Origin: an uncultured bacterium
GTDB taxonomy: Bacteria; Bacillota; Clostridia; Oscillospirales; Oscillospiraceae
Length of the DNA: 64,000 bases
NCBI GenBank assembly: GCA_948469375.1
Contig: CAOKLO010000008.1
Coordinates: 1-64,000, forward strand
Reading direction: 5' to 3'
Numbering within the stretch: the first letter of the stretch is position 1; every line of letters begins with the position of its first letter. The position numbers and the translations under genes are program-made. The notes under the pieces are model-generated. The model was not told where the DNA came from, ran no database searches, and was given only the letters and a program-made list of their open reading frames with translations. Shown piece by piece: positions 1 through 64,000 of this stretch.

Positions 1-50
1 CTTTCATCCCTATTTGTGCAGACCGTAAAACGGTCGGCATGGTGATTTTT

Positions 51-1208
51 ATGAAGCTGAAGTACATCAAACGCATGGCGCTGTGTCTGGCGCTGACGCT
101 GGCCCTCAGCGTCAGCGCCTTTGCCTCCGCTGTGCCGGAAAATCTGGTGGTGGAGAACCTGAACGGCCAGCAGCGCATCACCAAGACCTATGTGCTCCCG
201 CCCGACACCGACCCGGAGATCTTGAAAGAGCCGTCGTTTGATTACGACGGCTTTACCTATACCTGGGCCTTCACCACCAAGGAGGAGCACACCTTTCTGG
301 AGTCCAAAACCGCCACCCAAACAGTGACGGTGGAGACGGCCAAGAAGGACCTCAATACCATCCTGGAGCAGCTGGCCCCCACGCTTCCCTATGATGATGG
401 AGAGTACACGGGTGAGCTGGCCCTGGACCACACCACCCTGTCCACCGTGGCGTCGGGCTACACCACCCAGCGGGGCTCCATCACCGCCACCAAGACCATC
501 GGCCCCCTGGACCGCAACGATATGTCCTACATCCCGGCCACCACCACGAAGAACGGCCGCACCCTCTCCCTGGTCAACGTGGATTGGCAGGTCATCGGCT
601 CCGATGTGGTGGGGGATATGATGGCCCCCTGCTCCTATCAGGCGGTCGCCACCTATTCCGCCGCTACCAGCAGCCAGGTCGCCACAGGCTATGTCACCAC
701 CGCCGAGTACAAGGGCGAGGTGGTGGCGGAGGGCGTGGAAAACATCACCTATACGGTGGTCTATGTGGGCAGCGAGATCGTCCCGGCGGAACCCGATCCC
801 ACTGAGCCTGTCGAGCGGGCCTATCCGTCCTTCTTCCTGCCCATGGCCGTCATCGGCGGCGTCCTGCTCCTGGCGGCATTGGCGGCGCTGGGCGTGTTCG
901 GCGTCCGCCTGTTCCGGCACAGGAAGAACGTCTATGTGTACGTCCCCGGCGACAGTCCCCGGGACTACAAGCTGATCGCCAAGTTCCGGGCGGAGCCGGA
1001 CAGGCCGGAGGTCGATATTCGGAACATGACCCCCTACCCCAATACCACCATTGCGGTGGAGATCAAGCGGCCCCTGGCAAAGCAGCTGGTGGGCCAGACC
1101 TTCACCGTCCACCACCGCACTGCGGACTACACCTATACCGTCCTCCGGGACAGCCCGGCGGATTGGCACGAGTTTGACCCCACAGAGGAAAAGGAGGATG
1201 CCATTTGA
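51..1208 (+). CDS. Secreted, C-terminally membrane-anchored protein of unknown function
   Basis: Seen: a basic start and hydrophobic signal peptide ending near AFA, an extracellular beta-rich region, one strong membrane helix at about residues 261-288, then an Arg/Lys-rich stop-transfer (RLFRHRK) and a cytoplasmic tail of about 95 residues. The ATG at 51 is chosen over 39 because GGTGAT lies just in front of it. It overlaps the next gene (sortase) by four bases, so the two are translationally coupled. Inference: a surface component of the conjugation or adhesin module. I recognise no enzyme motif. A small hairpin (21-35) lies just upstream; the promoter must lie before the window. Confidence 0.75.
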   Translation: MKLKYIKRMALCLALTLALSVSAFASAVPENLVVENLNGQQRITKTYVLPPDTDPEILKEPSFDYDGFTYTWAFTTKEEHTFLESKTATQTVTVETAKKDLNTILEQLAPTLPYDDGEYTGELALDHTTLSTVASGYTTQRGSITATKTIGPLDRNDMSYIPATTTKNGRTLSLVNVDWQVIGSDVVGDMMAPCSYQAVATYSAATSSQVATGYVTTAEYKGEVVAEGVENITYTVVYVGSEIVPAEPDPTEPVERAYPSFFLPMAVIGGVLLLAALAALGVFGVRLFRHRKNVYVYVPGDSPRDYKLIAKFRAEPDRPEVDIRNMTPYPNTTIAVEIKRPLAKQLVGQTFTVHHRTADYTYTVLRDSPADWHEFDPTEEKEDAI

Positions 1209-2056
1209 AACACATCGGAAAAATCGCGGGCCTGGCGCTGTCCGCCGTGATGGCGCTGACCATGACCGCCCCGGCCTTTGCGTCGGATTACAGCTTTACC
1301 ACCACGGCCCTCCAGGATTACTACAACAGCACCAGCTATGAGGACGTCTACGGCTCCCAGTACAACTATGGCGGGCGCAACGTGGTGGACTACGACATCC
1401 CCGAGCTGGAGTACGGCCGCATGAGTACCACCATGACCGGCGTGATGGAGCGGACCATCCTGCCAGGGCTCCAGCAGGTCGTGGCATCCACGGACGGCTC
1501 CGGCTACGGCCTGGGCGGCGAGAACGGCGGCGGTGGCGGCCCCCTCACGGAACTGGTGCTGGATGACGGCACGGGCGCGGGTTCCGGCTCCACGGTGCCG
1601 GTGATCCCCGACACCCCGCAGATCACGGTCCCCAACTCCCCCGCCTACACCAGCGTCCAGGGCATGGCCTACAAGGACGGCAGCATCGGCACGCTGAAGA
1701 TCGCCAAACTGGGCATCAGCGTGAAGGTCTGGGAGGGTGAGTCCACCACCAGCATGGCCAAGGGTGTGGGCCACTACAGCTCCACCTCTGCCTGGGATGG
1801 CAATGTCGGTTTGGCTGGGCACAACCGGGGGGCCAAGTACAACATCGGCACCATCAAAAATCTGGTGGCCGGCGACACCATCACCTACACCACCATGTAT
1901 GGCACCCGTACCTATCAGGTGACGTCGGTGAAAACCATCACCAACACCGACTGGAGCTATCTCCAGGGCACCGCCGACAACCGCATCACCATCACCACCT
2001 GCCTGGAGAACCATCCGGAGAGCCGGGTCTGCGTCCAGGCTGTGGAGGTGAAGTGA
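1205..2056 (+). CDS. Sortase family transpeptidase
   Basis: Sortases cleave LPxTG-type signals and attach surface proteins to the wall. Seen: the C-terminal half carries the family core, with GHNRG giving the catalytic His (H206) and TITTCLE giving the catalytic Cys (C266), followed eight residues later by the conserved Arg (R274). The N-terminus is a signal peptide with an AFA-S cleavage-like end, then a Gly/Ser/Asp-rich linker (about 90-130). This differs from the usual uncleaved sortase anchor. The start is TTG, overlapping the upstream stop (TTGA) behind AAGGAGG. Its obvious client is the LPKTG-ended adhesin two genes downstream. Confidence 0.88.
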   Translation: MKHIGKIAGLALSAVMALTMTAPAFASDYSFTTTALQDYYNSTSYEDVYGSQYNYGGRNVVDYDIPELEYGRMSTTMTGVMERTILPGLQQVVASTDGSGYGLGGENGGGGGPLTELVLDDGTGAGSGSTVPVIPDTPQITVPNSPAYTSVQGMAYKDGSIGTLKIAKLGISVKVWEGESTTSMAKGVGHYSSTSAWDGNVGLAGHNRGAKYNIGTIKNLVAGDTITYTTMYGTRTYQVTSVKTITNTDWSYLQGTADNRITITTCLENHPESRVCVQAVEVK

Positions 2057-2179
2057 CCAAGCCCCAGGAAAAAAATTTTTGCCGGGGGCCTCCCAATTTG
2101 TTGAAAACCGCATTCTCCGTTTGTATAAGGAAGTATACCGGCCTCTCTGGGACCGGAACAATACAAAGGAGGTCTTTTT

Positions 2180-2893
2180 ATGCGGCAAAGGATGTTTACC
2201 CTCTTGGCAGGGATGGCCCTGGGCATGGTCCTGCTCAGCGGTGGCTACGCCGCCAGTACTGCCCTCACCGCCACCGTCAGCAACCAGCCCATCTATGTAG
2301 ACGGCCAGCGGGTATACCTCACCGCCTATCATATCGGCGGGAACAACTTCGTGAAGCTCCGAGACATCGGACAGGCCGTGGGCTTCAATGTCTATTGGGA
2401 CGGGACGGTGCAAATCGAGAGCGATAAGCCCTATACCGGGGTCATCCCCTCCAGTCAGACGCCTGTACCCACCCAGCTGATCCCAACCGTCCCCACCGAA
2501 GCCAGTGCGCAGGCAGCCATCAAGGCTCTGCGGGACACCTATCCCCACGGAACGGCTTACCCCACGCCCTACCGGCCCAACAATCCTCTCTCCAGGCCCT
2601 ATACCAACTGCGACCACTGTGCCGGCTGGGCCATGCTGTGCAGCGATGCGGCCTTTGGCGATTTACCCTGGCGGTATCAGACCGCCCCGGCCTGGAGCGA
2701 TATCCGGGCGGGGGACCTGGTTCGGTACGACAATTCCTATGGCGGCCATGTTGTGGTCGTGGTGGACAAGACGGACGAATACATCCTCGTCACCGAGAGC
2801 GGCGCCAACAATAAGGTCCGCTGGAGTGGACAGTATTTCAAGTGGTGGCTGGAGGAACAGCCCGGCTATGCCCGTTGGACACGGTATCCCTAA
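2180..2893 (+). CDS. Secreted CHAP/NlpC-like cell-wall amidase with copper-amine-oxidase-N-like domain
   Basis: Seen: a signal peptide (about 1-25), then a short domain of the copper amine oxidase N-terminal type (motifs VYLTAYHIGGNNFVKLRDIG and VYWDG), a Pro/Thr linker, and a papain-like C-terminal domain. The latter has a Cys in NCDHCAGWA and a His in GGHVVVV, the order expected for CHAP or NlpC/P60 amidases. Such enzymes hydrolyse peptidoglycan and often open the wall for conjugation machinery. A strong site (AAAGGAGG) precedes the ATG. It sits between the sortase and the giant adhesin, so surface remodelling is the common theme. Substrate is inferred from the fold only. Confidence 0.72.
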   Translation: MRQRMFTLLAGMALGMVLLSGGYAASTALTATVSNQPIYVDGQRVYLTAYHIGGNNFVKLRDIGQAVGFNVYWDGTVQIESDKPYTGVIPSSQTPVPTQLIPTVPTEASAQAAIKALRDTYPHGTAYPTPYRPNNPLSRPYTNCDHCAGWAMLCSDAAFGDLPWRYQTAPAWSDIRAGDLVRYDNSYGGHVVVVVDKTDEYILVTESGANNKVRWSGQYFKWWLEEQPGYARWTRYP

Positions 2894-2911
2894 TTTAATC
2901 ATCTGACATCG

Positions 2912-2943
2912 AAAGGCCAGACTGTACCCACAGTCTGGCCTTT
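2912..2943 (+). terminator. Perfect hairpin between amidase and adhesin genes
   Basis: A 14-bp perfect stem (AAAGGCCAGACTGT paired with its complement) with a four-base loop follows the amidase stop. Only a short T stretch follows before the adhesin ribosome site, so it may terminate partially and lower adhesin expression. Confidence 0.6.
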
Positions 2944-2966
2944 CCTCGTACAAGGAGGACGATATT

Positions 2967-5900
2967 TTGAAGCACAAATTCTTTCAGCGCGCCTTGGCCA
3001 TGCTTTTGGCCCTGGTGTGCGTCATGGGCATTCTGCCCTTGTCCGCATTTGCCGCCGGGGGAAGCGCCCCCAGTTCCATCACCCAGCGGTCCTCCGCCTA
3101 CATGACCATCGGCGGGCGGTCCGTCCGCTATAAGGCGGCCAGCAGCACCATCAACAACGTGGGCCTGCCATATGTGTTCAACGAGCAGGTGGACGTACCC
3201 GGTTACGGAACGACCCGCGCCCTGTGCGCCTACCAGCACGGCACCTTGGGTCCCGCAGCCAACGGCCAGAAGTGGAACTTCAAGAGCGAGGTCAACAGCG
3301 CCTCCCTGAAGGTGCTGCTGACCTATATCTATTCCTACACCTATGGGGACTTTGAGGCCGCGGGCGACGCCGTCGGTCTGGAGCACTGGAACCAGTATTG
3401 GTCCAACATCTGGTTCCTTGTGGCGCAGGCCATGTCCTGGTACTACGAGCACGGTATCATCAAAGATGTGACCAGCGACCGGGAGGGCTTCATTGAGCAG
3501 GCCAGCGAGGAGTTCGTTGCGGCCATGCGGCTCTACCATCAGACCTACGGCCAGTCCAGCTGGATCACCAACTGGGACGCCATCGGCACCCATTCCATCA
3601 TAGACAGCACCGATGGCGGGGCCACCGGCGTTTCCGCCTACGATTACGTCTCCACCGGCGTCAATCTGGTGCTGGATCATCCCGAATACTTCCACGATTA
3701 CCACCTGTGGATCTATGAGTGGGACAGTACGCAGCCCTGGAAGCTGACGGGCCAGTCCGGCACTCCCATGCAGCGGCTGCTCATTGCCGTGCCGGAGGAA
3801 CGGACAGAAGAGGAGGACACTGTTCAGCTGACAGTAAAAAAGCTGGAAGCCGGTACAAATAAGCCTCTTCCCGGCGTCACCTTCAAAGTCGAGAATTCCG
3901 CTGACCCTGCCGCATTCTCTGTCACGCGGCAGACCGGCTCCGATGGAACGTTTACCCTCACTGCTGAGGCAGACCATCTCACAGCCGGCCAGTATCTCAT
4001 CACCGAAGAGGCCGCGCCCGAGGGCTATGTGGCCCAGACTGCCTCCCAGTTGGTGACAGTCCTGCCCAACGGCTCCGCCAACAGTGTGTTCACTTTCTTT
4101 AATGAGCCGACCACGACAACGACTACTCCCGGCACCGGCTCCATTCGCAAGGTAAACGCGGACAACCCCACTGAGGGCATTCCCGGCGCGGTTATCCGCA
4201 TCACTTCGGTCAAGCTGGATGATGGCGGCAGCTTTGTCAGCGAGTACACCACCAAGGACGGCGGCTATATTTTGAAGGAGGATCTGGATTTCTCCCAGCT
4301 CCCCACCGGAAGCTATATCGCCGAGGAGATCACTCCGCCGGAGGGGTTCATCCTGAGCTCTGATGTGTCCAAGGTCAAGCAGCCCTTTGTGTGGGACGGC
4401 GAGCACGACATCAGCCTGATTTTTGAAAACAGCGCGAAAGTTCGTGTGCAGCTGAAGAAGGTGGACGAGAGCAACGCCCCCCTTCCCGGGGCTGTTTTTG
4501 TTATCCTGCGGGACGGCCAGGTGATCGGCACCGAGGAAACTCAGCCCGACGGCACCATCACCGTGTCCAACGTCAGCGAGGGGTACTATGAGTTCCGTGA
4601 GGTAAGTGCCCCGTCTGGCTTCGACTGCGACCGCTCCCCCGTGGGCGTCCATGTGGAGGCCAAGGACCTTCAGGGTGAACAGACCATCGTGGTCACCAAA
4701 ATGAACCATCACAAGCGTTCCCTGACCATCACCAAGCGGAACACCGAGACCGGCGACCCCGTTCCCGGCACCTCTTTCCATATCCGGGGTGTGAACCTGG
4801 GCTATGAAAACGACGTGGTGACGGGCGCCGACGGCAAGGTGACCATCTCCGATATGCCTTCCGGCTGCTACGAAATCGAAGAGACAGACGTACCCGCGCC
4901 CTATATCCTGGACACCAACAACCGTAAGACCGTCTGGATCGACGCCGAAAAGGACCAGGATGTGGTGGTTGATTTTGTCAACTCCACCCGGCCCGGCCTG
5001 CGGCTGCTGAAAATTGACGCTCAGACCGGCGAGCCTCTTTCCCAGGTCCAGTTCCGCATCAGAGAGGTCAACGGCGGCTATAACGAGCTGCACTTCACCA
5101 ACGCCGAGGGCCTGATCGTGCTGGAAGGGCTGAACCCCGGGGCCTATACCGTGCAAGAAACGAAGCCCAAGAATGGCTGGGTGGCGGATGATACCGTCCA
5201 CACCGTCTACCTGGAGGAGAATAAGACCACCACCCTTGAACTGAAAAACCTGCGCAAGCCGGATCTGTATGTCAAGAAGGTGGACAGCATCACGGGCAGC
5301 CCCATCAAGGGCGTTAAATTCCAAATCTGGCGCGGGTCTGACGACACCCAGAGCGGCGAGTATAACGACCTGGGCACCTTCTACACTGATGAGCAGGGCC
5401 AGATCCATCTGGTTCGGGTCAATACCGGGTGGTACAAGATCCAGGAGCTGGAACCCGCCCCCGGCTACACCATCAAAGAACCGGCTATCCAGGAGATTTA
5501 TATGGAGGCCGGAAAGGACCACACCGTCACCTTTGAGAACACCCCCAAGAACGCGATAGTGGTCGAGAAGTATGATTCCGTCACTCATCAGGCCCTGCCC
5601 GGGTGTACCTTCCAGCTGAGGTATCTGGGCGGCGCATCCGGCACAGGCGGCACCGTCATCGGCCAGAAGGTGACGGGGAACAACGGCATCGCCATGTGGA
5701 CCGGGTTGAATCCCGGGTCCTATATCGTGGAAGAGGTCGATCCAGCGGACGGATATAACATCATAAATGCCTCTGAAACCGTATTCTTGGCCGATGATGG
5801 TGAGCAGAGCGTGGTCACTGTCCGGTTCAACAATTCCCCTAACGGCTCCCTCCTGATCCGGAAGGTGTGCGCCACAAATCCCTCTGTCACCCTCCAGAAC

Positions 5901-8900
5901 GCCGAGTTCAAAGTGACCTATGCGGACGGCACCCTCATCGGCGATAGCAACGGCATTTTCAGGTCCGACGAAAACGGCGAGGTGCTGATTGACGACCTGA
6001 AGCCGGGCTCCAGCGTGGTGGTCACCGAGGTGCGGGCCCCTGCGGGTTTCCTCATCGACACCCAGAGCGTCACCGTTCAGATCAAGGAAGGCCGCACCAT
6101 GTCCGTGGTCATGAAAAACCAGCCCAAAGGAAAACTGATCATTCAGAAGCGGGACAGCCAGACCAACGAGGTCCTGCCCGGCGCTGAGTTCCGGGTCACC
6201 ACCGCCGCCGGCTGCGAGGTTGGTCTGGACGGCGTGATTGGCACTTCCTCCCTGACCCAGAACGGCATTTTCACCACCGACAGCCAGGGCGAGATCCGCA
6301 TTTCCAACCTCGTCCCCGGCGCATATGTCATCAATGAAATCAAAGCCCCGGGCGGCGGGTATGTCATTGACACCCCCTCCACCAACGTGGTCATCGGGCA
6401 GGGCGGCGACACCCAGACAGTGGTGATTAAAAACACCAAGAAGGGTCAGTTGATCGTCGAGAAGTACGATAAGATCACGAAGCAGCCCCTGGCCGGTGCG
6501 CAGTTCAAAATCATGACGGCCAATGGGGAGCTCACCCCCGACAATGAGGGGCTCACCAGCTCCAACGGCCTCTATACCACCGACCAGAACGGCCAAATTG
6601 TGTTGTCCAAGCTCCTGCCCAACACCTATGTGGTTTCTGAGGAACGTGCCCCGGACAATTACCGCAAGGACCCCACCCCGCAGACGGTCGTAGTCAATGC
6701 CGGGGACACGCAGACGGTTCGCTTTTATGACGACCCCCTCTGTACCCTCACCATTTTGAAGCGGGATGCCGTCACCAAGAAGCCCCTGAAGGGCGCTGAG
6801 TTCCTGGTCCGGGACAGCTCCGGCCATGTGATTGGTCCCAACAATGGCCTCTACACCACCGGCACCGACGGCACCGTGACCGTCACCGGGTTGGCCCCCA
6901 ATTCCACGGTGGTGGTGTCTGAGAAACGGGCTCCCACAGGCTACATCCTCGATGAGACTCCCAAAAACATCGTGGTGCGCTCCGGCGTGGCCAACAGCCT
7001 GATTTTTGATAACGAGCCTGGAACCACCCTCATAATCCGGAAATTCGTCGAGGGCACCGAGAACGAGCCCCTGTCTGGCGTGGCCTTTAAGGTCGTGGAC
7101 GGCGCTGGGGCGGCGGTTGGTCCCGACGATGGCGTCTATTATACTGATAAGGCGGGCGAAATCGTCCTGGAGGGCATCGAGCCCGGCACAACAGTGAAGG
7201 TGCGCGAAATCAAGACCGTGGAGGGCTATGTCCTCGATGGCACCCCCCAGGACATCAAAATCAAGGGCGGCGAGGTGCAACAGCTCACATTTTGGAACAA
7301 AAAGGCGGGCACACTGGTCATCGAGAAAAAGGATTCTGTGTCCGGGGCATTCATTTCCGGCGCCCAGTTCCAATTGACGTATGCCAATGGCGGCTACGTT
7401 GACAATATCAATGGTCATTTGTCCTCCAACGGCCTGTATACCACAAACGATAAGGGCCAGATCCGCATTGAGGGCATCGTGGGCACCGTGGTCGCCAAGG
7501 AGGTCAAGGCAGCCCCCGGCTATGTGATCGACCAGTCCACTCAGGTACAGACTGTCACAGTCAACCCCCTGGACACGCAGACACTCACCTTCCTCAACGA
7601 GCCCCTGTGCTCCCTCACCATCACGAAACTGGATTCCGTCACCGGGAAGCCCGTGCCCAACACTTCCTTCGCGGTGAAGGACGGCAACGGGAACGTGCTG
7701 GCCCGCTGCACCACCGGGCAGGATGGCACTGCCACTGTCACCGGCCTCGTGCCCAACAGCACCGTGGTCGTGGTGGAGACCAAAGTACCCTCGGGCTATG
7801 TGCTCAACACCACGCCCCAGACCATCATCGTGAAAAACGGCTCCAACACCCTCACCGGCAGCTCCGGCACCGTGACCACCCCAGGTACGAATCCTGGCGG
7901 CAGCACTGTCGTCAATCCGGGCAGCAATACCGGCACCAGCAATGGCAACGACCTCACCTTTGAGAACGAGCCCAAGCAGACCTTGACCATTCACAAGTAC
8001 ATCGAGGGCACGAAAAACGAGCCTTTGGCCGGTGTGACCTTCAAACTGGTGGACGGCTCCGGCACTCCTGTGGGCTCCAGCGACGGCACCTTTATCACCG
8101 ACAGCAAGGGAGAGATCGTGGTGGAGGGCCTGGAGCCCGGAACCACTATCACCGCCCAGGAGGTCAAGACCGTGGACGGTTTTGTGCTCGACGGCACCCC
8201 GAAATCTGTGAAGATCAAGGCAGGCCAAGGCGCTCCCTCCCTCACCTTCTGGAACGCCAGGGCGGGCGAACTCATTATCCGCAAGCTGGACAAGGCCACC
8301 GGGAAGCCCCTCGCCGGGGTGGAATTTGAGCTGACCTACGCGGGCGGCGGCTACGTCGATAACGCGGACGGCCATTTGAGCAGCAACGGCCTGTATACCA
8401 CCGACGCCCATGGGGAAATTCACATCTCTGGCGTGACCGGGACCATCGTGGTAAAGGAGACTCGGACCATCGACGGGTACACCATCGACCCCGCCACTCA
8501 GACGCAGACGGTAAAGGTCAACCCCCAGGATACGCAAACGCTGACCTTCTACAACGCCCCCAAGCAGACTTTGACCATCCAGAAGTATGTGGACGGCACC
8601 ACCGACCCCATCCAGGGCGTGACCTTCCTTGTCACCGACAGCTCCGGGCAGGTGCTGGGTCCCAACAACGGCGAGTATATCACCGACCGTAATGGCCGCA
8701 TTGTAATCACCGACCTGACCCCCGGAACCACCATCACAGCCAAGGAGACCAAGACCGTTGGCGGCTATGTGCTGGATACCACGCCCCAGTCCATCCTCAT
8801 CAAGAGCGGCGTGGCTCAGACCCTGACCTTCTTCAACAAGGCCGAGGGCGGGCTGGAGCTGATCAAGGTGTCCGCCAGCGACAAATCCCAGCGCATCCCC

Positions 8901-10235
8901 AACGTGACCTTTGAGATCCGGGAGATGGACGGCGGGCTGGTGGATACCATCACTACCGATTCCAGCGGCCGGGTCCATCTGAACCTGGACGCCGGGGATT
9001 ACTACGCTGTCGAGACTGAGGCCGGAGAGGGCTTCAAGATCGACACCACGCCCCACTACTTCACCATCAAGGACGGCAAGACCACAACCCTCACCGTGAC
9101 CAACGAGGCATTCAGCGGCATCATCATTCACAAGGTCAATTCCGTCACCAAGGACGGGATTTATGGAGTGAAATTCCTGGTTTACGACCAGAATAAGAAC
9201 CCCATCGGCGAGTACACCACCGATGACCAGGGCTACATCTACATCGACGACCTCACCGTGAAGGGGAAGGGCAAGCTGTTCATCCGCGAGTTGGAGGCCG
9301 CCGAGGGCTACGAGCTGGACAAGCAGTACAAGACCGTCTACGTCCAGCCGGGCAAGACCATTGAGATCGAATGGGAGAACGTGCCCATCACCGGGCAGTT
9401 CCAGATCCGCAAGTACGCCGCTGAGTACAACGAGGTCACCGGCACCGCCGCTGGCGCTCCCCTGAAGGGCGCGGTCTATGAGATCAGCGAGGCCCGCAGC
9501 GGGAAAGTGGTGGATTATATCACCACCGACGCCCGGGGCGTGGCGGCATCTAAGCCCCTACCCCTGGGCCGCTACAAGATCACTGAGGTGACCGCTCCTC
9601 CCTACTGGAAGCTCAGCGGCACCGTGTTTGATGAGACGCTGGAATATTCCGGCCAGATCATTAAGCTGTCCGACTACGACAAGCCCTCCAACCTGGGCGT
9701 CACCATCACCAAGCGGGGCAACGCTCAGGCCCTGGCGGGCAGCCAGATGCGCTACGACATCACCGTGGCGAACACCAGTAATGTGGCGCTCTCCGAATTC
9801 TACTGGCATGACCGCATCCCCACCGGCGCCACCCGGGCCACTGTTCTGACCACCGGCACCTATAGCGCCCGGCTCAACTACCGTGTGCTGTACAAGACCA
9901 ACTACCGGAACGGCTATCAGGTGCTGGCGTCCAACCTGCTCACCAGCAGTAACTACTCCTTCAGCCTCAACGCCATCCCCACCCAGCCGGGCGAGTACGT
10001 TACCGACGTTTACTTCGACTTTGGCAAGGTCCCCGTGGGATTCCAGTCCACCACCAATCCGACCCTGACGGTCCAGGTACTGGGCTCCATCGCCAACAAC
10101 TATCAGATTGTCAACCGGGCCGACGTGGGCGGCAAGTACCAGGGCACCTGGCAGACCGCCCAGGCCACCTGGCTCACCATTGTGCGCAAGCTGACGCCCA
10201 CCTACACCCCCACCCTGCCCAAAACGGGCTACTGA
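2967..10235 (+). CDS. Giant thioester-domain adhesin with about 20 SpaA/Cna-B repeats and terminal LPKTG
   Basis: A 2422-residue surface protein. Seen in order: signal peptide (1-30); a thioester-type domain (about 35-260) with Cys87 in ALCAYQHG and Gln154 in FLVAQAM, the pair expected for an internal thioester; about 20 tandem SpaA/Cna-B modules of roughly 85-110 residues, each opening with an LTIxKxD-like strand and carrying the YxxxExxAPxGY element that supplies the isopeptide Glu; a Gly/Ser/Thr/Asn linker between modules 14 and 15; a DUF11-like domain; and a final LPKTGY. Known: such stalks project thioester adhesins for covalent host or cell attachment. Odd: no hydrophobic helix or basic tail follows LPKTG. 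The start is TTG behind AAGGAGG. Confidence 0.9.
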   Translation: MKHKFFQRALAMLLALVCVMGILPLSAFAAGGSAPSSITQRSSAYMTIGGRSVRYKAASSTINNVGLPYVFNEQVDVPGYGTTRALCAYQHGTLGPAANGQKWNFKSEVNSASLKVLLTYIYSYTYGDFEAAGDAVGLEHWNQYWSNIWFLVAQAMSWYYEHGIIKDVTSDREGFIEQASEEFVAAMRLYHQTYGQSSWITNWDAIGTHSIIDSTDGGATGVSAYDYVSTGVNLVLDHPEYFHDYHLWIYEWDSTQPWKLTGQSGTPMQRLLIAVPEERTEEEDTVQLTVKKLEAGTNKPLPGVTFKVENSADPAAFSVTRQTGSDGTFTLTAEADHLTAGQYLITEEAAPEGYVAQTASQLVTVLPNGSANSVFTFFNEPTTTTTTPGTGSIRKVNADNPTEGIPGAVIRITSVKLDDGGSFVSEYTTKDGGYILKEDLDFSQLPTGSYIAEEITPPEGFILSSDVSKVKQPFVWDGEHDISLIFENSAKVRVQLKKVDESNAPLPGAVFVILRDGQVIGTEETQPDGTITVSNVSEGYYEFREVSAPSGFDCDRSPVGVHVEAKDLQGEQTIVVTKMNHHKRSLTITKRNTETGDPVPGTSFHIRGVNLGYENDVVTGADGKVTISDMPSGCYEIEETDVPAPYILDTNNRKTVWIDAEKDQDVVVDFVNSTRPGLRLLKIDAQTGEPLSQVQFRIREVNGGYNELHFTNAEGLIVLEGLNPGAYTVQETKPKNGWVADDTVHTVYLEENKTTTLELKNLRKPDLYVKKVDSITGSPIKGVKFQIWRGSDDTQSGEYNDLGTFYTDEQGQIHLVRVNTGWYKIQELEPAPGYTIKEPAIQEIYMEAGKDHTVTFENTPKNAIVVEKYDSVTHQALPGCTFQLRYLGGASGTGGTVIGQKVTGNNGIAMWTGLNPGSYIVEEVDPADGYNIINASETVFLADDGEQSVVTVRFNNSPNGSLLIRKVCATNPSVTLQNAEFKVTYADGTLIGDSNGIFRSDENGEVLIDDLKPGSSVVVTEVRAPAGFLIDTQSVTVQIKEGRTMSVVMKNQPKGKLIIQKRDSQTNEVLPGAEFRVTTAAGCEVGLDGVIGTSSLTQNGIFTTDSQGEIRISNLVPGAYVINEIKAPGGGYVIDTPSTNVVIGQGGDTQTVVIKNTKKGQLIVEKYDKITKQPLAGAQFKIMTANGELTPDNEGLTSSNGLYTTDQNGQIVLSKLLPNTYVVSEERAPDNYRKDPTPQTVVVNAGDTQTVRFYDDPLCTLTILKRDAVTKKPLKGAEFLVRDSSGHVIGPNNGLYTTGTDGTVTVTGLAPNSTVVVSEKRAPTGYILDETPKNIVVRSGVANSLIFDNEPGTTLIIRKFVEGTENEPLSGVAFKVVDGAGAAVGPDDGVYYTDKAGEIVLEGIEPGTTVKVREIKTVEGYVLDGTPQDIKIKGGEVQQLTFWNKKAGTLVIEKKDSVSGAFISGAQFQLTYANGGYVDNINGHLSSNGLYTTNDKGQIRIEGIVGTVVAKEVKAAPGYVIDQSTQVQTVTVNPLDTQTLTFLNEPLCSLTITKLDSVTGKPVPNTSFAVKDGNGNVLARCTTGQDGTATVTGLVPNSTVVVVETKVPSGYVLNTTPQTIIVKNGSNTLTGSSGTVTTPGTNPGGSTVVNPGSNTGTSNGNDLTFENEPKQTLTIHKYIEGTKNEPLAGVTFKLVDGSGTPVGSSDGTFITDSKGEIVVEGLEPGTTITAQEVKTVDGFVLDGTPKSVKIKAGQGAPSLTFWNARAGELIIRKLDKATGKPLAGVEFELTYAGGGYVDNADGHLSSNGLYTTDAHGEIHISGVTGTIVVKETRTIDGYTIDPATQTQTVKVNPQDTQTLTFYNAPKQTLTIQKYVDGTTDPIQGVTFLVTDSSGQVLGPNNGEYITDRNGRIVITDLTPGTTITAKETKTVGGYVLDTTPQSILIKSGVAQTLTFFNKAEGGLELIKVSASDKSQRIPNVTFEIREMDGGLVDTITTDSSGRVHLNLDAGDYYAVETEAGEGFKIDTTPHYFTIKDGKTTTLTVTNEAFSGIIIHKVNSVTKDGIYGVKFLVYDQNKNPIGEYTTDDQGYIYIDDLTVKGKGKLFIRELEAAEGYELDKQYKTVYVQPGKTIEIEWENVPITGQFQIRKYAAEYNEVTGTAAGAPLKGAVYEISEARSGKVVDYITTDARGVAASKPLPLGRYKITEVTAPPYWKLSGTVFDETLEYSGQIIKLSDYDKPSNLGVTITKRGNAQALAGSQMRYDITVANTSNVALSEFYWHDRIPTGATRATVLTTGTYSARLNYRVLYKTNYRNGYQVLASNLLTSSNYSFSLNAIPTQPGEYVTDVYFDFGKVPVGFQSTTNPTLTVQVLGSIANNYQIVNRADVGGKYQGTWQTAQATWLTIVRKLTPTYTPTLPKTGY
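3826..9650 (+). repeat. Tandem SpaA/Cna-B coding repeats
   Basis: About 20 diverged copies of a 255-330 bp unit encode the adhesin stalk. Neighbouring copies share phrases such as SSNGLYTTD, TLTFxN and GYVLDxTPQ. The closest pairs are units 12 and 15 and units 13 and 16, which suggests duplication of a two-unit block. The repeat bias also leaves a long open frame on the other strand (2895-9131), which I treat as spurious. Confidence 0.8.
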
Positions 10236-10242
10236 TTCAAAA

Positions 10243-10272
10243 AGCGGGACGGCTCCTCGGGGCCGTCCCGCT
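10243..10272 (+). terminator. Terminator after adhesin
   Basis: An 11-bp GC-rich stem (AGCGGGACGGC with its complement) and eight-base loop lie directly after the adhesin stop. The convergent GNAT gene ends ten bases later, so the hairpin probably serves both directions. Confidence 0.7.
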
Positions 10273-10281
10273 GGTAGCAGG

Positions 10282-10812
10282 CTACAATTCGCACTCTAAC
10301 TGACAGTCGAATGGCTCCGCGTCAACGTGCTGCTGACGATACTCTTTTGCCTCAACGCATCCCAGTGCCTGATAAAACGCCTGACTTTCAACTGCGGAAT
10401 GAGCGGAAATATACAGCTTTTTTGCTCCTTTCCCTTTGGCCCATTCCTTCGCCATCTGGAACAGAGTCCTGCCGATTCCGGCACCTCTCATGTCCTCAGA
10501 CACATGGATGCTGGTCAGATCAAGATACTGACGCTCCTCGCCGAAAAAGTCAGCCTCGACCGACACAAAGCCTTTCAGCAAATCATCCGCAAATGCGGCA
10601 CACACTACGCCGCCTGCTTGAATGGTATGTTTCAGGCAGGAAATCAGCGTTTGATAGTCTGCCTCCGACCAATCATCAATAAAGGGAGCGTCTTTGATGA
10701 CCCATTCCCCGTGATCCCTGCGCCAACACTTTTTAACCACCTGATGCCGGTTAAAATGCCGGAACAGCTCCCGGCAGAGTTCATCAGTGTACAATGCACG
10801 GTACTGTATCAT
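10282..10812 (-). CDS. GNAT family N-acetyltransferase
   Basis: Seen: 176 residues with the GNAT acetyl-CoA loop DMRGAGIGRTLF (about 108-119), a preceding beta strand (YLDLTSIHV) and a later SAVESQAFYQALGC helix typical of motif B. Family role: transfer of acetyl from acetyl-CoA to an amine on a small molecule or protein; the substrate cannot be read from sequence. It is the second gene of a two-gene operon with the zinc-ribbon protein (11-base gap) and convergent with the adhesin gene, so it looks like cargo rather than transfer machinery. Confidence 0.85.
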   Translation of the reverse strand: MIQYRALYTDELCRELFRHFNRHQVVKKCWRRDHGEWVIKDAPFIDDWSEADYQTLISCLKHTIQAGGVVCAAFADDLLKGFVSVEADFFGEERQYLDLTSIHVSEDMRGAGIGRTLFQMAKEWAKGKGAKKLYISAHSAVESQAFYQALGCVEAKEYRQQHVDAEPFDCQLECEL

Positions 10813-10823
10813 TCAAATCATCC

Positions 10824-11345
10824 TTAATAACTGCTGGTATCTGTTCTGGATTCCATCTGGCATTTTACAAAACTGACCAGTTTCTCGTTGAACTCGCCGT
10901 TGCCGCTCAATGCCCCAAATACCCGACTCACCTGCTCCTGCGGCGCTTCGCCCTCTTTGGCAAGCAGATGGACGGACATGAGAAAGGTGGTAGTCCGTCC
11001 GCCCTCCCGGCGGGCCCACACGTTTCCGGTCAAACCGTTTTCATCATCGGCGCTTTGGCCGTATTCCACGATAATATCCACGATCATCCGGCTGTCGATT
11101 TGCAGCGCCGTGGCGGGCAAGCGGAAGGAAAACGTGTTGAGCATGGAGATCTCCGTCTCCACCAGGTTGGGGAACCGGGGCGCTTCCGCCCGCTCCTCCC
11201 GAACCAGCTCCGCCATGCGCTGGGCAAATTCTTTCTGTTCTTCTTCATTCGCGGGGCGGACTTCATATTTCCCACAGTCGGGGCACTGCTCCGTTTCCTC
11301 GCTACGGCTGAAAATGAAACCGCAGTTATCGCAAGCAAATATCAT
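10824..11345 (-). CDS. Zinc-ribbon protein of unknown function
   Basis: Seen: an N-terminal zinc ribbon from two CxxC pairs (CDNC and CPDC), an acidic and Arg-rich helix, and a C-terminal alpha/beta region without a motif I recognise. I start at the ATG giving MIFACDN; a GTG nine bases upstream is possible. A good promoter lies in front (11363-11391). First gene of an operon with the GNAT gene. A role in nucleic-acid or protein binding is only a guess from the ribbon. Confidence 0.7.
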   Translation of the reverse strand: MIFACDNCGFIFSRSEETEQCPDCGKYEVRPANEEEQKEFAQRMAELVREERAEAPRFPNLVETEISMLNTFSFRLPATALQIDSRMIVDIIVEYGQSADDENGLTGNVWARREGGRTTTFLMSVHLLAKEGEAPQEQVSRVFGALSGNGEFNEKLVSFVKCQMESRTDTSSY

Positions 11346-11362
11346 TTTGATCACCGCCCTAC

Positions 11363-11391
11363 ATTATAGCAGGGGCGGTCATCCTTTACAA
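11363..11391 (-). promoter_or_regulatory. Sigma-A-type promoter of the zinc-ribbon/GNAT operon
   Basis: On the minus strand TTGTAA and a perfect TATAAT are separated by 17 bases, about 20 bases before the zinc-ribbon start. The -35 box overlaps the AAGGAGG site of the divergent small gene at 11406. Confidence 0.6.
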
Positions 11392-11405
11392 GGAGGCGTT
11401 TTCCC

Positions 11406-11582
11406 ATAGAACCCACATACCCCGCCCTGGACCGCGCCGCGTTTCTCATTGAACACGCCTGTGTGCCCCGGGCCTACCCCATTTACTGCGCCGAGGCCGC
11501 CCAGCTACTGGCCATGCTGGATGCGGCCCAGCGTCAGAGTTCCACCCAAACCGCGAATGAGGTGATGCAAGATGAACATTGA
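11406..11582 (+). CDS. 58-residue conserved-looking small protein with an ATA start
   Basis: Seen: an open frame of 58 codons, EPTYPALDRAAF through TANEVMQDEH, preceded at nine bases by a perfect AAGGAGG (11390-11396). The codon at the expected place is ATA; no ATG, GTG or TTG is available in frame, and the frame overlaps the following HD-GYP gene start by 11 bases. Codon use (GCC, CTG, CGG) matches neighbouring genes. The most economical reading is a real small gene whose ATG became ATA, or which uses the rare ATA start. Function unknown; a Leu/Ala-rich helix dominates. Confidence 0.5.
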   Translation: MEPTYPALDRAAFLIEHACVPRAYPIYCAEAAQLLAMLDAAQRQSSTQTANEVMQDEH

Positions 11583-12180
11583 AACAACCCTGGCCGTTTT
11601 GCACCGGGAGGGCGTTTTGCAGGATCACACTCCTCACAGCGCCCAGTTCCGGGACCTGACCGCCTGCCTGCTGGGCGCGTTTTCCGCCGCCGGCGCTATC
11701 CCCACGCTGTCCGCCGCCGACGCCCGATTCTACGCCGCCCTGTCCCCGCTCCATGACATCGGGAAGCGGGCTATCCCCCCGGAGCTTCTGAACAAACCTG
11801 GTCCACTGACCTGGGAGGAGTTTGAGGTGATGAAATCCCACACCACCCAGGGCTGTGAGCTCCTGGAGCGGATTCCGGCCCTCAAACACAGCGAAGCCTT
11901 CCCTCTGATCTGCGACGTATGCCGCCACCACCATGAGCGGTGGGACGGCAGCGGCTACCCCGACCAGCTGGCCGGGCGGGACATTGCCCCCTGGGTGCAG
12001 GTGGTGGGGCTGGCGGACGCCTTTGACGCGCTGATCCATCCCCGGGTCTACAAACCCGCTTACTCGCTGGGGCAGGCTGTCCGCATGATTGAGGGCGGCG
12101 CGTGCGGGACTTTTGACCCGGTCATGTTGGTGTGCTTTCAGCAGAACATCAGCCATATTTGCCATGCCGTCTATGCCTGA
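11572..12180 (+). CDS. HD-GYP domain phosphodiesterase (stand-alone)
   Basis: HD-GYP enzymes hydrolyse cyclic di-GMP or related cyclic dinucleotides. Seen: HDIGK (metal ligands), the KSHTTQG helix, HHHERWDGSGYP (the full GYP signature) and ADAFDAL, so the metal site appears intact. The protein is about 200 residues, essentially the catalytic domain alone, with no receiver, PAS or membrane segment. It is coupled to the small gene before it and its stop overlaps the C39 peptidase gene start, so it belongs to the same transcription unit. A role in lowering a nucleotide signal when the element is expressed is an inference. Confidence 0.85.
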   Translation: MNIETTLAVLHREGVLQDHTPHSAQFRDLTACLLGAFSAAGAIPTLSAADARFYAALSPLHDIGKRAIPPELLNKPGPLTWEEFEVMKSHTTQGCELLERIPALKHSEAFPLICDVCRHHHERWDGSGYPDQLAGRDIAPWVQVVGLADAFDALIHPRVYKPAYSLGQAVRMIEGGACGTFDPVMLVCFQQNISHICHAVYA

Positions 12181-13525
12181 GCGGGAGAAAAGCGGTCTGG
12201 AACAGGCCGCCAGCGCCGCCCATACCGTACACGGCGCTGTTAAAACCGGCAAGGCCATTGCCTCCGCTGCCAAAGGCGCGGCGGTGGGCGGGCCCTATGG
12301 AGCGGCGGCAGGTCTGGCATTGGCAGCGGGAAAACACGGAAAAAAGCTTCTGGTGGCCGCGGTTGTCATCCTTCTTCTGCCCGTGCTGTTTGTCCTCATG
12401 CTCCCAGGACTGATTTTCGGCGGGCTCACCAGCAGCGGCGCGCCCGGCCAGCCTGTCCTCAACGATGGCGACGCCATCACCGCACAGATGGACAGCATCG
12501 CCGCCGCCATTGATGAGATTCTGGCCGAGGGTGTGGAGGACGCCAAAGCCCGGGCCGCCCAGGACTTTGCAACAACGGGCGGGGACAACTACGAGGTCGT
12601 CCAGCCCTTCACCGTGTCCAGCAACACCAATTCCTTCATCGGCCAATACTGCGCCGCGAAGGAGGAGAGCTGGTCCGATATATCCCTGGATGATATGAAA
12701 CGTATTTTGCGGACCGGAAAAAGCAGCCTCTATTCCTTCACTCGAGCCAGCGAAACCCGGACGGTGGAAGCGGACGACCCAGACACCCCGGACGTGGTGG
12801 AGACCAAACAGGAGACCTGGTACGTCTACACCCTGGTCTACAATGGCGAAGCCTATTTTGCCGACCAGGTGTTCCGCCTGACGGACGATCAGAAAGCGCT
12901 GGCCGGGGACTACGCCCAGAACCTCAGCCTGTTCCTGAGCGACGGCTCAATTCAGCACACCGAGTACACCGGCGGCACCATCGCCTCCCTGGGGGACGTG
13001 CGCTTTACGGACGGCGTGACCGAGGTGGTCTACTTCAACCAGCTGGATCAACGGTATGCCAACCAGCCCTTCGGCACGGACAACATCGGGGGCTACGGCT
13101 GCGGCCCCACCTCCATGGCCATTGTGGTGTCCTCCCTGACCGATGAGATCGTGGACCCCATCGCCATGGCCAAGTGGGCCTATGAAAACGGCGGCTGGTG
13201 CAAAGGGCAGGGCTCCTACCATTCGCTGATCCCCAATGCGGCCAAGGCGTGGGGCCTGAACGTGGAGGGTTGTAAGGCCAGCGAGCCCCAGCGCATCCTG
13301 GACGCGCTGAGCCAGGGAAAGCTGGTAGTGGCAATTATGGGCAAGGGGCATTTTACCACCACCGGCCACTTTATTGTCCTCCGAGGTGTGCAGGACGGGA
13401 AGATCCTGGTGGCCGACCCGGCCAGCACCTCCCGGAGCCAAAAGACGTGGGATCTGTCCATTATCCTCAACGAAGCCGGGAAACGGGCCGGGGCGGGAGG
13501 CCCGTTTTGGATCGTTGGGGCCTAA
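12164..13525 (+). CDS. Membrane-anchored C39-like cysteine peptidase of the conjugation module
   Basis: Seen: an Ala/Gly-rich N-terminus (GKAIASAAKGAAVGGP) and one strong membrane helix (LLVAAVVILLLPVLFVLMLPGLIFGG), an extracellular middle region, and a C-terminal C39-like papain fold with Cys in GYGCGPTSMA, His in GHFIVLRG and a following VADP Asp. Known: proteins of this layout accompany type IV transfer genes in Gram-positive integrative elements, where they remodel the wall or process surface proteins. ATG 12164 or 12173 are the likely starts; both overlap the HD-GYP stop. A longer TTG form (12089) is unlikely, as it adds an Arg-rich shadow of the HD-GYP frame. Confidence 0.78.
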   Translation: MPSMPEREKSGLEQAASAAHTVHGAVKTGKAIASAAKGAAVGGPYGAAAGLALAAGKHGKKLLVAAVVILLLPVLFVLMLPGLIFGGLTSSGAPGQPVLNDGDAITAQMDSIAAAIDEILAEGVEDAKARAAQDFATTGGDNYEVVQPFTVSSNTNSFIGQYCAAKEESWSDISLDDMKRILRTGKSSLYSFTRASETRTVEADDPDTPDVVETKQETWYVYTLVYNGEAYFADQVFRLTDDQKALAGDYAQNLSLFLSDGSIQHTEYTGGTIASLGDVRFTDGVTEVVYFNQLDQRYANQPFGTDNIGGYGCGPTSMAIVVSSLTDEIVDPIAMAKWAYENGGWCKGQGSYHSLIPNAAKAWGLNVEGCKASEPQRILDALSQGKLVVAIMGKGHFTTTGHFIVLRGVQDGKILVADPASTSRSQKTWDLSIILNEAGKRAGAGGPFWIVGA

Positions 13526-13580
13526 CACCCGTTCACCTTGGAAAATAAATAGGCATTCCCTTGGCATAGTAACTGTAACA

Positions 13581-13615
13581 AGCGGCACCCCTCAGCTTTC
13601 TGTGGGGGTGCCGCT
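13581..13615. terminator. Bidirectional terminator-like hairpin
   Basis: AGCGGCACCCC pairs with GGGGTGCCGCT across a 13-base loop, exactly between the converging peptidase and hydrolase genes. Confidence 0.65.
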
Positions 13616-13621
13616 CACCGC

Positions 13622-14575
13622 CTATTGATTCTTCATGACATCCTGCCAGTTGGAATTGTGTAATATCTCAGCGTCCCCGCCAAGAAAAACCGTCCCGGCT
13701 TCCACATCTCCCTTCAGCTGATACAACATCCAAGCTGTCAGGTACCCATCGCTTCTTGCCAGCATATCTCCGTGCTCCGCACCTGCCGCCCTGCCACGAA
13801 CCTTGAACACAGTGTCATTGATCGAGTCGTAATTTTCAATCAGAGAGGATAGTGGCGCGACGCCTGCGTATTCCTCATTTGGATCTGCCACGCCGGCGTC
13901 GTCAGATGTGCCGGTCCCCGCCGCCATAAAATATGGGATGCCTACCTTTGATATATCATAGAACCAGCCCAAATTTCGGGCCAGGAGAGGGTAGGCCGCG
14001 CTGCCTGTGAACATGGCCTTGTACACTGCGCCATTTTCATACTCCGTCACCGCCGCCAGAGCTCCCGCGCCGCCCTGGGAAAAGCCGACGATACCGATAT
14101 TGTCCTCGTCCAGCTTGCCGCAAAGCACATTACCGCTGGATAAGCTCAATAGAAAATCCAGCATGATCGATGTTGTCTCACCTGTCCCAGCCTGGGGGTC
14201 CTCATTGCCCACAACCACAAAGCCCCAGGACGCCAGGCGCTTGAACCAGCCCTCATAGTTTGACGCTGGTGTTCCGCTGGCATTGACCGCCATAATGACC
14301 GGGCATTTTTCCTCCGATGCCTCCAGCCCGGCGGGATACCAGACCCGTATCCTTTGAATGGACCTGTTGTCCGAGGCAAATTCTGTGTAGGATACCACAC
14401 AGGGGCCCAGTTGAGAATACTTTTGCTCCAAAGGAAAGGCAGAAGAAAACGCCGTATAATAATCGTCCTTGATAGATGCCTTCCGGGCCTCGATCCAAAT
14501 CTTGACCAGCAGCAGGACGATCAATACCATGACGACCAGCAGGCAAATGCCCAAAACCTTCCATATCTTTTTCAT
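13622..14575 (-). CDS. Membrane-anchored alpha/beta hydrolase
   Basis: Seen: an N-terminal uncleaved helix (about residues 5-25, ending before KIWIEARK), then an alpha/beta hydrolase domain with nucleophile elbow GFSQGG and an oxyanion region near MAVNASGT; a late EHGDM supplies a plausible catalytic His. Similar proteins are chlorophyllase or dienelactone-hydrolase-like esterases; the substrate is unknown. The ATG at 14575 follows AAAGGGG. It lies 13 bases after a second anchored esterase gene, so the pair forms an operon controlled by the divergent TetR. Confidence 0.75.
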   Translation of the reverse strand: MKKIWKVLGICLLVVMVLIVLLLVKIWIEARKASIKDDYYTAFSSAFPLEQKYSQLGPCVVSYTEFASDNRSIQRIRVWYPAGLEASEEKCPVIMAVNASGTPASNYEGWFKRLASWGFVVVGNEDPQAGTGETTSIMLDFLLSLSSGNVLCGKLDEDNIGIVGFSQGGAGALAAVTEYENGAVYKAMFTGSAAYPLLARNLGWFYDISKVGIPYFMAAGTGTSDDAGVADPNEEYAGVAPLSSLIENYDSINDTVFKVRGRAAGAEHGDMLARSDGYLTAWMLYQLKGDVEAGTVFLGGDAEILHNSNWQDVMKNQ

Positions 14576-14588
14576 CCCTGATACCCCT

Positions 14589-15629
14589 TTACTTCTGCTC
14601 CTCCCGGATAAAACGGAGCATCGCCTCAAAGCAGTCCTGGGACTCCCTGCTTTCGGTGTTGGAGAGGAATCCGTGCTTCGTCAAGCCGTATGTAGCCTCA
14701 TCAGTGTAAAAATATTCGTGCTCCACTCCGTGCCCGGCCAGCCGGTCCGCAAAGTGCTGCATGATCTCGGGGAAGCCGTCATCCGTTCCCGCTGTCAGGA
14801 AGCTCCTCGGATAGTTCGGGGTGATGTACCGCGTGGCGCTGAAACGGTCCGCCTCTGCTTTGTCCCAAAGGAAAACGCTGTCCTGCAAGTATGCGCCGGC
14901 CAATATTTTAATAGGCAGTCCCTCCAAAAGCTCCACCTCAAGGGGGGCGTCATCTATCACCGCAGCCCGTATGTCCGACACCTGCAACCGGGGCTCCTTG
15001 GTGAACGCAAACAGGGCTCTATATTCCCCATTGGACAAAACTGCCGCGTATTGGGCGGCCAGCTCCGCGCCTGCGGACTGGCCGAACAGGACCACGTCTT
15101 CCATATCCAGCCCCAGCTCAGCCCCATGCTCTACGAGATAATTGACCGCCTCGCTGATCTGGATCAGCGGGTCCGGGAAATGGTAGTCCGGCATGAGCAC
15201 ATAGTTCACATTGACGAAATTGAACCCCGCCTGGATCATTTTGTCGAACAAGGCGGTGGAGTCGTCCCGCTCAGCCATAGGGTCCCCCAGGACCTTATCC
15301 CCGGCGAAGAATCCACCGCCGTGGAAGTATATCACGGTCGTTCGTTTGACCGACGTATCGCTGCTGGGATAGGAAATGTCCAGATAGCTGTTGGGGTAGG
15401 TCTCTCCGTATTTGATGTCGTTCACGTAGAGTATGCCGTTGCTTCTAACGGCTTGGCCGGGTTCGCGCCTCGGCGAGGACGGATTGATGTCGGATTTGTC
15501 CTGGTATATCAGGCTCTGGAGCGCATCGGTCACGATAGAGGGCCGGAGCAGGACTGCGCCAAACAGGATCGCGGCTAGCAAAACGATTCCGGCCAGGATG
15601 ATGCCAATAGCTTTCATAATTATTTTCAT
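14589..15629 (-). CDS. Membrane-anchored esterase/lipase of the hormone-sensitive-lipase type
   Basis: Seen: an N-terminal helix (about residues 4-26), oxyanion motif FHGGGFF, nucleophile elbow FGQSAGAE and a C-terminal TKHGF that can give the catalytic His. HGGG plus GxSAG is characteristic of acetyl-esterase/HSL hydrolases acting on short acyl esters. The start at 15629 has AAGGAGG. First gene of the two-hydrolase operon; a TetR gene reads away from it and an inverted repeat (15702-15730) lies between them, fitting a substrate-inducible outer-surface esterase system. Confidence 0.82.
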   Translation of the reverse strand: MKIIMKAIGIILAGIVLLAAILFGAVLLRPSIVTDALQSLIYQDKSDINPSSPRREPGQAVRSNGILYVNDIKYGETYPNSYLDISYPSSDTSVKRTTVIYFHGGGFFAGDKVLGDPMAERDDSTALFDKMIQAGFNFVNVNYVLMPDYHFPDPLIQISEAVNYLVEHGAELGLDMEDVVLFGQSAGAELAAQYAAVLSNGEYRALFAFTKEPRLQVSDIRAAVIDDAPLEVELLEGLPIKILAGAYLQDSVFLWDKAEADRFSATRYITPNYPRSFLTAGTDDGFPEIMQHFADRLAGHGVEHEYFYTDEATYGLTKHGFLSNTESRESQDCFEAMLRFIREEQK

Positions 15630-15701
15630 AGGCTCCTCCTTGACAAATGGATGGTGCAAGAGTAGCATAGGCTTCGGGATGAATCAAGTGTTTCAGCAAA
15701 A

Positions 15702-15730
15702 ATGATACATCGGGAAGGGGTTTGTATCAT
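15702..15730. promoter_or_regulatory. Probable TetR operator (inverted repeat)
   Basis: ATGATACA (15702-15709) and its exact complement TGTATCAT (15723-15730) are separated by 13 bases in the divergent space between the esterase operon and the tetR-type gene. The right arm touches the tetR translation start region, as expected for an autoregulatory site. Confidence 0.6.
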
Positions 15731-15733
15731 CAG

Positions 15734-16237
15734 ATGAATAACGAGCAAAAGAACACCTATGTGAAGCAGCAGCTTACGCGGGCCCTGCTGGAGCTGTTGC
15801 AAAAAAAGACACTGGCCGAAATTTCGGTCAGTGAACTGACGGAACGGGCGGGCGTTGGCCGTGTGTCCTTTTACCGCAATTGCCACACAAAGGAGGACAT
15901 TTTGAAGGAAGAGTCGGACAGGCTCATCGAGCAATGGGGAAGGCTGTATGAAAGCGACCCTGCATCCACCCCGGAAACGCTGTTCCCATCACTGTTCGAC
16001 TTCTACAGGGCGAACGGCTCATTTTATACCGCGCTCTACCAGGCCGGGCTGTCCGGCATCATGCTGGAGACGATCGTGAGCACCATACAGGTCACGGCGG
16101 AGATGGACAATCTGGAGGCTTACATGAAGTCTTTTTGGGCTTATGGCATCTATGGCTGGCTGAATGAGTGGATCAAACGTGGTATGCAGGAAAGCGGGGA
16201 GGAGATCAGCAGGCTGTTCGCAATCGCCAGGCAATGA
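15734..16237 (+). CDS. TetR/AcrR-type transcriptional regulator
   Basis: Seen: an N-terminal helix-turn-helix (KTLAEISVSELTERAGVGRVSFYRNCHTKEDIL has the TetR pattern, shown here by its parts ISVSELTERAGV and SFYRNC), then an all-helical ligand domain of about 110 residues ending in KRGMQESGEEI. Length (167 residues) is usual for the small TetR-like group with a TetR_C-type tail. Divergent from the two anchored hydrolases, with a clean inverted repeat between, so it most likely represses that operon and itself. ATG 15734 is preferred over an upstream TTG at 15722. Confidence 0.85.
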   Translation: MNNEQKNTYVKQQLTRALLELLQKKTLAEISVSELTERAGVGRVSFYRNCHTKEDILKEESDRLIEQWGRLYESDPASTPETLFPSLFDFYRANGSFYTALYQAGLSGIMLETIVSTIQVTAEMDNLEAYMKSFWAYGIYGWLNEWIKRGMQESGEEISRLFAIARQ

Positions 16238-16304
16238 GTAATTCCCAAAGCAAGCTGAATAGACAAAGGGCACGGATCGGGTCATTCCCATCCGTGCCCT
16301 GAAC

Positions 16305-16595
16305 CTATGTAGGCAGATTTTTTGCGTTGTTCTGCCGGCAGTCCAACACCGTATCCAGATAAACAGTATCGCCCTCAATCGCAAACAGGGCTTTATAACG
16401 TTTGCAGAAGAGCGCTTTCCGATACTGACCTGGAGGCAGTTCGTAGTCAGTTTCGACAGGGAACTGGAACGGATTATCCTCCAGCGCATCCAATACCTTT
16501 TCAAAATCCTTTATCAGTCCCTTGGCCGCGGGAACGCTCACGTTCGCAAGAAAACGGGTATGCCGCACCAGCATGGTATCCGCACGCCGGGACAC
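16305..16595 (-). CDS. RelE/ParE-superfamily toxin
   Basis: Type II toxins of this fold cut ribosome-bound mRNA or inhibit gyrase. Seen: about 95 residues with the typical helix-hairpin start (AAKGLIKDFEKVLDALEDNPFQFP) followed by strands YRKALFCKRYKALFAI and DTVYLDTVLDCRQN, matching RelE-type geometry. The frame opens further upstream, but the antitoxin stop at 16609 argues for the GTG at 16595 or the ATG at 16574. It is the second gene of a TA operon; antitoxin first is the usual order. Confidence 0.75.
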   Translation of the reverse strand: MSRRADTMLVRHTRFLANVSVPAAKGLIKDFEKVLDALEDNPFQFPVETDYELPPGQYRKALFCKRYKALFAIEGDTVYLDTVLDCRQNNAKNLPT

Positions 16596-16608
16596 GATAA
16601 CAGCGTAC

Positions 16609-16902
16609 CTACCCAACGGCCTCGGCCTCCCCGATGGCGCGTTCCATATCGGCCAGTACCTCGCGGGCGTTCCGGCCCTGATAGCCGTTTCGGCGGTCTG
16701 CCTGAGCTTCCAGCAATTCGTCGTATACCGCATTACGGGGATGGAGGGAGAGGGTAAGGGGAACGGCCTGGTCCCGCACGATTTGTTTTAGGAACATGGT
16801 AAACGCGCCGCTCATGGTCAAGCCCAGTTCAGACAGGATTTCTTCCGCCTGGGATTTCAGAGCAGAATCCATGCGCATGCTGAAATTGGTATCGCCTGGC
16901 AT
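16609..16902 (-). CDS. RelB/DinJ-type antitoxin
   Basis: Seen: about 97 residues opening with the RelB/DinJ ribbon-helix-helix pattern (NFSMRMDSALKSQAEEIL, then LGLTMSGAFTMFLKQIV), followed by VPLTLSLHPRNA and an acidic helical toxin-binding tail. It neutralises the downstream toxin and represses the operon. ATG 16902 is used; a consensus promoter lies just upstream (16928-16956). Confidence 0.82.
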   Translation of the reverse strand: MPGDTNFSMRMDSALKSQAEEILSELGLTMSGAFTMFLKQIVRDQAVPLTLSLHPRNAVYDELLEAQADRRNGYQGRNAREVLADMERAIGEAEAVG

Positions 16903-16927
16903 AAAAATCACCCATCCTTTCCCCATA

Positions 16928-16956
16928 ATTGTACAACATAGTATGTGCAATGTCAA
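16928..16956 (-). promoter_or_regulatory. Consensus promoter of the RelBE-like operon
   Basis: On the minus strand a perfect TTGACA (16951-16956) is followed after 17 bases by TACAAT (16928-16933), about 25 bases before the antitoxin start. The palindrome TTGTACAA (16929-16936) covers the -10 box and is a likely autoregulatory site; ATTGCA is directly repeated around the -35 box. Confidence 0.7.
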
Positions 16957-16980
16957 TGCAATTAGTTAGGAGATATTTAT

Positions 16981-17292
16981 GTGAGTTCAGAATGTCATCA
17001 GCTCTATTCATTCTTATCCGCCTGCCAAGGCAACTGGCGCGGCAGCGTCCATATCTGCACCCATGGCCCTGGTTACCTCCTGTCCGCAGACCGGGACGGT
17101 CACCCTACCATAATGGCAGTTGAGCAATTCCAGCAGCTCGCCGGCGAGATGATCGACCCTGCCGAGTGCTGCGGCCAGCTCACAGCGGATGCCTTCAAGG
17201 CTCTGTATGCCCAATATCTGCTCTGGCAGGTACCGTCGGCGGAGTGCGATCCCCTTCTATTCCTGAGCCAGCGCGGAACGGGGCAGTCTTAG
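16981..17292 (+). CDS. Small protein of unknown function
   Basis: A 103-residue frame starting with GTG behind AGGAGA at seven bases. It is Cys-containing (five Cys) and otherwise featureless: GNWRGSVHICTHGPGYLLSADRDG looks like a compact beta-hairpin region, followed by helices. It is divergent from the RelBE-like operon and its end overlaps the end of the converging LURP-like gene by four bases. I do not recognise it; the coding call rests on the ribosome site and codon use. Confidence 0.45.
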   Translation: MSSECHQLYSFLSACQGNWRGSVHICTHGPGYLLSADRDGHPTIMAVEQFQQLAGEMIDPAECCGQLTADAFKALYAQYLLWQVPSAECDPLLFLSQRGTGQS

Positions 17293-17759
17293 TTTCCCTG
17301 CGAGCATTTCGCGGCGTCGATGGCCAATACGATCATCAGGCAAAGCAAGGCGTCCTCCGGGCGGGAGATGTCCATGCTGTAGGTGTCCGTCCAATTCCAC
17401 AGCTCTTTGGACAGGGACATCACGGTACGGGGGCCATCCATCACCGTGTAATCCCACTCCCAGAAGTCCCCCTCCACCGTCCAGCCGTTGCAGTCCAGGT
17501 TGAATTTTGGCCGGAAAAAGGTGAACTCCTTTTCCAGCACCCCCACCTGAAGCTCTCCCACGTACAGCTCGAACTTGGGCAGCCAGGTCAAGACCTTCTC
17601 CTGCACCGTGCCCAGGTGATTCCCACAGGCGTCGTAGATTTGGAGCCGGTGGCCCCAGCTCAGCTCCCCCTTGACCACATAGACAGTGTTCCCGTCCTCG
17701 TCATAGATATCATAGCTGTCAAACCAGGAGAAAAACCTCTGCTTAAAAAGCAAGCGCAT
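17289..17759 (-). CDS. LURP-one-related (tubby-like) beta-barrel protein
   Basis: Seen: about 156 residues with the LURP-one pattern: MRLLFKQRFFSWFDSYDIYDEDGN, then strands with YVVKGELSW, HRLQIYDACGNHLGTVQEK and a closing ISRPEDALLCLMIVLAID helix. Known: the family folds as a 12-stranded barrel around a buried helix; bacterial members (YxjI-like) have no settled function. The ATG at 17759 is chosen over an upstream frame because of AAGGGAGGG and the family start. It stands alone between the TA pair and the DNA-metabolism core. Confidence 0.8.
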   Translation of the reverse strand: MRLLFKQRFFSWFDSYDIYDEDGNTVYVVKGELSWGHRLQIYDACGNHLGTVQEKVLTWLPKFELYVGELQVGVLEKEFTFFRPKFNLDCNGWTVEGDFWEWDYTVMDGPRTVMSLSKELWNWTDTYSMDISRPEDALLCLMIVLAIDAAKCSQGN

Positions 17760-17832
17760 GATCACGCCCTCCCTTCCTGGCGCTATTATATCAAATGTAC
17801 CACTTCTTTGAACAGCCCTTTTTCCCAACACT

Positions 17833-17867
17833 GCCCGCCTGGATGCCCGGTCCAGGCGGGCTTTTTT
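17833..17867 (+). terminator. Strong intrinsic terminator
   Basis: GCCCGCCTGGA pairs with TCCAGGCGGGC over a seven-base loop and is followed by six T. It points rightwards and sits in front of the DUF3268 leader, so it insulates the core operon from upstream transcription rather than ending an adjacent gene. Confidence 0.8.
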
Positions 17868-17870
17868 CAT

Positions 17871-18002
17871 TGTTTACAAAAAATTCACGGGGTTAGCTTC
17901 CCCTAATTGCCCTTGTCCGGTGCGTAATAAGTCAGATGGAAATTCAGGTATTCTCCGAGCCCCCACGGGCCGGTTCATAAAAACTCAAAGGAGGGATCTC
18001 CC
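17871..18002 (+). promoter_or_regulatory. 132-base leader of the DUF3268 gene with stable hairpins
   Basis: Non-coding leader. It contains a GGGG/CCCC hairpin around GGGGTTAGCTTCCCC and a stable stem CCGAGCCC/GGGCCGG with a CCAC loop (17955-17973), then AAAGGAGG before the ATG. A conserved structured RNA has been named after DUF3268 genes because it lies upstream of them; I cannot confirm membership without a covariance search. Confidence 0.4.
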
Positions 18003-18407
18003 ATGAAACGTGTCAACATCAAATGCCCCTACTGCGGCTCCCGGGCATTCCTGCGCCCAGCGTCCGTGGTGTACGGGGCCAAAGCGATCAATCCTGCCGC
18101 GCCCTATTACGTCTGTGCCCGCTATCCGGCCTGCGATGCCTACGTGGCCGCCCACAAAGATACCCGCCTGCCCATGGGCACTCTGGCCGACAAGAATCTG
18201 CGGTGCAAGCGCATCGAAGCTCACAAAGCCTTCAACCGGCTGTGGGAAAGCGGGCTGATGAGCAAGAAGCAGGCGTACCGCTGGCTCCAGGCCAGCTTGG
18301 CCCTGCCGGAACAGGAGGCCCATATCGGCAGGTTTTCCACATTCCGCTGCGAGCAGGTGATCCAGATGTGCGGTAATTTCTTCCCCACGCTGGACAAAGC
18401 ATCATGA
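18003..18407 (+). CDS. DUF3268-type zinc-finger-containing protein
   Basis: Seen: 134 residues starting with a zinc-binding CPYCGSRA, then YVCARYPACDAYVAAH, which gives the second Cys pair; then a basic helical domain (KRIEAHKAFNRLWESGLMSKKQAYRWL). This is the DUF3268 arrangement found on phages and integrative elements, and the fold suggests binding to DNA or RNA. First gene of the core operon; 13 bases separate it from the sigma factor gene. Function has not been established for the family, to my knowledge. Confidence 0.75.
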   Translation: MKRVNIKCPYCGSRAFLRPASVVYGAKAINPAAPYYVCARYPACDAYVAAHKDTRLPMGTLADKNLRCKRIEAHKAFNRLWESGLMSKKQAYRWLQASLALPEQEAHIGRFSTFRCEQVIQMCGNFFPTLDKAS

Positions 18408-18420
18408 GGAGGCAAATACC

Positions 18421-19011
18421 ATGAAATTCGACTTTACCCTGACTCCCTGCCAGCAGGCTTTGGCGGAGGCCAACCTGTCGGTCATCGACAAAGTGATCTC
18501 CCGATACATCCATGTCAATGAAGGCATCTGCGGCCTGGGCCGGGACGATCTCTACCAGGAGGGCGCTATGGCGCTGTGCAAGGCCGCCGCCACCTATGAC
18601 GGGGTCTCCGCCCAGTTCGGCACCTACGCCACCACGGTGATCCGCAATCACCTGCTCAACCACTGCAAATCGGTCAACGCCAGCCAGCGGAATCTGCCGG
18701 CCCTCTCCCTGGATGCCGGCGGTTCTGAGGATGACCGGCCCCCGCCCTGCCCGGAGCCGTCCGTCCCGGACGAGGTGGATGAACTCCTTGGCCGATTGGA
18801 TGTCGCGGATTTTCTGGCGGACTGCAAACGGCGGTACAGCGGCGTGGCCCGGCTGGGCGTGGAGGCGCTGGAGTGGAAGGTGAAGGGCCTGAGTGGGGCG
18901 GATATTGCCCAGCTCTACGGCGCGAAGCCCAACCAGGTGGGGGCGTGGATATCCCGGGCAACACAAAAAATTCGGAAGGATGTTGTTGAAGATCGTCTGC
19001 CCCATTTGTAA
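18421..19011 (+). CDS. Element-encoded sigma-70 family factor
   Basis: Seen: 196 residues. Region 2 is clear (GRDDLYQEGAMALCKAAATYD and FGTYATTVIRNHLLNHCK, about 38-82), followed by an acidic Pro-rich linker and a region-4-like helix-turn-helix (VEALEWKVKGLSGADIAQLYGAKPNQVGAWISRA). Known: such short sigma factors on integrative elements direct transcription of transfer genes. Good site GAGGCAAATACC before the ATG. Downstream genes are read in the same direction, so it may drive its own operon. Confidence 0.85.
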   Translation: MKFDFTLTPCQQALAEANLSVIDKVISRYIHVNEGICGLGRDDLYQEGAMALCKAAATYDGVSAQFGTYATTVIRNHLLNHCKSVNASQRNLPALSLDAGGSEDDRPPPCPEPSVPDEVDELLGRLDVADFLADCKRRYSGVARLGVEALEWKVKGLSGADIAQLYGAKPNQVGAWISRATQKIRKDVVEDRLPHL

Positions 19012-19041
19012 AAGATAGTATCAAGGTTTGGAGGCGAATTT

Positions 19042-19740
19042 ATGAACATCAAGAAGGAAAGCACTTATTACACAGCGGTGGGCCATTTCCACCGCAAGAC
19101 AGACGCCGACGGGCGTACCTATCCTGTGATCCTGGTGAACCAGGAGGAGCACATGGTGGACATCCAGGAGATGGCGGTGTGGACTGTCCTCAACTGGCGG
19201 TTCCTGCGCCTGGAACAGGTCGAAATGAAGTATAGCCAGCTGGCCGGGGACCTGCCCCCCGCCCGACGGACGCTGGAAACCTGCCTGAACCGCCTGGAGG
19301 TGCGGGGCCTCATCGCCCGGGGCGTGGGCGATACCGACTTTGAGGCGCTGTATGACCTTCTGGGCGGGCTCTATGTGGTCCCCCTCTCGGAGAGCCTGCC
19401 CCTGAAGCTGACCGCTTTCGGCAAGCTGCTGCTGGACGGGGTGCCCTTCTCCAAGGCCAGGGAGCTGTTCCGAAAGGACAGGCCCAGTGAGCGGGAGGCC
19501 CAGGTACTGGCTTTGTCCCGACAGGCGCTGCTGTCCACCGCCGAGCTCATCAAGTGTGCCGAGGCGGGCGCTACCGACGTTTCCACCGATGAAAAGCTCA
19601 TGGACGTTCTCATTGACAACGACTACACCACCAGCGACAGCCTCCCCTTTGAGATGCTGGATGCCAAACAGCGGACGCCCATCACCATGGCGGTAGCTAA
19701 CCTGTACCTGCGCAAGCAGATCATTTTTGATCGGGTGTAA
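19042..19740 (+). CDS. Conserved-looking unknown protein with winged-helix-like centre
   Basis: A 232-residue soluble protein. The middle (MKYSQLAGDLPPARRTLETCLNRLEVRGLIARG) has the shape of a winged helix, where a recognition helix is followed by a two-strand wing; the C-terminal half is helical (LSRQALLSTAELIKCAEAG). No catalytic motif. It lies between the sigma factor and SSB genes in a co-directional block, so a regulator of element genes or a replication-associated DNA binder are both possible. I do not recognise the family. Confidence 0.7.
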   Translation: MNIKKESTYYTAVGHFHRKTDADGRTYPVILVNQEEHMVDIQEMAVWTVLNWRFLRLEQVEMKYSQLAGDLPPARRTLETCLNRLEVRGLIARGVGDTDFEALYDLLGGLYVVPLSESLPLKLTAFGKLLLDGVPFSKARELFRKDRPSEREAQVLALSRQALLSTAELIKCAEAGATDVSTDEKLMDVLIDNDYTTSDSLPFEMLDAKQRTPITMAVANLYLRKQIIFDRV

Positions 19741-19823
19741 AAAATTTTTTGAAGCCGTGCAGAAAAAACGGCAGGTCCTCCCTGTTTATTATTTGAAGGA
19801 CATTACCACATGGAGGGATCACG

Positions 19824-20063
19824 ATGAAAAAGCGGTACAGTCAGATCAAACTTCCCAGCCCCAACGACCACGATCCCCACCCCCGTCTGCTGGTGGATGG
19901 GTACGGCATCCACGCCGGGGACTCTTTTCGGGCCCGGTTCCCGGACGGCTGGCACGATATCACGCTGGAGGTAGCCTGGGAGATCACGGGCCCCGGGTGC
20001 TGGTACATCTCCACCCCCGGCTATGAGGACGTGTGCCCGGTGGGGCTGTTTGTGGAGACTTAG
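19824..20063 (+). CDS. Small DUF5348-like protein
   Basis: A 79-residue protein with a compact beta fold suggested by LLVDGYGIHAGDSFRARFPDGWHDITLEVAWEITGPGCWYIST. The arrangement (basic N-terminus, HAGDSF, WYI-strand, hydrophobic end) resembles the small DUF5348 proteins of Clostridia mobile elements, though I hold this loosely. Site GGAGG at the right distance. Followed by a GC-rich hairpin (20073-20096). Confidence 0.65.
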   Translation: MKKRYSQIKLPSPNDHDPHPRLLVDGYGIHAGDSFRARFPDGWHDITLEVAWEITGPGCWYISTPGYEDVCPVGLFVET

Positions 20064-20072
20064 GACAAACCG

Positions 20073-20096
20073 GGAGGCGGGGCCCGCCCCGCCTCC
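20073..20096 (+). terminator. GC-rich hairpin after the small protein
   Basis: GGAGGCGGGG pairs perfectly with CCCCGCCTCC over a four-base loop, ten bases after the stop. No T-tract follows, so termination may need a factor. Confidence 0.5.
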
Positions 20097-20149
20097 TCAC
20101 TGCCCAATACCCGCGGAACACAACTCCTTGTGTTTTTTATTCCATGCAA

Positions 20150-20200
20150 TCAATATATTGTGCTATTTCTATTGACACCGACAATATATTGTGGTACAAT
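20150..20200 (+). promoter_or_regulatory. SSB promoter with two palindromic operators
   Basis: TTGACA (20172-20177) and TACAAT (20195-20200) are spaced by 17 bases, a near-consensus promoter. CAATATATTG occurs twice, at 20151-20160 and 20182-20191, exactly 31 bases apart (three helical turns); the second copy fills the spacer between the boxes and extends to the 12-bp palindrome ACAATATATTGT. A dimeric repressor bound to both would shut the promoter. Confidence 0.7.
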
Positions 20201-20206
20201 CCCCTT

Positions 20207-20459
20207 GTAATTGATTCTATGTGCGTTTCCTCTTGATCAAGAGGGCAGGCTGGACCATCAGCCTGGGAGCGATAGGTATCGCATTGCACACGTTTACGGA
20301 TATGCGCCCTGCTCCGGCGGGGAAAAGACCACGCGGGCATATCTGGGGTTTGTATGCAAGAGCCGGTGGAAAGCTGGCCCCTGTGCTGTCAGGGGACCGG
20401 TCTGCCCTCGGGCTCTTTTTATATATACATTATGGCCCAAACGGGCAGAAAGGAGCGTT
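20207..20459 (+). promoter_or_regulatory. Structured SSB leader with attenuator-like terminator
   Basis: About 250 non-coding bases separate the promoter from ssb. The region ends in a nested hairpin: outer AGAGCC (20359-20364) pairs with GGCTCT (20411-20416), inner CCCCTG (20378-20383) pairs with CAGGGG (20390-20395), and the outer arm runs into TTTTTATATATA. That is a terminator placed before the gene it would control. AGAAAGGAG then precedes the ssb ATG. Confidence 0.55.
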
Positions 20460-20855
20460 ATGTCCCAGCTGTACTGCACAGGCCGGGTCACGTCCGAACT
20501 GGAGCTGAAAACCAGCGCGAAACAGGTGCCCTATCTCTGTTTCCCCATCATGGAATATGTGGGGTACGGCAGGAACACCCATCCGCAGTATCTCTCGGTG
20601 TGGGCCTGGGGCGCTACGGCGCGGCAGCTTGTCGAAGACGGCGTGGGCAAGGGCAGCGTGTTGTGGGTATCCGGCTCGCTGGAGCTGGAGGAGTACGCCA
20701 AAAAGGATGGCGTGACCCATGACAAGCGGCTGAAGCTCAAGCTGAAGGACTGGGGATTCGTCCCCAGCCAGCAGCACCAGGGCAGACCTGGCCAAGACCA
20801 AAGCATCCCATCCCCGGGCACCATTGACGGGGAGCGGGAAGACCTGCCGGAATAG
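20460..20855 (+). CDS. ssb: Single-stranded DNA-binding protein
   Basis: Seen: 131 residues with an OB-fold pattern (LYCTGRVTSELELKTS, VPYLCFPIME, YLSVWAWGATARQLVEDGVGKGSVLWVSGSLEL), followed by a polar tail (SQQHQGRPGQDQS) ending in acidic residues, as in SSB proteins. It lacks the exact host DDDIPF tip. The start at MSQLYC is fixed by AGAAAGGAG; the frame is open much further upstream but that part is non-coding leader. It would coat single-stranded DNA during conjugative transfer or replication of the element. Expression appears doubly controlled, by paired operators and a leader terminator. Confidence 0.85.
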   Translation: MSQLYCTGRVTSELELKTSAKQVPYLCFPIMEYVGYGRNTHPQYLSVWAWGATARQLVEDGVGKGSVLWVSGSLELEEYAKKDGVTHDKRLKLKLKDWGFVPSQQHQGRPGQDQSIPSPGTIDGEREDLPE

Positions 20856-20867
20856 CGATTCCGGCAG
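20844..20867 (+). terminator. Hairpin overlapping the ssb stop
   Basis: CTGCCGGAA pairs perfectly with TTCCGGCAG around a six-base loop that contains the stop codon. No T-tract. Confidence 0.45.
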
Positions 20868-20873
20868 CAAGCG

Positions 20874-21049
20874 AAAGAGGCGCTGCGCCTCGTTCAGACT
20901 TTGTCTGTCCTCTAAACCAAATCGAAGCCCAGCGTAAGCGGGTTCGATTTGGGGAGGAGGAGCAACGAAACGATGCGAAGTTTTCGGGCGGATGCCCGGA
21001 AACGGAGTGAGTGGAGTTTGCTCCGACGAGAAGCAGCGCCTCTTTTTTT
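20874..21049 (+). ncRNA. Candidate structured RNA closed by a terminator stem
   Basis: AAAGAGGCGCTGC (20874-20886) pairs perfectly with GCAGCGCCTCTTT (21033-21045), which runs into a T-tract. The 146 bases between fold into further hairpins: CAGAC/GTCTG, CCAAATCGAA/TTCGATTTGG (20916-20952) and CGGGC/GCCCG (20985-20998). No reading frame with a ribosome site occupies it. This multi-arm shape is more than a plain terminator needs. Confidence 0.45.
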
Positions 21050-21083
21050 GTTTTCCGACAAAAATTGAAAGGTGGCAAACGAC

Positions 21084-21839
21084 ATGAAACAGAAAGTTTC
21101 CCTCGCCTCCAGCACCTCCATCCTAATCGGTGTGGTCATCGCCATTCTGGCGCTGCTGCGCGGGTCGGTGCAGACCGTCCTCCTGCTCCTCACCTTTGCC
21201 CTGTGGGGCCTGTGGGTGGTAGTCACCCTGCTCCGTCCCGCATGGCGGGCCAACAGCGCCTACCGCTGTCAGGAGGAGCGGGCGGCCAGAGAGCAGGGCG
21301 AGTTCGCTGGCCGGAATCTGGCGGCACTCCTGCTCCGGCACGTCAACTGCCGGGTCTCGGAGGCCCTGCAAAGCGTCTACCCCGATGTGAGCTGGGAGTG
21401 GACCATGGAGAACCCCGCTATCTTTGTTGTGCGGGGCGGCACCGGACGCATCCAGGTCTACAACGTGCCCGACTATGAGTACGCCGACGTCACCATTGAC
21501 CAGAGCGGTGATCTCAAATGCGCCATGGTCAAGGTCGCGCCGCTGGGAGGCGCACCGTCCGGGCAAACCTCTCTGGATCCCCAGGCGTGGTATGAGCTGG
21601 AGGGACGCCAGCTGCTGGAAGCTGTGGTCGCCGACCTGAAGACCAGGGGGCACCACAAGCTGACGGTGAACGAGGACGGCTCCATCTGCATCCGGCCCAA
21701 GTCCGGCAAGAACGTGATCAAAAAGGGGACGTTTACCAATTTCCCCGATAAGGTCTATTGGCCCCGGCTGGCAGACGTGCTGAATCAGGAAGGGCTGACC
21801 ACTGATGTCCAGGCCGATCACATCGCCGTTTCCTGGTAA
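21084..21839 (+). CDS. Two-helix membrane protein of unknown function
   Basis: Seen: two adjacent membrane helices near the N-terminus (ILIGVVIAILALL and TVLLLLTFALWGLWVVVTLL), then a cytoplasmic domain of about 190 residues with a long Arg/Glu helix and a beta-rich centre (FVVRGGTGRIQVYNVPDYEYADVTI). ATG 21084 has AAAGGTGG at eight bases. Co-directional with ssb and the DUF932 gene (14-base gap after it). Membrane location next to DNA-processing genes suggests a transfer-associated role, but this is inference. Confidence 0.68.
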   Translation: MKQKVSLASSTSILIGVVIAILALLRGSVQTVLLLLTFALWGLWVVVTLLRPAWRANSAYRCQEERAAREQGEFAGRNLAALLLRHVNCRVSEALQSVYPDVSWEWTMENPAIFVVRGGTGRIQVYNVPDYEYADVTIDQSGDLKCAMVKVAPLGGAPSGQTSLDPQAWYELEGRQLLEAVVADLKTRGHHKLTVNEDGSICIRPKSGKNVIKKGTFTNFPDKVYWPRLADVLNQEGLTTDVQADHIAVSW

Positions 21840-21853
21840 AGGGGGTGCGGTAA

Positions 21854-22942
21854 ATGAAAGCCGGACTGACCATCACTGAGATGGCACAGGAAATCGAGCG
21901 CCAGGCCGGGGCCAAGGAGGACTTCCTGGTGAACCCCCATGCGCTGGAGATGGACGCCACGGGCGGCAAGCCCATGCTCCGGGTGCTGGAGGGCGGCGTG
22001 GATCAGACGGAGCCGCTGGCCATCCAGGAGACGGCCCACCGTCAGATGGGGGCCCACCTGGGCATCCCCTGGAGGTACTACGAGAAGATGCTCCAGGAGG
22101 AGCCCAGCCTGCTGGCCCACAACGTCAACCACTGGCTTCACCGGGGTGAGCCCGCCCAGCGGATGCTGCGCACCCTGGACGGCAAAGCCAGGGCCTTCCT
22201 CAGCAACCGCTACCGGCCCATTGACAACCTGGAGATCACGGCGGCGGTGCTGCCCATCATCGGGGAGATGCAGGGCGCACGGTTTGAGAGCTGCAGCCTC
22301 ACCGAGAACTACCTCTACCTGAAGGTGGTAAACCCCAGGCTCACCGGCGAGGTGCGCTTGGGCGACGTGGTGCAGGCGGGGATCGTCATTTCCAACAGCG
22401 AGACCGGCCTGGGCGCGGTAAACGTCCAGCCCCTGGTGTACCGTCTGGCCTGCCTCAACGGCATGGTGGTCAACGACGCCAGCACCCGGACGCGGCGCAA
22501 CCATGTGGGCCGGGTCAACAGCACGGAAGAAAACTTCGCCCTGTATTCCCAGGAGACGCTGGAACAGGACGGCAAGGCGTTTATGATGAAGCTCCAGGAC
22601 ACAGTGCGGGCAGCGGTAGACGAAGCCCGGTTTGCCAAGGTGCTGGACACCATGCGCAAGAGCACCGAGGCCAAACTGGACACCACCGATATCCCGGCTT
22701 TGGTGAAGCTCACCGGCTCCAACTTCAGCCTCACCGACGCGGAGGGCAAGGGCGTTCTCCAGCATCTGTTGGAAGGCGCGGACTACACCCTCTACGGACT
22801 GGCCAACGCTGTCACCCGGTACAGCCAGGACGTGGAGAGCTATGAACGGGCCACAGAGCTGGAGACCATCGGCTACAGCGTCATGACCATGAGCCCGGCT
22901 ATGCTCCGGCAGATCAACCAGGCATCCGCAATGGCCGCGTAA
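21854..22942 (+). CDS. DUF932 family protein
   Basis: Seen: 362 residues with the DUF932 layout: HRQMGAHLGIPWRYYEKML, ARAFLSNRYRPIDNLEI, and later VQPLVYRLACLNGMVV and TRTRRNHVGR. Known: DUF932 proteins are widespread on plasmids, phages and integrative elements, often beside ssb and recombination genes; biochemical function is unsettled. Here it follows ssb and precedes a Cys-rich protein, the common arrangement. Full length, with no truncation. Confidence 0.85.
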   Translation: MKAGLTITEMAQEIERQAGAKEDFLVNPHALEMDATGGKPMLRVLEGGVDQTEPLAIQETAHRQMGAHLGIPWRYYEKMLQEEPSLLAHNVNHWLHRGEPAQRMLRTLDGKARAFLSNRYRPIDNLEITAAVLPIIGEMQGARFESCSLTENYLYLKVVNPRLTGEVRLGDVVQAGIVISNSETGLGAVNVQPLVYRLACLNGMVVNDASTRTRRNHVGRVNSTEENFALYSQETLEQDGKAFMMKLQDTVRAAVDEARFAKVLDTMRKSTEAKLDTTDIPALVKLTGSNFSLTDAEGKGVLQHLLEGADYTLYGLANAVTRYSQDVESYERATELETIGYSVMTMSPAMLRQINQASAMAA

Positions 22943-22990
22943 TGCGGGCCATGCTGATGATATACAACAACATGACAGGAGGAAAAATTC

Positions 22991-23815
22991 ATGAGTAACC
23001 AGCAGAATGTCACCACGGTGGTGGAGTACAAGTCCTTTGCCCTTCCCGCCCCCATGGACGCCAGCTTTGACGCCGCCGATGTGGCGGAGGATCTGGAGGG
23101 CCTGGAGCTCTCCTTCCCCCGGGTGAAGATCCCCGGCGGCGGCGTGCCCCAGTTCAAGATGCCGGGCGAGGACCCGGACCACCCCACCTATGTGGGCGAG
23201 ATCGAGGGGATCATCCTCTACAACCACTCCGCCAACGCCTGCTGGCCGGAGGGCAGCGAGTACGACGACAACACCCCGCCCCAGTGCCAGTCCATGGACG
23301 GCAAACAGGGCTACGGAGATCCCGGCCTGCTGTGCGAGGCCTGCGGCAACAACCAGTTCGGCTCCAGCGGCAAGGGCAAGTTGTGCAAGAATATGCGGAT
23401 GCTCTACATCCTCCAGGATGGGGCGTATATGCCGCTCCAGCTGGCCTTGCCGCCCACCAGCATCAAGCCCTACAAGAACTTTGTCAACATGGCCTTTGCC
23501 CTGCGCAACCGTCCGGTTTACGGCAGCCTGGTGAAGATCACGCTGAAGCCGGTGAGCAGCAACGGCTTCGACTACAGCGTCGCCGTGTTCAACCGGGTGC
23601 GGGATTTCGCCGGCGAGGAGCTGGCGGCGGTCAAGACGTATGCCGAGGGGTTCCGCAAGATGGTCAAGGAGATGCTGGAACAGCGGGCCCAGGCCCATAT
23701 GGAGGCCGCGGCCAACATCGTTCAGACGGTGGATGACCCGCTGGAGCTGCCGGACAACGACGGCCACTTCGCGGTGGGTATCCTGGACGGTGAGCGGGAG
23801 CTTATGCCCGCCTGA
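22991..23815 (+). CDS. Cys-motif protein of the mobile-element DNA core
   Basis: A 274-residue soluble protein. N-terminal half is acidic (DVAEDLEGLELSFPRVKIPGGG); the centre carries a likely zinc site made of C in NACWPEG, PPQCQSM, LLCEACGNNQFG and KLCKNM; the C-terminal half continues with ALPPTSIKPYKNFV and a long helix, then an acidic tail. The pattern (OB-like strands with an inserted zinc site and acidic tail) recalls phage single-stranded-DNA-binding proteins, but I cannot assign it firmly. Ends in the same frame as the following sigma-like gene, separated only by TGA. Confidence 0.72.
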   Translation: MSNQQNVTTVVEYKSFALPAPMDASFDAADVAEDLEGLELSFPRVKIPGGGVPQFKMPGEDPDHPTYVGEIEGIILYNHSANACWPEGSEYDDNTPPQCQSMDGKQGYGDPGLLCEACGNNQFGSSGKGKLCKNMRMLYILQDGAYMPLQLALPPTSIKPYKNFVNMAFALRNRPVYGSLVKITLKPVSSNGFDYSVAVFNRVRDFAGEELAAVKTYAEGFRKMVKEMLEQRAQAHMEAAANIVQTVDDPLELPDNDGHFAVGILDGERELMPA

Positions 23816-24391
23816 ATCCGATTTGTAGAGCGGCAGAGCAGGCTGTTCCCGCAGTTTGCGCGGGGACAGCCCGCCCCGCTGGCGCCCCTCACGGAGGAAC
23901 AGCGCCGGTTCGCGGACCGGCATCACGACCTGGTCTATTCGTTCCTGGGCAGGGGCGGCTACGCTGCGGGCGAGTATTACGACGTGGCCGCCCTGGGCTT
24001 TCTCCAGGCGGTGCAGCGGTATCTCACCCAGCCGTGGCTGAGGCGGTATGCCTTTTCCACCATCGCGTGGCAGGCCATGGCCCGCAGCGTCGCCGCGGAC
24101 TACCGGGCGGAGGAACGCCGCCGCAATGCGGAACGGCGCTACCTGGAGACTGTCCGGGCCAGACCGCCCGACCCGCGCAGGGATTTGGAGGAGCAATTTG
24201 TCCTCCATGACCTGATCTCTATCGGCAACGAGGACCAGCGCCGCCTGATCCAGCTTCGGCTCCAGGGCTATACGGTGGCAGAGGCCGCCCAAGCCCAGGG
24301 CATGAGCGGCAAACGGGCCCGGAAGCTCCTGAATGGGCTGCACCGGGTGTATTCCGACACAGAAAGAGGGCTCAATATCCATGAATACTGA
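23816..24391 (+). CDS. Sigma-70-like factor lacking a standard start codon
   Basis: Seen: LTEEQRRFADRHHDLVYSFL, EYYDVAALGFLQAVQRYL and YAFSTIAWQAMARSVAADYRAEERRR form a region-2-like fold; GYTVAEAAQAQGMSGKRARKLL is a region-4-like helix-turn-helix. The first in-frame standard start is the GTG at 23984, which would cut region 2 in half. Upstream, the frame is open back to the TGA (23813-23815) of the previous gene with no ATG, GTG or TTG; GTA (23825) and ATC (23816) are the only near-starts. So translation begins at a non-standard codon, by readthrough of TGA, or the gene is damaged. Start coordinate is therefore the limit of the frame. Confidence 0.6.
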   Translation: MRFVERQSRLFPQFARGQPAPLAPLTEEQRRFADRHHDLVYSFLGRGGYAAGEYYDVAALGFLQAVQRYLTQPWLRRYAFSTIAWQAMARSVAADYRAEERRRNAERRYLETVRARPPDPRRDLEEQFVLHDLISIGNEDQRRLIQLRLQGYTVAEAAQAQGMSGKRARKLLNGLHRVYSDTERGLNIHEY

Positions 24392-24623
24392 GGGAAAGAC
24401 TACAAAAACGCTGAACGGTATCTTACTGCGGCCATTGGCCGTGGGCGCGAAGGCCGTCATCCTCCATCAGGGGCAGGTCACGCTCACGTCCCGGGTGGTG
24501 TCCATCCACAGCTATGGCATGGGTGAGGTGCGCTTTGAGACGCTGAACACCCAGTACCGCCTGCTGACGGGGCCCAGCTCCGAACCGGCGGCGGGCTGCT
24601 TTCCCCTGGCGATGGCCGCCTGA
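24381..24623 (+). CDS. Small unknown protein (80 residues)
   Basis: ATG 24381 lies inside the end of the sigma-like gene (11-base overlap), with AGAGGG nine bases upstream, so translation is probably coupled. The protein is a compact beta-type chain: LRPLAVGAKAVILHQGQVTLTSRVVSIHSYGMGEVRFETLNTQYRL reads as alternating strands. No motif recognised. Confidence 0.6.
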   Translation: MNTEGKTTKTLNGILLRPLAVGAKAVILHQGQVTLTSRVVSIHSYGMGEVRFETLNTQYRLLTGPSSEPAAGCFPLAMAA

Positions 24624-24646
24624 ACAGGACAGCTGACACATGAAAA

Positions 24647-24690
24647 GCGCGGCAAAGGACCATCCAGGTCTTTTGCCGCGCCAATTTTTT
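24647..24690 (+). terminator. Intrinsic terminator closing the core operon
   Basis: A 15-bp stem (GCGCGGCAAAGGACC with one wobble pair), five-base loop and a T-tract follow the 80-residue gene. Confidence 0.85.
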
Positions 24691-24706
24691 GTTGGAGTGA
24701 TGAACA

Positions 24707-25177
24707 ATGCCAGGCCATGAAGCAAACACCGCCTATTTCCCGCCTCTCTGCGGCACAGTCGATTGTTTCCAGTGTGAGATCGCGTCCGAATGCTGGTGCC
24801 GCTGCAAATATCAGCGAAACAGGAGGGACTTTTCACACACCTCCGGCCGCTGCCCCCGGCTCCCGGATTATCGGGGCTTCGTGGAGCAGGAACACAGGAA
24901 ACTCTATGCCAAGACATTTTCGCTTGTCCATGCGGAGCGTGGCGAAGATGTGCTCTATCTGACCCTGACCGTTCCTGGGGTGAAACGGCCCAAAAAGGTA
25001 TATCAGACCCAAAGCGGAGAATGGTATTTTCATGAGAAAAACGATGATGGCACCTATAGTAAGCGGGAAATATCCTTTGAATCATACCACAGCAGGGAAC
25101 AGATTCTGGATCATATGGATATGGCCCATACGGATTACTGCTTGTTTCGAGCTGAAATCTTTGGCTACTGCATCTAA
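24707..25177 (+). CDS. Cys-rich unknown protein
   Basis: A 156-residue protein with seven Cys in its first 50 residues (CGTVDCFQC, CWCRC, GRCPRL), which look like one or two zinc or metal knuckles, then a beta-rich domain (VLYLTLTVPGVKRPKKVYQT). Strong start context after the terminator. First of a three-gene set (with the pentapeptide and YkgJ-like genes) in which all products are Cys-rich. Function unknown. Confidence 0.65.
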   Translation: MPGHEANTAYFPPLCGTVDCFQCEIASECWCRCKYQRNRRDFSHTSGRCPRLPDYRGFVEQEHRKLYAKTFSLVHAERGEDVLYLTLTVPGVKRPKKVYQTQSGEWYFHEKNDDGTYSKREISFESYHSREQILDHMDMAHTDYCLFRAEIFGYCI

Positions 25178-25195
25178 AAAAAGGAGAATTATACC

Positions 25196-26050
25196 ATGAT
25201 TGACTACAAAGCCGTGCCAAGCGGGCTGGAGCTCAGCCGCCGCATCGCGGACTGCCTGGAGGCGTCCGCGCCCCGTGGCTATGACCCTGGCGAACGTCCC
25301 CGGGCCATCCAAGAGCTCAATGACATCTTGCAGGGCCGGTCCGCCCGGTCAGCGGATGAACTGCTGGCGGAACTGGACAAGTGCGGGGACACCTGGCTCC
25401 CAGCAGTCCTGGGGGATGTTCGGGCGTTCCTGCGCCAGAAGGCGCTGCTGACCAAGCCCTATCACAAGCGCCCCAGCCGGAAAGCGTTTGCATTTCAGTG
25501 GGCGAAGGGTTCCGATGGCCGCAAACTGAAGGTCATCGACCAAAGGCTGTATGACCGTGCTGCCAGGGAGGGCTTTCCGGCCAATTTCTTCCGGGAGGCC
25601 AGCTTTGACCATGTGACCTTTTTCTGCCTGCCGGACAAGGTGGATTTCTGCGGTTCGGAGCTGCATGGCTGCAAATTTGCCGTGTGCCGCATAGGTGGCA
25701 TTTCCTTCGGGTACAGCCGTATCTATGTTACGGAGTTTTACTCGTCTGTTCTGAGCCATGTGGATATGTACGAGGCCACCCTGGCCCATACCCGGTTCCA
25801 TGACTGCGAGCTGTCCCACTTGATGGTACAGAACGCCACGCTGAAAAGCTGCCACACCGCCGACTGCACGATGGATGAGGTGGATTATGCCGGTTCCACC
25901 CTGGACGGATGCACCTTCAGCCGGATCACCGCCGGCACGGTCTGCCTGGACTGGACTACCATTACCCAGGGCGGGGCCACCGAGGAGGAGTGCCGCCAAA
26001 ACCGGAAGGACGTTTACCGGGCCCTGGGCGTGAAGGGGGACGCCGCATGA
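25196..26050 (+). CDS. Pentapeptide-repeat-like protein
   Basis: Seen: a helical N-terminal 120 residues, then from about residue 128 a run of five-residue-spaced repeats (FREASFDHVTFF, VDFCGSELHGCKF, MYEATLAHTRFHDCEL, MDEVDYAGSTLDGCTFS) typical of the right-handed quadrilateral beta-helix. Cys is common at repeat positions. Known members mimic DNA (gyrase protection) or serve as scaffolds. Its stop overlaps the next gene start (ATGA), so the two are co-translated. Confidence 0.72.
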   Translation: MIDYKAVPSGLELSRRIADCLEASAPRGYDPGERPRAIQELNDILQGRSARSADELLAELDKCGDTWLPAVLGDVRAFLRQKALLTKPYHKRPSRKAFAFQWAKGSDGRKLKVIDQRLYDRAAREGFPANFFREASFDHVTFFCLPDKVDFCGSELHGCKFAVCRIGGISFGYSRIYVTEFYSSVLSHVDMYEATLAHTRFHDCELSHLMVQNATLKSCHTADCTMDEVDYAGSTLDGCTFSRITAGTVCLDWTTITQGGATEEECRQNRKDVYRALGVKGDAA

Positions 26051-26709
26051 GCCGCGCCATCCCTGTCCGGCCCAAGGACTGGATGTGCTTCCAATGCCGC
26101 CGGTGCGCCGGCTGCTGCCGGGATCTGGAGGGCCAGCTGATGCTGGAACCGCTGGACGCCTATCGTCTGGCCCGGTGTCTCCGGGAGCAGGGAGAGGCCG
26201 GTTCCATCCATGACGTGTACGAACGCTATGCCCACACCGATCTTCTGGAAGGCCGTCTGACCATCTATCTGATGAACACGGTGGGCAATGACCATGCCTG
26301 CGTCCTTCTCAAAGATGGACGATGCTCCGCTTATGAGGGCAGGCCCTCTGTCTGCCGGATCTACCCGCTGAGTGTGCGGCCCGGGCAGAGGGGGAAGCCC
26401 TTTGAATACTACCGCTGTGTGGATCAGCACGCGGCCCACTTTTCTGACGGCAAGATGCAGGTGAAGGACTGGCTCCACGAGAACTTCTCCAGGGAAAGCC
26501 GGGAGTTTTGGGCCGCTGAGGGCAGCGCCCTGCCCACCCTGGGCTGTCTGCTGAACAAGCTGGACGCCGGAAAACTCCGGGCCAGTCTGTTCCAGATCCT
26601 CTACTACCGCTACTACAACTACGACCTGGATCTGCCCTTTATGCCGCAGTATCAAAAAAATATGGCGGCGCTGGTGCATTTCCTCCAGCAAAGATTGGGG
26701 GAGGTGTAG
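26047..26709 (+). CDS. YkgJ-type cysteine-cluster protein
   Basis: Seen: near the N-terminus CFQCRRCAGCCRDLEG, the CxxCxxxCC signature of the YkgJ/CxxCxxCC family, and later DGRCSAYEGRPSVCRIYPL, which supplies further ligands. The family is predicted to bind zinc or an iron-sulphur cluster; function is not well defined. Length 220 residues. Coupled by ATGA to the pentapeptide gene, then by four bases to a 57-residue CxxC protein. Confidence 0.8.
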   Translation: MSRAIPVRPKDWMCFQCRRCAGCCRDLEGQLMLEPLDAYRLARCLREQGEAGSIHDVYERYAHTDLLEGRLTIYLMNTVGNDHACVLLKDGRCSAYEGRPSVCRIYPLSVRPGQRGKPFEYYRCVDQHAAHFSDGKMQVKDWLHENFSRESREFWAAEGSALPTLGCLLNKLDAGKLRASLFQILYYRYYNYDLDLPFMPQYQKNMAALVHFLQQRLGEV

Positions 26710-26712
26710 GCC

Positions 26713-26886
26713 GTGTTTGCGCTGGAGCGGCGGATAGGCCGCCGATGGGTTCGGTGCGCCGTCTGTGGGAACCGTGCCCTGTTGGATAGAGTGCGGGCGG
26801 GCCAGCCCCGGCCAAAGGACTGGCGGGTGATGGCCATGTCGTGCTACGTCAAGGGCCTTTCAGGGAATTTCGCACGAAGTGCTTGA
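26713..26886 (+). CDS. 57-residue CxxC mini-protein
   Basis: GTG at 26713 sits four bases after the YkgJ-like stop with GGGGGAGG in front. The product is very basic (11 Arg) with one CAVCGN pair, so it could bind one half of a zinc site or RNA/DNA. Its stop overlaps the -35 region of the next TA promoter. Short, so support is moderate. Confidence 0.5.
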   Translation: MFALERRIGRRWVRCAVCGNRALLDRVRAGQPRPKDWRVMAMSCYVKGLSGNFARSA

Positions 26887-26911
26887 TTAAATCGGACGAT
26901 TGACATATACT
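26883..26911 (+). promoter_or_regulatory. Promoter of the Phd/VapC-like pair
   Basis: TTGATT (26883-26888) and TATACT (26906-26911) are 17 bases apart, about 35 bases before the antitoxin ATG. Confidence 0.5.
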
Positions 26912-26948
26912 ATAGGTGAAACCATCTGTGTGAAAGGAGTGCTGGCAA

Positions 26949-27164
26949 ATGTCTATCACCGCGACAGAGCTGAAAAAGAACCTGGGTAAATACCTGGCCC
27001 TGTCCAGCAAGGAGGACATCTACATCACCCGGAACGGAACGGTGGTGGCCAAGCTGTCCAACCCCTTTCAGGACCGGGTGGATATGGCCAAGTCTCTGTT
27101 TGGCATCCTCCCTCCTGACATTACCGTGGAACAGGCCCGTGAGGAAAGGCTGGATCAGATATGA
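26949..27164 (+). CDS. Phd/YefM-type antitoxin
   Basis: A 71-residue antitoxin: the N-terminal SITATELKKNLGKYLALS and DIYITRNGTVVAKL are the Phd/YefM DNA-binding core, and the acidic C-terminus (ITVEQAREERLDQI) is the toxin-binding tail. It shares ATGA with the PIN toxin gene downstream. GAAAGGAG precedes the ATG. Confidence 0.88.
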   Translation: MSITATELKKNLGKYLALSSKEDIYITRNGTVVAKLSNPFQDRVDMAKSLFGILPPDITVEQAREERLDQI

Positions 27165-27592
27165 GGGCGTTAATAGACACCTGTATCATAATTGACGCGC
27201 TCCAGGCCCGGGAACCCTTCGCGGAGGATGCACAGCAAATCTTTCTTGCCGTGGCAAATAAGCGCGTCATGGGCTTCCTCACCGCGAAATCGGCGGCGGA
27301 TATCTACTACATCACCCACCGCCACACCCACAGTGACCAGGAAACCCGGCGTGTGCTGGGCACCCTGTTCAACCTGTTCGAGCTGCTGGATACCGCTGGG
27401 ATGGATTGCCGGCGGGCGATATCGTCCGAACTCACAGACTACGAGGACGCCATGATGACAGAGACCGCCCTGCGCTGCGGGATGGACTGCATCGTGACCA
27501 GAAATCTCAGAGACTATGGAAAAGCCCCCGTTCAGGTGTATTCCCCCTCTGCGTTTTTAACGCAAATCGAGGAGGACATCGGGGAAGAATGA
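27161..27592 (+). CDS. PIN-domain (VapC-type) ribonuclease toxin
   Basis: Seen: 143 residues with the PIN metal-site pattern: Asp6 in ALIDTCIIIDAL, the central acidic DYEDAMMTETAL, and the late MDCIVTRNLRDY. VapC toxins cleave initiator tRNA or rRNA. It starts inside the antitoxin stop, so expression is coupled to its antidote. Acts as an addiction module that stabilises the element. Confidence 0.88.
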   Translation: MRALIDTCIIIDALQAREPFAEDAQQIFLAVANKRVMGFLTAKSAADIYYITHRHTHSDQETRRVLGTLFNLFELLDTAGMDCRRAISSELTDYEDAMMTETALRCGMDCIVTRNLRDYGKAPVQVYSPSAFLTQIEEDIGEE

Positions 27593-27623
27593 CCGTTCCC
27601 GCAGATTGCGGGGAACAGATATC

Positions 27624-27665
27624 AAAGGACTGTCAGACTGTATCCATACAGTTTGGCAGTCCTTT
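27624..27665 (+). terminator. Terminator after the PIN toxin
   Basis: AAAGGACTG with the complementary CAGTCCTTT closes a second stem (ACTGTA/TACAGT); a short T-rich stretch follows. It separates the TA pair from the unknown operon. Confidence 0.75.
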
Positions 27666-27689
27666 TGCGTTTAGAAAGGAGTCTCAGAT

Positions 27690-27920
27690 GTGAATGAGCG
27701 CAGTTTTTCAAATCCCGCCAAGCTGTATTGGTATCAGGATCTCTCCTGTCCCGTCTGCGGCGGGGAGGTGAACTCCTGGGACAAGCGGTGCAGCCGGGCG
27801 CTGGGTTACAAGCAGATCGTGTGCGAGGGCTGTATTGCCCAGGAATACCAAATTGAAGTGAAGGAGCTGAGAGACACCATGAAGGAGCACTTTGGCCTGA
27901 TCCCGTGTCCCGGGATATGA
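27690..27920 (+). CDS. Zinc-ribbon mini-protein leading an unknown operon
   Basis: A 76-residue protein starting with GTG behind GAAAGGAG. Two pairs, CPVC (about 20-23) and CEGC (about 45-48), form a treble-clef or ribbon-like zinc site. Its stop overlaps the ATG of the next gene (ATGA), making it the leader of a tightly coupled operon of four genes to 33658. No family recognised beyond the ribbon. Confidence 0.68.
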   Translation: MNERSFSNPAKLYWYQDLSCPVCGGEVNSWDKRCSRALGYKQIVCEGCIAQEYQIEVKELRDTMKEHFGLIPCPGI

Positions 27921-29002
27921 ACGGGGAGCTGAACGACCTGACCCGGCGGCTCTATGCCCAGGGCTATACCAGGGAGCACCACCCGGACACGGTCTGCTGG
28001 GGCGACTGGCAGAACTTCTCCTACAAGTGGGAGACCATGCTGGGCTTCACCTGGGAGACCCCCTGCGGCCTGCTGATCCAAGGCAGCAGCGATGTTGGGC
28101 GCGGCTTCAACATAGGCAACTGCTGGTTTCAGAACGTCTGGTACTGTGCGGAAAACGACAATCCGCTGCTGCACTGTCCCTATTATCGGAAAAACTGCCA
28201 GCATATCCCGCAGGGATTGAAACTTATTATGTGTCCCTGCCACCGGACGGACAGGCCCTATGACTATGAACACAGTGTGGAAAAAATCGAGACCGAGAAC
28301 GCCAGAGAAGCCCATAAGCAGTACATGGAGCTCACAGGCGGCGCCTACTGCGCCTGTGTGGTGGGCAGCAACGGTTACGAGGGCGGCTGGTACGAGGTCA
28401 AGTATGACGTAGCACAGTGCATCCAGGTACAGTGTAAAAACCCGGTCTGCGTCATCCGCAAGCAGCCCCGTGATTTGAAAAAGGTCAACATTTTCTACGA
28501 TGTCCGCCGCACCTGGATCACCCGCCGGGGCTTTCTGGAGGAGAAAAAGGTGGAGGTCACCAAGGGGATGAAGGTCTTTGACCGCCCCGTGGCCCGGACA
28601 GACGCGGAGATATGGCTGAAGATCAAGGAGCACGAGGCCAGCCCTCTGAACAACTATACCGTGATCGAGCATCCGAGGAAAACCATGGAGGATCGCCGCC
28701 AGGAGTATTTCTCAAAAATGCACCGGCACTATGACGACCTCTATGACTATTTTGAGTTCCACTATGAGGTGGAGAACATCCGCATCGCCCGGAGCGAGCA
28801 GCGGGACCTTTTGCAGGATCTGCGGGACGCCGCCGAGGGCATCGAGGTCGTCCACAACATCGACCAGCTCAAGGCCAAAGCCGAGAAAAAACGGGCGGCC
28901 AAAGTCCACCGCCGGGAGCTGAAGGTGCGCAGGGCGCAAAGAGCGGCCCTGCTGTCCCAAACGGAAGAACAAATTTCCATTTTTGGAGGTGATTCTGAAT
29001 GA
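27917..29002 (+). CDS. Cys-rich unknown protein of the 27.7-33.7 kb operon
   Basis: About 361 residues. The N-terminal half has many Cys and aromatic residues (TVCWGDW, NCWFQNVWYCAEN, LLHCPYYRKNCQ, MCPCHRTDRP), probably two metal-binding knuckles. The C-terminal third is a basic, Arg/Lys-rich coiled coil (QLKAKAEKKRAAKVHRRELKVRRAQRAAL). The ATG at 27917 uses the ATGA overlap; a GTG at 27905 is the alternative. Its end overlaps the next start by four bases. The basic coiled coil suggests nucleic-acid contact. I do not recognise the family. Confidence 0.7.
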   Translation: MNGELNDLTRRLYAQGYTREHHPDTVCWGDWQNFSYKWETMLGFTWETPCGLLIQGSSDVGRGFNIGNCWFQNVWYCAENDNPLLHCPYYRKNCQHIPQGLKLIMCPCHRTDRPYDYEHSVEKIETENAREAHKQYMELTGGAYCACVVGSNGYEGGWYEVKYDVAQCIQVQCKNPVCVIRKQPRDLKKVNIFYDVRRTWITRRGFLEEKKVEVTKGMKVFDRPVARTDAEIWLKIKEHEASPLNNYTVIEHPRKTMEDRRQEYFSKMHRHYDDLYDYFEFHYEVENIRIARSEQRDLLQDLRDAAEGIEVVHNIDQLKAKAEKKRAAKVHRRELKVRRAQRAALLSQTEEQISIFGGDSE

Positions 29003-31146
29003 ATTTGTCAAACATGGGCGCCTATGGGCTGCAAATCAATTTGAAGCTGCTAAACGACATCATTGCTTTTGTCGTCACCACCGCCAAGGCTAATTACGCC
29101 CAGATGGAGGAACTGCGAAAGAGGTGCATATTCCCCCTGTCCTCCACATCCGAAACGCTGCAGCGGGACTATGGCTTTATGTACCTGGGCGAACTGCTGG
29201 AACGGTATGAGGAGCGCTTCGGCATGAGCCTCCCCGACCGCAGGGCCATTGCCCTGGCCCTGGGCTACACCAGGGATATCGCCACACCGGAAATGTTTGT
29301 GGGGAGCCAGCGGGCCGACTTTATCCAGGGGGTGCGGCGGTGCGCGGAAAGCGACCTCTACCTCACCGGCGCCCTCTGCCTGATCTACGGGGGCGAGAGC
29401 GGCGCGGCAGCCATTGAGCAAAAGCTGAAGGAATGGGCATACACCCAGACCGAGGAGCTGATCTTCGCCATGAGCCTGTTTCCCGACGGGGAACAGGCCC
29501 TCGCCCAATTCAGCGACCAGTTAGTGACCCTGCTGGGAAAGGGGCGGACCCTTTCCGTGTTTGGCAACACGGACATTTTTAACCAGGTATTTGCCATGCT
29601 GTTCCCGCTGAAAAAGCGGATGAAGGCCAGACACATGGATCTGCTCCGGGCCCTGCTGTCCCTGCCTGTCTCCTTCGTGAGGGAGGGCAGCAAGCACTAT
29701 GGCTGGCTGACAGACCACGGCTATACCCCCATTGAGATCGCATACGCCAATATTGCGGCCCTGTGCAGCCAGTGTGTTCCCGGCGGCCCCGGACGCAATT
29801 CTCTCACGGCGGAAAAACTTGTTGTCTCGCTGTTCCGCGCCGTTCTGACCCATGACCAGCCCCTGTCTGCCGAGGTCTACCAACAGCTCACCCAAATCTA
29901 TCAGATGTATGCAAAGTTTGACATCAAATGCTATGAGAAACACCGGCTGGCTGAAACATTGACGGTCGGCGTGCATATCCAGACCCCCGAGACCATGGCC
30001 TGGTTCATCCGCTGCACCGACGAACCTCTCCATCCGGCCACCGCCAGCTTCGATGTCATGGATCCCAAGTGGGACCCCCTGGTTGGCAGCCTGGATACGA
30101 AGCACTACCTCAAGCTGTTTGAAAGCTGTCTGACTGAGGACATGGACGCCGCCCAGATCCGCGAACGGTTGGACCGATATCAGGCCCTCACCCAAAAGGA
30201 TTTCCTGGAGCGTTACCGCGAGGACGCCTTTGCCGGCAGGTTCCCTCTCATGGTCAAGGTGGGTATCATCGACCTGTGGACGGCCTTCCAGGGCTGTCTG
30301 TCCGAGGATGGCGATGTATCCAACTCCACCTTGCTGCGCCATATCGGGGGCTGTTGCCATGACATCCAGACGTTGCAGGCGGTCGAATTTCTGACACGGT
30401 TCCTGCCCCAATATGGATTCCAGGGAGCAAAGACATATTTTGGCCGCTATCGGGATGGCTTTGAAGATGAACTGTGGGCGCAAAAAGGCTATAACGGCAG
30501 CGAGATCACACTCAAGCTCCAGCGTGATTTCCTTGCGGATGACCCGGATCGACAGCGCCTGCTGCTCCACTGGGTGGATGAGTATTTTTTCACGAAACAG
30601 CCAAAACGCTACCTTGACTTTGTGATCGCCCTGCTGAAGGATGAGGGCGCGGCCACCCTGCTGTCCCCCGGGGACCAGCGTGGATTATTTGACGCGGTGA
30701 TCGCCCAATCGAAGCTGTCTGCCTGGGACGCTAAAGAGCTAAAACAGCGTTACCTGACGCCGGAGGAACAACAGGCGGATCAGGAGGCCAAAGAGGCGGC
30801 GGAAGCGGAAGAAAAGCGGCAGGCACACTTGGACATGATCCAGAGCATCGAGGCCTGCTATGCCGATTCCAACGATGGCACATTTGGAGCTGTCTTGAAG
30901 TATCTGGATAAGTACCGCTACTACAATGACCGGGAGGCCATTGCCCACCGTGTGGTGCGCGATGGATTGGAACCGCTTTTGGACGGCACTGGGTATGCCC
31001 TGGCCCCAGCGGAGGCGGAGCGTTTTCTGATCGTCTGCCGGGAGCTGCTCCGCACCGGCGCTTTGACCTGGGCAGAGCTGCAATCTTACATTTTGAAGGT
31101 GAAGGAGGTCGAACCGGATGATCCTGACGAAGATCCAGGCGAATGA
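28999..31146 (+). CDS. Large unknown helical protein (715 residues), first of a coupled pair
   Basis: Seen: no signal peptide or membrane helix; long helical, HEAT-like or alpha-solenoid-looking sequence throughout (for example AALCSQCVPGG and MDLLRALLSLP), and a Glu/Ala/Lys-rich coiled coil near the end (EEQQADQEAKEAAEAEEKRQ). It overlaps the preceding gene by four bases (ATGA) and the 846-residue gene by 29 bases. No nuclease, ATPase or phosphotransfer motif is evident. Together with its partner it accounts for 4.7 kb of the element, so it must be worth its cost; a structural, transfer or defence role are all open. Confidence 0.72.
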   Translation: MNLSNMGAYGLQINLKLLNDIIAFVVTTAKANYAQMEELRKRCIFPLSSTSETLQRDYGFMYLGELLERYEERFGMSLPDRRAIALALGYTRDIATPEMFVGSQRADFIQGVRRCAESDLYLTGALCLIYGGESGAAAIEQKLKEWAYTQTEELIFAMSLFPDGEQALAQFSDQLVTLLGKGRTLSVFGNTDIFNQVFAMLFPLKKRMKARHMDLLRALLSLPVSFVREGSKHYGWLTDHGYTPIEIAYANIAALCSQCVPGGPGRNSLTAEKLVVSLFRAVLTHDQPLSAEVYQQLTQIYQMYAKFDIKCYEKHRLAETLTVGVHIQTPETMAWFIRCTDEPLHPATASFDVMDPKWDPLVGSLDTKHYLKLFESCLTEDMDAAQIRERLDRYQALTQKDFLERYREDAFAGRFPLMVKVGIIDLWTAFQGCLSEDGDVSNSTLLRHIGGCCHDIQTLQAVEFLTRFLPQYGFQGAKTYFGRYRDGFEDELWAQKGYNGSEITLKLQRDFLADDPDRQRLLLHWVDEYFFTKQPKRYLDFVIALLKDEGAATLLSPGDQRGLFDAVIAQSKLSAWDAKELKQRYLTPEEQQADQEAKEAAEAEEKRQAHLDMIQSIEACYADSNDGTFGAVLKYLDKYRYYNDREAIAHRVVRDGLEPLLDGTGYALAPAEAERFLIVCRELLRTGALTWAELQSYILKVKEVEPDDPDEDPGE

Positions 31147-33658
31147 GCTTGGGCAAATGATGCGGGAACACATTGCTTGCATCCTGCGGATGGATGCCGT
31201 CCGGCTGAAGCTGGACTGGACGGTGGAATTTACCGCAGGGCAGATCCTTTCCTGTTGTGACAGGATGGTCAAATACCTGGACTGCACGTTGGATCTCCCC
31301 AAGAATGTCCAGCGTGAGCTGATCCAAAACCCGCAGTTTGCCCCCTGGCTGGCCCAGCTGATGGCCTTTGCGGGGGAAGTGACGGCGGATACCGAGCCGG
31401 AGAAGCCCCGTTCGGGCTGGGATGATCTGGCCCAGAGGCTGGATGAGCTGCTGGAGGCCTGTTGGGCCGGGGAAAAAACGATCACTGCCTATTCGGAGAA
31501 CGACGTGCTGTTCGCCATGGAGCAACTCGACCTGACTTCGGCCGCACGGCTGATCTATCTGGAAAACTTTGCCCCCATGGAATTAGACGACGGCACAAGA
31601 GCGCAGATCCTCATGAACCTGCCTGCCTGTAGAGCAGTACCTGTTGCCCTGGACGAAGGCCAGCGGGCATTGCTGAAAGAGCCCTTTGTGGGCTCTCGCT
31701 ATCTGTTCGCCTCAGCGGACTTTGAGGACATCTGGACGCTGTTCCAGTTCTGCCCCGCTTTGGCCGGCATTGCCCGGATGCTCCATCAAAAGAATGTCAA
31801 CGAACATCTTACCCTGACAGACTACCAGTATTTCGCGGAGGACGGGGCGGAGTATCAGCGTCTGCTGGCCCTTGTACTCCAGCGCCTGAGCGCCGATGCC
31901 GCCGGCAGGTTCCTTCACCATTGGCGGGAGAACAACTGCGCCCTGTCCGAGCTCCAGCGCATGGAGCGCCGGACGCGGACAACTGACGCCGGAGATCTGG
32001 ACACTGCCCTGGTCAGCTATACCGGGTATGTAAACCTGATTTATGGCAAAAAGTTTAAGACCATTTCCCTCAATGGATTGACCAGCCGCCAGGAAACGCT
32101 GCTGCTCTACGCCATCATCCACGAAAAGAAGCACTTCATCCGGCTGATCGATGAAAACACGGACAAATTTTTGGGGCTGTCCCAATCGTCCATCCTCTTT
32201 TATGAGCCGCTCTACCGTGACCATTTCAATCTGAACGAACTGACCGCCAGGGATCTGGAGGACTGCCGTTGGATGACGCAGAGGAATCTGCCCAAAAACC
32301 TGCTGGACGGCAGCCGCCAGTACACCTTTCCTGAACTGAAGCTGCTGTATGACGCACCCGGGGCCTACGTCACCCTGTATAGTAAGCTGTGCGCCCCCGG
32401 TTTGGATTATCGGATCAAGGTGCTGCGCCAGCTGCGGAGGCGGAACGTTCTGGATGAGATCAGCGGAGAGATGGATCTGGCCGCGCTGGCCGGATGGCTG
32501 GATCAAAAGCCGCTGGCCGACTGGCAGCGGGAGGAATTCGCCCACATCAAGGATATCCGGGCGGAGGACGCCGCGCAAATGCTGGTACGTCTGGACAAGC
32601 TCCGCCCCGTGCTCCCTTCCATCTGGTGCCGGGCCGACGTGATGCTGGTGCTGCGCAATTTAGACCACCTTGACCGCTTTGACAGCCTGGACGCACTGAA
32701 AGCCAACCTGCTGGAAATAGACCTGGAGTGGAAGGGTCTGGCGGACGTCATGAAATTGAGCCCCGAATTCAAAGAACGGCACCAGGAAGGCATCATCAAG
32801 TTCCTGTGCCAGGACGGGGCCGGGATTGCCGGGACATACCTAGACTCTCTCTCGGAAAAGCTGCACCCGGCGTTCTGCCGGGTGGTGAAGGCCGAGCTGA
32901 TGGGACAGTTCAAAAATCTGAAATACCATACCGGCGACCTGGAACGGGAGCTGGACTACCCGCTCGATGCTCAGGCGAAGGCGGCGTGGACGCATGATCT
33001 TTCCCTTACCCAGGGCCGCACAGAGATCCGGGAAAAGGATGATTTCTTTTCCACCATGCTGTTGGGCACACAGCCCTATGCAACGTGCCTGTCCTATCGC
33101 GGCGGGGCCTACTGCGACTGCCTGCTGGCCTGTTTTGATTCCAATAAAAAGGTGCTGTACGCGGAGCGGGATGGCCGCGTCGTGGCCCGGGCCTGCGTCC
33201 GGCTGACCAAATGCTGTGTGAACGGGACGCCAAAAGACCGGGAAGTCCCCGCCGGTAAATTCAGCTTTGTGGATATAGAGGCCGAGAACGGCCCGCCGGA
33301 GGAGCAGCACCAGGGCGAGCGTTTGGCGCTGTTCCTGGAACACCTCTACAGCAGCGGCCTGAGCCCAGAGGAGCAGCTCCAGATCAAGGCGTTGTTTGTT
33401 CAGCTGGTCCGGCAAAAGGCCGGGATGCTGGGCGCCCTGCTGGTCCTGAGCCTGGATTACCGGGAGGCTGTCGGGGAGGGCTTTGCCCGAACCAGCCTGC
33501 ACCTCTACATCTCCGCGTCGAAAGCTGGCGGGCAGTATCTGGACAGCCTGGGCGGTAACGCGGAGGTGTCCTCGGAGGGCAGCTACAAGAAGAACACCTT
33601 CCTGGTGGAACAGGCCAAGAGCCAGCCGGGAGGTATTGATGAGATGACGCGCACATGA
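31118..33658 (+). CDS. Large unknown protein (846 residues), second of the coupled pair
   Basis: Starts at ATG 31118 inside the upstream gene. Mostly helical N-terminal two thirds; the C-terminal third holds a distinct domain around LLGTQPYATCLSYRGGAYCDCLLACFDSNKKVLYAERDGRVVARA (given by its pieces GTQPYATCL, YCDCLLACFD and VLYAERDG), in which a Cys/Gly turn is followed by paired strands reading 'stored in/own record'-type beta hairpins. This resembles the end domain of PcfJ-like mobile-element proteins only vaguely. No hydrolase motif recognised. Tandem hairpins follow the stop. Confidence 0.72.
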   Translation: MILTKIQANELGQMMREHIACILRMDAVRLKLDWTVEFTAGQILSCCDRMVKYLDCTLDLPKNVQRELIQNPQFAPWLAQLMAFAGEVTADTEPEKPRSGWDDLAQRLDELLEACWAGEKTITAYSENDVLFAMEQLDLTSAARLIYLENFAPMELDDGTRAQILMNLPACRAVPVALDEGQRALLKEPFVGSRYLFASADFEDIWTLFQFCPALAGIARMLHQKNVNEHLTLTDYQYFAEDGAEYQRLLALVLQRLSADAAGRFLHHWRENNCALSELQRMERRTRTTDAGDLDTALVSYTGYVNLIYGKKFKTISLNGLTSRQETLLLYAIIHEKKHFIRLIDENTDKFLGLSQSSILFYEPLYRDHFNLNELTARDLEDCRWMTQRNLPKNLLDGSRQYTFPELKLLYDAPGAYVTLYSKLCAPGLDYRIKVLRQLRRRNVLDEISGEMDLAALAGWLDQKPLADWQREEFAHIKDIRAEDAAQMLVRLDKLRPVLPSIWCRADVMLVLRNLDHLDRFDSLDALKANLLEIDLEWKGLADVMKLSPEFKERHQEGIIKFLCQDGAGIAGTYLDSLSEKLHPAFCRVVKAELMGQFKNLKYHTGDLERELDYPLDAQAKAAWTHDLSLTQGRTEIREKDDFFSTMLLGTQPYATCLSYRGGAYCDCLLACFDSNKKVLYAERDGRVVARACVRLTKCCVNGTPKDREVPAGKFSFVDIEAENGPPEEQHQGERLALFLEHLYSSGLSPEEQLQIKALFVQLVRQKAGMLGALLVLSLDYREAVGEGFARTSLHLYISASKAGGQYLDSLGGNAEVSSEGSYKKNTFLVEQAKSQPGGIDEMTRT

Positions 33659-33723
33659 GGGCGAAAGCCCTCATGCGCCGCAGTATTTTAGGGAGGACGG
33701 CTGCGCCATGCGGCCGTCCTCCC
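33654..33723 (+). terminator. Tandem hairpins after the large unknown operon
   Basis: First hairpin: CATGAGGGC, GAAA tetraloop, GCCCTCATG (33654-33675), overlapping the stop codon. Second: GGGAGGACGGC and GCCGTCCTCCC (33691-33701 with 33713-33723), followed by an ACTTTATA stretch just before the next ribosome site. Confidence 0.65.
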
Positions 33724-33743
33724 GCACTTTATAGGAGGTAGTT

Positions 33744-34220
33744 ATGGGTTACATTTATGAGCTGTTCCAGGCCCCGCGCCCTGCGGACGAATGGACCACA
33801 GAGTATGATTTGAATGAGAGCCCCAGCGCTTTTCCCATTGCCAGCCGGATCGGGGCGGCGATGGATCGGGGTGCCGTGATTGCCCGCTTTGGTGCGTGGC
33901 TGGAGGAGCGGCGGCTGGGCTGGCTGGATGGCGACGTATTTGCCATTGACCCCCAGGCCGCTGAACGCTACTTCGAGGGACGTTATACTGCGTTCCAGAA
34001 AGCCGTTATGGCGCTGCAGGCGCTGAATGAGACCCAGTTCATCCACGACCATGGCTGGGTACAGACGTTGATTGACGCACTGGGCGAAGCATTCACCTCA
34101 AAGTATGGAGACTACGTTCTGCTGGGCGATGATATGACACCCACGCCCTTTGAGGAATTTCTGCGCAAGGCCCAGCCCGGCCAACGCTATTACTTCGGGG
34201 CCGTGTTCTATTACCAATGA
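33744..34220 (+). CDS. Unknown small acidic protein A (158 residues)
   Basis: First of eight small co-directional genes. ATG after AGGAGG. The chain begins MGYIYELFQAPRP and includes two helical blocks (AERYFEGRYTAFQKAVMALQAL, LIDALGEAFTSKYGDYVLLG). No Cys cluster or catalytic motif. It shares an ATGA with an alternative start of the next gene. Acidic, cytosolic; function unknown. Confidence 0.65.
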   Translation: MGYIYELFQAPRPADEWTTEYDLNESPSAFPIASRIGAAMDRGAVIARFGAWLEERRLGWLDGDVFAIDPQAAERYFEGRYTAFQKAVMALQALNETQFIHDHGWVQTLIDALGEAFTSKYGDYVLLGDDMTPTPFEEFLRKAQPGQRYYFGAVFYYQ

Positions 34221-34237
34221 CAGGAGGGCATGCCAAT

Positions 34238-34675
34238 ATGAAAATCTACTGCCTGTTGTCTACGGAAAGCGGCCCGCTCAAAAATAGCGCGACGGTGGAC
34301 CCGTTCCTGCACCATGAGGAGGCTCAGTCAGCCATGAAGGCCGCCTATGAGCGAAAGCTGACAGCGCTGCCGTTCGACGTGTCCCTGCAAGCTGATTGGC
34401 ACCGTTGCTCCTGCGAGAAGAATCTGGCCAGCATCATTGACGGGGCTGGTTCCTATACCTGGTGCGTCCAGGAGCGCGAGTTAGATGTCCAGGTGGCCGT
34501 CGAGGTGCAAGGTGGACTGGTGCAGAACATCTACGCCAACACCGATGTCGATGCCCAGGTCTATGACCTGGACCTGACCGACATCCAGGAGGAGGGCAGC
34601 CTCACCGAAGGGGAACTGCGCCAGGCGGCGCTGACCGAAGTGACCAGCGCACCGGGATGGCGCCACATCTGGTGA
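34238..34675 (+). CDS. Unknown small protein B (145 residues)
   Basis: ATG 34238 follows CAGGAGG; an earlier ATG (34217) overlaps the previous stop. Beta-rich C-terminal half (YTWCVQERELDVQVAVEVQGGLVQNIYANTDVDAQVYDLDLTD, seen as alternating strands) suggests a small barrel or sheet. Two Cys pairs near WHRCSCEKN. Very acidic. Function unknown. Confidence 0.62.
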   Translation: MKIYCLLSTESGPLKNSATVDPFLHHEEAQSAMKAAYERKLTALPFDVSLQADWHRCSCEKNLASIIDGAGSYTWCVQERELDVQVAVEVQGGLVQNIYANTDVDAQVYDLDLTDIQEEGSLTEGELRQAALTEVTSAPGWRHIW

Positions 34676-34708
34676 CAATATTCATTCAATATGAAGAAAG
34701 GAAGCATT

Positions 34709-35134
34709 ATGATGGATTTTTACCAAACACCTATGGGACATACATTCTTTGAGCGCCATGTCCCGCAGCTGATCCAGGCCATTGAGGCCCTTACCTCTGC
34801 GCTGGACAAGCCTGCACAGGCCGTCACCCTGCCGGTGGAGGCCGACCCGGAGTTTCTGTCCAGGCTCTATTTGGGCGAGTATGAGTCCGCGCCCTTCCAG
34901 CAGACCCCGGAGGGAGCGGAACTCACCCGGGCCGTCAACACGGCCCACGATGAGCTGGAAGCGTTGCTGCCCGAGGGCTGCCACGAGAAGCTGATGCAGT
35001 ACCAGGATACCCTGACCATGCGGGAGGGCGTTGATTTGCAGCGGGCCTACGAGTCTGGCTTCCGCACCGCTGTGCAGATGATGGCGGCGGGGCTGTCCCG
35101 GCCCGTGGCCGGACAGTCGGAATCCAATCATTAA
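34709..35134 (+). CDS. DUF6809-like small helical protein
   Basis: ATG 34709 (or 34712) follows AAAGGAAG. The pattern LYLGEYESAPF, helical AVNTAHDELEALLP and the closing YESGFRTAVQMMAAGL matches the short DUF6809-type proteins of Clostridia, which end in a GF/GA-type helix. Function of that family is unknown. Assignment is tentative. Confidence 0.62.
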   Translation: MMDFYQTPMGHTFFERHVPQLIQAIEALTSALDKPAQAVTLPVEADPEFLSRLYLGEYESAPFQQTPEGAELTRAVNTAHDELEALLPEGCHEKLMQYQDTLTMREGVDLQRAYESGFRTAVQMMAAGLSRPVAGQSESNH

Positions 35135-35147
35135 GGGGTGGAGAGCT

Positions 35148-35852
35148 ATGCAGATCATCCACGACCACAGCTACATCAGCCAGACGGGGCAGGAGTTCAT
35201 TTCCCACGGCTATGCCTGTGAGAGCGTATACTCCCTGCGCTTCAGCTTCGTCTACACCGAGACGCAGCAGGGCGAGAACCGCGCCTACGCAGATGAGGTC
35301 GGTTTCCAAAGCAATGCCTGGAGTGCTTACACTGTCACCAATGCTCGGCAGCGCAGCAAGCACATGGAGCGCATCGCCGCCGTCATGGCGCAAAATTTTA
35401 AGGTGTGCCAGTACGGCAGCGAGGATGAAGTTTCGTACAGCTCCGACTGGGATCTGTTCTTCTGGTGTAACGATTTCAGCACAACAATGCGGGGTCTCCT
35501 GACCGGCAGGGACTACGGCTACTTCACACTGTCCTTCAACAGCAGGCACAACCCGGAACGGCGGCAGGAGATCCTTGACCGCGCCATGCGTGTCCTGGAG
35601 CTGTTTGCCGACGACGAAAACCTGCACGTCGCTGTGCAGTATGAGACTGTCATGGACGACGCCAAGATCGAACATGACGCGAAGCTGGCCATCCCCAGGA
35701 TCGCCGGCCAAAAGTGCGTGTACAGCAGCATGGTGGGCCGTGTTGAAACCAATGGGGAGGCCCTGTTTTTCCGGAAGAAACGCTCCCGGAAATATATCTA
35801 CCGGCTGACGGACACGGAGATCCTGTCGATTTCCTGGCAGCTCTCCGCGTAA
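35148..35852 (+). CDS. Unknown protein (234 residues)
   Basis: ATG after AAGGGGTGGAG. Alternating strands and helices: YSLRFSFVYTETQQG, WDLFFWCND, YFTLSFNSRHNPERRQEILDRAMRVLELFADDENLHVAVQYETVMDD (given in parts). Basic C-terminus (RKKRSRKYIYRL). It resembles a ferredoxin-like sandwich but no family is recognised. Followed by a small GC hairpin (35865-35881). Confidence 0.65.
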   Translation: MQIIHDHSYISQTGQEFISHGYACESVYSLRFSFVYTETQQGENRAYADEVGFQSNAWSAYTVTNARQRSKHMERIAAVMAQNFKVCQYGSEDEVSYSSDWDLFFWCNDFSTTMRGLLTGRDYGYFTLSFNSRHNPERRQEILDRAMRVLELFADDENLHVAVQYETVMDDAKIEHDAKLAIPRIAGQKCVYSSMVGRVETNGEALFFRKKRSRKYIYRLTDTEILSISWQLSA

Positions 35853-35895
35853 ACCTGAAACCCCGCCCCAGTTACAGGGGCAGAAGGAGAAGGCA

Positions 35896-36165
35896 ATGAT
35901 AAATTTAGAACAAGTAAATTGGCGCAAGGACGCAGTTACCCAGCGTTTTATCGCAGAACACAAAGCGGAACTGGCTGACCCATCATCCATGACGCCCGAT
36001 TTGCTGGCCGACGCCACCACCTACTGCCAGGGTGATACCAATCCCTACGCCGAGGAACTGGCAAGGCGGGCCGGTATGCTGGAGAAATACCGGCACACTT
36101 CCGGGGAAAAACGCTATGAGGTAGTGTGCCGGGCGGCAAAAGGCTTCAATATTCTGCTGATCTAA
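35896..36165 (+). CDS. Unknown small protein (89 residues)
   Basis: ATG after AGAAGGAGA. Helical acidic protein with VTQRFIAEHKAEL and NPYAEELARRAGMLEKYRH; one Cys pair is not evident. No family recognised. Confidence 0.55.
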   Translation: MINLEQVNWRKDAVTQRFIAEHKAELADPSSMTPDLLADATTYCQGDTNPYAEELARRAGMLEKYRHTSGEKRYEVVCRAAKGFNILLI

Positions 36166-36258
36166 GCCGTGCCAAAGCAGGTTGACCGGGCGGAGTGAAC
36201 TAAGCAGATACACTTATTAAAATCATCTGCAAATCTTATTATGTGAGGAAGCATAACT

Positions 36259-36684
36259 ATGGCAAATTATCACTGTGCGATTCGGACGAACTATTTCCAT
36301 GTAAAGGATTCGGAGTTGTTCCGGCAGTTTATGTCCTGTGTCTACGGAGCGGATGGCTCTATAGAGCTCTGGGAAGAAAAGGATGCCGATGGTCAGGCTA
36401 CGTTCGCTTTTGGCGCCAATGGCGGGATCAGCGGCCTGCGGGATGCGCTTGACGTTGACGAAGCGGGCTACGATGTGTTCATCCGCGGCCTCCAACAGCA
36501 TATCCGGGAAGATGACGCGGTGATCATCCTGGAGGTCGGCCGGGAAAAGCTGTGCTATCTGGTTGGCAGCGCCGAGATCATCACCTGTAACGGCCTTGAA
36601 CAGCTGGACATTTCGGATCTGGCCCAGCACCATGCGGCCATTATGTTAGGCAACCCCAACTGGGAGACAAGTCTTGATTATTAA
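36259..36684 (+). CDS. Widespread mobile-element protein of unknown function (141 residues)
   Basis: The start MANYHCAIRTNYFHVKDSELF is of a type seen on many plasmids and integrative elements; I recall no function. Acidic beta-rich body (WEEKDADGQATFAFGANGG; VIILEVGREKLCYLVGSAEII). Size and acidity are like those of antirestriction or other DNA-mimic proteins, which is a suggestion only. GAGGAAG precedes the ATG; an inverted repeat GCAGAT/ATCTGC (36204-36230) lies upstream. Confidence 0.65.
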   Translation: MANYHCAIRTNYFHVKDSELFRQFMSCVYGADGSIELWEEKDADGQATFAFGANGGISGLRDALDVDEAGYDVFIRGLQQHIREDDAVIILEVGREKLCYLVGSAEIITCNGLEQLDISDLAQHHAAIMLGNPNWETSLDY

Positions 36685-36731
36685 CGAGTTCGCAGGACGT
36701 TGTGAGAAAACAATGAAAGGACTTGAGACAT

Positions 36732-37211
36732 ATGGAACAAATGGCTTTGGAAGATTTCAACCGCCTGGCCAACGGCGACCGGGTGACCCTGGTTCTGGCG
36801 CTGGAGTTGCTGCTTCAAAATGGCCGTAACACCATTCAGCGGGAGGAACCGCTGAAACTGGTTGCCGCCTGTAAAGAGCGCATTGGTGGATTTTTCGAGG
36901 AGGGGGCGCTCCAGGAGATCGTGGATGTCTGCCGTCAACTGACCGCCCTGGACACCAATATCCTGGTGGACTTCATCCAGCGCGGCAGCCTGGACATGAA
37001 AGCTCCCGGCGCGGAGGAGGCGGGTATCTGCCCCGTTTGCGGCGGCGAATTGGAGTATGTGGATACCATCCGTTCCGACAACGGAGGGTTCGCTGTGTGG
37101 ACGTGTCCCGATTGTGGCGCCACGGGCAAAGAGGGGTATGATGAGGTGTTCGACCAGCACTATGATGTAAAGGACGGGGACGGGAAGCCGTTCCCCGCCC
37201 CCGCAGAATAA
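36732..37211 (+). CDS. Zinc-ribbon protein (159 residues)
   Basis: ATG 36732 behind AAAGGA. Helical acidic N-terminal 95 residues, then a zinc ribbon CPVCGGELEY with CPDCGATGKEGYDEV, the pattern of a rubredoxin-like knuckle. Acidic tail with DGDGKPFPAPAE. Function unknown. Confidence 0.65.
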   Translation: MEQMALEDFNRLANGDRVTLVLALELLLQNGRNTIQREEPLKLVAACKERIGGFFEEGALQEIVDVCRQLTALDTNILVDFIQRGSLDMKAPGAEEAGICPVCGGELEYVDTIRSDNGGFAVWTCPDCGATGKEGYDEVFDQHYDVKDGDGKPFPAPAE

Positions 37212-37220
37212 TTTGAACTC

Positions 37221-37262
37221 CGCGCCGGGGTCTGTGGGTTTGCTCCCATAGACCCCGGCGCG
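37221..37262 (+). terminator. Long GC-rich hairpin
   Basis: CGCGCCGGGGTCTGTGGG pairs with CCCATAGACCCCGGCGCG (one G-T pair) over a six-base loop. No T-tract follows and the next start is 23 bases away, so it may block readthrough or control the next gene. Confidence 0.55.
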
Positions 37263-37285
37263 CTGGAAAGATGAGGTGCGCTTTT

Positions 37286-37813
37286 ATGGATGAAGCCAGA
37301 GAAAACGAAAAGCCGGATCTGCCCCGCGAGGAATATGAGCCGGTGGTCGCCCAGACGGTAGAGCTGGGGTTTCTGGGGACGGAGGTTGCCCTGTGCGTCT
37401 TTGATATCCACGGCGACCGGGAGATCAAGACGTGCCACGGGGATATCCGAAAAATTGTTGACGCCCTGCGGGATTATTCCATGTTGCTGAAAATGGTATG
37501 CAAGACGTGGAATTTGCAGGGTTTCCATCGTGTGAAGTATGAATTTTATGCAGATAAGTTGCGGGAAATCGCGGATAAGTTCCAGACCGGGATCGGCTAC
37601 GACTACGATGCCGCCCTGGAGCGGTGCAGGAAAAAGCAGGGCAAAAAGCCACGCAACGAGGATGTGGGCGGCGAGGCCCTTGCTATGGGGTTTCTCAAAG
37701 CTCAGCAGGCGGCGGAGGCCAAGGACAGAAAGGCCGCCGAGAAGGAAAGCGGGGGAACAGCCGATCAAACTGAGGATAGTACGAAGCCTGATTCCTGGGG
37801 GGAAGATTTTTAA
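37286..37813 (+). CDS. Unknown protein with charged C-terminal tail (175 residues)
   Basis: ATG 37286 has GAGGTG at seven bases (37271 is possible). N-terminal alpha/beta region (VELGFLGTEVALCVFDIHGDREI), a central helix, and a long charged tail (EAKDRKAAEKESGGTADQTEDSTKPDSW). No family recognised. Confidence 0.6.
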   Translation: MDEARENEKPDLPREEYEPVVAQTVELGFLGTEVALCVFDIHGDREIKTCHGDIRKIVDALRDYSMLLKMVCKTWNLQGFHRVKYEFYADKLREIADKFQTGIGYDYDAALERCRKKQGKKPRNEDVGGEALAMGFLKAQQAAEAKDRKAAEKESGGTADQTEDSTKPDSWGEDF

Positions 37814-37838
37814 GAATACCAAATAGGAGGATCGCAAG

Positions 37839-38300
37839 ATGCAAAAGAAATACATCCTGCCCGTGGTCGGGCAAATCTACAAAAAACGAAATGGCCGGGA
37901 ATATTGCTGCTTGTCCAACGCCGGCTATACCAGCGAGAGCAGTATGCGTGTGGCCGTGAGCCTTGGGGATCACCAGGCGTCTATGGTCCGCATGAGCGAC
38001 GGCTGGAGCTTTGTGGCCCACGGCTTCCAGCAGTATGAGGACGGAACTGTGGAGTGGAATTTTTCCACCGGTGGGGCCTTCCGGGAGGATGATCTAGACA
38101 GGTGCCGGAAGCTGTTGCAGGCAAACGATCCGGACATGAAGAAATACTTTGACTATCTGGATAATCTGCGCGATTCGGGTACAACAAATATGTTCGGCGC
38201 TGTGCCCTATCTAAAAAGCAGATTTTTTGAGCTGTATGTTGACGAAGCCCGGGCCCGGGAGGTGCTGGCGGCCTGGATGGACAGCCGTTCGGGCCGCTAA
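37839..38300 (+). CDS. Unknown protein (153 residues)
   Basis: ATG after AGGAGG. Last of the small co-directional genes. Contains YILPVVGQIYKKRNGREYCCLSNAGY and, later, LDRCRKLLQANDPDMKKYFDYL. A helical and beta mix with no recognised family. Followed by the TA promoter at 38362. Confidence 0.62.
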   Translation: MQKKYILPVVGQIYKKRNGREYCCLSNAGYTSESSMRVAVSLGDHQASMVRMSDGWSFVAHGFQQYEDGTVEWNFSTGGAFREDDLDRCRKLLQANDPDMKKYFDYLDNLRDSGTTNMFGAVPYLKSRFFELYVDEARAREVLAAWMDSRSGR

Positions 38301-38361
38301 AACGATTCTGGAAGCCAAGGACCGGGTAATGCGTCCCTTCTTAGCGCCAACAAAAAGCAGG

Positions 38362-38390
38362 TTGATATTTTAGCGTAATTATGCTAAAAT
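38362..38390 (+). promoter_or_regulatory. Phd/ParE promoter with overlapping palindrome
   Basis: TTGATA (38362-38367) and TAAAAT (38385-38390) are 17 bases apart. ATTTTAGC (38367-38374) and GCTAAAAT (38383-38390) form an inverted repeat with an eight-base centre that spans the spacer and -10 box: a classic autoregulatory TA operator. Confidence 0.75.
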
Positions 38391-38410
38391 AGGTGGTGGA
38401 GGCGATGACT

Positions 38411-38689
38411 ATGAAACTGATACGGCCTGTGTCCGATCTGCGAAACAATTTTGCGGATATCTCCAAGACGGTTCACGAAACAGCCCAGCCTGTGTTTCTG
38501 ACGAAGAACGGCTATGGTGACATGGTCGTCATGAGCATGGAGGCTTTTGAATCGCTGCAATTTGAGAGTGAGATCTACTTCAAACTCCAGGCGGCGGAGC
38601 AGGAGGCCGAGCTGACTGGCCAGCGTTACTCCCCAAAAGAAGTCCTGCAAGCGATGCGGGAGGCCATTGGAGGGGAGCAGGTTGTATAA
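38411..38689 (+). CDS. Phd/YefM-type antitoxin (second copy)
   Basis: Seen: MKLIRPVSDLRNNFADISKTV and QPVFLTKNGYGDMVVMSMEAF are the Phd/YefM core; acidic helix and tail follow. ATG 38411 lies eight bases from GGAGG. Its end overlaps the toxin start region. Its upstream palindrome supports autoregulation. It is only distantly like the antitoxin at 26949. Confidence 0.88.
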   Translation: MKLIRPVSDLRNNFADISKTVHETAQPVFLTKNGYGDMVVMSMEAFESLQFESEIYFKLQAAEQEAELTGQRYSPKEVLQAMREAIGGEQVV

Positions 38690-38993
38690 GCTGGAGTATC
38701 TGCCTGCGGCACGCCAGGACATGGTGGAGATCGTGCGGTATATCAGCCGGGAACTTCATAACCCATCGGCTGCGGAGCACCTGGCTATGGCGCTGATCGA
38801 AGCGGGGGACAGCATACCGCAGTTCCCCTATGCAAATCCTGCCTATACTCCCATCAGGCCGCTGAAGCATGAGTACCGAAAGCGGCTGGTGCAGAATTAC
38901 ATCATGTTTTATTGGGTGGACGAAAGTAAGAAGCTGGTAACGGTGGCCCGCGTCATCTACGCAAAACGAGAATTTGAACGGCTGCTTGAATGA
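38682..38993 (+). CDS. RelE/ParE-superfamily toxin (second copy)
   Basis: Seen: YKLEYLPAARQDMVEIVRYISREL is the ParE/RelE start, then LKHEYRKRLVQNYIMFYWVDESKKLVTVARVIYAKRE, the C-terminal sheet of the family. TTG 38682, eight bases inside the antitoxin end, follows GGAGGGGAGCAGG; a TTG at 38667 is possible but longer than usual. Full length. ParE-type members poison gyrase, RelE-type cleave mRNA; sequence alone does not tell which. Confidence 0.85.
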   Translation: MYKLEYLPAARQDMVEIVRYISRELHNPSAAEHLAMALIEAGDSIPQFPYANPAYTPIRPLKHEYRKRLVQNYIMFYWVDESKKLVTVARVIYAKREFERLLE

Positions 38994-39011
38994 AGATGTA
39001 CATAACGATCC

Positions 39012-39044
39012 AGGGCGGGGCCTCACATGGTGAGACCCCGCCCT
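39012..39044. terminator. Bidirectional terminator-like hairpin
   Basis: AGGGCGGGG, CTCAC, ATG loop, GTGAG, CCCCGCCCT: a near-perfect stem between the converging TA toxin and HTH genes. Confidence 0.75.
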
Positions 39045-39052
39045 GTTTGCGT

Positions 39053-39235
39053 TTAGATGCGGAAAGTGCGGATACAGTGGAGCAGGGTGATGCACAGCTC
39101 CTGATACAGATCTTCATCAAAGCTGCCGCAGTCCAGAGATTCCCTCAACAGCAGCGGCTTGTAGAGGTCAAGTATTTCCGCAATGGCCGCTTCCTCGCCG
39201 TTTTTGGCCCGGAGCATGAGATCCTTGAAATTCAC
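39053..39235 (-). CDS. Conjugative-transposon helix-turn-helix protein
   Basis: A 60-residue protein (MNFKDLMLRAKNGEEAAIAEIL then LYQELCITLLHCIRTFRI) of the short HTH type that accompanies sigma factors on Firmicutes conjugative transposons. It overlaps the preceding sigma gene by four bases, so the two are co-translated. It resembles sigma region 2 without region 4, and may act together with the partner. Confidence 0.8.
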   Translation of the reverse strand: MNFKDLMLRAKNGEEAAIAEILDLYKPLLLRESLDCGSFDEDLYQELCITLLHCIRTFRI

Positions 39236-39642
39236 GGCTTATCACCTCGCAATTCCTTTCTCAATTTCTGAATAATTCTGCGGTAAGCGGCGGCGGTGCC
39301 GCTGTACCGCAACCCCAGCGGTCCGGAAAGTTCCTCGTAACTGCGTCCCTCCAGGACCCGCTGGAACAGGATGTACCGCTCCCTTGCGGTGAGGCGTTCC
39401 AATGCCTGGAGCAGATCGTCATTCTCCATACACCGCATGGACGCACCTGCCGTCACACCGTCATGGGAGCGTTCGTCCGCAAACTCCTCCGTTTGATAGT
39501 CCACTGAAATTTCTCGACTTTTTAAACGGCCACTCTTTTCATCATAAGCCTTCTTTTGCCGCCGCAGAGCAACCAGAAGATAGGCTGTGAACTCATTTTG
39601 CAGGGTGTTTATCTCACCCGTTCCATTATTGCGCCGTCTCAC
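39232..39642 (-). CDS. Sigma-70 family factor (region 4 type)
   Basis: Seen: a 136-residue protein whose C-terminal part (LLQALERLTARERYILFQRVLEGRSYEELSGPLGLRYSGTAAAYRRIIQKLRKEL) is a sigma region 4 helix-turn-helix; its N-terminal helix is probably DNA- or partner-binding. GTG start with GAAGGAGGG in front. Overlap with the HTH gene makes a split sigma-like pair. Known: in conjugative transposons such pairs regulate excision and transfer genes. Confidence 0.8.
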   Translation of the reverse strand: MRRRNNGTGEINTLQNEFTAYLLVALRRQKKAYDEKSGRLKSREISVDYQTEEFADERSHDGVTAGASMRCMENDDLLQALERLTARERYILFQRVLEGRSYEELSGPLGLRYSGTAAAYRRIIQKLRKELRGDKP

Positions 39643-40330
39643 AGGACAGCCCTCCTTCGTCTGATTTTTGAGGTCAGGCGCGGAGGAGGCCCACGGCAGC
39701 GGGGAATAATAAAACAGCCGGTCTCGTACCGAAGTACAAGATCGGCTGTTGGTAGGGCATTGGGAGGTCCGTTAGGGCAAGGTCTTACAGCAAATAGCGG
39801 GACAATCTCCTCATGTGAGGGGGCTTTTGTCTCAGCTTGGCGCTGTTTAGCATACCGATTCAGATCCCTATAATCCGTGTGTCCTGGCACATGGAAACGG
39901 CGGACCGTCTCAATGCGATAGAGAGGAACTTCTATCACATGGAAACCTTCTTCCGTTTGCGTTGCCGACACACAGGCGGCAGGATCGCTTCTGCTATCTG
40001 CGCAGAAGCATGGCAGCATGAGCCGCCGCCTTGCCGATCATATATTCTTTAGAATGTAGGCCGCGTTGCGAAGAAAAACGCCATTCTATCGGGCGAATTT
40101 GGATTGGCCGACAAAATTAGCTTCCTGTTACATATCATCCCCTTGCTGGCTGGTATTTTACAGAGTATTACTTAAACTTCAATTTACTGCCACTGTTTTA
40201 CAGCATAAGGAAACAAAATGAAATTCTCCCGAAGTCCTGATAAATTCAGATAAAATCCTTCGACAAAATTCTACAAAAATCGTCACAGGTCTTGTGGATG
40301 GACAAACATTCTGTTCCAAGCCAGTATAAA
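39643..40330 (-). promoter_or_regulatory. Long leader and non-coding region upstream of the sigma/HTH pair
   Basis: About 690 bases with no confident gene. The minus strand carries an open frame (39639-40019) whose stop overlaps the sigma GTG, but a terminator hairpin (39714-39749) lies inside it, so the frame is doubtful. Farther up are AT-rich bases with TTTTACAG repeated at 40156 and 40196. It could hold a leader peptide, an attenuator or an origin or att region; I see no definite site. Confidence 0.4.
39714..39749 (-). terminator. UUCG-capped terminator upstream of the sigma gene
   Basis: Read on the minus strand, ACAGCCGATCTTGTAC, loop TTCG, GTACGAGACCGGCTGT, then TTTTATTATT. A strong intrinsic terminator placed in front of the sigma gene, hence a likely attenuator. 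Confidence 0.7.
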
Positions 40331-40366
40331 AGAGCGCTGGAGGCATCCATGCCCCCCCGGCGCTCT
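40325..40366 (-). terminator. Terminator of the SLOG-like gene
   Basis: On the minus strand AGAGCGCC and GGCGCTCT-type arms (40331-40337 with 40360-40366) with inner GGCAT/ATGCC pairing, followed by TTTTATA. Confidence 0.65.
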
Positions 40367-40369
40367 CCA

Positions 40370-40900
40370 TTATGATAAACTGCTCACGATTCCGGTATCC
40401 GGGTGGATCAATATGATCGACTTCCCCAGCTTTTCCGCATACTGCACCGTTTGCCCCGTCCCGCTCCGAACAGTCCTGTCATTGTCATACACCGCTACCA
40501 GATAGTCCGCATGGTCTACCAAGTAGCGGTTTCTTTTATAGAAACTTTCCGGACTGGCATCCGTCCCAATGGTCAGATGCTCCGTGCAATGCTTCAACAG
40601 AAATGCCATCCGCTTTTTGCTCCGCTCATCCCAACGATCATCGTGGCCTGGATGGGGCAGCACGATTACCAGCTCAATGTCGCTGTACTCCGGCAACTCC
40701 TTCAGCCTCAGCAGGATTTCCCCACTCCACATATCTACACCCAAACCCCCGCCCACCAGAAACCGCCGGACGCCTTGCTCGTAGAGCAGGATAAACTGGT
40801 CGTGCAGACGCTTCTTTAACCGTTTGCACCCAGCGTAGTTTTCATTGTATTTGAATTTGAACCGTGTTGCCCTGTGGCCGGTGATGGCGCAGGTCTTCAT
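40370..40900 (-). CDS. SLOG-family protein (DUF1273/YpsA-like)
   Basis: Seen: MKTCAITGHR, then FLVGGGLGVDMWSGEILL and ELVIVLPHPGHD, the Rossmann-like SLOG fold with the GGGxGxDMW core; later DHADYLVAVYDND. Known: the SLOG superfamily binds nucleotides or nucleotide-derived ligands and is associated with mobile elements and defence islands. ATG 40900 starts at the conserved MKTCAITGHR. Divergent from the XRE regulator; repeated GCTAAAG motifs lie between them. Confidence 0.82.
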   Translation of the reverse strand: MKTCAITGHRATRFKFKYNENYAGCKRLKKRLHDQFILLYEQGVRRFLVGGGLGVDMWSGEILLRLKELPEYSDIELVIVLPHPGHDDRWDERSKKRMAFLLKHCTEHLTIGTDASPESFYKRNRYLVDHADYLVAVYDNDRTVRSGTGQTVQYAEKLGKSIILIHPDTGIVSSLS

Positions 40901-40941
40901 TTTTGCAGACACCTCCAACAGATTGTTTCTCCCATTATAAT

Positions 40942-41016
40942 GCTAAAGATTATATAAATCAACTTTTCTCCCTTAATAATCCGTGCTAAAGCAGATAAAC
41001 TAAAGCTATAACACGG
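40942..41016. promoter_or_regulatory. Divergent promoter region with GCTAAAG repeats
   Basis: GCTAAAG occurs at 40942-40948 and 40985-40991, with CTAAAGC at 41000-41006; CCGTG (40981-40985) and CACGG (41012-41016) frame the last two. AT-rich bases around suggest promoters for the SLOG and XRE genes, and the repeats may bind the XRE protein. Confidence 0.4.
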
Positions 41017-41030
41017 AAAGAGGGTGGAGC

Positions 41031-41369
41031 ATGGATATCACACTACAGCAGGTTGGGAGACGGCTCTATGAACGGCGCAAGCAGCTTCGTATGACCCAGG
41101 AGGAATTGGCGGAGCGGGTCGGCATCACCGCCCAGACCATTTCCACCGCCGAACTGGGCAAAAAGGCCATGCGGGCGGACACCATCATCCGGGTGTGCGC
41201 CGCCCTGGATATCAGCGCAGACTACCTGCTCTTTGGACACATCTCCTCCCAAGACCTCGACCTCCTCTCCCAGAAGGTTTCCCAGCTCTCCCCAGGCCAA
41301 TACCGCCACCTGGAGGACGCCATAGACAGCTTTGTGGCCATCGCCCTGGAAAATGAAAATAAGGCATAA
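41031..41369 (+). CDS. XRE-family helix-turn-helix regulator
   Basis: Seen: RRLYERRKQLRMTQEELAERVGITAQTISTAELGKKAM, a clean Cro/CI-type helix-turn-helix at about residues 10-60; then an 'ADYLLFG' linker and a helical dimerisation tail. ATG after AGAGGGTGGAG. It lies between the SLOG gene and the converging ParM/R operon, so may repress one or both. Strong bidirectional terminator after its stop. Confidence 0.88.
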   Translation: MDITLQQVGRRLYERRKQLRMTQEELAERVGITAQTISTAELGKKAMRADTIIRVCAALDISADYLLFGHISSQDLDLLSQKVSQLSPGQYRHLEDAIDSFVAIALENENKA

Positions 41370-41398
41370 CGGCTTTTGACACCGTTATGCCTTATTTT
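41356..41398. terminator. Perfect bidirectional terminator
   Basis: A 17-bp perfect stem AAAATAAGGCATAACGG with its complement and a nine-base loop; A and T runs at the two ends let it work in both directions between the XRE and parR genes. Confidence 0.9.
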
Positions 41399-41399
41399 A

Positions 41400-41747
41400 C
41401 TACTGCTGTTTGAATGCGTCCAGTGTTTCAAATATCATGCGACGTTCCGTGTCATTCAGTGAATCGTTGTCTGCCGGAGCAGGAGGCAGCGCTGGTGCCG
41501 GTTGCTGCGGCTGGCTTTGTTGCTGGGTGAGGATGTCCTCTACAAGCTGCCTGATCTGCTCACTGTCCACGGCTGGCGCCCCCTGTGAAGCCGATGGCTG
41601 GCCATCAACATAGTACAGCACCGCGTTTGCGATAAACTGGGCCTTGGAGCGCCCCTGGCGGTTGAGAAGCTCCGCCGCCCGGCGTTGCTGAGGATCGCAA
41701 AGATTGAAGCGGAAGGTGAACTTTCCGGGGTCTTTTTTTCCGTCCAT
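41400..41747 (-). CDS. ParR-like DNA-binding adaptor of the segregation system
   Basis: Seen: a 115-residue protein; FTFRFNLCDPQQRRAAELLNRQGRSKAQFIANAVLYYV fits a ribbon-helix-helix centromere-binding domain, and the C-terminal Gln/Pro-rich tail (QQQSQPQQPAPALPPAP) is the actin-binding linker type. It lies five bases behind the ParM-like gene, the usual parMR order. It would bind a parC site and link it to the filament. Confidence 0.78.
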   Translation of the reverse strand: MDGKKDPGKFTFRFNLCDPQQRRAAELLNRQGRSKAQFIANAVLYYVDGQPSASQGAPAVDSEQIRQLVEDILTQQQSQPQQPAPALPPAPADNDSLNDTERRMIFETLDAFKQQ

Positions 41748-41752
41748 CCCCG

Positions 41753-42667
41753 TTACCTGCCCTCCTGGGCCAGCCGGTACAGCTGTTCAAAGCCTTTGGC
41801 GTTGGCCCGGATATCGTCCATGAACAGGGGGTGGGCCACCTTGCCCGAGGCCTCGATCTGCCGGCGTAGCAGGATCGACCCGCCGCCCATAAACACCACC
41901 ATCCCGGATTTCAGCTCCAGGCCCCGCTCGCGCAGGGTGCTGAACAGGTCGTTGACAAAAACCTGAGCCTGTCGCTCCACCATACCGGCCACCTGGGGCG
42001 AAACGTGTTCCTTCCGGCCCAGGAGGATGGCGTCGATTTCCGATTCCTCCAACAGCACGTCCAGCTCCGCGTTTACCTTGGATTTCACCTGGTTATACAG
42101 GGTGATGACCCCATGCTCCAGGGATTCGCATACGGACAGGTCGCCCACGCCGTCCTTCAGCAGCAGCAGGTCGGTGGTCATGCCGCCCTGATCCACAATG
42201 AGGGCTTTGGGCTTGTCCCGCAGGGTTTGGAGCATGGTCACAGCAGCGGCGTAGGCCTGGGGGAAGCACATCACCTTCTCAATGTAGATGGAGTAGGGCT
42301 TGCCCTGGAAGTCAAACTGCACCGCTCCCCGCCCGGTAAAATAGTTGGTAAATGCCTTGTGCTGGGCCCCGTAGTGGGCCGGAGGCAGCCCCACCGCCAG
42401 CTGCACCCGCATGATATTCGGGGAGTACATTTTAGCCGCCTGGAGTTCATAGGCGATGGCAAACAGAGTCAACACCCAGAATCGGTCATCTTCTGTCTTA
42501 TCCCGGTGGTAGGGGATGCGCTTCTCGGACAGGGTGTAGTATTTCCCTTGGTACTTCAAGGTCTCCCCGCCGAAGGGTGGGGCGTCGCTCTCCTGAAGGC
42601 CGGAAGTAAAGGGCGCGTGGTTCGGGATTTTTAAGAGCTTGTTCCCATGATCAACTGCAATTAACAT
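41753..42667 (-). CDS. parM: ParM-like actin-family plasmid-segregation ATPase
   Basis: Seen: 304 residues with actin-fold signatures: IAVDHGNKLLKIPN at the start (phosphate 1-like), IVDQGGMTTDLLLL in the middle (phosphate 2) and VFMGGGSILLRRQI near the end (adenosine motif). Known: ParM-type filaments push sister replicons apart. Slightly shorter than the usual 320. Presence on an integrative element suggests plasmid-like maintenance in its excised form. AAGGAGG before the ATG; an inverted repeat (42681-42699) spans the promoter and may be part of the centromere. Confidence 0.85.
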   Translation of the reverse strand: MLIAVDHGNKLLKIPNHAPFTSGLQESDAPPFGGETLKYQGKYYTLSEKRIPYHRDKTEDDRFWVLTLFAIAYELQAAKMYSPNIMRVQLAVGLPPAHYGAQHKAFTNYFTGRGAVQFDFQGKPYSIYIEKVMCFPQAYAAAVTMLQTLRDKPKALIVDQGGMTTDLLLLKDGVGDLSVCESLEHGVITLYNQVKSKVNAELDVLLEESEIDAILLGRKEHVSPQVAGMVERQAQVFVNDLFSTLRERGLELKSGMVVFMGGGSILLRRQIEASGKVAHPLFMDDIRANAKGFEQLYRLAQEGR

Positions 42668-42680
42668 GGCGTTCGCCTCC

Positions 42681-42699
42681 TTGTATGATTCTTATACAA
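42681..42699. promoter_or_regulatory. Inverted repeat in the parM promoter region (parC candidate)
   Basis: TTGTAT and ATACAA are seven bases apart, just upstream of the parM ribosome site and overlapping the TATAAG -10-like box. ParR-type autoregulatory centromeres lie here in related systems. Confidence 0.45.
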
Positions 42700-42764
42700 T
42701 TACAATACGTACTTCTTCAACAACTTCACTCAAAATTTTGGAAAAGTTGATAATTGCTATAAAA

Positions 42765-42802
42765 AGCGGCAGGCAGAACCCAATTCAGGTCCTGCCTGCC
42801 GT
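42765..42802 (-). terminator. Terminator of the response-regulator gene
   Basis: CGGCAGGCAG pairs with CTGCCTGCCG over a 14-base loop; on the minus strand it is followed by CTTTTTAT. Confidence 0.8.
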
Positions 42803-42808
42803 TAAATA

Positions 42809-43519
42809 TTAAACTGTTGAATCAGGAGGTGGAACAAAGCGATAGCCAAATCCACGCAGGGTTTCTATAACCTTTGGTCCCATTTTCCCCAGCTTCTTGC
42901 GCAAGGTGTTGATATGGCTAATCACTGTGTTCTCGCCGCTTATATCGCTTGGGTTTTCCCATACCTGCTCATAGAGCTGTCCCGCACTGAACACTTGATA
43001 CGGATGCAGGGCAAAGTGGTGAAGCAAATCAAACTCTTTTCGCCGCAATTCTATTTGTTTTCCCTCCATTAGCACTTGCCGGTAACGTGGACTGATAATC
43101 AGTGCTGAGCCAAACATGCGAGCGTCCCATTTTTGTGCATCCATATCAGACTGAAGGTACAGGTCAATCAGGGCAATAGCCTGTGCCGCGCATATTCGCG
43201 TGTCTATGGGTTTCTCTAAGCAAGCATTCGCACCAGACTGATACAACTCAATCAGCTCATTGGGCTCAAGATGATTGCTTATAATCATAAGCGGGATGTG
43301 CCCAATGATTCTTAAAATACGGATCATTTCCAGCTTGTCCGTGCTCGGTAATTGCAAATCTAGCAGGATCAAACAATATTCAGTGTTTGTAAGACAGTTA
43401 ATTGCCGCAGAAACAGATGCCACGCAGTGGATATCGGCTGCATCATTTTTCAGCTTGTCCTGAATAGATTCACAGAGCAACAAATCGTTTGATACGATCA
43501 ATATATGCCGATTTACCAT
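42809..43519 (-). CDS. OmpR-type response regulator (orphan)
   Basis: Seen: N-terminal receiver with LILLDLQLP (phospho-acceptor Asp) and ANACLEKPID (the Lys), and a C-terminal winged helix with RRKEFDLLHHFALHPYQVFSAGQLYEQVWEN and TVISHINTLRKKLG. No histidine kinase is adjacent. The two acidic residues that should flank near position 10 are replaced by SND, so phosphorylation may be weak or absent. Base composition is clearly more AT-rich than on either side. It ends at its own terminator and stands alone at the probable junction. Confidence 0.85.
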   Translation of the reverse strand: MVNRHILIVSNDLLLCESIQDKLKNDAADIHCVASVSAAINCLTNTEYCLILLDLQLPSTDKLEMIRILRIIGHIPLMIISNHLEPNELIELYQSGANACLEKPIDTRICAAQAIALIDLYLQSDMDAQKWDARMFGSALIISPRYRQVLMEGKQIELRRKEFDLLHHFALHPYQVFSAGQLYEQVWENPSDISGENTVISHINTLRKKLGKMGPKVIETLRGFGYRFVPPPDSTV

Positions 43520-43597
43520 AATATGATTATAATATTACGTTTCATAAATACTCCCCCATAGCATATACAGAAAAATTTTAGAATTTTGTTATAAAGT

Positions 43598-43669
43598 GGG
43601 CGGCCAACCTTCAGGCTGGCCGCCCTGATGGAGAGGAGAGGTGACTGGCTTGCGATCAGTCACCTTTTA
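43598..43669. terminator. Two terminator hairpins at the junction region
   Basis: GGGCGGCCA/TGGCCGCCC (43598-43625) and GGTGACTG/CAGTCACC followed by TTTTAT (43640-43669). They point rightwards and leftwards respectively; the 217-base gap 43520-43736 otherwise holds no gene. Confidence 0.55.
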
Positions 43670-43736
43670 TCATCTCCGACGCGCCAATGGCTCAAGAGCG
43701 CCGAGGATGGGACAAAGGAATTTGGGCGTTGCGGCT

Positions 43737-44579
43737 TTACACGCCGGAGTAGGCGGCAAAACCCGCGTCGATGGGTAGCACCACGCCGGTGATGGCGGAG
43801 GCGGCCTTGTTGTCGCACAGGAAGAACACACCGCCCAGCAGTTCCTCGCTGTCTACAAAGCGGCCCATGGGGGTGCCGTTCAGGATCTTGGCGGACCGGG
43901 CTGTGGGGGTGCCGTCATCGTTGAACAGCAGCGCCCGGTTCTGGTTGGACACCAGGAACCCCGGGGCGATGGCGTTGCACCGGATGCCCGACTTGGCGAA
44001 GTGGGTGGCCAGCCACTGGGTGAAGTTGCTGATGGCCGCCTTGGCCCCGGAATACGCCGGAATTTTGGTCAGCGGGATGTAGGCGTTCATGGAGGAGATG
44101 TTCAGGATACAGCCTTTCTTCCGTTCCACCATATCCTTAGCGAACGCCTGGGTGGGCAGCAGGGTGCCCTGGAAGTTCAGCTTGAACACGAAGTCCACCC
44201 CGCCCGCGTCCAGGTCGAAGAAGCCCTTCTGGCCCTCGGCCCACTCATGCTGGTACTCGTTGTCGGTGGTGGCCCGGGGATTGTTGCCCCCCGCGCCGTT
44301 CACCAGGATGTCGCAGGGGCCCAGGTCGGCCAACACCTGCTGATGGACGGCCTCCAGGGCCTCCGGCTCCAGCACGTTGGCCTTGTAGCCCTCGCAGGTC
44401 CAGCCCTGGGCCTTGCACTCGTCGGCCAGCTTCTTCACCGCCTCCTCGTTCAGGTCCAGGGCGGCGACTTTCGCCCCCGCCTGAGCAAACGCCTTGGCCA
44501 TGTCGCCGCACAACACGCCGCCCGCGCCGGTGACGACCACAACTTTGCCGATAAAATCGACCTTCAAAGGCAGATCCAT
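43737..44579 (-). CDS. uxuB: Mannonate oxidoreductase, SDR type (UxuB/YjmF-like)
   Basis: Catalyses interconversion of D-fructuronate and D-mannonate with NAD(P)H. Seen: Rossmann motif VVTGAGGVLCG (about 15-25), NGAGGNNPR, the catalytic Ser162/163 and the YxxxK pair in AYSGAKAA (Tyr176, Lys180), the short-chain dehydrogenase triad. Length 280 is usual for the Bacillus-type YjmF/UxuB. ATG 44579 with AAGGAGG. It was presumably next to uxuA before the insertion sequence (44.6-46.2 kb) separated them. Confidence 0.82.
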   Translation of the reverse strand: MDLPLKVDFIGKVVVVTGAGGVLCGDMAKAFAQAGAKVAALDLNEEAVKKLADECKAQGWTCEGYKANVLEPEALEAVHQQVLADLGPCDILVNGAGGNNPRATTDNEYQHEWAEGQKGFFDLDAGGVDFVFKLNFQGTLLPTQAFAKDMVERKKGCILNISSMNAYIPLTKIPAYSGAKAAISNFTQWLATHFAKSGIRCNAIAPGFLVSNQNRALLFNDDGTPTARSAKILNGTPMGRFVDSEELLGGVFFLCDNKAASAITGVVLPIDAGFAAYSGV

Positions 44580-44741
44580 TGTAAATTCCTCCTTATTTCT
44601 GATCAAATTAGCCGTTTGCAAAACTCAAAAAAGCCAGGAAAATCAAGGCAGTTGAGTTACAAAAACATCTGACTTTCCTCCACCAACGCAGTATAATTGA
44701 AGTGGTGAAACAGCAAAAAACAGCGGGGTGGAGGAAAAATC

Positions 44742-45134
44742 ATGCAGAATAAATTTGTGCAGATATCGCTGTACGACACCTACAAGAGTGTGGCCGCCAG
44801 CATAGAGGACGATAAGCCAAAGCTGTTTCGTCTGCTGGACGAATACATCGCATGGGATGAATTGATCCCGGCGCGGTTTTATCATGCGTTTTACCAGCGG
44901 ATGGGCCGTCCTCGGAAATATCCGCTGGAGGGCTTTCTGAAAAGCATGGTGCTTCAAAAAATATTTGGGTATGTGGATGACAGCGTATTACTGGCGACCC
45001 TGCGGTACAGCCGGGAAATGCGAGAGTTCTGCGGGTTCGAAAAGGTTCCTGACGGGGCAAAAGTGACCCGGTTTAAGCAGGATTTTCTGCCGTATATCAT
45101 TGAGGTGTTTGAGCGCCTGGTGGAGTTGACGTAG
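44742..45134 (+). CDS. Transposase, N-terminal segment (before in-frame stop)
   Basis: The first 130 codons: QISLYDTYKSVAASI, FYQRMGRPRKYPLEGFLKSMVLQKIFGYVDDSVLL and REFCGF, typical of the InsH/DUF772-like DNA-binding domain. It stops at TAG (45132-45134). The frame continues immediately in the same phase, so this is one gene interrupted by one amber codon. AGGAAAAATC precedes the ATG. Confidence 0.65.
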   Translation: MQNKFVQISLYDTYKSVAASIEDDKPKLFRLLDEYIAWDELIPARFYHAFYQRMGRPRKYPLEGFLKSMVLQKIFGYVDDSVLLATLRYSREMREFCGFEKVPDGAKVTRFKQDFLPYIIEVFERLVELT

Positions 45135-45149
45135 CCGATTTGCCGGGCC

Positions 45150-46181
45150 ATGGACGCGGAGTTGGCCGACTGCCTGATTTTTGACACCACCGGCATTGAA
45201 AGCTATGTGGCGGAAAATAATCCAAAGTTTATGACCTCGAAGCTGCGTCAGGCAAAAGCGCTGGCAAAGCTCACACCTGGTTTTGACCCATATAAAGGCA
45301 TCTACACGCTGCTGCCCAGCCATGCCGCCGCCAACTCCGCCGTAAAGCAGCAATACATCAACGGCCATTTCTGCTATGCACAGAAGGCGGGCATCCTTAC
45401 CAATGGGCTGGGCATCGTACGTCATATCACGCTGTTTGACGAGGATTTCAAGAAAAACCACCCGGAGCTCCTCGTAGAAAAGCGTTCCGATGATCCTGAC
45501 GCGGACAAGGAGCTTGGAGACGCGAAGACCCTTCTGCCTGTCCTGCGGGATTTCCATAACGCCCATCCCTCACTGCGTTACGCCACCTTCCTGGGTGACG
45601 CCGCCTTTGACTCCTACGAGCTGTATGGCGCGCTGCTGGGGGAATACGGGTTCCAGCGAGCTGTGATCCCCATCAACCCGCGCAGCGTTTCCGCAGCCCG
45701 CCCCGCCGATTTGAATGAGCACGGTATCCCTCTTTGCCCCCGCGACAGTTCCCCTTTCGTCTTTCATAGCATTTGCCGGGGCAAAAATCGCTCTATGCGG
45801 CTCAAATTCATCTGCCCAAAGGCCCAACGCATCAAGTCCCCCAATGGCGTGTCCTGGCGTTGCCGCTGTGATCACCCTTGCTCCACTTCCGCCTATGGAC
45901 GGTGTGTCTACATCTACCCAGACGCCGACAAGCGCCTTTACCCTGGCATCCTCCGGAATTCCGACCACTGGCGCAGCCTCTACAGCCAAAGAGTTTCTGT
46001 GGAGCGTTCCATCGGCTCCTTCAAAGCTGTGCTTGGTGTGGCCCATCGAAAAACCGCCAACACCCCTACTTCTAAGGCTGACCTCTTCCTTGCCGGCATC
46101 ATCCAGCTCCTTTGCGTCCTTCTCGCCGGTGCGTTCCATGACAAACTCTTGTTCCGCAGAATTCGCCGCCTCGCCGCCTGA
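45150..46181 (+). CDS. Transposase, catalytic segment (in frame after the stop)
   Basis: Seen: the DDE triad is present in LIFDTTGIESY, FLGDAAFDSY and RVSVERSIGSFKAVLG, so the catalytic domain is complete. It has an ATG at 45150 but no convincing ribosome site. Either the amber codon is read through, or the gene is dead, or this part is initiated at its own ATG by coupling. The same frame as the first segment argues for a single point change. Confidence 0.62.
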   Translation: MDAELADCLIFDTTGIESYVAENNPKFMTSKLRQAKALAKLTPGFDPYKGIYTLLPSHAAANSAVKQQYINGHFCYAQKAGILTNGLGIVRHITLFDEDFKKNHPELLVEKRSDDPDADKELGDAKTLLPVLRDFHNAHPSLRYATFLGDAAFDSYELYGALLGEYGFQRAVIPINPRSVSAARPADLNEHGIPLCPRDSSPFVFHSICRGKNRSMRLKFICPKAQRIKSPNGVSWRCRCDHPCSTSAYGRCVYIYPDADKRLYPGILRNSDHWRSLYSQRVSVERSIGSFKAVLGVAHRKTANTPTSKADLFLAGIIQLLCVLLAGAFHDKLLFRRIRRLAA

Positions 46182-46263
46182 CCTTTATCTCATAGATCCT
46201 TCTCCCCGCCTCCCGGCGGTTATCTTTTTGCGCCCTTTTCTCCCTCTTCCTCTCCCTTGGCAA

Positions 46264-47379
46264 TTACTTCTTCTTTTCGCGCTTACTTTCGCAATCGCCT
46301 ATCTGATCAAATTTGTCCAAAGAATCCCACATGCCCAGCATATACATGACCCCCAGGGCACGGTCATATAGGCCGTAGCCCGGCCGCACCGTACCGGGGC
46401 CCTCGTCCCACAGGTGCCGCCCGTGGTCGGGCCGGATATAGCCCTCATAGCCGCAGTCGTGGTACGCCTTCAGGATGTCCAGGATGCCCGTGTCCCCGTC
46501 GCAGTCCCGGTGGGACGCCTCGGAGAAGTCCCCGTTGGGGAAGTGCTTCACGTTGCGGATGTGGGCAAAGGCAATGCGGTCGCAGTGCTTGCGTACGATG
46601 TCCGCCACGTTGTTGTCCGGGTCGGCGTTCAGGCTGCCCGAGCACAGGGTCAGGCAGTTGTAGGGGTCGTCCACCATGCTGAGGAACTTGTCGATGGCCG
46701 CACCGCTGGTGAGCAGCCGGGGCAGGCCGAAGATGTCCCAGGGGGGATCGTCCATGTGGACCGCCATCTTGATGTCGCACTCGTGGCAGGTGGGCATGAT
46801 GGCCTCCAGGAAATACTTGAAGTTGTCCCACAGCCGCTCCTTGGTGACGGGACGGTATTTCTCGAACAACTCGTCCAGCTTGGCCATCCGCTCCGGCTCC
46901 CAGCCGGGGAAGGTCATGTGGTACTTTTCCGTGAAAGACATGACATAATCCGCCATCTCCTTGGGGTCCTGCTTGATCTTGGCCGCCTCGTAGTACAGGG
47001 CGGTGGAGCCGTCCCCTACCGGGTGGAACAGGTCGGTCCGCGTCCAGTCGAACACTGGCATAAAGTTGTAGCAGATGACCTTCACCCCGAAGGGGGCCAG
47101 GTTTCGGATGGTCTGCTTGTAGTTCTCGATATACTGGTCCCGGGTGGGCAGGCCGATCTTGATGTCATCGTGGACGTTGACGCTCTCCACCACGTCCATG
47201 TTGAAGCCGTACTCGTCCAGCTGCGCTTTTACTTTCGCAATCTCCTCGGGCTGCCAGACCTCCCCCGGCATCTTGTCGTGGAGCGCCCAGACGATGCCCT
47301 CTACCCCGGGGATCTGCTTGATGTCGGACAGCTTGATTTGATCGTTGCCTTCGCCGTACCAGCGCCAGGTCATTTTCAT
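46264..47379 (-). CDS. uxuA: D-mannonate dehydratase
   Basis: Dehydrates D-mannonate to 2-keto-3-deoxy-D-gluconate in hexuronate catabolism. Seen: 371 residues; MTWRWYGEGNDQIKL start, ICYNFMPVFDWTRTDL, the metal-site segments HMDDPPWDIFGLPR, CSGSLNADPDN, FAHIRNVKHFPNGDF and HRDCDGDTG, RPDHGRHLWDE. All are characteristic of UxuA. Ends in Lys-rich ESKREKKK close to the insertion sequence. It follows the HAD gene by 24 bases on the same strand. Confidence 0.95.
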   Translation of the reverse strand: MKMTWRWYGEGNDQIKLSDIKQIPGVEGIVWALHDKMPGEVWQPEEIAKVKAQLDEYGFNMDVVESVNVHDDIKIGLPTRDQYIENYKQTIRNLAPFGVKVICYNFMPVFDWTRTDLFHPVGDGSTALYYEAAKIKQDPKEMADYVMSFTEKYHMTFPGWEPERMAKLDELFEKYRPVTKERLWDNFKYFLEAIMPTCHECDIKMAVHMDDPPWDIFGLPRLLTSGAAIDKFLSMVDDPYNCLTLCSGSLNADPDNNVADIVRKHCDRIAFAHIRNVKHFPNGDFSEASHRDCDGDTGILDILKAYHDCGYEGYIRPDHGRHLWDEGPGTVRPGYGLYDRALGVMYMLGMWDSLDKFDQIGDCESKREKKK

Positions 47380-47403
47380 ATGCTGTCTCCCTCCATTCTT
47401 CTA

Positions 47404-48243
47404 TTATTTGAGATTATCCAAAAACGCAGCTATCTTTTTCTGCTGATAATCACCGCCGTATGTGCTGTCCGCCAGCTTGTCCACAGCTGTCTCCCGGAAT
47501 TCTTTCCAGGACTCTCCTTCATGCCGAACTAAGATGGGGTAGTAAAATACATTGTTTGAGCGGGCAGCCTCCAAGTCACCCGGAGCATCGCCGGTCATGA
47601 TCACCTTATCTTGGTCATAGCCCTTTTTTAACAGTTCCTGGATACAGTATGCCTTATTGCCCACATTCTGGGCTAGTAAAATGTCCACATGATCCAGCAA
47701 ACCATATAATGTCCACTCCTCCTCCACTGCTTGGAGATTGGCAGATGAAACAATGGCGATATCCGCCATCGAATGGGCATATTTCAGTCCTTCAAGCACA
47801 CCCTCAAAAGGTTTCTTTGCATCAAAAGGCAGGGCATTGATGCGGTTGTTTACTTTATCCGACCAGTTCAGTGCTTTTGACAACACCTCGCTGCCGCCCG
47901 CCTCAATGGCTACTTTTAGGCCATCGTTAGACAGGGCAGGCGCACTATCTGCCCACTGCTCCAACTCGTCGATGCCAGCGATTCTGGTATACTGTCCGTC
48001 AATCTCCCGCAGCGCCATGGCGAGACCCTTGAAGCGGTTGATACCACGGGTCATGGTATACAGGTTAATGTCATTCCAGCGGGTGAGGATAGGCTCTGCC
48101 CACTGTTTCAGCCCCCACTCCTCCACCATGCAGGGACCAAAGCATTGGAAATGCTTGATATCCATGGTATCCATGGCACAGCCATCACTGTCAACGCAGA
48201 TGAGAAAGTCTTTTTTCTTTTTGAACTCTTGCAGTGTCATCAT
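47404..48243 (-). CDS. HAD-superfamily hydrolase
   Basis: Seen: the DxD nucleophile pair (VDSDGCAMD, Asp18 and Asp20), VSSANLQAV (Ser of motif II) and VIMTGDAPGD (motif IV acidic pair). A cap domain is inserted between them (about 30-150). HAD enzymes mostly dephosphorylate small metabolites; the substrate is unknown but sugar phosphates fit the locus. ATG 48243 (followed by a second ATG) follows CAGGAGGGG. In operon order between GH3 and uxuA, so it is likely part of the same catabolic transcript. Confidence 0.82.
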   Translation of the reverse strand: MMTLQEFKKKKDFLICVDSDGCAMDTMDIKHFQCFGPCMVEEWGLKQWAEPILTRWNDINLYTMTRGINRFKGLAMALREIDGQYTRIAGIDELEQWADSAPALSNDGLKVAIEAGGSEVLSKALNWSDKVNNRINALPFDAKKPFEGVLEGLKYAHSMADIAIVSSANLQAVEEEWTLYGLLDHVDILLAQNVGNKAYCIQELLKKGYDQDKVIMTGDAPGDLEAARSNNVFYYPILVRHEGESWKEFRETAVDKLADSTYGGDYQQKKIAAFLDNLK

Positions 48244-48256
48244 GCGTCCCCTCCTG

Positions 48257-50008
48257 TTACAGCCGAGTGTCCCAGCGTCCGCAGAACACACTATCCTCAG
48301 CTGTACCCTTGAACTTGCTTTTGCCGGTCAGCTTTTCGATAGCAGCCCGGATATGAGAGCGGTTAGGGCCATACGCATTGATAAAGGTGTGCAGTTGGGG
48401 CACATCAATCAGGTGGTTCGTATAGTTCAAACTCATGCCGATAGTTGGAATCTCCTCATTGTACCAGGGGAGTTCACAGCTGTGGTTACAGCTCCACCGT
48501 ACTCGCACCCAGTTTTCCTGGGCATAGCCTTTCACGTTGATGACCACCAAGGCGAAGTCGTGGTTGGCAATGAAGTCAGTCCGCTTATCATGATTCAGCA
48601 TCTTGACAAAGTTCATAGGCGAGACCCCGTTTTCCACCTCCAGGTCATGATAGCTGGGGCAGACATCCACCTCAAACCCAGCCTGTTTCAGCTCCTCAAT
48701 AACCACCTGCTTCACCGGATCGCCTGTATAGCCCTTGGTGGTGGGGGTGGAACCTACATATACCAGGTATACCCGTTTTTTCTCCTCAGGGCAGATGGGC
48801 AGATAATTTCGGGTATCCTTCACCAACGTAATGCAGCTGTCAGCAGCCTGGGCACAGTATGACTGGTGCTCTTCACAGCCCACTTGGTCCAGCAGAGTCC
48901 TGTCCGGGATACGGACGCTTTCCTCATATAGATGCAGATGGGCCTTTAACCCCAGCACACGATGAAGCGCATCGGAGAGTCGCTCCTCAGTAAGCGCTCC
49001 AGAATTGTAAGCGTTTCGGAGGAAACCAATATCCTCCTCCACATCGTTGGCAAACAGGAACATATCACAGCCGGCAATGATGGCACCAGGTACTGCGTCC
49101 TGCCGTCTGCTGATGGCGGTCATACCTACCATGTGAGAGGCGTCGGTGATAATCACACCATTGAAGCTCATGTCCTCCCGAAGCAGATCGGTGAGCAGCT
49201 CCGGAGCCAACGTAGCGGGCTTGATCTCGCTGTCCTGGATGCCGGGGCAGAGCTTTCGGCTCATCTCAGGCAAAGCAATGTGACCCACCATCACGGCTTC
49301 CAGCCCCTCGTTGATAAGTGTACGATATACCTTGCCAAAGCTGGCCTCCCATTCGTCCACAGACAGGGTATTGACACCCAGGGCCAAATGCTGGTCCAGC
49401 TCCTCCACACCATCGCCGGGGAAGTGCTTGGCCGTGCAGGCCATATTGATATTAGCATCTTTGATGCCCCTCATGTACGCACGGGCATTGGCAATAACTT
49501 TATCCGGATCACTGCTAAAGCTACGGGTATTGACGATGGTGTTGCGCCAGTTTCGGTACACATCCACCACTGGGTTGAACATCCAGTTGCAGCCAATGGC
49601 GGATGCCTCCCGACCAGCCACCAGACCCAAATGATAGGCGTTTTCTGTTCCTTCGCCTGCGCCACACTCGGCGGCGGTGGCCACAAAGGTGCCCTCGGGC
49701 AAACATCCGTTCCCGCCATCGTCACAATTTGCGGCAATAAGCAGAGGAATTTTGCTGTGCCGCTGGAAGGTGGTGTTCTGGAGGTACACAGTCTCTTTAT
49801 CGCCGCCCTGCCAGCGCAGACCGCCCTGATGGCTTACCGACAGACTGGTTTTGATATCGTCCTCGTTCACACCGGGTGTCGCTTTCAGCAGCACAAACAA
49901 CTGGCCCAGCTTTTCATCTAACGTCATGCCGGCAATGGTATCTTCCACCCACTGAAACTGGTTTTCATTCAGATAAAAGGGCTTTGCACGTAAATCTACC
50001 ACATACAT
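48257..50008 (-). CDS. GH3 glycoside hydrolase, NagZ-like two-domain type
   Basis: Seen: a GH3 N-terminal barrel with the NagZ-type loop KHFPGDG...DQH (Lys194, His195, Asp205, His207), which carries the His/Asp acid dyad of beta-N-acetylglucosaminidases, and the nucleophile Asp289 in VIITDASHM; then a C-terminal alpha/beta domain with no catalytic residue needed. Known: this type hydrolyses or phosphorolyses beta-N-acetylglucosaminides. Here it is in a uronate locus, so related aminoglycans or an unusual substrate are possible. Start uncertain: ATG 50008 is close to its GGAGGAG; GTG 50002 has better spacing. Confidence 0.85.
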   Translation of the reverse strand: MYVVDLRAKPFYLNENQFQWVEDTIAGMTLDEKLGQLFVLLKATPGVNEDDIKTSLSVSHQGGLRWQGGDKETVYLQNTTFQRHSKIPLLIAANCDDGGNGCLPEGTFVATAAECGAGEGTENAYHLGLVAGREASAIGCNWMFNPVVDVYRNWRNTIVNTRSFSSDPDKVIANARAYMRGIKDANINMACTAKHFPGDGVEELDQHLALGVNTLSVDEWEASFGKVYRTLINEGLEAVMVGHIALPEMSRKLCPGIQDSEIKPATLAPELLTDLLREDMSFNGVIITDASHMVGMTAISRRQDAVPGAIIAGCDMFLFANDVEEDIGFLRNAYNSGALTEERLSDALHRVLGLKAHLHLYEESVRIPDRTLLDQVGCEEHQSYCAQAADSCITLVKDTRNYLPICPEEKKRVYLVYVGSTPTTKGYTGDPVKQVVIEELKQAGFEVDVCPSYHDLEVENGVSPMNFVKMLNHDKRTDFIANHDFALVVINVKGYAQENWVRVRWSCNHSCELPWYNEEIPTIGMSLNYTNHLIDVPQLHTFINAYGPNRSHIRAAIEKLTGKSKFKGTAEDSVFCGRWDTRL

Positions 50009-50076
50009 CTCCTCCTGCAATAAAAATATCTGCCAATCAATTGGACTGCCCAGCCAAATTGTACTGAAGCAGCAGA

Positions 50077-52284
50077 TTATTTGGGAATTTTGTTCAATCG
50101 CTCGTTCAATATGTAAATTGCTTCATCGGGCAGCAACTTATTGATATGGTTCCAGATCGACGCAAAGCTCATGGCTCCGCCGGTGTCCATACGGGTGGCC
50201 ATTTCAGGGTGGTCGATGCGCAAAGGTTCCTGGATGACTTCCTTCACAGCCTGCTTTCCTTCCGGGTATTGGTAAACAAGTTCAAGAGGGTCTTTCACAG
50301 ACAGGAACCCCTCTCGAATTACCAGTTCCTTCACAGCAACCGTCTGTGCGGCGAACCACTGCGCAACGTTGGAAGAAACATCCTTTTGTACCACATAGGT
50401 GTATTCCCGGGGCATTTCGGAAACTTTCTCTATTGCCAAAGAATCGGAAACGCCATTGTCCGCAAAAACGGTAATCAAATTGCCCTCATCGGTCAGAGAG
50501 ACGTTCTTAAAACAGAATATTGCGTTGCCGGTTTGAGTACCAACCTTTTGGCCGTTTACCATCAAGGTCACTTCGGCGGCGTTAGAGTATACTTTAATTT
50601 CGATTTGTTCCTCAGGGCGCTTGATAAACCGCTTGCCGCAGATATATACAAAAGGATCTTTGCTCCATTTGGCTTTATAGAAATAGAACGCCTGCTTTTT
50701 TATCTTGCGGTCAAATGTCACGATGCCTTTGTTATTCCGTCCCTTGCAGCCTCCCTCATCTCGGGCATCAGCGGCAAAGTCAAACATATTCCAGAGCCAG
50801 GTCGCCCATAGGTAAGGGCGTTTTTCAAAATCTGTGTACGCCTTTTCGTGGACAATGGCCTGATATTCTTCTGTGTAGTCCTTGCATTTGGGCTCCGCTG
50901 AGTGCCACGACAAGACGCTGTCCGCACCATATTCGCTGATGGCCAGAGGGATCTCCGGCATCCGGGCGTGGCGTTCATCACAGAATGCGCCGTGATCGTC
51001 AGGCGTTCCTTCATACCAGCCCATATATTCATTATACGAGGCCACATCGGTGATATGGAATTGTTCGCTTTCCGGCATGGTCATACCAACGTTGGCTATG
51101 GTGGTCAGGCGGGAACCATCCAGTTCTTTTGCGAAACAATGTAGTTCCTCCAACATATGGATCATGTTGTCGGATTCGCCGCCAATACCCAGTTCGTTTG
51201 CAATACCCCAAAAACAGATAGCCGGGTGGTTATAGTTTTGCATAATCAGCTCTCGGAGCTGTGTGAGAAGATTATCATCCGCTTCCCGGCGGTCATCGTA
51301 TACGCTGATGAATGGGATCTCTGCCCACACCACAATACCGTTTTGGTCGCACAAATCATAAAAAAACGGTGCCTGTTGATAGTGAGCAAGCCTTACCGTA
51401 TTGGCTCCGATTTCCCGGATCAGCGTCATATCCTCGGTGTGCTCTTTTTCGGTCAGAGCCCAGCCCAGATTTTCCCTGTCCTGATGCCGGCAGACACCGT
51501 GCAGGGGATAGCTTCGTCCGTTCAAGAAGAAGCCTTCACAGGGATTGACGGAAAAACTGCGGAATCCAAAGGAAGTGGAGATACAGTCATCGGCAATGGA
51601 AGCCATACAGGTATAGAGATTAGGCGCTTCCACGCCATCCCACAACATGGGATGCTCTACCGTCAGGCAGATCTGCGCTTTGCCATCAATGCTGATTGTC
51701 TTGCCAGAATCCACAACGTTCCCAAGTCCGTCTAAGAGCGATAAAGCTACAGCCTCTCCGCTGGGCGCATATACGCTGATCGACACCTGCCCCTGTGCAT
51801 CGGGTGTTACGAACAGGGCGTCTGTTCCAAAGGTTGTAACATCAAAATGCACTTTCGTGTCGAAGCAGATCAGCTGTACATCCCGATAGATACCGCCGAA
51901 GAATGTAAAGTCGGCACTCCGGGGATAGATGGGCAGGTTCAGGCTGTTATCTGCGCGGACCAGGATCTCGTTTTCTCCATCCCGGAGATGGGGCGTCAAA
52001 TCGAAGGTAAAAGCGGAGAAACCGCCTCGGTGCTCTCCCACAGTCTGGCCGTTGCAAATCACCGTCGCCATCTTGCTGACCGCACCGAAACGAATATATA
52101 CCTGCGTTCCGTCCGGCTTCATCGTAAAGGTTTTGCGGTACCAGCCGACACCTTGGTAGTAATCTCCACCGCCGTCCTGCCCATCGAAAGCGTTCCACGT
52201 GTGGGGAAGTGACACGGCCTCCCAGTCGGGCACACCTTCTTTTCGGAAACTCCAATCGGAGTCCCAGCAAATGATTTTTCTCAT
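50077..52284 (-). CDS. GH2 glycoside hydrolase (beta-galactosidase/beta-glucuronidase type), copy 1
   Basis: Seen: sugar-binding jelly roll (WDSDWSFRKEG, VSLPHTWN), immunoglobulin-like domain, TIM barrel with acid/base Glu364 in GIANELG and nucleophile Glu451 in AISEYGAD, then further domains. An Asn-x-Lys (N517, K519) just before IVTFDRK is present, as in beta-glucuronidases; galactosidases of this family can also carry it, so it supports but does not prove glucuronidase activity. 735 residues, no signal peptide, hence intracellular. Close paralogue of the GH2 at 58111. Confidence 0.9.
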   Translation of the reverse strand: MRKIICWDSDWSFRKEGVPDWEAVSLPHTWNAFDGQDGGGDYYQGVGWYRKTFTMKPDGTQVYIRFGAVSKMATVICNGQTVGEHRGGFSAFTFDLTPHLRDGENEILVRADNSLNLPIYPRSADFTFFGGIYRDVQLICFDTKVHFDVTTFGTDALFVTPDAQGQVSISVYAPSGEAVALSLLDGLGNVVDSGKTISIDGKAQICLTVEHPMLWDGVEAPNLYTCMASIADDCISTSFGFRSFSVNPCEGFFLNGRSYPLHGVCRHQDRENLGWALTEKEHTEDMTLIREIGANTVRLAHYQQAPFFYDLCDQNGIVVWAEIPFISVYDDRREADDNLLTQLRELIMQNYNHPAICFWGIANELGIGGESDNMIHMLEELHCFAKELDGSRLTTIANVGMTMPESEQFHITDVASYNEYMGWYEGTPDDHGAFCDERHARMPEIPLAISEYGADSVLSWHSAEPKCKDYTEEYQAIVHEKAYTDFEKRPYLWATWLWNMFDFAADARDEGGCKGRNNKGIVTFDRKIKKQAFYFYKAKWSKDPFVYICGKRFIKRPEEQIEIKVYSNAAEVTLMVNGQKVGTQTGNAIFCFKNVSLTDEGNLITVFADNGVSDSLAIEKVSEMPREYTYVVQKDVSSNVAQWFAAQTVAVKELVIREGFLSVKDPLELVYQYPEGKQAVKEVIQEPLRIDHPEMATRMDTGGAMSFASIWNHINKLLPDEAIYILNERLNKIPK

Positions 52285-52307
52285 AACGAACCCTTCCTAT
52301 GAAAAAT

Positions 52308-54590
52308 TTAATCGGAATCGTTTTGACAGCTTTCACGGTACTGGCTTGGTGTAATCTGTTCAATTTTCTTGAAGGAGCGGGTAAAGGTATTGGCGCTGGC
52401 ATATCCAACTTTTTCTGAAATTTCGGCAATGGAATCGTTGGTAGTACGCATGAGCTCTTTGGCTTTCTCCATGCGCAGGTGAGTGAGATAGTTTAGGAAT
52501 GTTTTCCCCACATTATTCTTGAAGAAAACCGAGAAATAGCTGGAAGTCAGGTCAAAATAGTCGGCTACACTCGTCAGCGTCAAGTCCACATTACCATACT
52601 GCCCTTGGATATATTCAAGAATTCGGGATGTCAGCTGTGTTGTCGGAGACTGCTGGTTCTCCCGAACATAAGCACAGACGTTCCGTATCACACTGGCAAG
52701 TATTTCTTCCATTTCATGAGTGTTTTGCTGCAAAAAGAGCAGTTTCAGAGGGAGTTGCCCCTCCACTGTAAGAACTGTGGAATCCTCCACCCGGTATGCG
52801 CTTGTGACAACATTCAGGATACTGATACAGTAAGCCTGAGCTTCGTATAGAGGAACATGCTTCTGCCGGATATCGTTTTCCAAATTTTTGTGCAGAAACT
52901 CAATTGCACCTTCATCATTCCCCGTTGCAATATAGTTTTGCATCTGGGCGGATATGTTATCTATCGCTTTGCCAATAGCATAGGTTTCATTGCCCTCTGT
53001 CAGATAGCGGACGCCACCTTCCGGGGCCAGAGGCTGCGCCTGAACAACAGAATAAAAGTTTTTGGATACGGACTCCATTCCAATTCCAATTTCGCTGGCG
53101 CTGATCCAGAACATTTGGTCATAAGATTCACGCATATCTTTTGCAATAGCGTCCAACAGTTCTCTGGTCTGTGTGTCAAAATTCTCACTGTCACCATTCA
53201 TAAGCAAGACTAAACTTTCATCGTCCACTGTAGCGAAGACATACATGAGAGACTTAGGTGCCAATTGGAATACCCGCTCTCTGAATATCATTTTCACCAG
53301 AACCTGCTGCTCAAGCTCCACATCCTGGGGGCCTTTCACTAAAGCAACTCGGAAATGGGTAAAAGGGAGCAAAATACCCGCACGCTGAAGTGTATTTTGA
53401 AATCGGTCATAGTCTGTTACTGCATTTCGGAACAGTTGCATCAGAAGGCTTTCCTGAATCCGAGGCATTTCCTCCTCCAGCGTGTTTTCCAACGCTGAAA
53501 TAGAGTGCGCCATTTCTTTCATGGAAAGTTCAATTAGGTTATATTCCCCGTAAGGGCCTTCCGCCTCAGACTTCATGTGGACAGACTGACGATGAAGTTC
53601 CGCCATCAGCCGCTTTAGAGGCTCGTAATTCCGATAGGCCAGCACGTATCCGATAAAAATACCCACTACCAGTACGCAGGCCAGCATAATCAAACTGACA
53701 TTTCTTGCTTGATTGAGCTTGGCAACCATGGTATGTTCCGGCTGAAGCGAAATAAAGCGCCACCCATTCAATTTAGATGCTCTCTGGGAAAGGGTGTAGG
53801 AAATTCCGCCAACCGACTGGAAAGAATCGTAGGAATCCTCTGCTTCGTAAACAGCATCCAGAAGAGCGGCATCTCCCAATCGGGCAGCGATCCGTCCTTC
53901 CGGGCTGATCAGGCAGATTACACCGGTGTCCAGTTCTTCCATCTCCGTAATGCCAGCAAAAAGTGCATCGGGGTTGATTGTCAGGCAAATCGTAGCGTAG
54001 GGCCTTTGGCCTGTACTCCACAGAGGCATGGTGTGGAAAAGCACCAGCTGCGATTCCCCCTGAGCTGTTTCCAACAAATCATATTGGCAGTATACGCGGG
54101 TATTTTGCAGCTTCTCCAACATGAGTTGATTCATTTCCTGGGACCCAAAACGGCTCATTCCGCTGGATACACGGTAATCAATATAACTGCCATTGATTAG
54201 GCAGTCATACTTTGATGAATAAATAAATGTATCACACTGCGGCCCTGGCGAAGCAGCATAATTGGCCAGATGGCCCGATACTTGCCAAAGTGCTAAATTT
54301 GCCTCTTCCTGATTATTGATCTTGTGTTCCAGGACCTGATTCAGCATAGAGTCATTATTCAAGTCGAGAGCATGAAGTTGCAAGCCCTGTAACCGTTCGT
54401 CTACAGTCAGCTGCACCTGCTGCAAAACCGCGTTTTGATAGTTTAGGTTTTCTTCCCGAAGAAGGGCGTGGGCATAAAGGTAATTGACCATAACCAGCAG
54501 CAGCGGCAGAAGTAGCATCGTCAGGAAAGAAGCAACCAAGCGATAGAAAGTCTGGCGTTGCTTGAAATGCTTTGGAATTTCTATTTTCAT
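52308..54590 (-). CDS. Membrane-bound AraC-type sensor regulator (Cache-like)
   Basis: Seen: N-terminal helix (about 17-38), extracellular sensor of about 240 residues, second helix (VSLIMLACVLVVGIFIGYVL, about 285-304), a HAMP-like and coiled-coil stretch, and a C-terminal AraC helix-turn-helix pair (DLTLTSVADYFDLTSSYFSVFFKNNVGKTFLNYL and ISEKVGYASANTFTRSFKK). This is the YesN/AraC one-component layout that senses an external sugar and activates adjacent operons. Divergent from the GH3 gene; an inverted repeat TGTTAC/GTAACA (54602-54624) lies between. No separate kinase is needed. Confidence 0.88.
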   Translation of the reverse strand: MKIEIPKHFKQRQTFYRLVASFLTMLLLPLLLVMVNYLYAHALLREENLNYQNAVLQQVQLTVDERLQGLQLHALDLNNDSMLNQVLEHKINNQEEANLALWQVSGHLANYAASPGPQCDTFIYSSKYDCLINGSYIDYRVSSGMSRFGSQEMNQLMLEKLQNTRVYCQYDLLETAQGESQLVLFHTMPLWSTGQRPYATICLTINPDALFAGITEMEELDTGVICLISPEGRIAARLGDAALLDAVYEAEDSYDSFQSVGGISYTLSQRASKLNGWRFISLQPEHTMVAKLNQARNVSLIMLACVLVVGIFIGYVLAYRNYEPLKRLMAELHRQSVHMKSEAEGPYGEYNLIELSMKEMAHSISALENTLEEEMPRIQESLLMQLFRNAVTDYDRFQNTLQRAGILLPFTHFRVALVKGPQDVELEQQVLVKMIFRERVFQLAPKSLMYVFATVDDESLVLLMNGDSENFDTQTRELLDAIAKDMRESYDQMFWISASEIGIGMESVSKNFYSVVQAQPLAPEGGVRYLTEGNETYAIGKAIDNISAQMQNYIATGNDEGAIEFLHKNLENDIRQKHVPLYEAQAYCISILNVVTSAYRVEDSTVLTVEGQLPLKLLFLQQNTHEMEEILASVIRNVCAYVRENQQSPTTQLTSRILEYIQGQYGNVDLTLTSVADYFDLTSSYFSVFFKNNVGKTFLNYLTHLRMEKAKELMRTTNDSIAEISEKVGYASANTFTRSFKKIEQITPSQYRESCQNDSD

Positions 54591-54601
54591 TACGGCACCC
54601 C

Positions 54602-54624
54602 TGTTACTTTAATAAATTGTAACA
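54602..54624. promoter_or_regulatory. Inverted repeat upstream of the AraC-type gene
   Basis: TGTTAC (54602-54607) and GTAACA (54619-54624) in the 253-base divergent space (54591-54843). AT-rich bases around it contain a weak TTTACT/TATCAT promoter candidate towards the GH3 gene. Possibly an AraC binding site; no second copy seen. Confidence 0.35.
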
Positions 54625-54843
54625 ACATATTTCGCCCTTATGTGCCTCGCATTGTCATATTGTAGCACAGAGCGGACGCAGATGGAAAGATTCACATTTC
54701 AATATAGCCAAGCATTTTTTTGGATTTTACGCTTGAAAGCGTGGTTGGAAAATTGTATAGCAAACCCAAATAGTGCAGATTTACTTAGATTTTGTTTCAT
54801 GCTATCATTACTCTGTAGAAAGCATTGGAAAGGAGTAATGACC

Positions 54844-57321
54844 ATGGGATATCAAGACGATTCCCTTTCCATTTCGGAACGAGTGGAAGATCTTTTGGCT
54901 CAAATGACTTTGGAGGAAAAGACAGCTCAGCTTTGCTGCTGTACACTTCCCGACAGCATAGACGATGCGACTATTGAAAAGCTGTTTGCCCACGGCATGG
55001 GCACCATGAATTATCTCAACTCCTCACTCACTGGGGACCATCAGAAAGACATTGATACCCTCCAGCGGATTCAAGACTACCTGATTCAAAATACCCGGCT
55101 GGGAGTTCCTGTCCTTGCACACAGCGAAGCCATTGCAGGTGCGCAGATCCCCGGCGCAACCACATTCCCTCAGTCCCTTGGCATGGCCGCCACATGGCAG
55201 CCGGAGTTGGCAGAGCGGATGGGCTCCGCCGTGAAGGAACAGCTGCTCAGTCATGGAATCTATGCCGCTCACTCTCCGCTGTTCGATCTAGGCCGTGATC
55301 CCCGTTGGGGTCGGATTGGCGAGACCTATGGCGAATCCCCGCTATTGGTTGCTCAAATGGGCACCTCCTTTGTAAAGGGGTTGCAGGGAAGTGACGAACT
55401 GATGGCAACCGCCAAGCATTTTATCTCTTACGGCAATTCCCTGGGCGGACGAAATGGCGGCCAGGCGGATATATCTGAGCGCACCCTGTTGGATGAATAC
55501 TGCCTGCCCTTTGAAGCTGTCATTCAGGAGGGCGGTGTCATGGCCGTTATGAACAGCTACGGAACGCTGAACGGAGAGCCTACCGTATCTTCGCGTTACC
55601 TGATGACGGAACTGCTTCGAGAAAGACTTGGCTTTGACGGCGTGGTCGTATCGGATTATGGCAGTGTAGAGCGAACATTCAATCGGTTTGGCACAGCGGA
55701 TTCCCGCATGGATGCCGCCGTTCAGTCTTTATATGCCGGTGTGGATGTGGATCAGCCGGACGGCATATGCTTCCGTGAGCTGACGAAAGCTGTGCAGACT
55801 GGATTGGTGGATGAGGTTCTGGTGGATCAGGCGGTTCGACGCATCCTTACCACGAAATTCCGGCTGGGGATGTTTGAATGCTGTGAACCCCGGGGAGATT
55901 TTAAGGCGTTGGTTTCTTCCACCCAGGTACGGGAACTCTCCCAATCAATCGCGGAGAAGTCCATAGTCCTTGCCAAAAATGACGGAACACTCCCGTTAAA
56001 GAAAGGCTTGGCCGTTGCCGTGATCGGCCCTACTGCGGATACTGTGCTGAATTTCTTCGGCGGGTATTCCAGTGTTGGCACGGTAAACGCTTCCAACCTG
56101 GATTTCAACCGTAGTGAACTGGATAATTTCCGAAAAATGATGCTGGAAATTTACACGACTCAGCATAAGGAAGAACTCTGCTCCAGGGGAATCGTCTGGG
56201 AGGATGCACCCACTCCCGATCAGGAAGATCAGATTCTGGAAATCGTTAAAGGGTCCTTTGCTAAACGAAGCAGCCGAAAGGTCTATCAAGGCCAAGAGGA
56301 TTTTCTGAAAAAGTATTATCCCCACAGCAAAACTGTACGGCAGGCCCTGAGTGACCTTCTGGGAGCGGAACATATCCCATATGCTCCTGGCTGCGGTGTG
56401 AAACTCCCCATCGAAGGCGGCATTGCGGACGCGGTTGCGGTTGCGCACAAGGCGGATGTAGTAATCGCCGTGGTGGGTGGCCAGGAAAGTATGCGTTCAG
56501 TGGATGCAACCTGCGGAGAAAACAAGGACAACACCAACCTGAACCTGGAAGCTCCACAGCGGGAACTAATGGAAGCTCTGTTTGCCACGGGAAAACCAGT
56601 AGTGACCGTCTTGGTAGATGGACGTCCCTTGGCAATTACGGAGGCGGACCGGCAAAGTTCTGCTGTACTCTATGCCTGGTTGCCTGGAGAATTCGGTGGT
56701 GAAGCCATTGCCAATGTCCTCACCGGCAAGGTCAATCCCAGCGGCAAGATGCCAGTTACGGTTCTCCGCCATGCGGGGCAGATTCCTATGCGCTATGATT
56801 TGCAGCCTCTTTTTGACGGACCCACTCATATGGCGGAATATTTAGATGGGCAGAGCAATACGCCGCTGTACCCCTTTGGGCATGGCTTATCCTACACCCA
56901 GTTTGCCTACAGCGATTTGTGGGTTACACCTCAGCTTGCTTGTGGAGAGACTTTGGAAATTACCTTCCGGGTGCAAAATATCGGCAGCGTTCCCGGTGAG
57001 GAAACTGCGCAGGTCTATTATCGGGATTGCCGCGCCTCCGTGGTTCGTCCCATGCGGCAGCTTGCGGCGTTCACACGGGTCAGTCTGAACCCGGGAGAAG
57101 AAAAGCTGGTACATATCTGGCTTGACACTCCGCAGATGGCATTCTACGGCCTGGATCAAAAGCTCTGCATAGAGCCTGGAAAACGAATTGTACAGGTTGC
57201 TTCTTCCTGTATGGATATTCGCCTCCAAGGAGAGACCGTTTTGATCGGTTCCCGCACCGAAGTGAATCGTCGCCGATTCTTTCCCCAGGTTGAGATTTTG
57301 CAGCAGGAGGGATTCCGATGA
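54844..57321 (+). CDS. GH3 beta-glycosidase (xylosidase/glucosidase type)
   Basis: Seen: N-terminal barrel with LGVPVLAHSEAIAGAQIPGATTFPQSLG, RDPRWGRIGETYGES, TAKHFISYGNSLGGRNGG and nucleophile Asp271 in VVVSDYGS; C-terminal alpha/beta sandwich (ALRELTS-type end and VDGRPLAITEADR); fibronectin-III tail (LSYTQFAYSDL). 825 residues after choosing ATG 54844, which has AAAGGAG at eight bases; the frame is open upstream but has no ribosome site. No signal peptide. Removes terminal beta-xylosyl, glucosyl or uronyl residues; exact specificity unknown. Confidence 0.9.
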   Translation: MGYQDDSLSISERVEDLLAQMTLEEKTAQLCCCTLPDSIDDATIEKLFAHGMGTMNYLNSSLTGDHQKDIDTLQRIQDYLIQNTRLGVPVLAHSEAIAGAQIPGATTFPQSLGMAATWQPELAERMGSAVKEQLLSHGIYAAHSPLFDLGRDPRWGRIGETYGESPLLVAQMGTSFVKGLQGSDELMATAKHFISYGNSLGGRNGGQADISERTLLDEYCLPFEAVIQEGGVMAVMNSYGTLNGEPTVSSRYLMTELLRERLGFDGVVVSDYGSVERTFNRFGTADSRMDAAVQSLYAGVDVDQPDGICFRELTKAVQTGLVDEVLVDQAVRRILTTKFRLGMFECCEPRGDFKALVSSTQVRELSQSIAEKSIVLAKNDGTLPLKKGLAVAVIGPTADTVLNFFGGYSSVGTVNASNLDFNRSELDNFRKMMLEIYTTQHKEELCSRGIVWEDAPTPDQEDQILEIVKGSFAKRSSRKVYQGQEDFLKKYYPHSKTVRQALSDLLGAEHIPYAPGCGVKLPIEGGIADAVAVAHKADVVIAVVGGQESMRSVDATCGENKDNTNLNLEAPQRELMEALFATGKPVVTVLVDGRPLAITEADRQSSAVLYAWLPGEFGGEAIANVLTGKVNPSGKMPVTVLRHAGQIPMRYDLQPLFDGPTHMAEYLDGQSNTPLYPFGHGLSYTQFAYSDLWVTPQLACGETLEITFRVQNIGSVPGEETAQVYYRDCRASVVRPMRQLAAFTRVSLNPGEEKLVHIWLDTPQMAFYGLDQKLCIEPGKRIVQVASSCMDIRLQGETVLIGSRTEVNRRRFFPQVEILQQEGFR

Positions 57322-58031
57322 GGTTTAAGAGTTTAGATTGGTTAGAAAACTGCAAATCGTATATTCTTGTCAATTTGCTGACCACCCTGGGCGCCTTGCC
57401 ATTCGCCATCGGGGTGGGGGCCGCAATCATTTTGCGAAGCGTTTTGCTCTTGCTTTTTGCCTGTATTTTGGGAGGCTGCTGTTTCGGGCCTGTGCTTTCC
57501 GGGATGATTGACTGTATATTACGGAAATTCCGCCACTGCCAGGATGACTGGTGGGCCAGTTACCGCCGGGCATGGAAGCAGAACTGGAAAAGTTCCCTCA
57601 TCCCCGGAATTCTGCTGTGCTTGTTCTGGGGGTTCCTCGGATTTATGGGGCTCCAAATGTACTGGACAACTGGAACCATTCCGTTCATCACCATCCTTTT
57701 GATTCTGATCAGCGCAATTTTGGCGGTGATCCTATTCTCTGTTTACTGGGTGCAGATGGTTTTATTTCAGCAGAGCAGTATCATCACGCTGCGCAACTGT
57801 CTGATTTTTGGAGCGTCCCATTTTCCAAGCTGCCTAATCAGCGCATTGATGCAAATTGCATGGGGCGTGCTCCTATTCTGTGGAGCCCCGTGGTCGATTC
57901 AGCTGATCCCGATTCTGGGGTTCTGCCTGATTCTCTACTGGTCCATGAAAATTCTCTACCCCCATCTGAACCAGGATTTCAGAATTGAGGAACTGATTGC
58001 AGAGCGTTTTCCGGAACAAATGATACCATAA
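57318..58031 (+). CDS. DUF624-like multipass membrane protein
   Basis: Seen: five to six hydrophobic helices (ILVNLLTTLGALPFAIGVGAAI, VLLLLFACILGGCCFGPVL, IPGILLCLFWGFLGFMGLQM, ITILLILISAILAVILFSVYWV, SCLISALMQIAWGVLL). The FGPVLSGM start and W-rich loop (CQDDWWASYRRAWKQNW) match DUF624/YesL proteins, which accompany carbohydrate ABC loci without known activity. Starts inside the GH3 stop region (four-base overlap), so translated together with it. Confidence 0.78.
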   Translation: MRFKSLDWLENCKSYILVNLLTTLGALPFAIGVGAAIILRSVLLLLFACILGGCCFGPVLSGMIDCILRKFRHCQDDWWASYRRAWKQNWKSSLIPGILLCLFWGFLGFMGLQMYWTTGTIPFITILLILISAILAVILFSVYWVQMVLFQQSSIITLRNCLIFGASHFPSCLISALMQIAWGVLLFCGAPWSIQLIPILGFCLILYWSMKILYPHLNQDFRIEELIAERFPEQMIP

Positions 58032-58053
58032 TTCCCTTTCAACTTTCAATATG

Positions 58054-58099
58054 AATTGCCGCCGCTGAGTTCTGGAAACAACAGCGGCGGCAATTTTAT
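58054..58099. terminator. Bidirectional terminator
   Basis: AATTGCCGCCGCTG pairs perfectly with CAGCGGCGGCAATT over a 14-base loop and is followed by TTTTAT, between the convergent DUF624-like and GH2 genes. Confidence 0.85.
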
Positions 58100-58110
58100 A
58101 TATCCTGTTC

Positions 58111-60315
58111 CTACACGGGCTTTTTGATCGTCCTTAGCTTTTTATTGAGTTCCTTTGCATAATCCTCAGAGAATTCCGTCCTTCTGCTATTGATGATTCG
58201 CAGGAGAGGAATCGGAGCCAGTTTAGCGGACACACATTCCTCGTAAATCTCGGGGGCCTCCTTTTCCAGCAAGGCCGTTACATTGGGATCGGCCATCAAT
58301 TCCTTCATGCTGACCATGATGGAGTAACGATCCGCAGGGAACAAATCGTCTTCGCTCTGCTCCGGAGTAAACCAATTCCGAACATTGTACTCCGGGTTGG
58401 GGTCTACATAGACATAGGACTTTTCCGGCTCGGTAACGCCAGTCAGCACGATTTCATCTTCACAGGTCCCACTGACAGCCCGCAGGGTGTTCTCACCCAG
58501 CCGCATGGGCACAGCCTCAAAAGTAAATACAGGCCCGTCCTGCGCCAGTGTGCGGAACAGTTCTCCGTTCAGATAAAGCTGTACTTTCTTCTGATTGGAA
58601 TAAACCTTGACGGTCGTTTCCTCGCCACAGCGCTTTGCAAAGCGGCGTCCGCCGATGTGGACGAATGCGTCCTCGCTCCAGCAGGCTTTGTAATAGTAGA
58701 AAGCATCTTTTTTGAGTTTGCGGTCAAATGTCACCAGGCCCTTGCAGTTTTTCCCCTTTGTCCCGCCTTCATTGCGCAGTGCGGAGCCGAAATCAAACAT
58801 ATTCCACACAAAAGTGCCCCAGATGAAATCCCTGCTGCGAATCTTAGGGTAAACCGTCTCATGAAAGAGGGCCTGAAAGTCCTCGCTGTAGTCTTTCCGC
58901 TTGGGAGTGGCGGAATGGAGCGCGGGATTGCCGTCTACACCGTATTCGCTGATGCCCAGAGGAATTTGGGGATTCTCCGTATGGAACTGATCCAGGAAAG
59001 GATCATAGTCCGACATCTCATGATGATACCAGCCAAAATAGACATTGTAACCGATAATGTCCGGGATGAAATTGAGCTGGCTGCTGAACTTTACGCTGAA
59101 CAGATTTGCGGACGTGGTGTAGCGGGAGGTGTCCAGTGACTTAGTGTGGGTGTTCAGCTCCTCTGTCTTACTGTACAACTCCAGGCTCTCGCCGTACATA
59201 GATATCTCGTTCTGGATGCCCCAGCAGAAGATGGACGGGTGATGCTTACTTTGGAGAATCAGCTCTGTCATCTGCTGTTTAGCATTTTCCACGACCGCCT
59301 TATTCCCATCCGGCATACCCAGCATAGGGATTTCCGCCCAGACGAGCAGACCGTTTTTGTCGCACAAATCGTAGAAATATTGCGGATGCTGGTAGTGGGA
59401 CAGCCGCACAGCATTGGCACCGACCTCCATAATCAGTTCCATATCGTCGTCAAGCTGCGCATTAGTGGGGCCGTTGCCCATCTGGTCCCGGTCCTGGTGT
59501 TTGGCAACACCATTGATCTTTATGTGTTTCCCGTTCAGGAAAAAGCCGCCATCTGGGGTGATTTTACAGTCCCGGAATCCACAGTTCAGAGAAACCTGAT
59601 CCTGGCATACATCATTTACGTACAACTCCCCGCGAATTGTGTACAGATACGGATCTTTTCTGCCGTTCCACAGATGGGGGTTGGTAATCTGCATCAGAAC
59701 GTCAGGATTTTCGGGGCAGGCTTCGGCCTGAGCAACCGTTTGATCGCCGTCCAGCAGGGAGTACACGATCTTGCCTTCTCCAACCACTCGGGCCCTTGCA
59801 TGAACCGTTCCGTCTGCATGGGTTTCCACTTCCAAACCGCTGGAACCGGAGTATAGCAGATCAAAGTGATTTATGCCGGTGGAAATCAGTGTCACATCCC
59901 GGTATATGCCGCCGTATCTGTTGAAATCGCCGCCGAAGGGGTTGCTGTCTTCATACTTTTTGTTGTCGGCAAAAACAGTGAGGATATTTTCTCCCTTGCA
60001 CAGAGCATCGGTGAGTTCAAAACGGAAACAGCTATAACCACCGCGATGTGTGCCGATGTACTGTCCGTTGAGCCACACTTTGCAAATTTCGCCAACGGCA
60101 CCGAATTCCACAAACACCTTCTCACCGCTGATATCTTCCCCCCGGAAGCTGTACTGGTACACGCAGTATCCGGTTTTCGCGGGATCATCCTTATTCCAGA
60201 CATGGGGAATGGAAACGGTTTCCATGGTTTCCGGCAGTACGGGCATCGACTCGCCCTCTACGGCCGCCGTTATGCCAAAACGCCAGCCGTCCTTCAATAA
60301 AATGATATCTCTCAT
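58111..60315 (-). CDS. GH2 glycoside hydrolase, copy 2
   Basis: Same architecture as the copy at 50077 (734 residues). Acid/base Glu370 in WGIQNEIS, nucleophile Glu457 in GISEYGVDG, Asn523-x-Lys525 before LVTFDRK, and the substrate loop SHYQHPQYFYDLCD. Sequence divergence between copies (for example SIFCWGIQNE against AICFWGIANE) suggests different substrates rather than a recent duplication. No signal peptide. Follows the esterase gene by 12 bases, so one operon with the transporter. Confidence 0.9.
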   Translation of the reverse strand: MRDIILLKDGWRFGITAAVEGESMPVLPETMETVSIPHVWNKDDPAKTGYCVYQYSFRGEDISGEKVFVEFGAVGEICKVWLNGQYIGTHRGGYSCFRFELTDALCKGENILTVFADNKKYEDSNPFGGDFNRYGGIYRDVTLISTGINHFDLLYSGSSGLEVETHADGTVHARARVVGEGKIVYSLLDGDQTVAQAEACPENPDVLMQITNPHLWNGRKDPYLYTIRGELYVNDVCQDQVSLNCGFRDCKITPDGGFFLNGKHIKINGVAKHQDRDQMGNGPTNAQLDDDMELIMEVGANAVRLSHYQHPQYFYDLCDKNGLLVWAEIPMLGMPDGNKAVVENAKQQMTELILQSKHHPSIFCWGIQNEISMYGESLELYSKTEELNTHTKSLDTSRYTTSANLFSVKFSSQLNFIPDIIGYNVYFGWYHHEMSDYDPFLDQFHTENPQIPLGISEYGVDGNPALHSATPKRKDYSEDFQALFHETVYPKIRSRDFIWGTFVWNMFDFGSALRNEGGTKGKNCKGLVTFDRKLKKDAFYYYKACWSEDAFVHIGGRRFAKRCGEETTVKVYSNQKKVQLYLNGELFRTLAQDGPVFTFEAVPMRLGENTLRAVSGTCEDEIVLTGVTEPEKSYVYVDPNPEYNVRNWFTPEQSEDDLFPADRYSIMVSMKELMADPNVTALLEKEAPEIYEECVSAKLAPIPLLRIINSRRTEFSEDYAKELNKKLRTIKKPV

Positions 60316-60327
60316 GATTTCCTCCTC

Positions 60328-61671
60328 TTACCAACCGGTGACGGTGCGGTCTTTGATCAGGGATTCCGGTGAGAGCGATGCCATCTGGGTCGTCCCATCC
60401 GAAAAGTGGAGAACCGCCCGATCTTGATTCCCGCTGTTCCACTGCGGAAGCCCTGCACCGTTGGGATCGCCCGTCGCGGCAAAATTCACTAAATACTTTG
60501 TCATCTGCTCCGCCAGGATTTTGTCTCGCTCCGTAATCGGCCTCCAGGAATCCTGAATCGTGCCGAACCAGTACCACAGATCTGCGCTGTGGAAAGCGCC
60601 GGACTGATCGCCGGGAAGCTGCCTGCTGAAAAAGTAGCCGTAGGCGGGGATTTCCTGCATTGTCAGCCATTCCTGAACATCTTCCTGCATGGGTACTGTC
60701 GCCATATCGTCGCTATTGGAGCCGATCAGATAGGAAATCTTCAGCTGCTCTCCGGCTTCCATCACTTCATGGAAACTCTTAGGCAGTGCCTTACCATCCA
60801 CGACAAAGCCGCAGGAGGCCCTGTTTTTCATAAAATCCTTTGCCAGCATCTGTCCGAAGGCCTCCATCAGCGCCGGGGCTGGCAGCGCTCTTGCTTCCTC
60901 AATGGTATGTGCCCCGGCATTGTGGAATACGGTCCACCAAAAATCATAGAACGTGTCCATGGGGACGTCCGCCTCCGCCCATCGCACGCGGCCCCCGCCG
61001 CTGGAAAGGACGGCCCGGTTCACGAGACCCTTGGCAGCCGGGGACGAAACAAGGTGCTGTACGCTCATCGCGCCCGCAGACTGGCCCATAACGGTCACAT
61101 TGCCCGGGTCACCGCCAAAGGCGGCAATATTCTCATGAACCCATTGCAAAGCTGCCAGCTGATCATAAAAGCCATAGTTTCCGGTGTGACCGACTTCTTC
61201 CGCCAGCTCCGGCAGGCACAAATAGCCAAATGGGCCCAGACGGTAATTGATTGTTACCGCCACGACTCCCAGCTCCGGCCATGCCGGATTGCGGAAACAC
61301 AGTTCATCGCTGCTGCCTCCCAGGAAAGCGCCTCCGTGGATGTAAACGATAACAGGTGCTTTTTCCACAGACGCCGGAGCAAATACGTTCAGCATCAGGC
61401 AGTCTTCGCTATAAGTGAAAGGGATATCTTTTCTGAATTCGTTATAGTAAAATGGGCGACCGGAGTTCTGTTCGGGACGGTACGTTCTGTCCTGAATGCA
61501 GGCATCCCCGAATTGGGTGGCCTGATATACACCGTCCCAGTGGTGGACGACCTGGGGATATTCCCAGCGCCCAGCCGTGGCATACCGAATCCCCCGATAG
61601 GTGGCAACCCCGTTTTCCGTGAGCAGCCCGGCAATTTTGCCGCAAGGAGTTTCGCAAACACACTTATCCAT
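60328..61671 (-). CDS. Type-B carboxylesterase
   Basis: Seen: oxyanion motif YIHGGAF (113-115), nucleophile elbow MGQSAGA (Ser198), catalytic-His segment HSADLWYWFG (His361), and the SEDCLMLNVF sequence typical of the esterase B family (PNB esterase group). 447 residues, shorter than the usual 490-500 but with all catalytic pieces. Intracellular. In an operon with a glycosidase and a transporter, it may remove acyl or methyl ester groups from the imported glycoside. Confidence 0.88.
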   Translation of the reverse strand: MDKCVCETPCGKIAGLLTENGVATYRGIRYATAGRWEYPQVVHHWDGVYQATQFGDACIQDRTYRPEQNSGRPFYYNEFRKDIPFTYSEDCLMLNVFAPASVEKAPVIVYIHGGAFLGGSSDELCFRNPAWPELGVVAVTINYRLGPFGYLCLPELAEEVGHTGNYGFYDQLAALQWVHENIAAFGGDPGNVTVMGQSAGAMSVQHLVSSPAAKGLVNRAVLSSGGGRVRWAEADVPMDTFYDFWWTVFHNAGAHTIEEARALPAPALMEAFGQMLAKDFMKNRASCGFVVDGKALPKSFHEVMEAGEQLKISYLIGSNSDDMATVPMQEDVQEWLTMQEIPAYGYFFSRQLPGDQSGAFHSADLWYWFGTIQDSWRPITERDKILAEQMTKYLVNFAATGDPNGAGLPQWNSGNQDRAVLHFSDGTTQMASLSPESLIKDRTVTGW

Positions 61672-61688
61672 AAAGTCCTCCTTATTTT

Positions 61689-61719
61689 ATCAGCCCACAG
61701 CAACTTGCTGTGGGCTGAT
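61689..61719 (-). terminator. Intergenic hairpin between solute-binding and esterase genes
   Basis: ATCAGCCCACAGCAA pairs perfectly with TTGCTGTGGGCTGAT, leaving one base in the middle, with no T-tract on the transcribed strand. This is the usual position for a hairpin that stabilises the solute-binding mRNA and lets it exceed its neighbours. Confidence 0.6.
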
Positions 61720-61735
61720 ATTTGATCGCTGCTAA

Positions 61736-63388
61736 TCAGCGGTTCTGGTACGCATTGTAGGCTTTCTGCATACACTCAGTGGCATAGGGCAGATCCATGC
61801 CATTCAGCGTGTTCATGTAGGTATCCCAGTCGGAATCCAGATTGGCCTGACCGGTGATGAATTTAATATACATCTCCTGAACATAGGTCTTGACTTCGTT
61901 GAGAATCATGCGGTATTCGTCGGCGTCTTCCTGCGCCACAACCAGCTTGGGCAGGTTCGCACCGGAATCCAGACTCTGCCACAGGGTACGGGCCTCGCCC
62001 TGTTCAGGCAGGGTGATATTCATCTGGATATAAGCGTCGTTATCCATGGCGTTCACGAAGCCGTAGACAGGCAGGGCATAGTCCAGAATGGCCTCCGAAG
62101 CGGACCTTCCATCGGGGCTGTTCATGATTTTGTCAGTGAAGGTCTTCTTGCCGTTTTCCACCGTGTAACTTTCACCCTCAATGCCCCAGGATATCAAATT
62201 GCCGCCTTCCTCAGAGTAGAAGTAGTCCAGAACCTGAGTTGCCAAAACGGGGTCGGCGCAGCTGCTGGTGATAGCAGCCTGCACACTGGTGTGGGCTACG
62301 CCGCCCTCCAGCACATAAGAGGAAGTGTCACCCGCGTTGAGTACGGGCCATGCCACGCCGGTCAGCTTGAAATCGGGATTGTTGGGCCGGGTGTTTTCCG
62401 TGATACTGCGGATACCGCTGCCGATTGCCATGGTGGCCACGGCGCTGGTGCCGTCCGCAATTTTCGCGTTCAGGGCCTTGTTGTCATTGGACATAAATTC
62501 GGGGTCGATCAGGCCGGCATTATACCACTCAGCCAGCTTTGCCAGATATGCCTTGAAGTTCTCAGTGGCGGGGCCATAGACGACCTGGCCGTTGTCACCC
62601 AGGCAGAACTCGGTGCGTGTATTGTAAGCGGGCAGCAACTCTCTGAACCAGACTTCGCCAACATAGCTCTTGCTTGCGGTCAACGGATAGGACACATTGG
62701 GGTCCTTTTCCTTCAGCGTGGTCATCACATTGGTCCACTCGTCAACGGTTTTGGGCAGCTCCAAACCGTATTTTGCCAGCAGGTCCTCACGGAACACAGG
62801 GCCAGAAGAAAGCGGGATGCTGACATTGAACGTGTAAAACGCCTGGTATTTACCCTCGTCGGAGCGGACCTCCTTCGGATAACTGGGATCTCGCTCCAGC
62901 ACCTTCAGATAATTGGGGGCGTACTGACGGATCAGGCCGTCCATGTCGATCAGGATGCCGCTGTCAATCAGCTCGGACAAGCCCATTGCCGCAGTAGAGA
63001 ATTCCCACACGATGATGTCGGGATATTTGCCGGAGCCAATCATCAGGTTGAACTGGTCCGCTTCGCCGCCGGTGGTGGGATGAACAAACTCCAGTTCAAC
63101 GCCCAGCCTCTCCGCGGCGGCCTGGAACGCTGCCACACGGCCATAATCCCCGATAACGCCAGAGGAATTGTCGCGGATGTAAACGCTCAGGGTTTTCTTT
63201 TCGGTGGTCAGGGGATAGGTCGCTTCTTGCGGCGTGACGTCCTCGTTTCCAGACACATCAGGAGCGGAGGTGTTGTTTCCCTCGGGACTGCCGGAGCTTG
63301 TGGTGTCTCCCGTTCCGCCGCAGGCGGCCAGACTGAGGATCATCAGAGTGGCCAGCAGCAGGGAAAGGATTCGTTTGCCTTTTTTCAT
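61736..63388 (-). CDS. Extracellular solute-binding lipoprotein of a carbohydrate ABC transporter
   Basis: Seen: lipobox LAAC with Cys23, Gly/Ser/Thr linker, then a large periplasmic-binding-type fold (550 residues) of the LplA-like sugar-binding group (VEFVHPTTGGEADQFNLMIGSGKYPDIIVW, TKVQ-like binding hinge). ATG 63388 has AAGGAG at ten bases; a TTG at 63397 is possible. Such large binding proteins carry oligosaccharides. Partner permease follows in transcription order from outside the window. Confidence 0.9.
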   Translation of the reverse strand: MKKGKRILSLLLATLMILSLAACGGTGDTTSSGSPEGNNTSAPDVSGNEDVTPQEATYPLTTEKKTLSVYIRDNSSGVIGDYGRVAAFQAAAERLGVELEFVHPTTGGEADQFNLMIGSGKYPDIIVWEFSTAAMGLSELIDSGILIDMDGLIRQYAPNYLKVLERDPSYPKEVRSDEGKYQAFYTFNVSIPLSSGPVFREDLLAKYGLELPKTVDEWTNVMTTLKEKDPNVSYPLTASKSYVGEVWFRELLPAYNTRTEFCLGDNGQVVYGPATENFKAYLAKLAEWYNAGLIDPEFMSNDNKALNAKIADGTSAVATMAIGSGIRSITENTRPNNPDFKLTGVAWPVLNAGDTSSYVLEGGVAHTSVQAAITSSCADPVLATQVLDYFYSEEGGNLISWGIEGESYTVENGKKTFTDKIMNSPDGRSASEAILDYALPVYGFVNAMDNDAYIQMNITLPEQGEARTLWQSLDSGANLPKLVVAQEDADEYRMILNEVKTYVQEMYIKFITGQANLDSDWDTYMNTLNGMDLPYATECMQKAYNAYQNR

Positions 63389-63510
63389 TCTGTTCAATCT
63401 CCTTCTTATTATTTTGTGCGTCGCTGCGCTTTGGTAATGCTATCATACTGGATGGATTCAGAAATGTATATCTGTAATTCTTTGCTTTTGTGTGCAGTTT
63501 CTGCGCCACC

Positions 63511-63539
63511 GCACCCTGCAATTTATTGGATGAGGGTGC
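63511..63539 (-). promoter_or_regulatory. Small stem-loop between permease and binding-protein genes
   Basis: GCACCCT and AGGGTGC are separated by 15 bases in the 167-base gap between the two ABC genes (63389-63555). It may modulate relative expression; no promoter of note was seen in the gap. Confidence 0.35.
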
Positions 63540-63555
63540 AAAAACTACTTTCGGG

Positions 63556-64000
63556 TTACCCCTTGACGGAACCAACCATCACGCCCTTGGTGAAATAGCG
63601 TTGGAGGAAGGGGTACAGGCAGAGAATGGGCAGGGTAGAAACAACGATGGTAGCGTATTTGATGGCGTCGGCCATTTCCTGAGTCAACGCCGCGCCCTCA
63701 GACATGGCGGCACTTGCGCTGGACAGAACGATTTCACGGGTGATCAATGCAAGAGGGAGTAAATCGCGCCGATTGGGCAGGTAAAGCAATGCGTTCATCC
63801 ATCCGTTCCAATGGCTGACCCCGTAGAACAAGGTCATAACAGCCAGGGTGGTTGCGCTGACCGGCAGGAAAATGCGGGTGAAGATCGTCCAGTGATTCGC
63901 ACCATCCAGCTTTGCGGACTCTTCCAGAGCGTAAGGAACAGATTCAAAATTAGTCCGCATAATTACAAAGTTGAACACCGACACCAGGCCCGGCAGGATG
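63556..64000 (-). CDS. Carbohydrate ABC transporter permease (5'-truncated by the window end)
   Basis: Seen: the EAA loop EESAKLDGANHWTIFTRIFLPVS and helices ATTLAVMTLFYGVSHW and IVVSTLPILCLYPFLQRYF with the end GVMVGSVKG, which is the LplC-type inner-membrane permease of sugar importers. The gene continues beyond base 64000. The partner ATP-binding subunit and second permease are not in view. Feeds the same uptake system as the lipoprotein. Confidence 0.9.
   Translation of the reverse strand, partial: ILPGLVSVFNFVIMRTNFESVPYALEESAKLDGANHWTIFTRIFLPVSATTLAVMTLFYGVSHWNGWMNALLYLPNRRDLLPLALITREIVLSSASAAMSEGAALTQEMADAIKYATIVVSTLPILCLYPFLQRYFTKGVMVGSVKG

What the first reader, a model, noticed from the sequence alone, without database searches (positions are those of the whole stretch)
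27690..38300. Large block of unknown genes bracketed by two toxin-antitoxin pairs
Twelve co-directional genes with no recognised function lie between a Phd/VapC pair and a Phd/ParE pair. The core is a tightly coupled four-gene operon (zinc mini-protein, Cys-rich basic protein, 715- and 846-residue proteins) with overlaps of 4, 4 and 29 bases. Such size and coupling, no hydrolase motif, and the position on an element are what an undescribed transfer, packaging or defence/anti-defence module would look like. This is the best candidate for a new system in the window.
Basis: partly seen in the sequence, partly recalled or inferred. Interest (0 to 1): 0.72.

Follow-up and report, generated by a model that had tools for sequence, protein, structure and literature searches.

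The report
Two-gene module with acyltransferase-like domain
A mobile DNA element of a gut bacterium carries a pair of linked, unnamed large genes whose products look like a two-part helical scaffold holding a divergent transferase-like domain; what it acts on is unknown.

Summary
The block is real: 13 (not 12) co-directional genes between Phd/PIN and Phd/ParE pairs, with overlaps of 4, 4 and 29 bp. It is not one four-gene system: it holds two separable pairs and a variable tail. g1-g2 also occur on IMG/VR contigs without g3-g4. g3-g4 (715 and 846 aa) are adjacent in 21 of 21 places where both sides could be read; their ORFs overlap in 14 of 14 non-redundant loci. The TA pairs are not linked to g3-g4. 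g2, g3 and g4 match no family model at E <= 0.05. AlphaFold gives g3 as a helical solenoid and g4 as a solenoid plus an alpha/beta C-terminal domain. That domain matches GNAT acyltransferases weakly but consistently, by Foldseek and by profile comparison with two GNAT families; the CoA P-loop is absent in 14 of 14. Best reading: a solenoid-scaffolded GNAT-fold transferase, accessory cargo of Clostridia conjugative elements, donor and target unknown. A transfer-core role is disfavoured; anti-defence or host takeover is untested.

The parts
27690..27920 (+). g1, 76 aa zinc-ribbon mini-protein, weakly Lar-like; partner of g2
   Evidence: PHROG 599 (Lar-like) 9.6e-4, TIGR03655 1.6e-3 below cut-off; next to g2 in L005, L093, L086, L087
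27905..29002 (+). g2, 365 aa (361 from ATG 27917), Cys-rich, no family
   Evidence: 60-62% relatives on IMG/VR contigs L086/L087 without g3-g4 in the DNA held
28999..31146 (+). g3, 715 aa, all-helical solenoid, predicted scaffold partner of g4
   Evidence: AF2 pLDDT 85.2, pTM 0.67; Foldseek gives generic helical-repeat proteins; beside g4 in 21 of 21 readable places
31118..33658 (+). g4, 846 aa: helical N-terminal part (about 1-625) plus GNAT-like alpha/beta C-terminal domain (about 629-831)
   Evidence: AF2 pLDDT 81.6, pTM 0.55; Foldseek; hhalign
32933..33655 (+). C-terminal domain of g4 (residues 606-846), most conserved part of the module
   Evidence: mean pairwise identity 45% against 33% for the g4 N-terminal part in the 76 of 91 pairs with g3 identity under 60%; 44 invariant columns in residues 639-828 in 14 loci, 27 of them polar, Cys or Tyr
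31118..31146 (+). 29-bp overlap of g3 end and g4 start, with AAGGAGG upstream of the g4 start inside g3
   Evidence: overlap of 4-38 bp in 14 of 14 loci
33744..38300 (+). g5-g13, variable accessory genes; g5, g7, g13 recur in L004, g10 in L032, the g13 N-terminus directly upstream of g3 in 7 other loci
26949..27592 (+). Phd-like antitoxin and PIN-domain toxin, incidental neighbours
   Evidence: absent in L004 and L005, present in L093
38393..38993 (+). Phd/YefM antitoxin and ParE toxin, incidental neighbours
   Evidence: absent in L004

Best explanation
g3-g4 is a two-subunit module carried as accessory cargo by conjugative elements of Clostridia (mostly Oscillospiraceae and relatives). g3 and the first ~625 residues of g4 are helical solenoids that assemble with each other (inferred) and present the C-terminal domain of g4, a divergent GNAT-fold domain. 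That domain most likely transfers an acyl or aminoacyl group to a target held by the solenoids. Because the CoA-binding P-loop of ordinary GNATs is missing, the donor is likely bound differently from acetyl-CoA in ordinary GNATs or is not acyl-CoA at all; aminoacyl-tRNA, as in FemABX enzymes, is one candidate. The activity would serve the element's establishment or maintenance in its host. Shown: conserved genes under purifying selection, strict pairing, ORF overlap. Predicted: folds. Inferred: complex, catalysis, donor, target, benefit.
For: Pairing in 21 of 21 readable places, near-copies included; overlap of 4-38 bp in 14 of 14. Purifying selection. AF2 models. Foldseek of g4 on PDB: 35 of the 50 rows shown (several are chains of one entry) are titled acetyltransferases, best probability 1.00, best E 0.031, best TMt 0.57. 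BFVD: 11 of the 50 rows shown bear acetyltransferase, acyltransferase or NAT_SF names and one is a FemAB protein. hhalign of the C-terminal domain with correctly oriented sets: PF13480 P 0.0018 and, reversed, 0.00043; PF00583 P 0.0062 and 0.0079, over 81 columns running from alpha2 to alpha3 in the register of the predicted fold; 0 of 300 column shuffles reach either score. Decoys: PcfJ P 0.10-0.13 (23 of 300 shuffles reach it), VirD4 P 0.16-0.17. 1 of 10 members hits PF13480 in Pfam at E 0.11. FemABX enzymes use the GNAT fold without AcCoA (PMC4964394, passages).
Against: No PDB Foldseek hit has E <= 0.001 and TM-scores are low. No Pfam, NCBIfam or PDB sequence hit. pLDDT is under 50 at 653-665, 704-730, 812-814 and 817-821, inside the putative active region. 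The profile P-values are modest for four families tested; PF13480 was picked after the weak hint; two true GNAT families compared with one another gave only P 0.11 and 0.079, so the method is insensitive here. The canonical P-loop is absent at the expected loop in 14 of 14, so CoA-dependent catalysis is not supported. PF13480 is not clearly preferred over PF00583, so nothing but the missing P-loop points to aminoacyl-tRNA. Complex formation was not modelled. The neighbourhood does not name a target.
Confidence: 0.5

Rival explanations
1. g3-g4 is an anti-defence or host-takeover system of the element's establishment region: whatever its chemistry, it blocks a host defence when the element enters a new cell.
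For: Neighbours in distant relatives include ArdC (L032), an SNF2/N6-methylase protein (L033) and a PAPS-reductase-domain protein (L035), and DUF932 lies about 6 kb upstream in the window. Leading regions of plasmids are anti-defence hotspots (PMC11541004, abstract).
Against: No oriT or leading region was mapped; neighbours differ between lineages; PADLOC covers defence, not anti-defence, and gives nothing.
Confidence: 0.25
2. g3-g4 is a toxin-type or phage-defence effector system (GNAT toxin acting on tRNA or translation, controlled by the solenoid partner).
For: Foldseek rows include 7byy, titled bacterial toxin, and the tRNA cytidine acetyltransferase 2zpa; a DUF3990 gene lies directly downstream in L035 and its near-copy G475, and a look-alike ORF in L077.
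Against: No small antitoxin-like partner is conserved with the pair; the P-loop of CoA-using GNATs is absent; no PADLOC hit.
Confidence: 0.15
3. g3-g4 is part of the conjugation or DNA-processing machinery itself.
For: Located on elements with VirD4, about 1.7 kb left of the window in the sister assembly and close by in L031; PcfJ-type and ligase ORFs stand upstream in 9 of 9 loci of the 29% clade (Pfam confirmed for one of them, L021).
Against: G145, G118, G475 and G651 hold 5, 7, 10 and 28 VirD4 matches (fragments counted) against 1, 1, 2 and at least 2 g3-g4 loci found; the pair's position relative to VirD4 is not conserved.
Confidence: 0.1
4. The C-terminal domain of g4 is GNAT-like only in shape and not catalytic; g3-g4 is a purely structural or adaptor complex.
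For: P-loop missing; weak fold scores.
Against: That domain is the most conserved part, with 27 polar, Cys or Tyr residues among 44 invariant positions of residues 639-828.
Confidence: 0.2

Closest known systems
GNAT acyltransferases such as AAC(3)-Ia (1bo4) and the Acetyltransf_1 family PF00583
   Same: best Foldseek matches of the g4 C-terminal domain; profile match P 0.006-0.008 over 81 columns in register
   Different: no Q/R-x-x-G-x-G/A motif at the expected loop in 14 of 14; no family-model hit; carried on a ~600-residue solenoid with a second solenoid protein
FemABX aminoacyl transferases / PF13480 (GNAT fold without acetyl-CoA)
   Same: profile match P 0.0018 and 0.00043 in register; no CoA P-loop (that PF13480 covers FemX-like proteins is recalled)
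   Different: FemABX act in cell-wall peptide synthesis and FemA has two GNAT domains (PMC4964394 passages); here one GNAT-like domain; the match is not clearly better than that to PF00583
NatA-type complex: GNAT subunit on a helical auxiliary subunit (9fpz_B)
   Same: idea of a GNAT presented by a large helical scaffold; the NatA-MAP2-ribosome entry is rank 19 of g3's Foldseek list
   Different: scores are generic for solenoids (E 0.062, TMq 0.17); no sequence relation shown; that chain B is the helical subunit is recalled
PcfJ-like proteins (PF14284)
   Same: similar size, conjugative elements, PcfJ-type ORF upstream in 9 of 9 loci of one clade
   Different: profile comparison with the g4 C-terminal domain P 0.08-0.13, 23 of 300 shuffles as good; low Foldseek probability 0.09-0.20 in BFVD

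Membership tests
GNAT superfamily | GNAT fold | tested here: inconclusive
   AF2 secondary-structure order fits roughly, with an extra strand; Foldseek probability up to 1.00 but E >= 0.031 and TMt <= 0.57
GNAT superfamily | sequence relation to GNAT families | tested here: inconclusive
   hhalign P 0.0018/0.00043 (PF13480) and 0.0062/0.0079 (PF00583), 0 of 300 shuffles each; but no family-model hit: best GNAT hit PF13480 in 1 of 10 at E 0.11
GNAT superfamily | P-loop Q/R-x-x-G-x-G/A before alpha3 (consensus from PMC4964394) | tested here: not met
   0 of 14 in the region 735-760
FemABX | closer to PF13480 than to other GNAT families | tested here: inconclusive
   P-values for PF13480 are lower than for PF00583 but not clearly so
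FemABX | aminoacyl-tRNA as donor | not testable with these tools
   needs biochemistry
PcfJ | PF14284 domain | tested here: not met
   no hit in Pfam scans; hhalign P 0.08-0.13
core conjugation (T4SS) machinery | present wherever VirD4 is present | tested here: not met
   VirD4 matches outnumber g3-g4 loci found in G145, G118, G475, G651
known anti-phage defence system | match to a PADLOC model | tested here: not met
   10 of 13 genes scanned incl. g1-g4: only hit E 0.092, on g11
anti-defence of a leading region | position next to oriT on the leading side and an effect on establishment | not tested
   no oriT mapped; no phenotype available
toxin-antitoxin system bracketing a cargo | TA pairs linked to g3-g4 | tested here: not met
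   L004 has g3-g4 without either TA pair; L030 has both TA pairs without intact g3-g4

The most novel reading that the evidence does not exclude
A previously undescribed class of mobile-element enzyme: a two-protein solenoid complex that presents a P-loop-less GNAT domain and uses aminoacyl-tRNA (or another unusual donor) to modify a host target so that the conjugative element can establish itself.
Probability: 0.11. Interest if true: 0.75.

Novelty: new variant of a known kind. Interest (0 to 1): 0.43.

Why it matters
Conjugative elements of gut Clostridia carry large genes without any family. Here a diffuse 'block of unknowns' is reduced to one strictly paired gene couple with a testable structural prediction and a list of invariant residues. 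If the transferase reading holds, it would add a scaffolded, P-loop-less GNAT enzyme to the tools by which mobile elements act on their hosts; if not, the pair still defines a protein family that needs a structure.

Tried and rejected
Family libraries: Pfam (all 13 genes; alignments), PHROGs and NCBIfam (10 of 13 genes; g4 alignment) and PADLOC (10 of 13) give nothing for g2, g3, g4 at E <= 0.05. PDB sequence searches of g3 and g4 gave no convincing hit (best OS-9, E 0.0078, 38 residues). g3 against g4: no profile similarity (P 0.066). Four genes as one unit: rejected. TA pairs as part of the module: rejected. Stand-alone C-terminal domains: none seen in 391 class-level and 398 phylum-level genomes. 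Literature searches found no paper on such a pair in the listings; this is not proof that none exists.

A fault found and mended: the GNAT comparisons used genome-search loci as if they were turned to the match strand. They are not (one search shows L042/L043 on the minus strand), so the minus-strand rows were antisense or dropped. Those calls gave PF13480 P 0.0082 (10 rows) and 0.003/0.0008 (11 rows; 0 of 300 shuffles, maximum 26.9 against 27.3), PF00583 P 0.02-0.23, PcfJ 0.03-0.25. One search repeated the test with every row oriented (16 of 16, 16 of 16, 8 of 8 and 8 of 8 rows kept) and replaces them. It made the GNAT match stronger and, for PF00583, turned a miss into a match; it also removed the preference for PF13480. 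For this I raised the GNAT fold from about 0.65 to 0.75 and the best explanation from 0.45 to 0.5, and lowered the novel case from 0.12 to 0.11.

Rows dropped before the 14-locus counts: L003 (near-identical to the window), L034 (same contig as L031), L044/L045, L046 and L047 (near-copies of L035 or L031), L028 (internal stop in the g4 frame), L004 (g3 incomplete at its start), L005 and L093 (cut by contig ends), MT839254 (not fetched), L030 (deletion remnant). G731 (L077) is missing from the neighbourhood table through a script slip and was listed.
Full report
What is there. Between a Phd/PIN pair (26949-27592) and a Phd/ParE pair (38393-38993) lie 13 + strand genes, 27690-38300. I call them g1 to g13. 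dN/dS is 0.40 (g1), 0.23 (g2), 0.20 (g3) and 0.31 (g4 residues 1-317) against the copies on L005, and 0.24 (g4) against L004.

Host and element. The window is contig C8, 1-64000, of an unnamed 3.68-Mb genome. A near-identical stretch (99.4-100% per protein) lies on CAJTGJ010000013.1, 'Oscillospiraceae bacterium isolate B95_20_FP_BP'. On that contig a VirD4 gene (PF02534, 7.3e-44) ends about 1.7 kb left of what is window base 1 (offset computed from L003's coordinates). The window also has a 2422-aa SpaA-repeat protein and a C39-peptidase protein, DUF932, a pentapeptide protein, an actin-like (ParM-type) protein and a YpsA/SLOG protein. So the block sits on a conjugative element or its remnant.

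Does the block travel as a unit? No. g1-g2 form one pair: next to each other in L005, in L093 (G1441), and on IMG/VR contigs L086 and L087 at about 60-65% identity, with neither g3 nor g4 in the DNA held (10 kb downstream in L086, 2.6 kb in L087). L086 carries terminase- and portal-like ORFs downstream (so named by recall, no library call). g3-g4 form the other pair. Places where g3 or g4 was found: window/L003, L004, L005, L014, L015, MT839254, L016, L019, L021, L024, L026, L028, L031, L032, L033, L035, L036, G475 C63, L046, L047, L077. In all 21 both are adjacent and on the same strand. Some are near-copies (L046, L047 of L031; G475 C63 of L035). Two further places cannot count: L093 is cut by the contig end, and L030 (C66 of the own genome) keeps only 52 codons of g3 and 39 of g2 in a deletion remnant that still has both TA pairs, g1 and g13. 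In 14 non-redundant complete loci the two ORFs overlap by 4 to 38 bp. Pairwise identities of g3 and g4 correlate (Spearman 0.87, 91 pairs), as co-inheritance alone would also give.

How common. g3 in 7 of 300 genomes of the family; g4 in 6 of 394 of the order; its C-terminal domain in 2 of 391 of the class and 1 of 398 of the phylum; the own genome is counted in each and is the only one in the last. In the plasmid collection 1 record matches g3 (Subdoligranulum variabile OY725878); in the phage collection 2 human-fecal 'Bacteriophage sp.' records match g3 and g4. In what was searched it is a narrow Clostridia family on mobile DNA.

Neighbourhoods. In the clade at 29% identity, PcfJ-type and ligase-type ORFs stand upstream of g3-g4 in 9 of 9 loci (families confirmed by Pfam for L021 only), and a homologue of the first 79 residues of g13 is directly upstream in 7 of 9. 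Elsewhere: VirD4 and a Clp protease upstream (L031), ArdC upstream and a HipA-like gene downstream (L032), an SNF2/N6-methylase protein downstream (L033), DUF3990 and a PAPS-reductase domain downstream (L035); L077 has a downstream ORF that looks like DUF3990 by recall. The one constant is the pair itself. VirD4 matches (5, 7, 10 and 28 in G145, G118, G475 and G651, fragments included) exceed the g3-g4 loci found there (1, 1, 2 and at least 2), so it is not a required transfer part.

Structure. AlphaFold2 from seven-row alignments: g3 all-helical, mean pLDDT 85.2, pTM 0.67; g4 helical to about residue 625, then an alpha/beta domain 629-831, mean pLDDT 81.6, pTM 0.55. Foldseek of g3 against the PDB returns generic helical-repeat proteins in the 50 rows shown, none at E <= 0.001. 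Foldseek of g4 against the PDB: 460 matches, none at E <= 0.001; of the 50 rows shown, 35 are titled acetyltransferases (several rows are chains of one entry), most of the others I recall as GNAT-fold, and one is a TAL effector; best E 0.031, best TMt 0.57, best probability 1.00. Against BFVD one match passes 0.001, a 656-aa uncharacterized 'Bacteriophage sp.' protein aligned over 807 columns (E 3.4e-4, but TMt only 0.20); of the other 49 rows shown, 11 bear acetyltransferase, acyltransferase or NAT_SF names, one is a FemAB protein and three, at probability 0.09-0.20, are PcfJ proteins.

Sequence test of the GNAT idea. No family model matches the C-terminal domain; PF13480 is touched by 1 of 10 members at E 0.11. 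Profile comparison of 11 C-terminal domains, in both directions: PF13480 P 0.0018 and 0.00043; PF00583 P 0.0062 and 0.0079; PcfJ 0.10 and 0.13; VirD4 0.17 and 0.16. With the first 10 domains only: 0.0035 and 0.00053; 0.0096 and 0.0042; 0.079 and 0.081; 0.13 and 0.17. Of 300 column shuffles, 0 reach the PF13480 score (28.6; highest 24.3), 0 the PF00583 score (23.5; highest 21.1) and 23 the PcfJ score. The PF13480 columns lie on predicted alpha1-alpha2-beta2-beta3, the PF00583 columns on alpha2 to alpha3, both in the register of the predicted fold. Against this: two true GNAT families compared with one another gave only P 0.11 and 0.079, so the method is insensitive, four families were tried, and PF13480 was chosen after the hint. 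Earlier versions of this test contained wrong-strand rows and are superseded (see Tried and rejected). I hold the GNAT fold likely (about 0.75) but not shown.

Chemistry. The P-loop consensus of CoA-using GNATs, Gln/Arg-x-x-Gly-x-Gly/Ala (PMC4964394, passages), is absent at the expected place in 14 of 14. FemABX enzymes use the GNAT fold with aminoacyl-tRNA and without AcCoA (same paper, passages). Of 44 invariant positions in residues 639-828, 27 are polar, Cys or Tyr, among them T656-C657, D674-S675-N676-K677, R691, R695, T697-K698, E741, Y744, S799, K802, Q806, Y807, D809-S810. This is the pattern of an active site (inference), and the domain is more conserved (45%) than the helical part (33%) in 76 divergent pairs. 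From this I infer a transferase with an unusual donor or unusual donor binding.

Conclusion. The unit is g3-g4. It is best read as a solenoid-scaffolded, P-loop-less GNAT-like transferase, accessory to Clostridia conjugative elements. Target, donor and benefit are open.

Noticed in passing
L030 (contig C66 of the own genome), 7035-9816, minus strand: A deletion remnant of the same block: both TA pairs, g1 and g13 are kept, g2, g3 and g12 survive as fragments and no g4 was found.
   Followed up: partly
L086:2696-4095 and L087:1105-2525: The g1-g2 pair occurs on IMG/VR contigs; in L086 between methylase-like ORFs and terminase/portal-like ORFs (named by recall), so g1-g2 may be a phage early-region accessory pair (g1 weakly Lar-like).
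   Followed up: partly
window 2967-10235: A 2422-aa SpaA-repeat protein (20 matched stretches) on the element, near the transfer genes.
   Followed up: no
L021:6176-12036 and relatives: DUF7666, PcfJ and an NAD-dependent DNA ligase lie upstream of g3-g4, with PcfJ- and ligase-type ORFs in the same place in nine loci of one clade.
   Followed up: partly
L035:7262-8209 and L077:12988-14293: Directly downstream of g4 stands a DUF3990 gene (L035, Pfam 9e-47) or a look-alike (L077), with small ORFs that resemble a toxin-antitoxin arrangement by recall.
   Followed up: no
BFVD A0A7G9A3X2: A 656-aa uncharacterized phage protein matches the g4 model at E 3.4e-4 over 807 alignment columns (TMt 0.20), a possible distant relative that sequence searches did not reach.
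   Followed up: no
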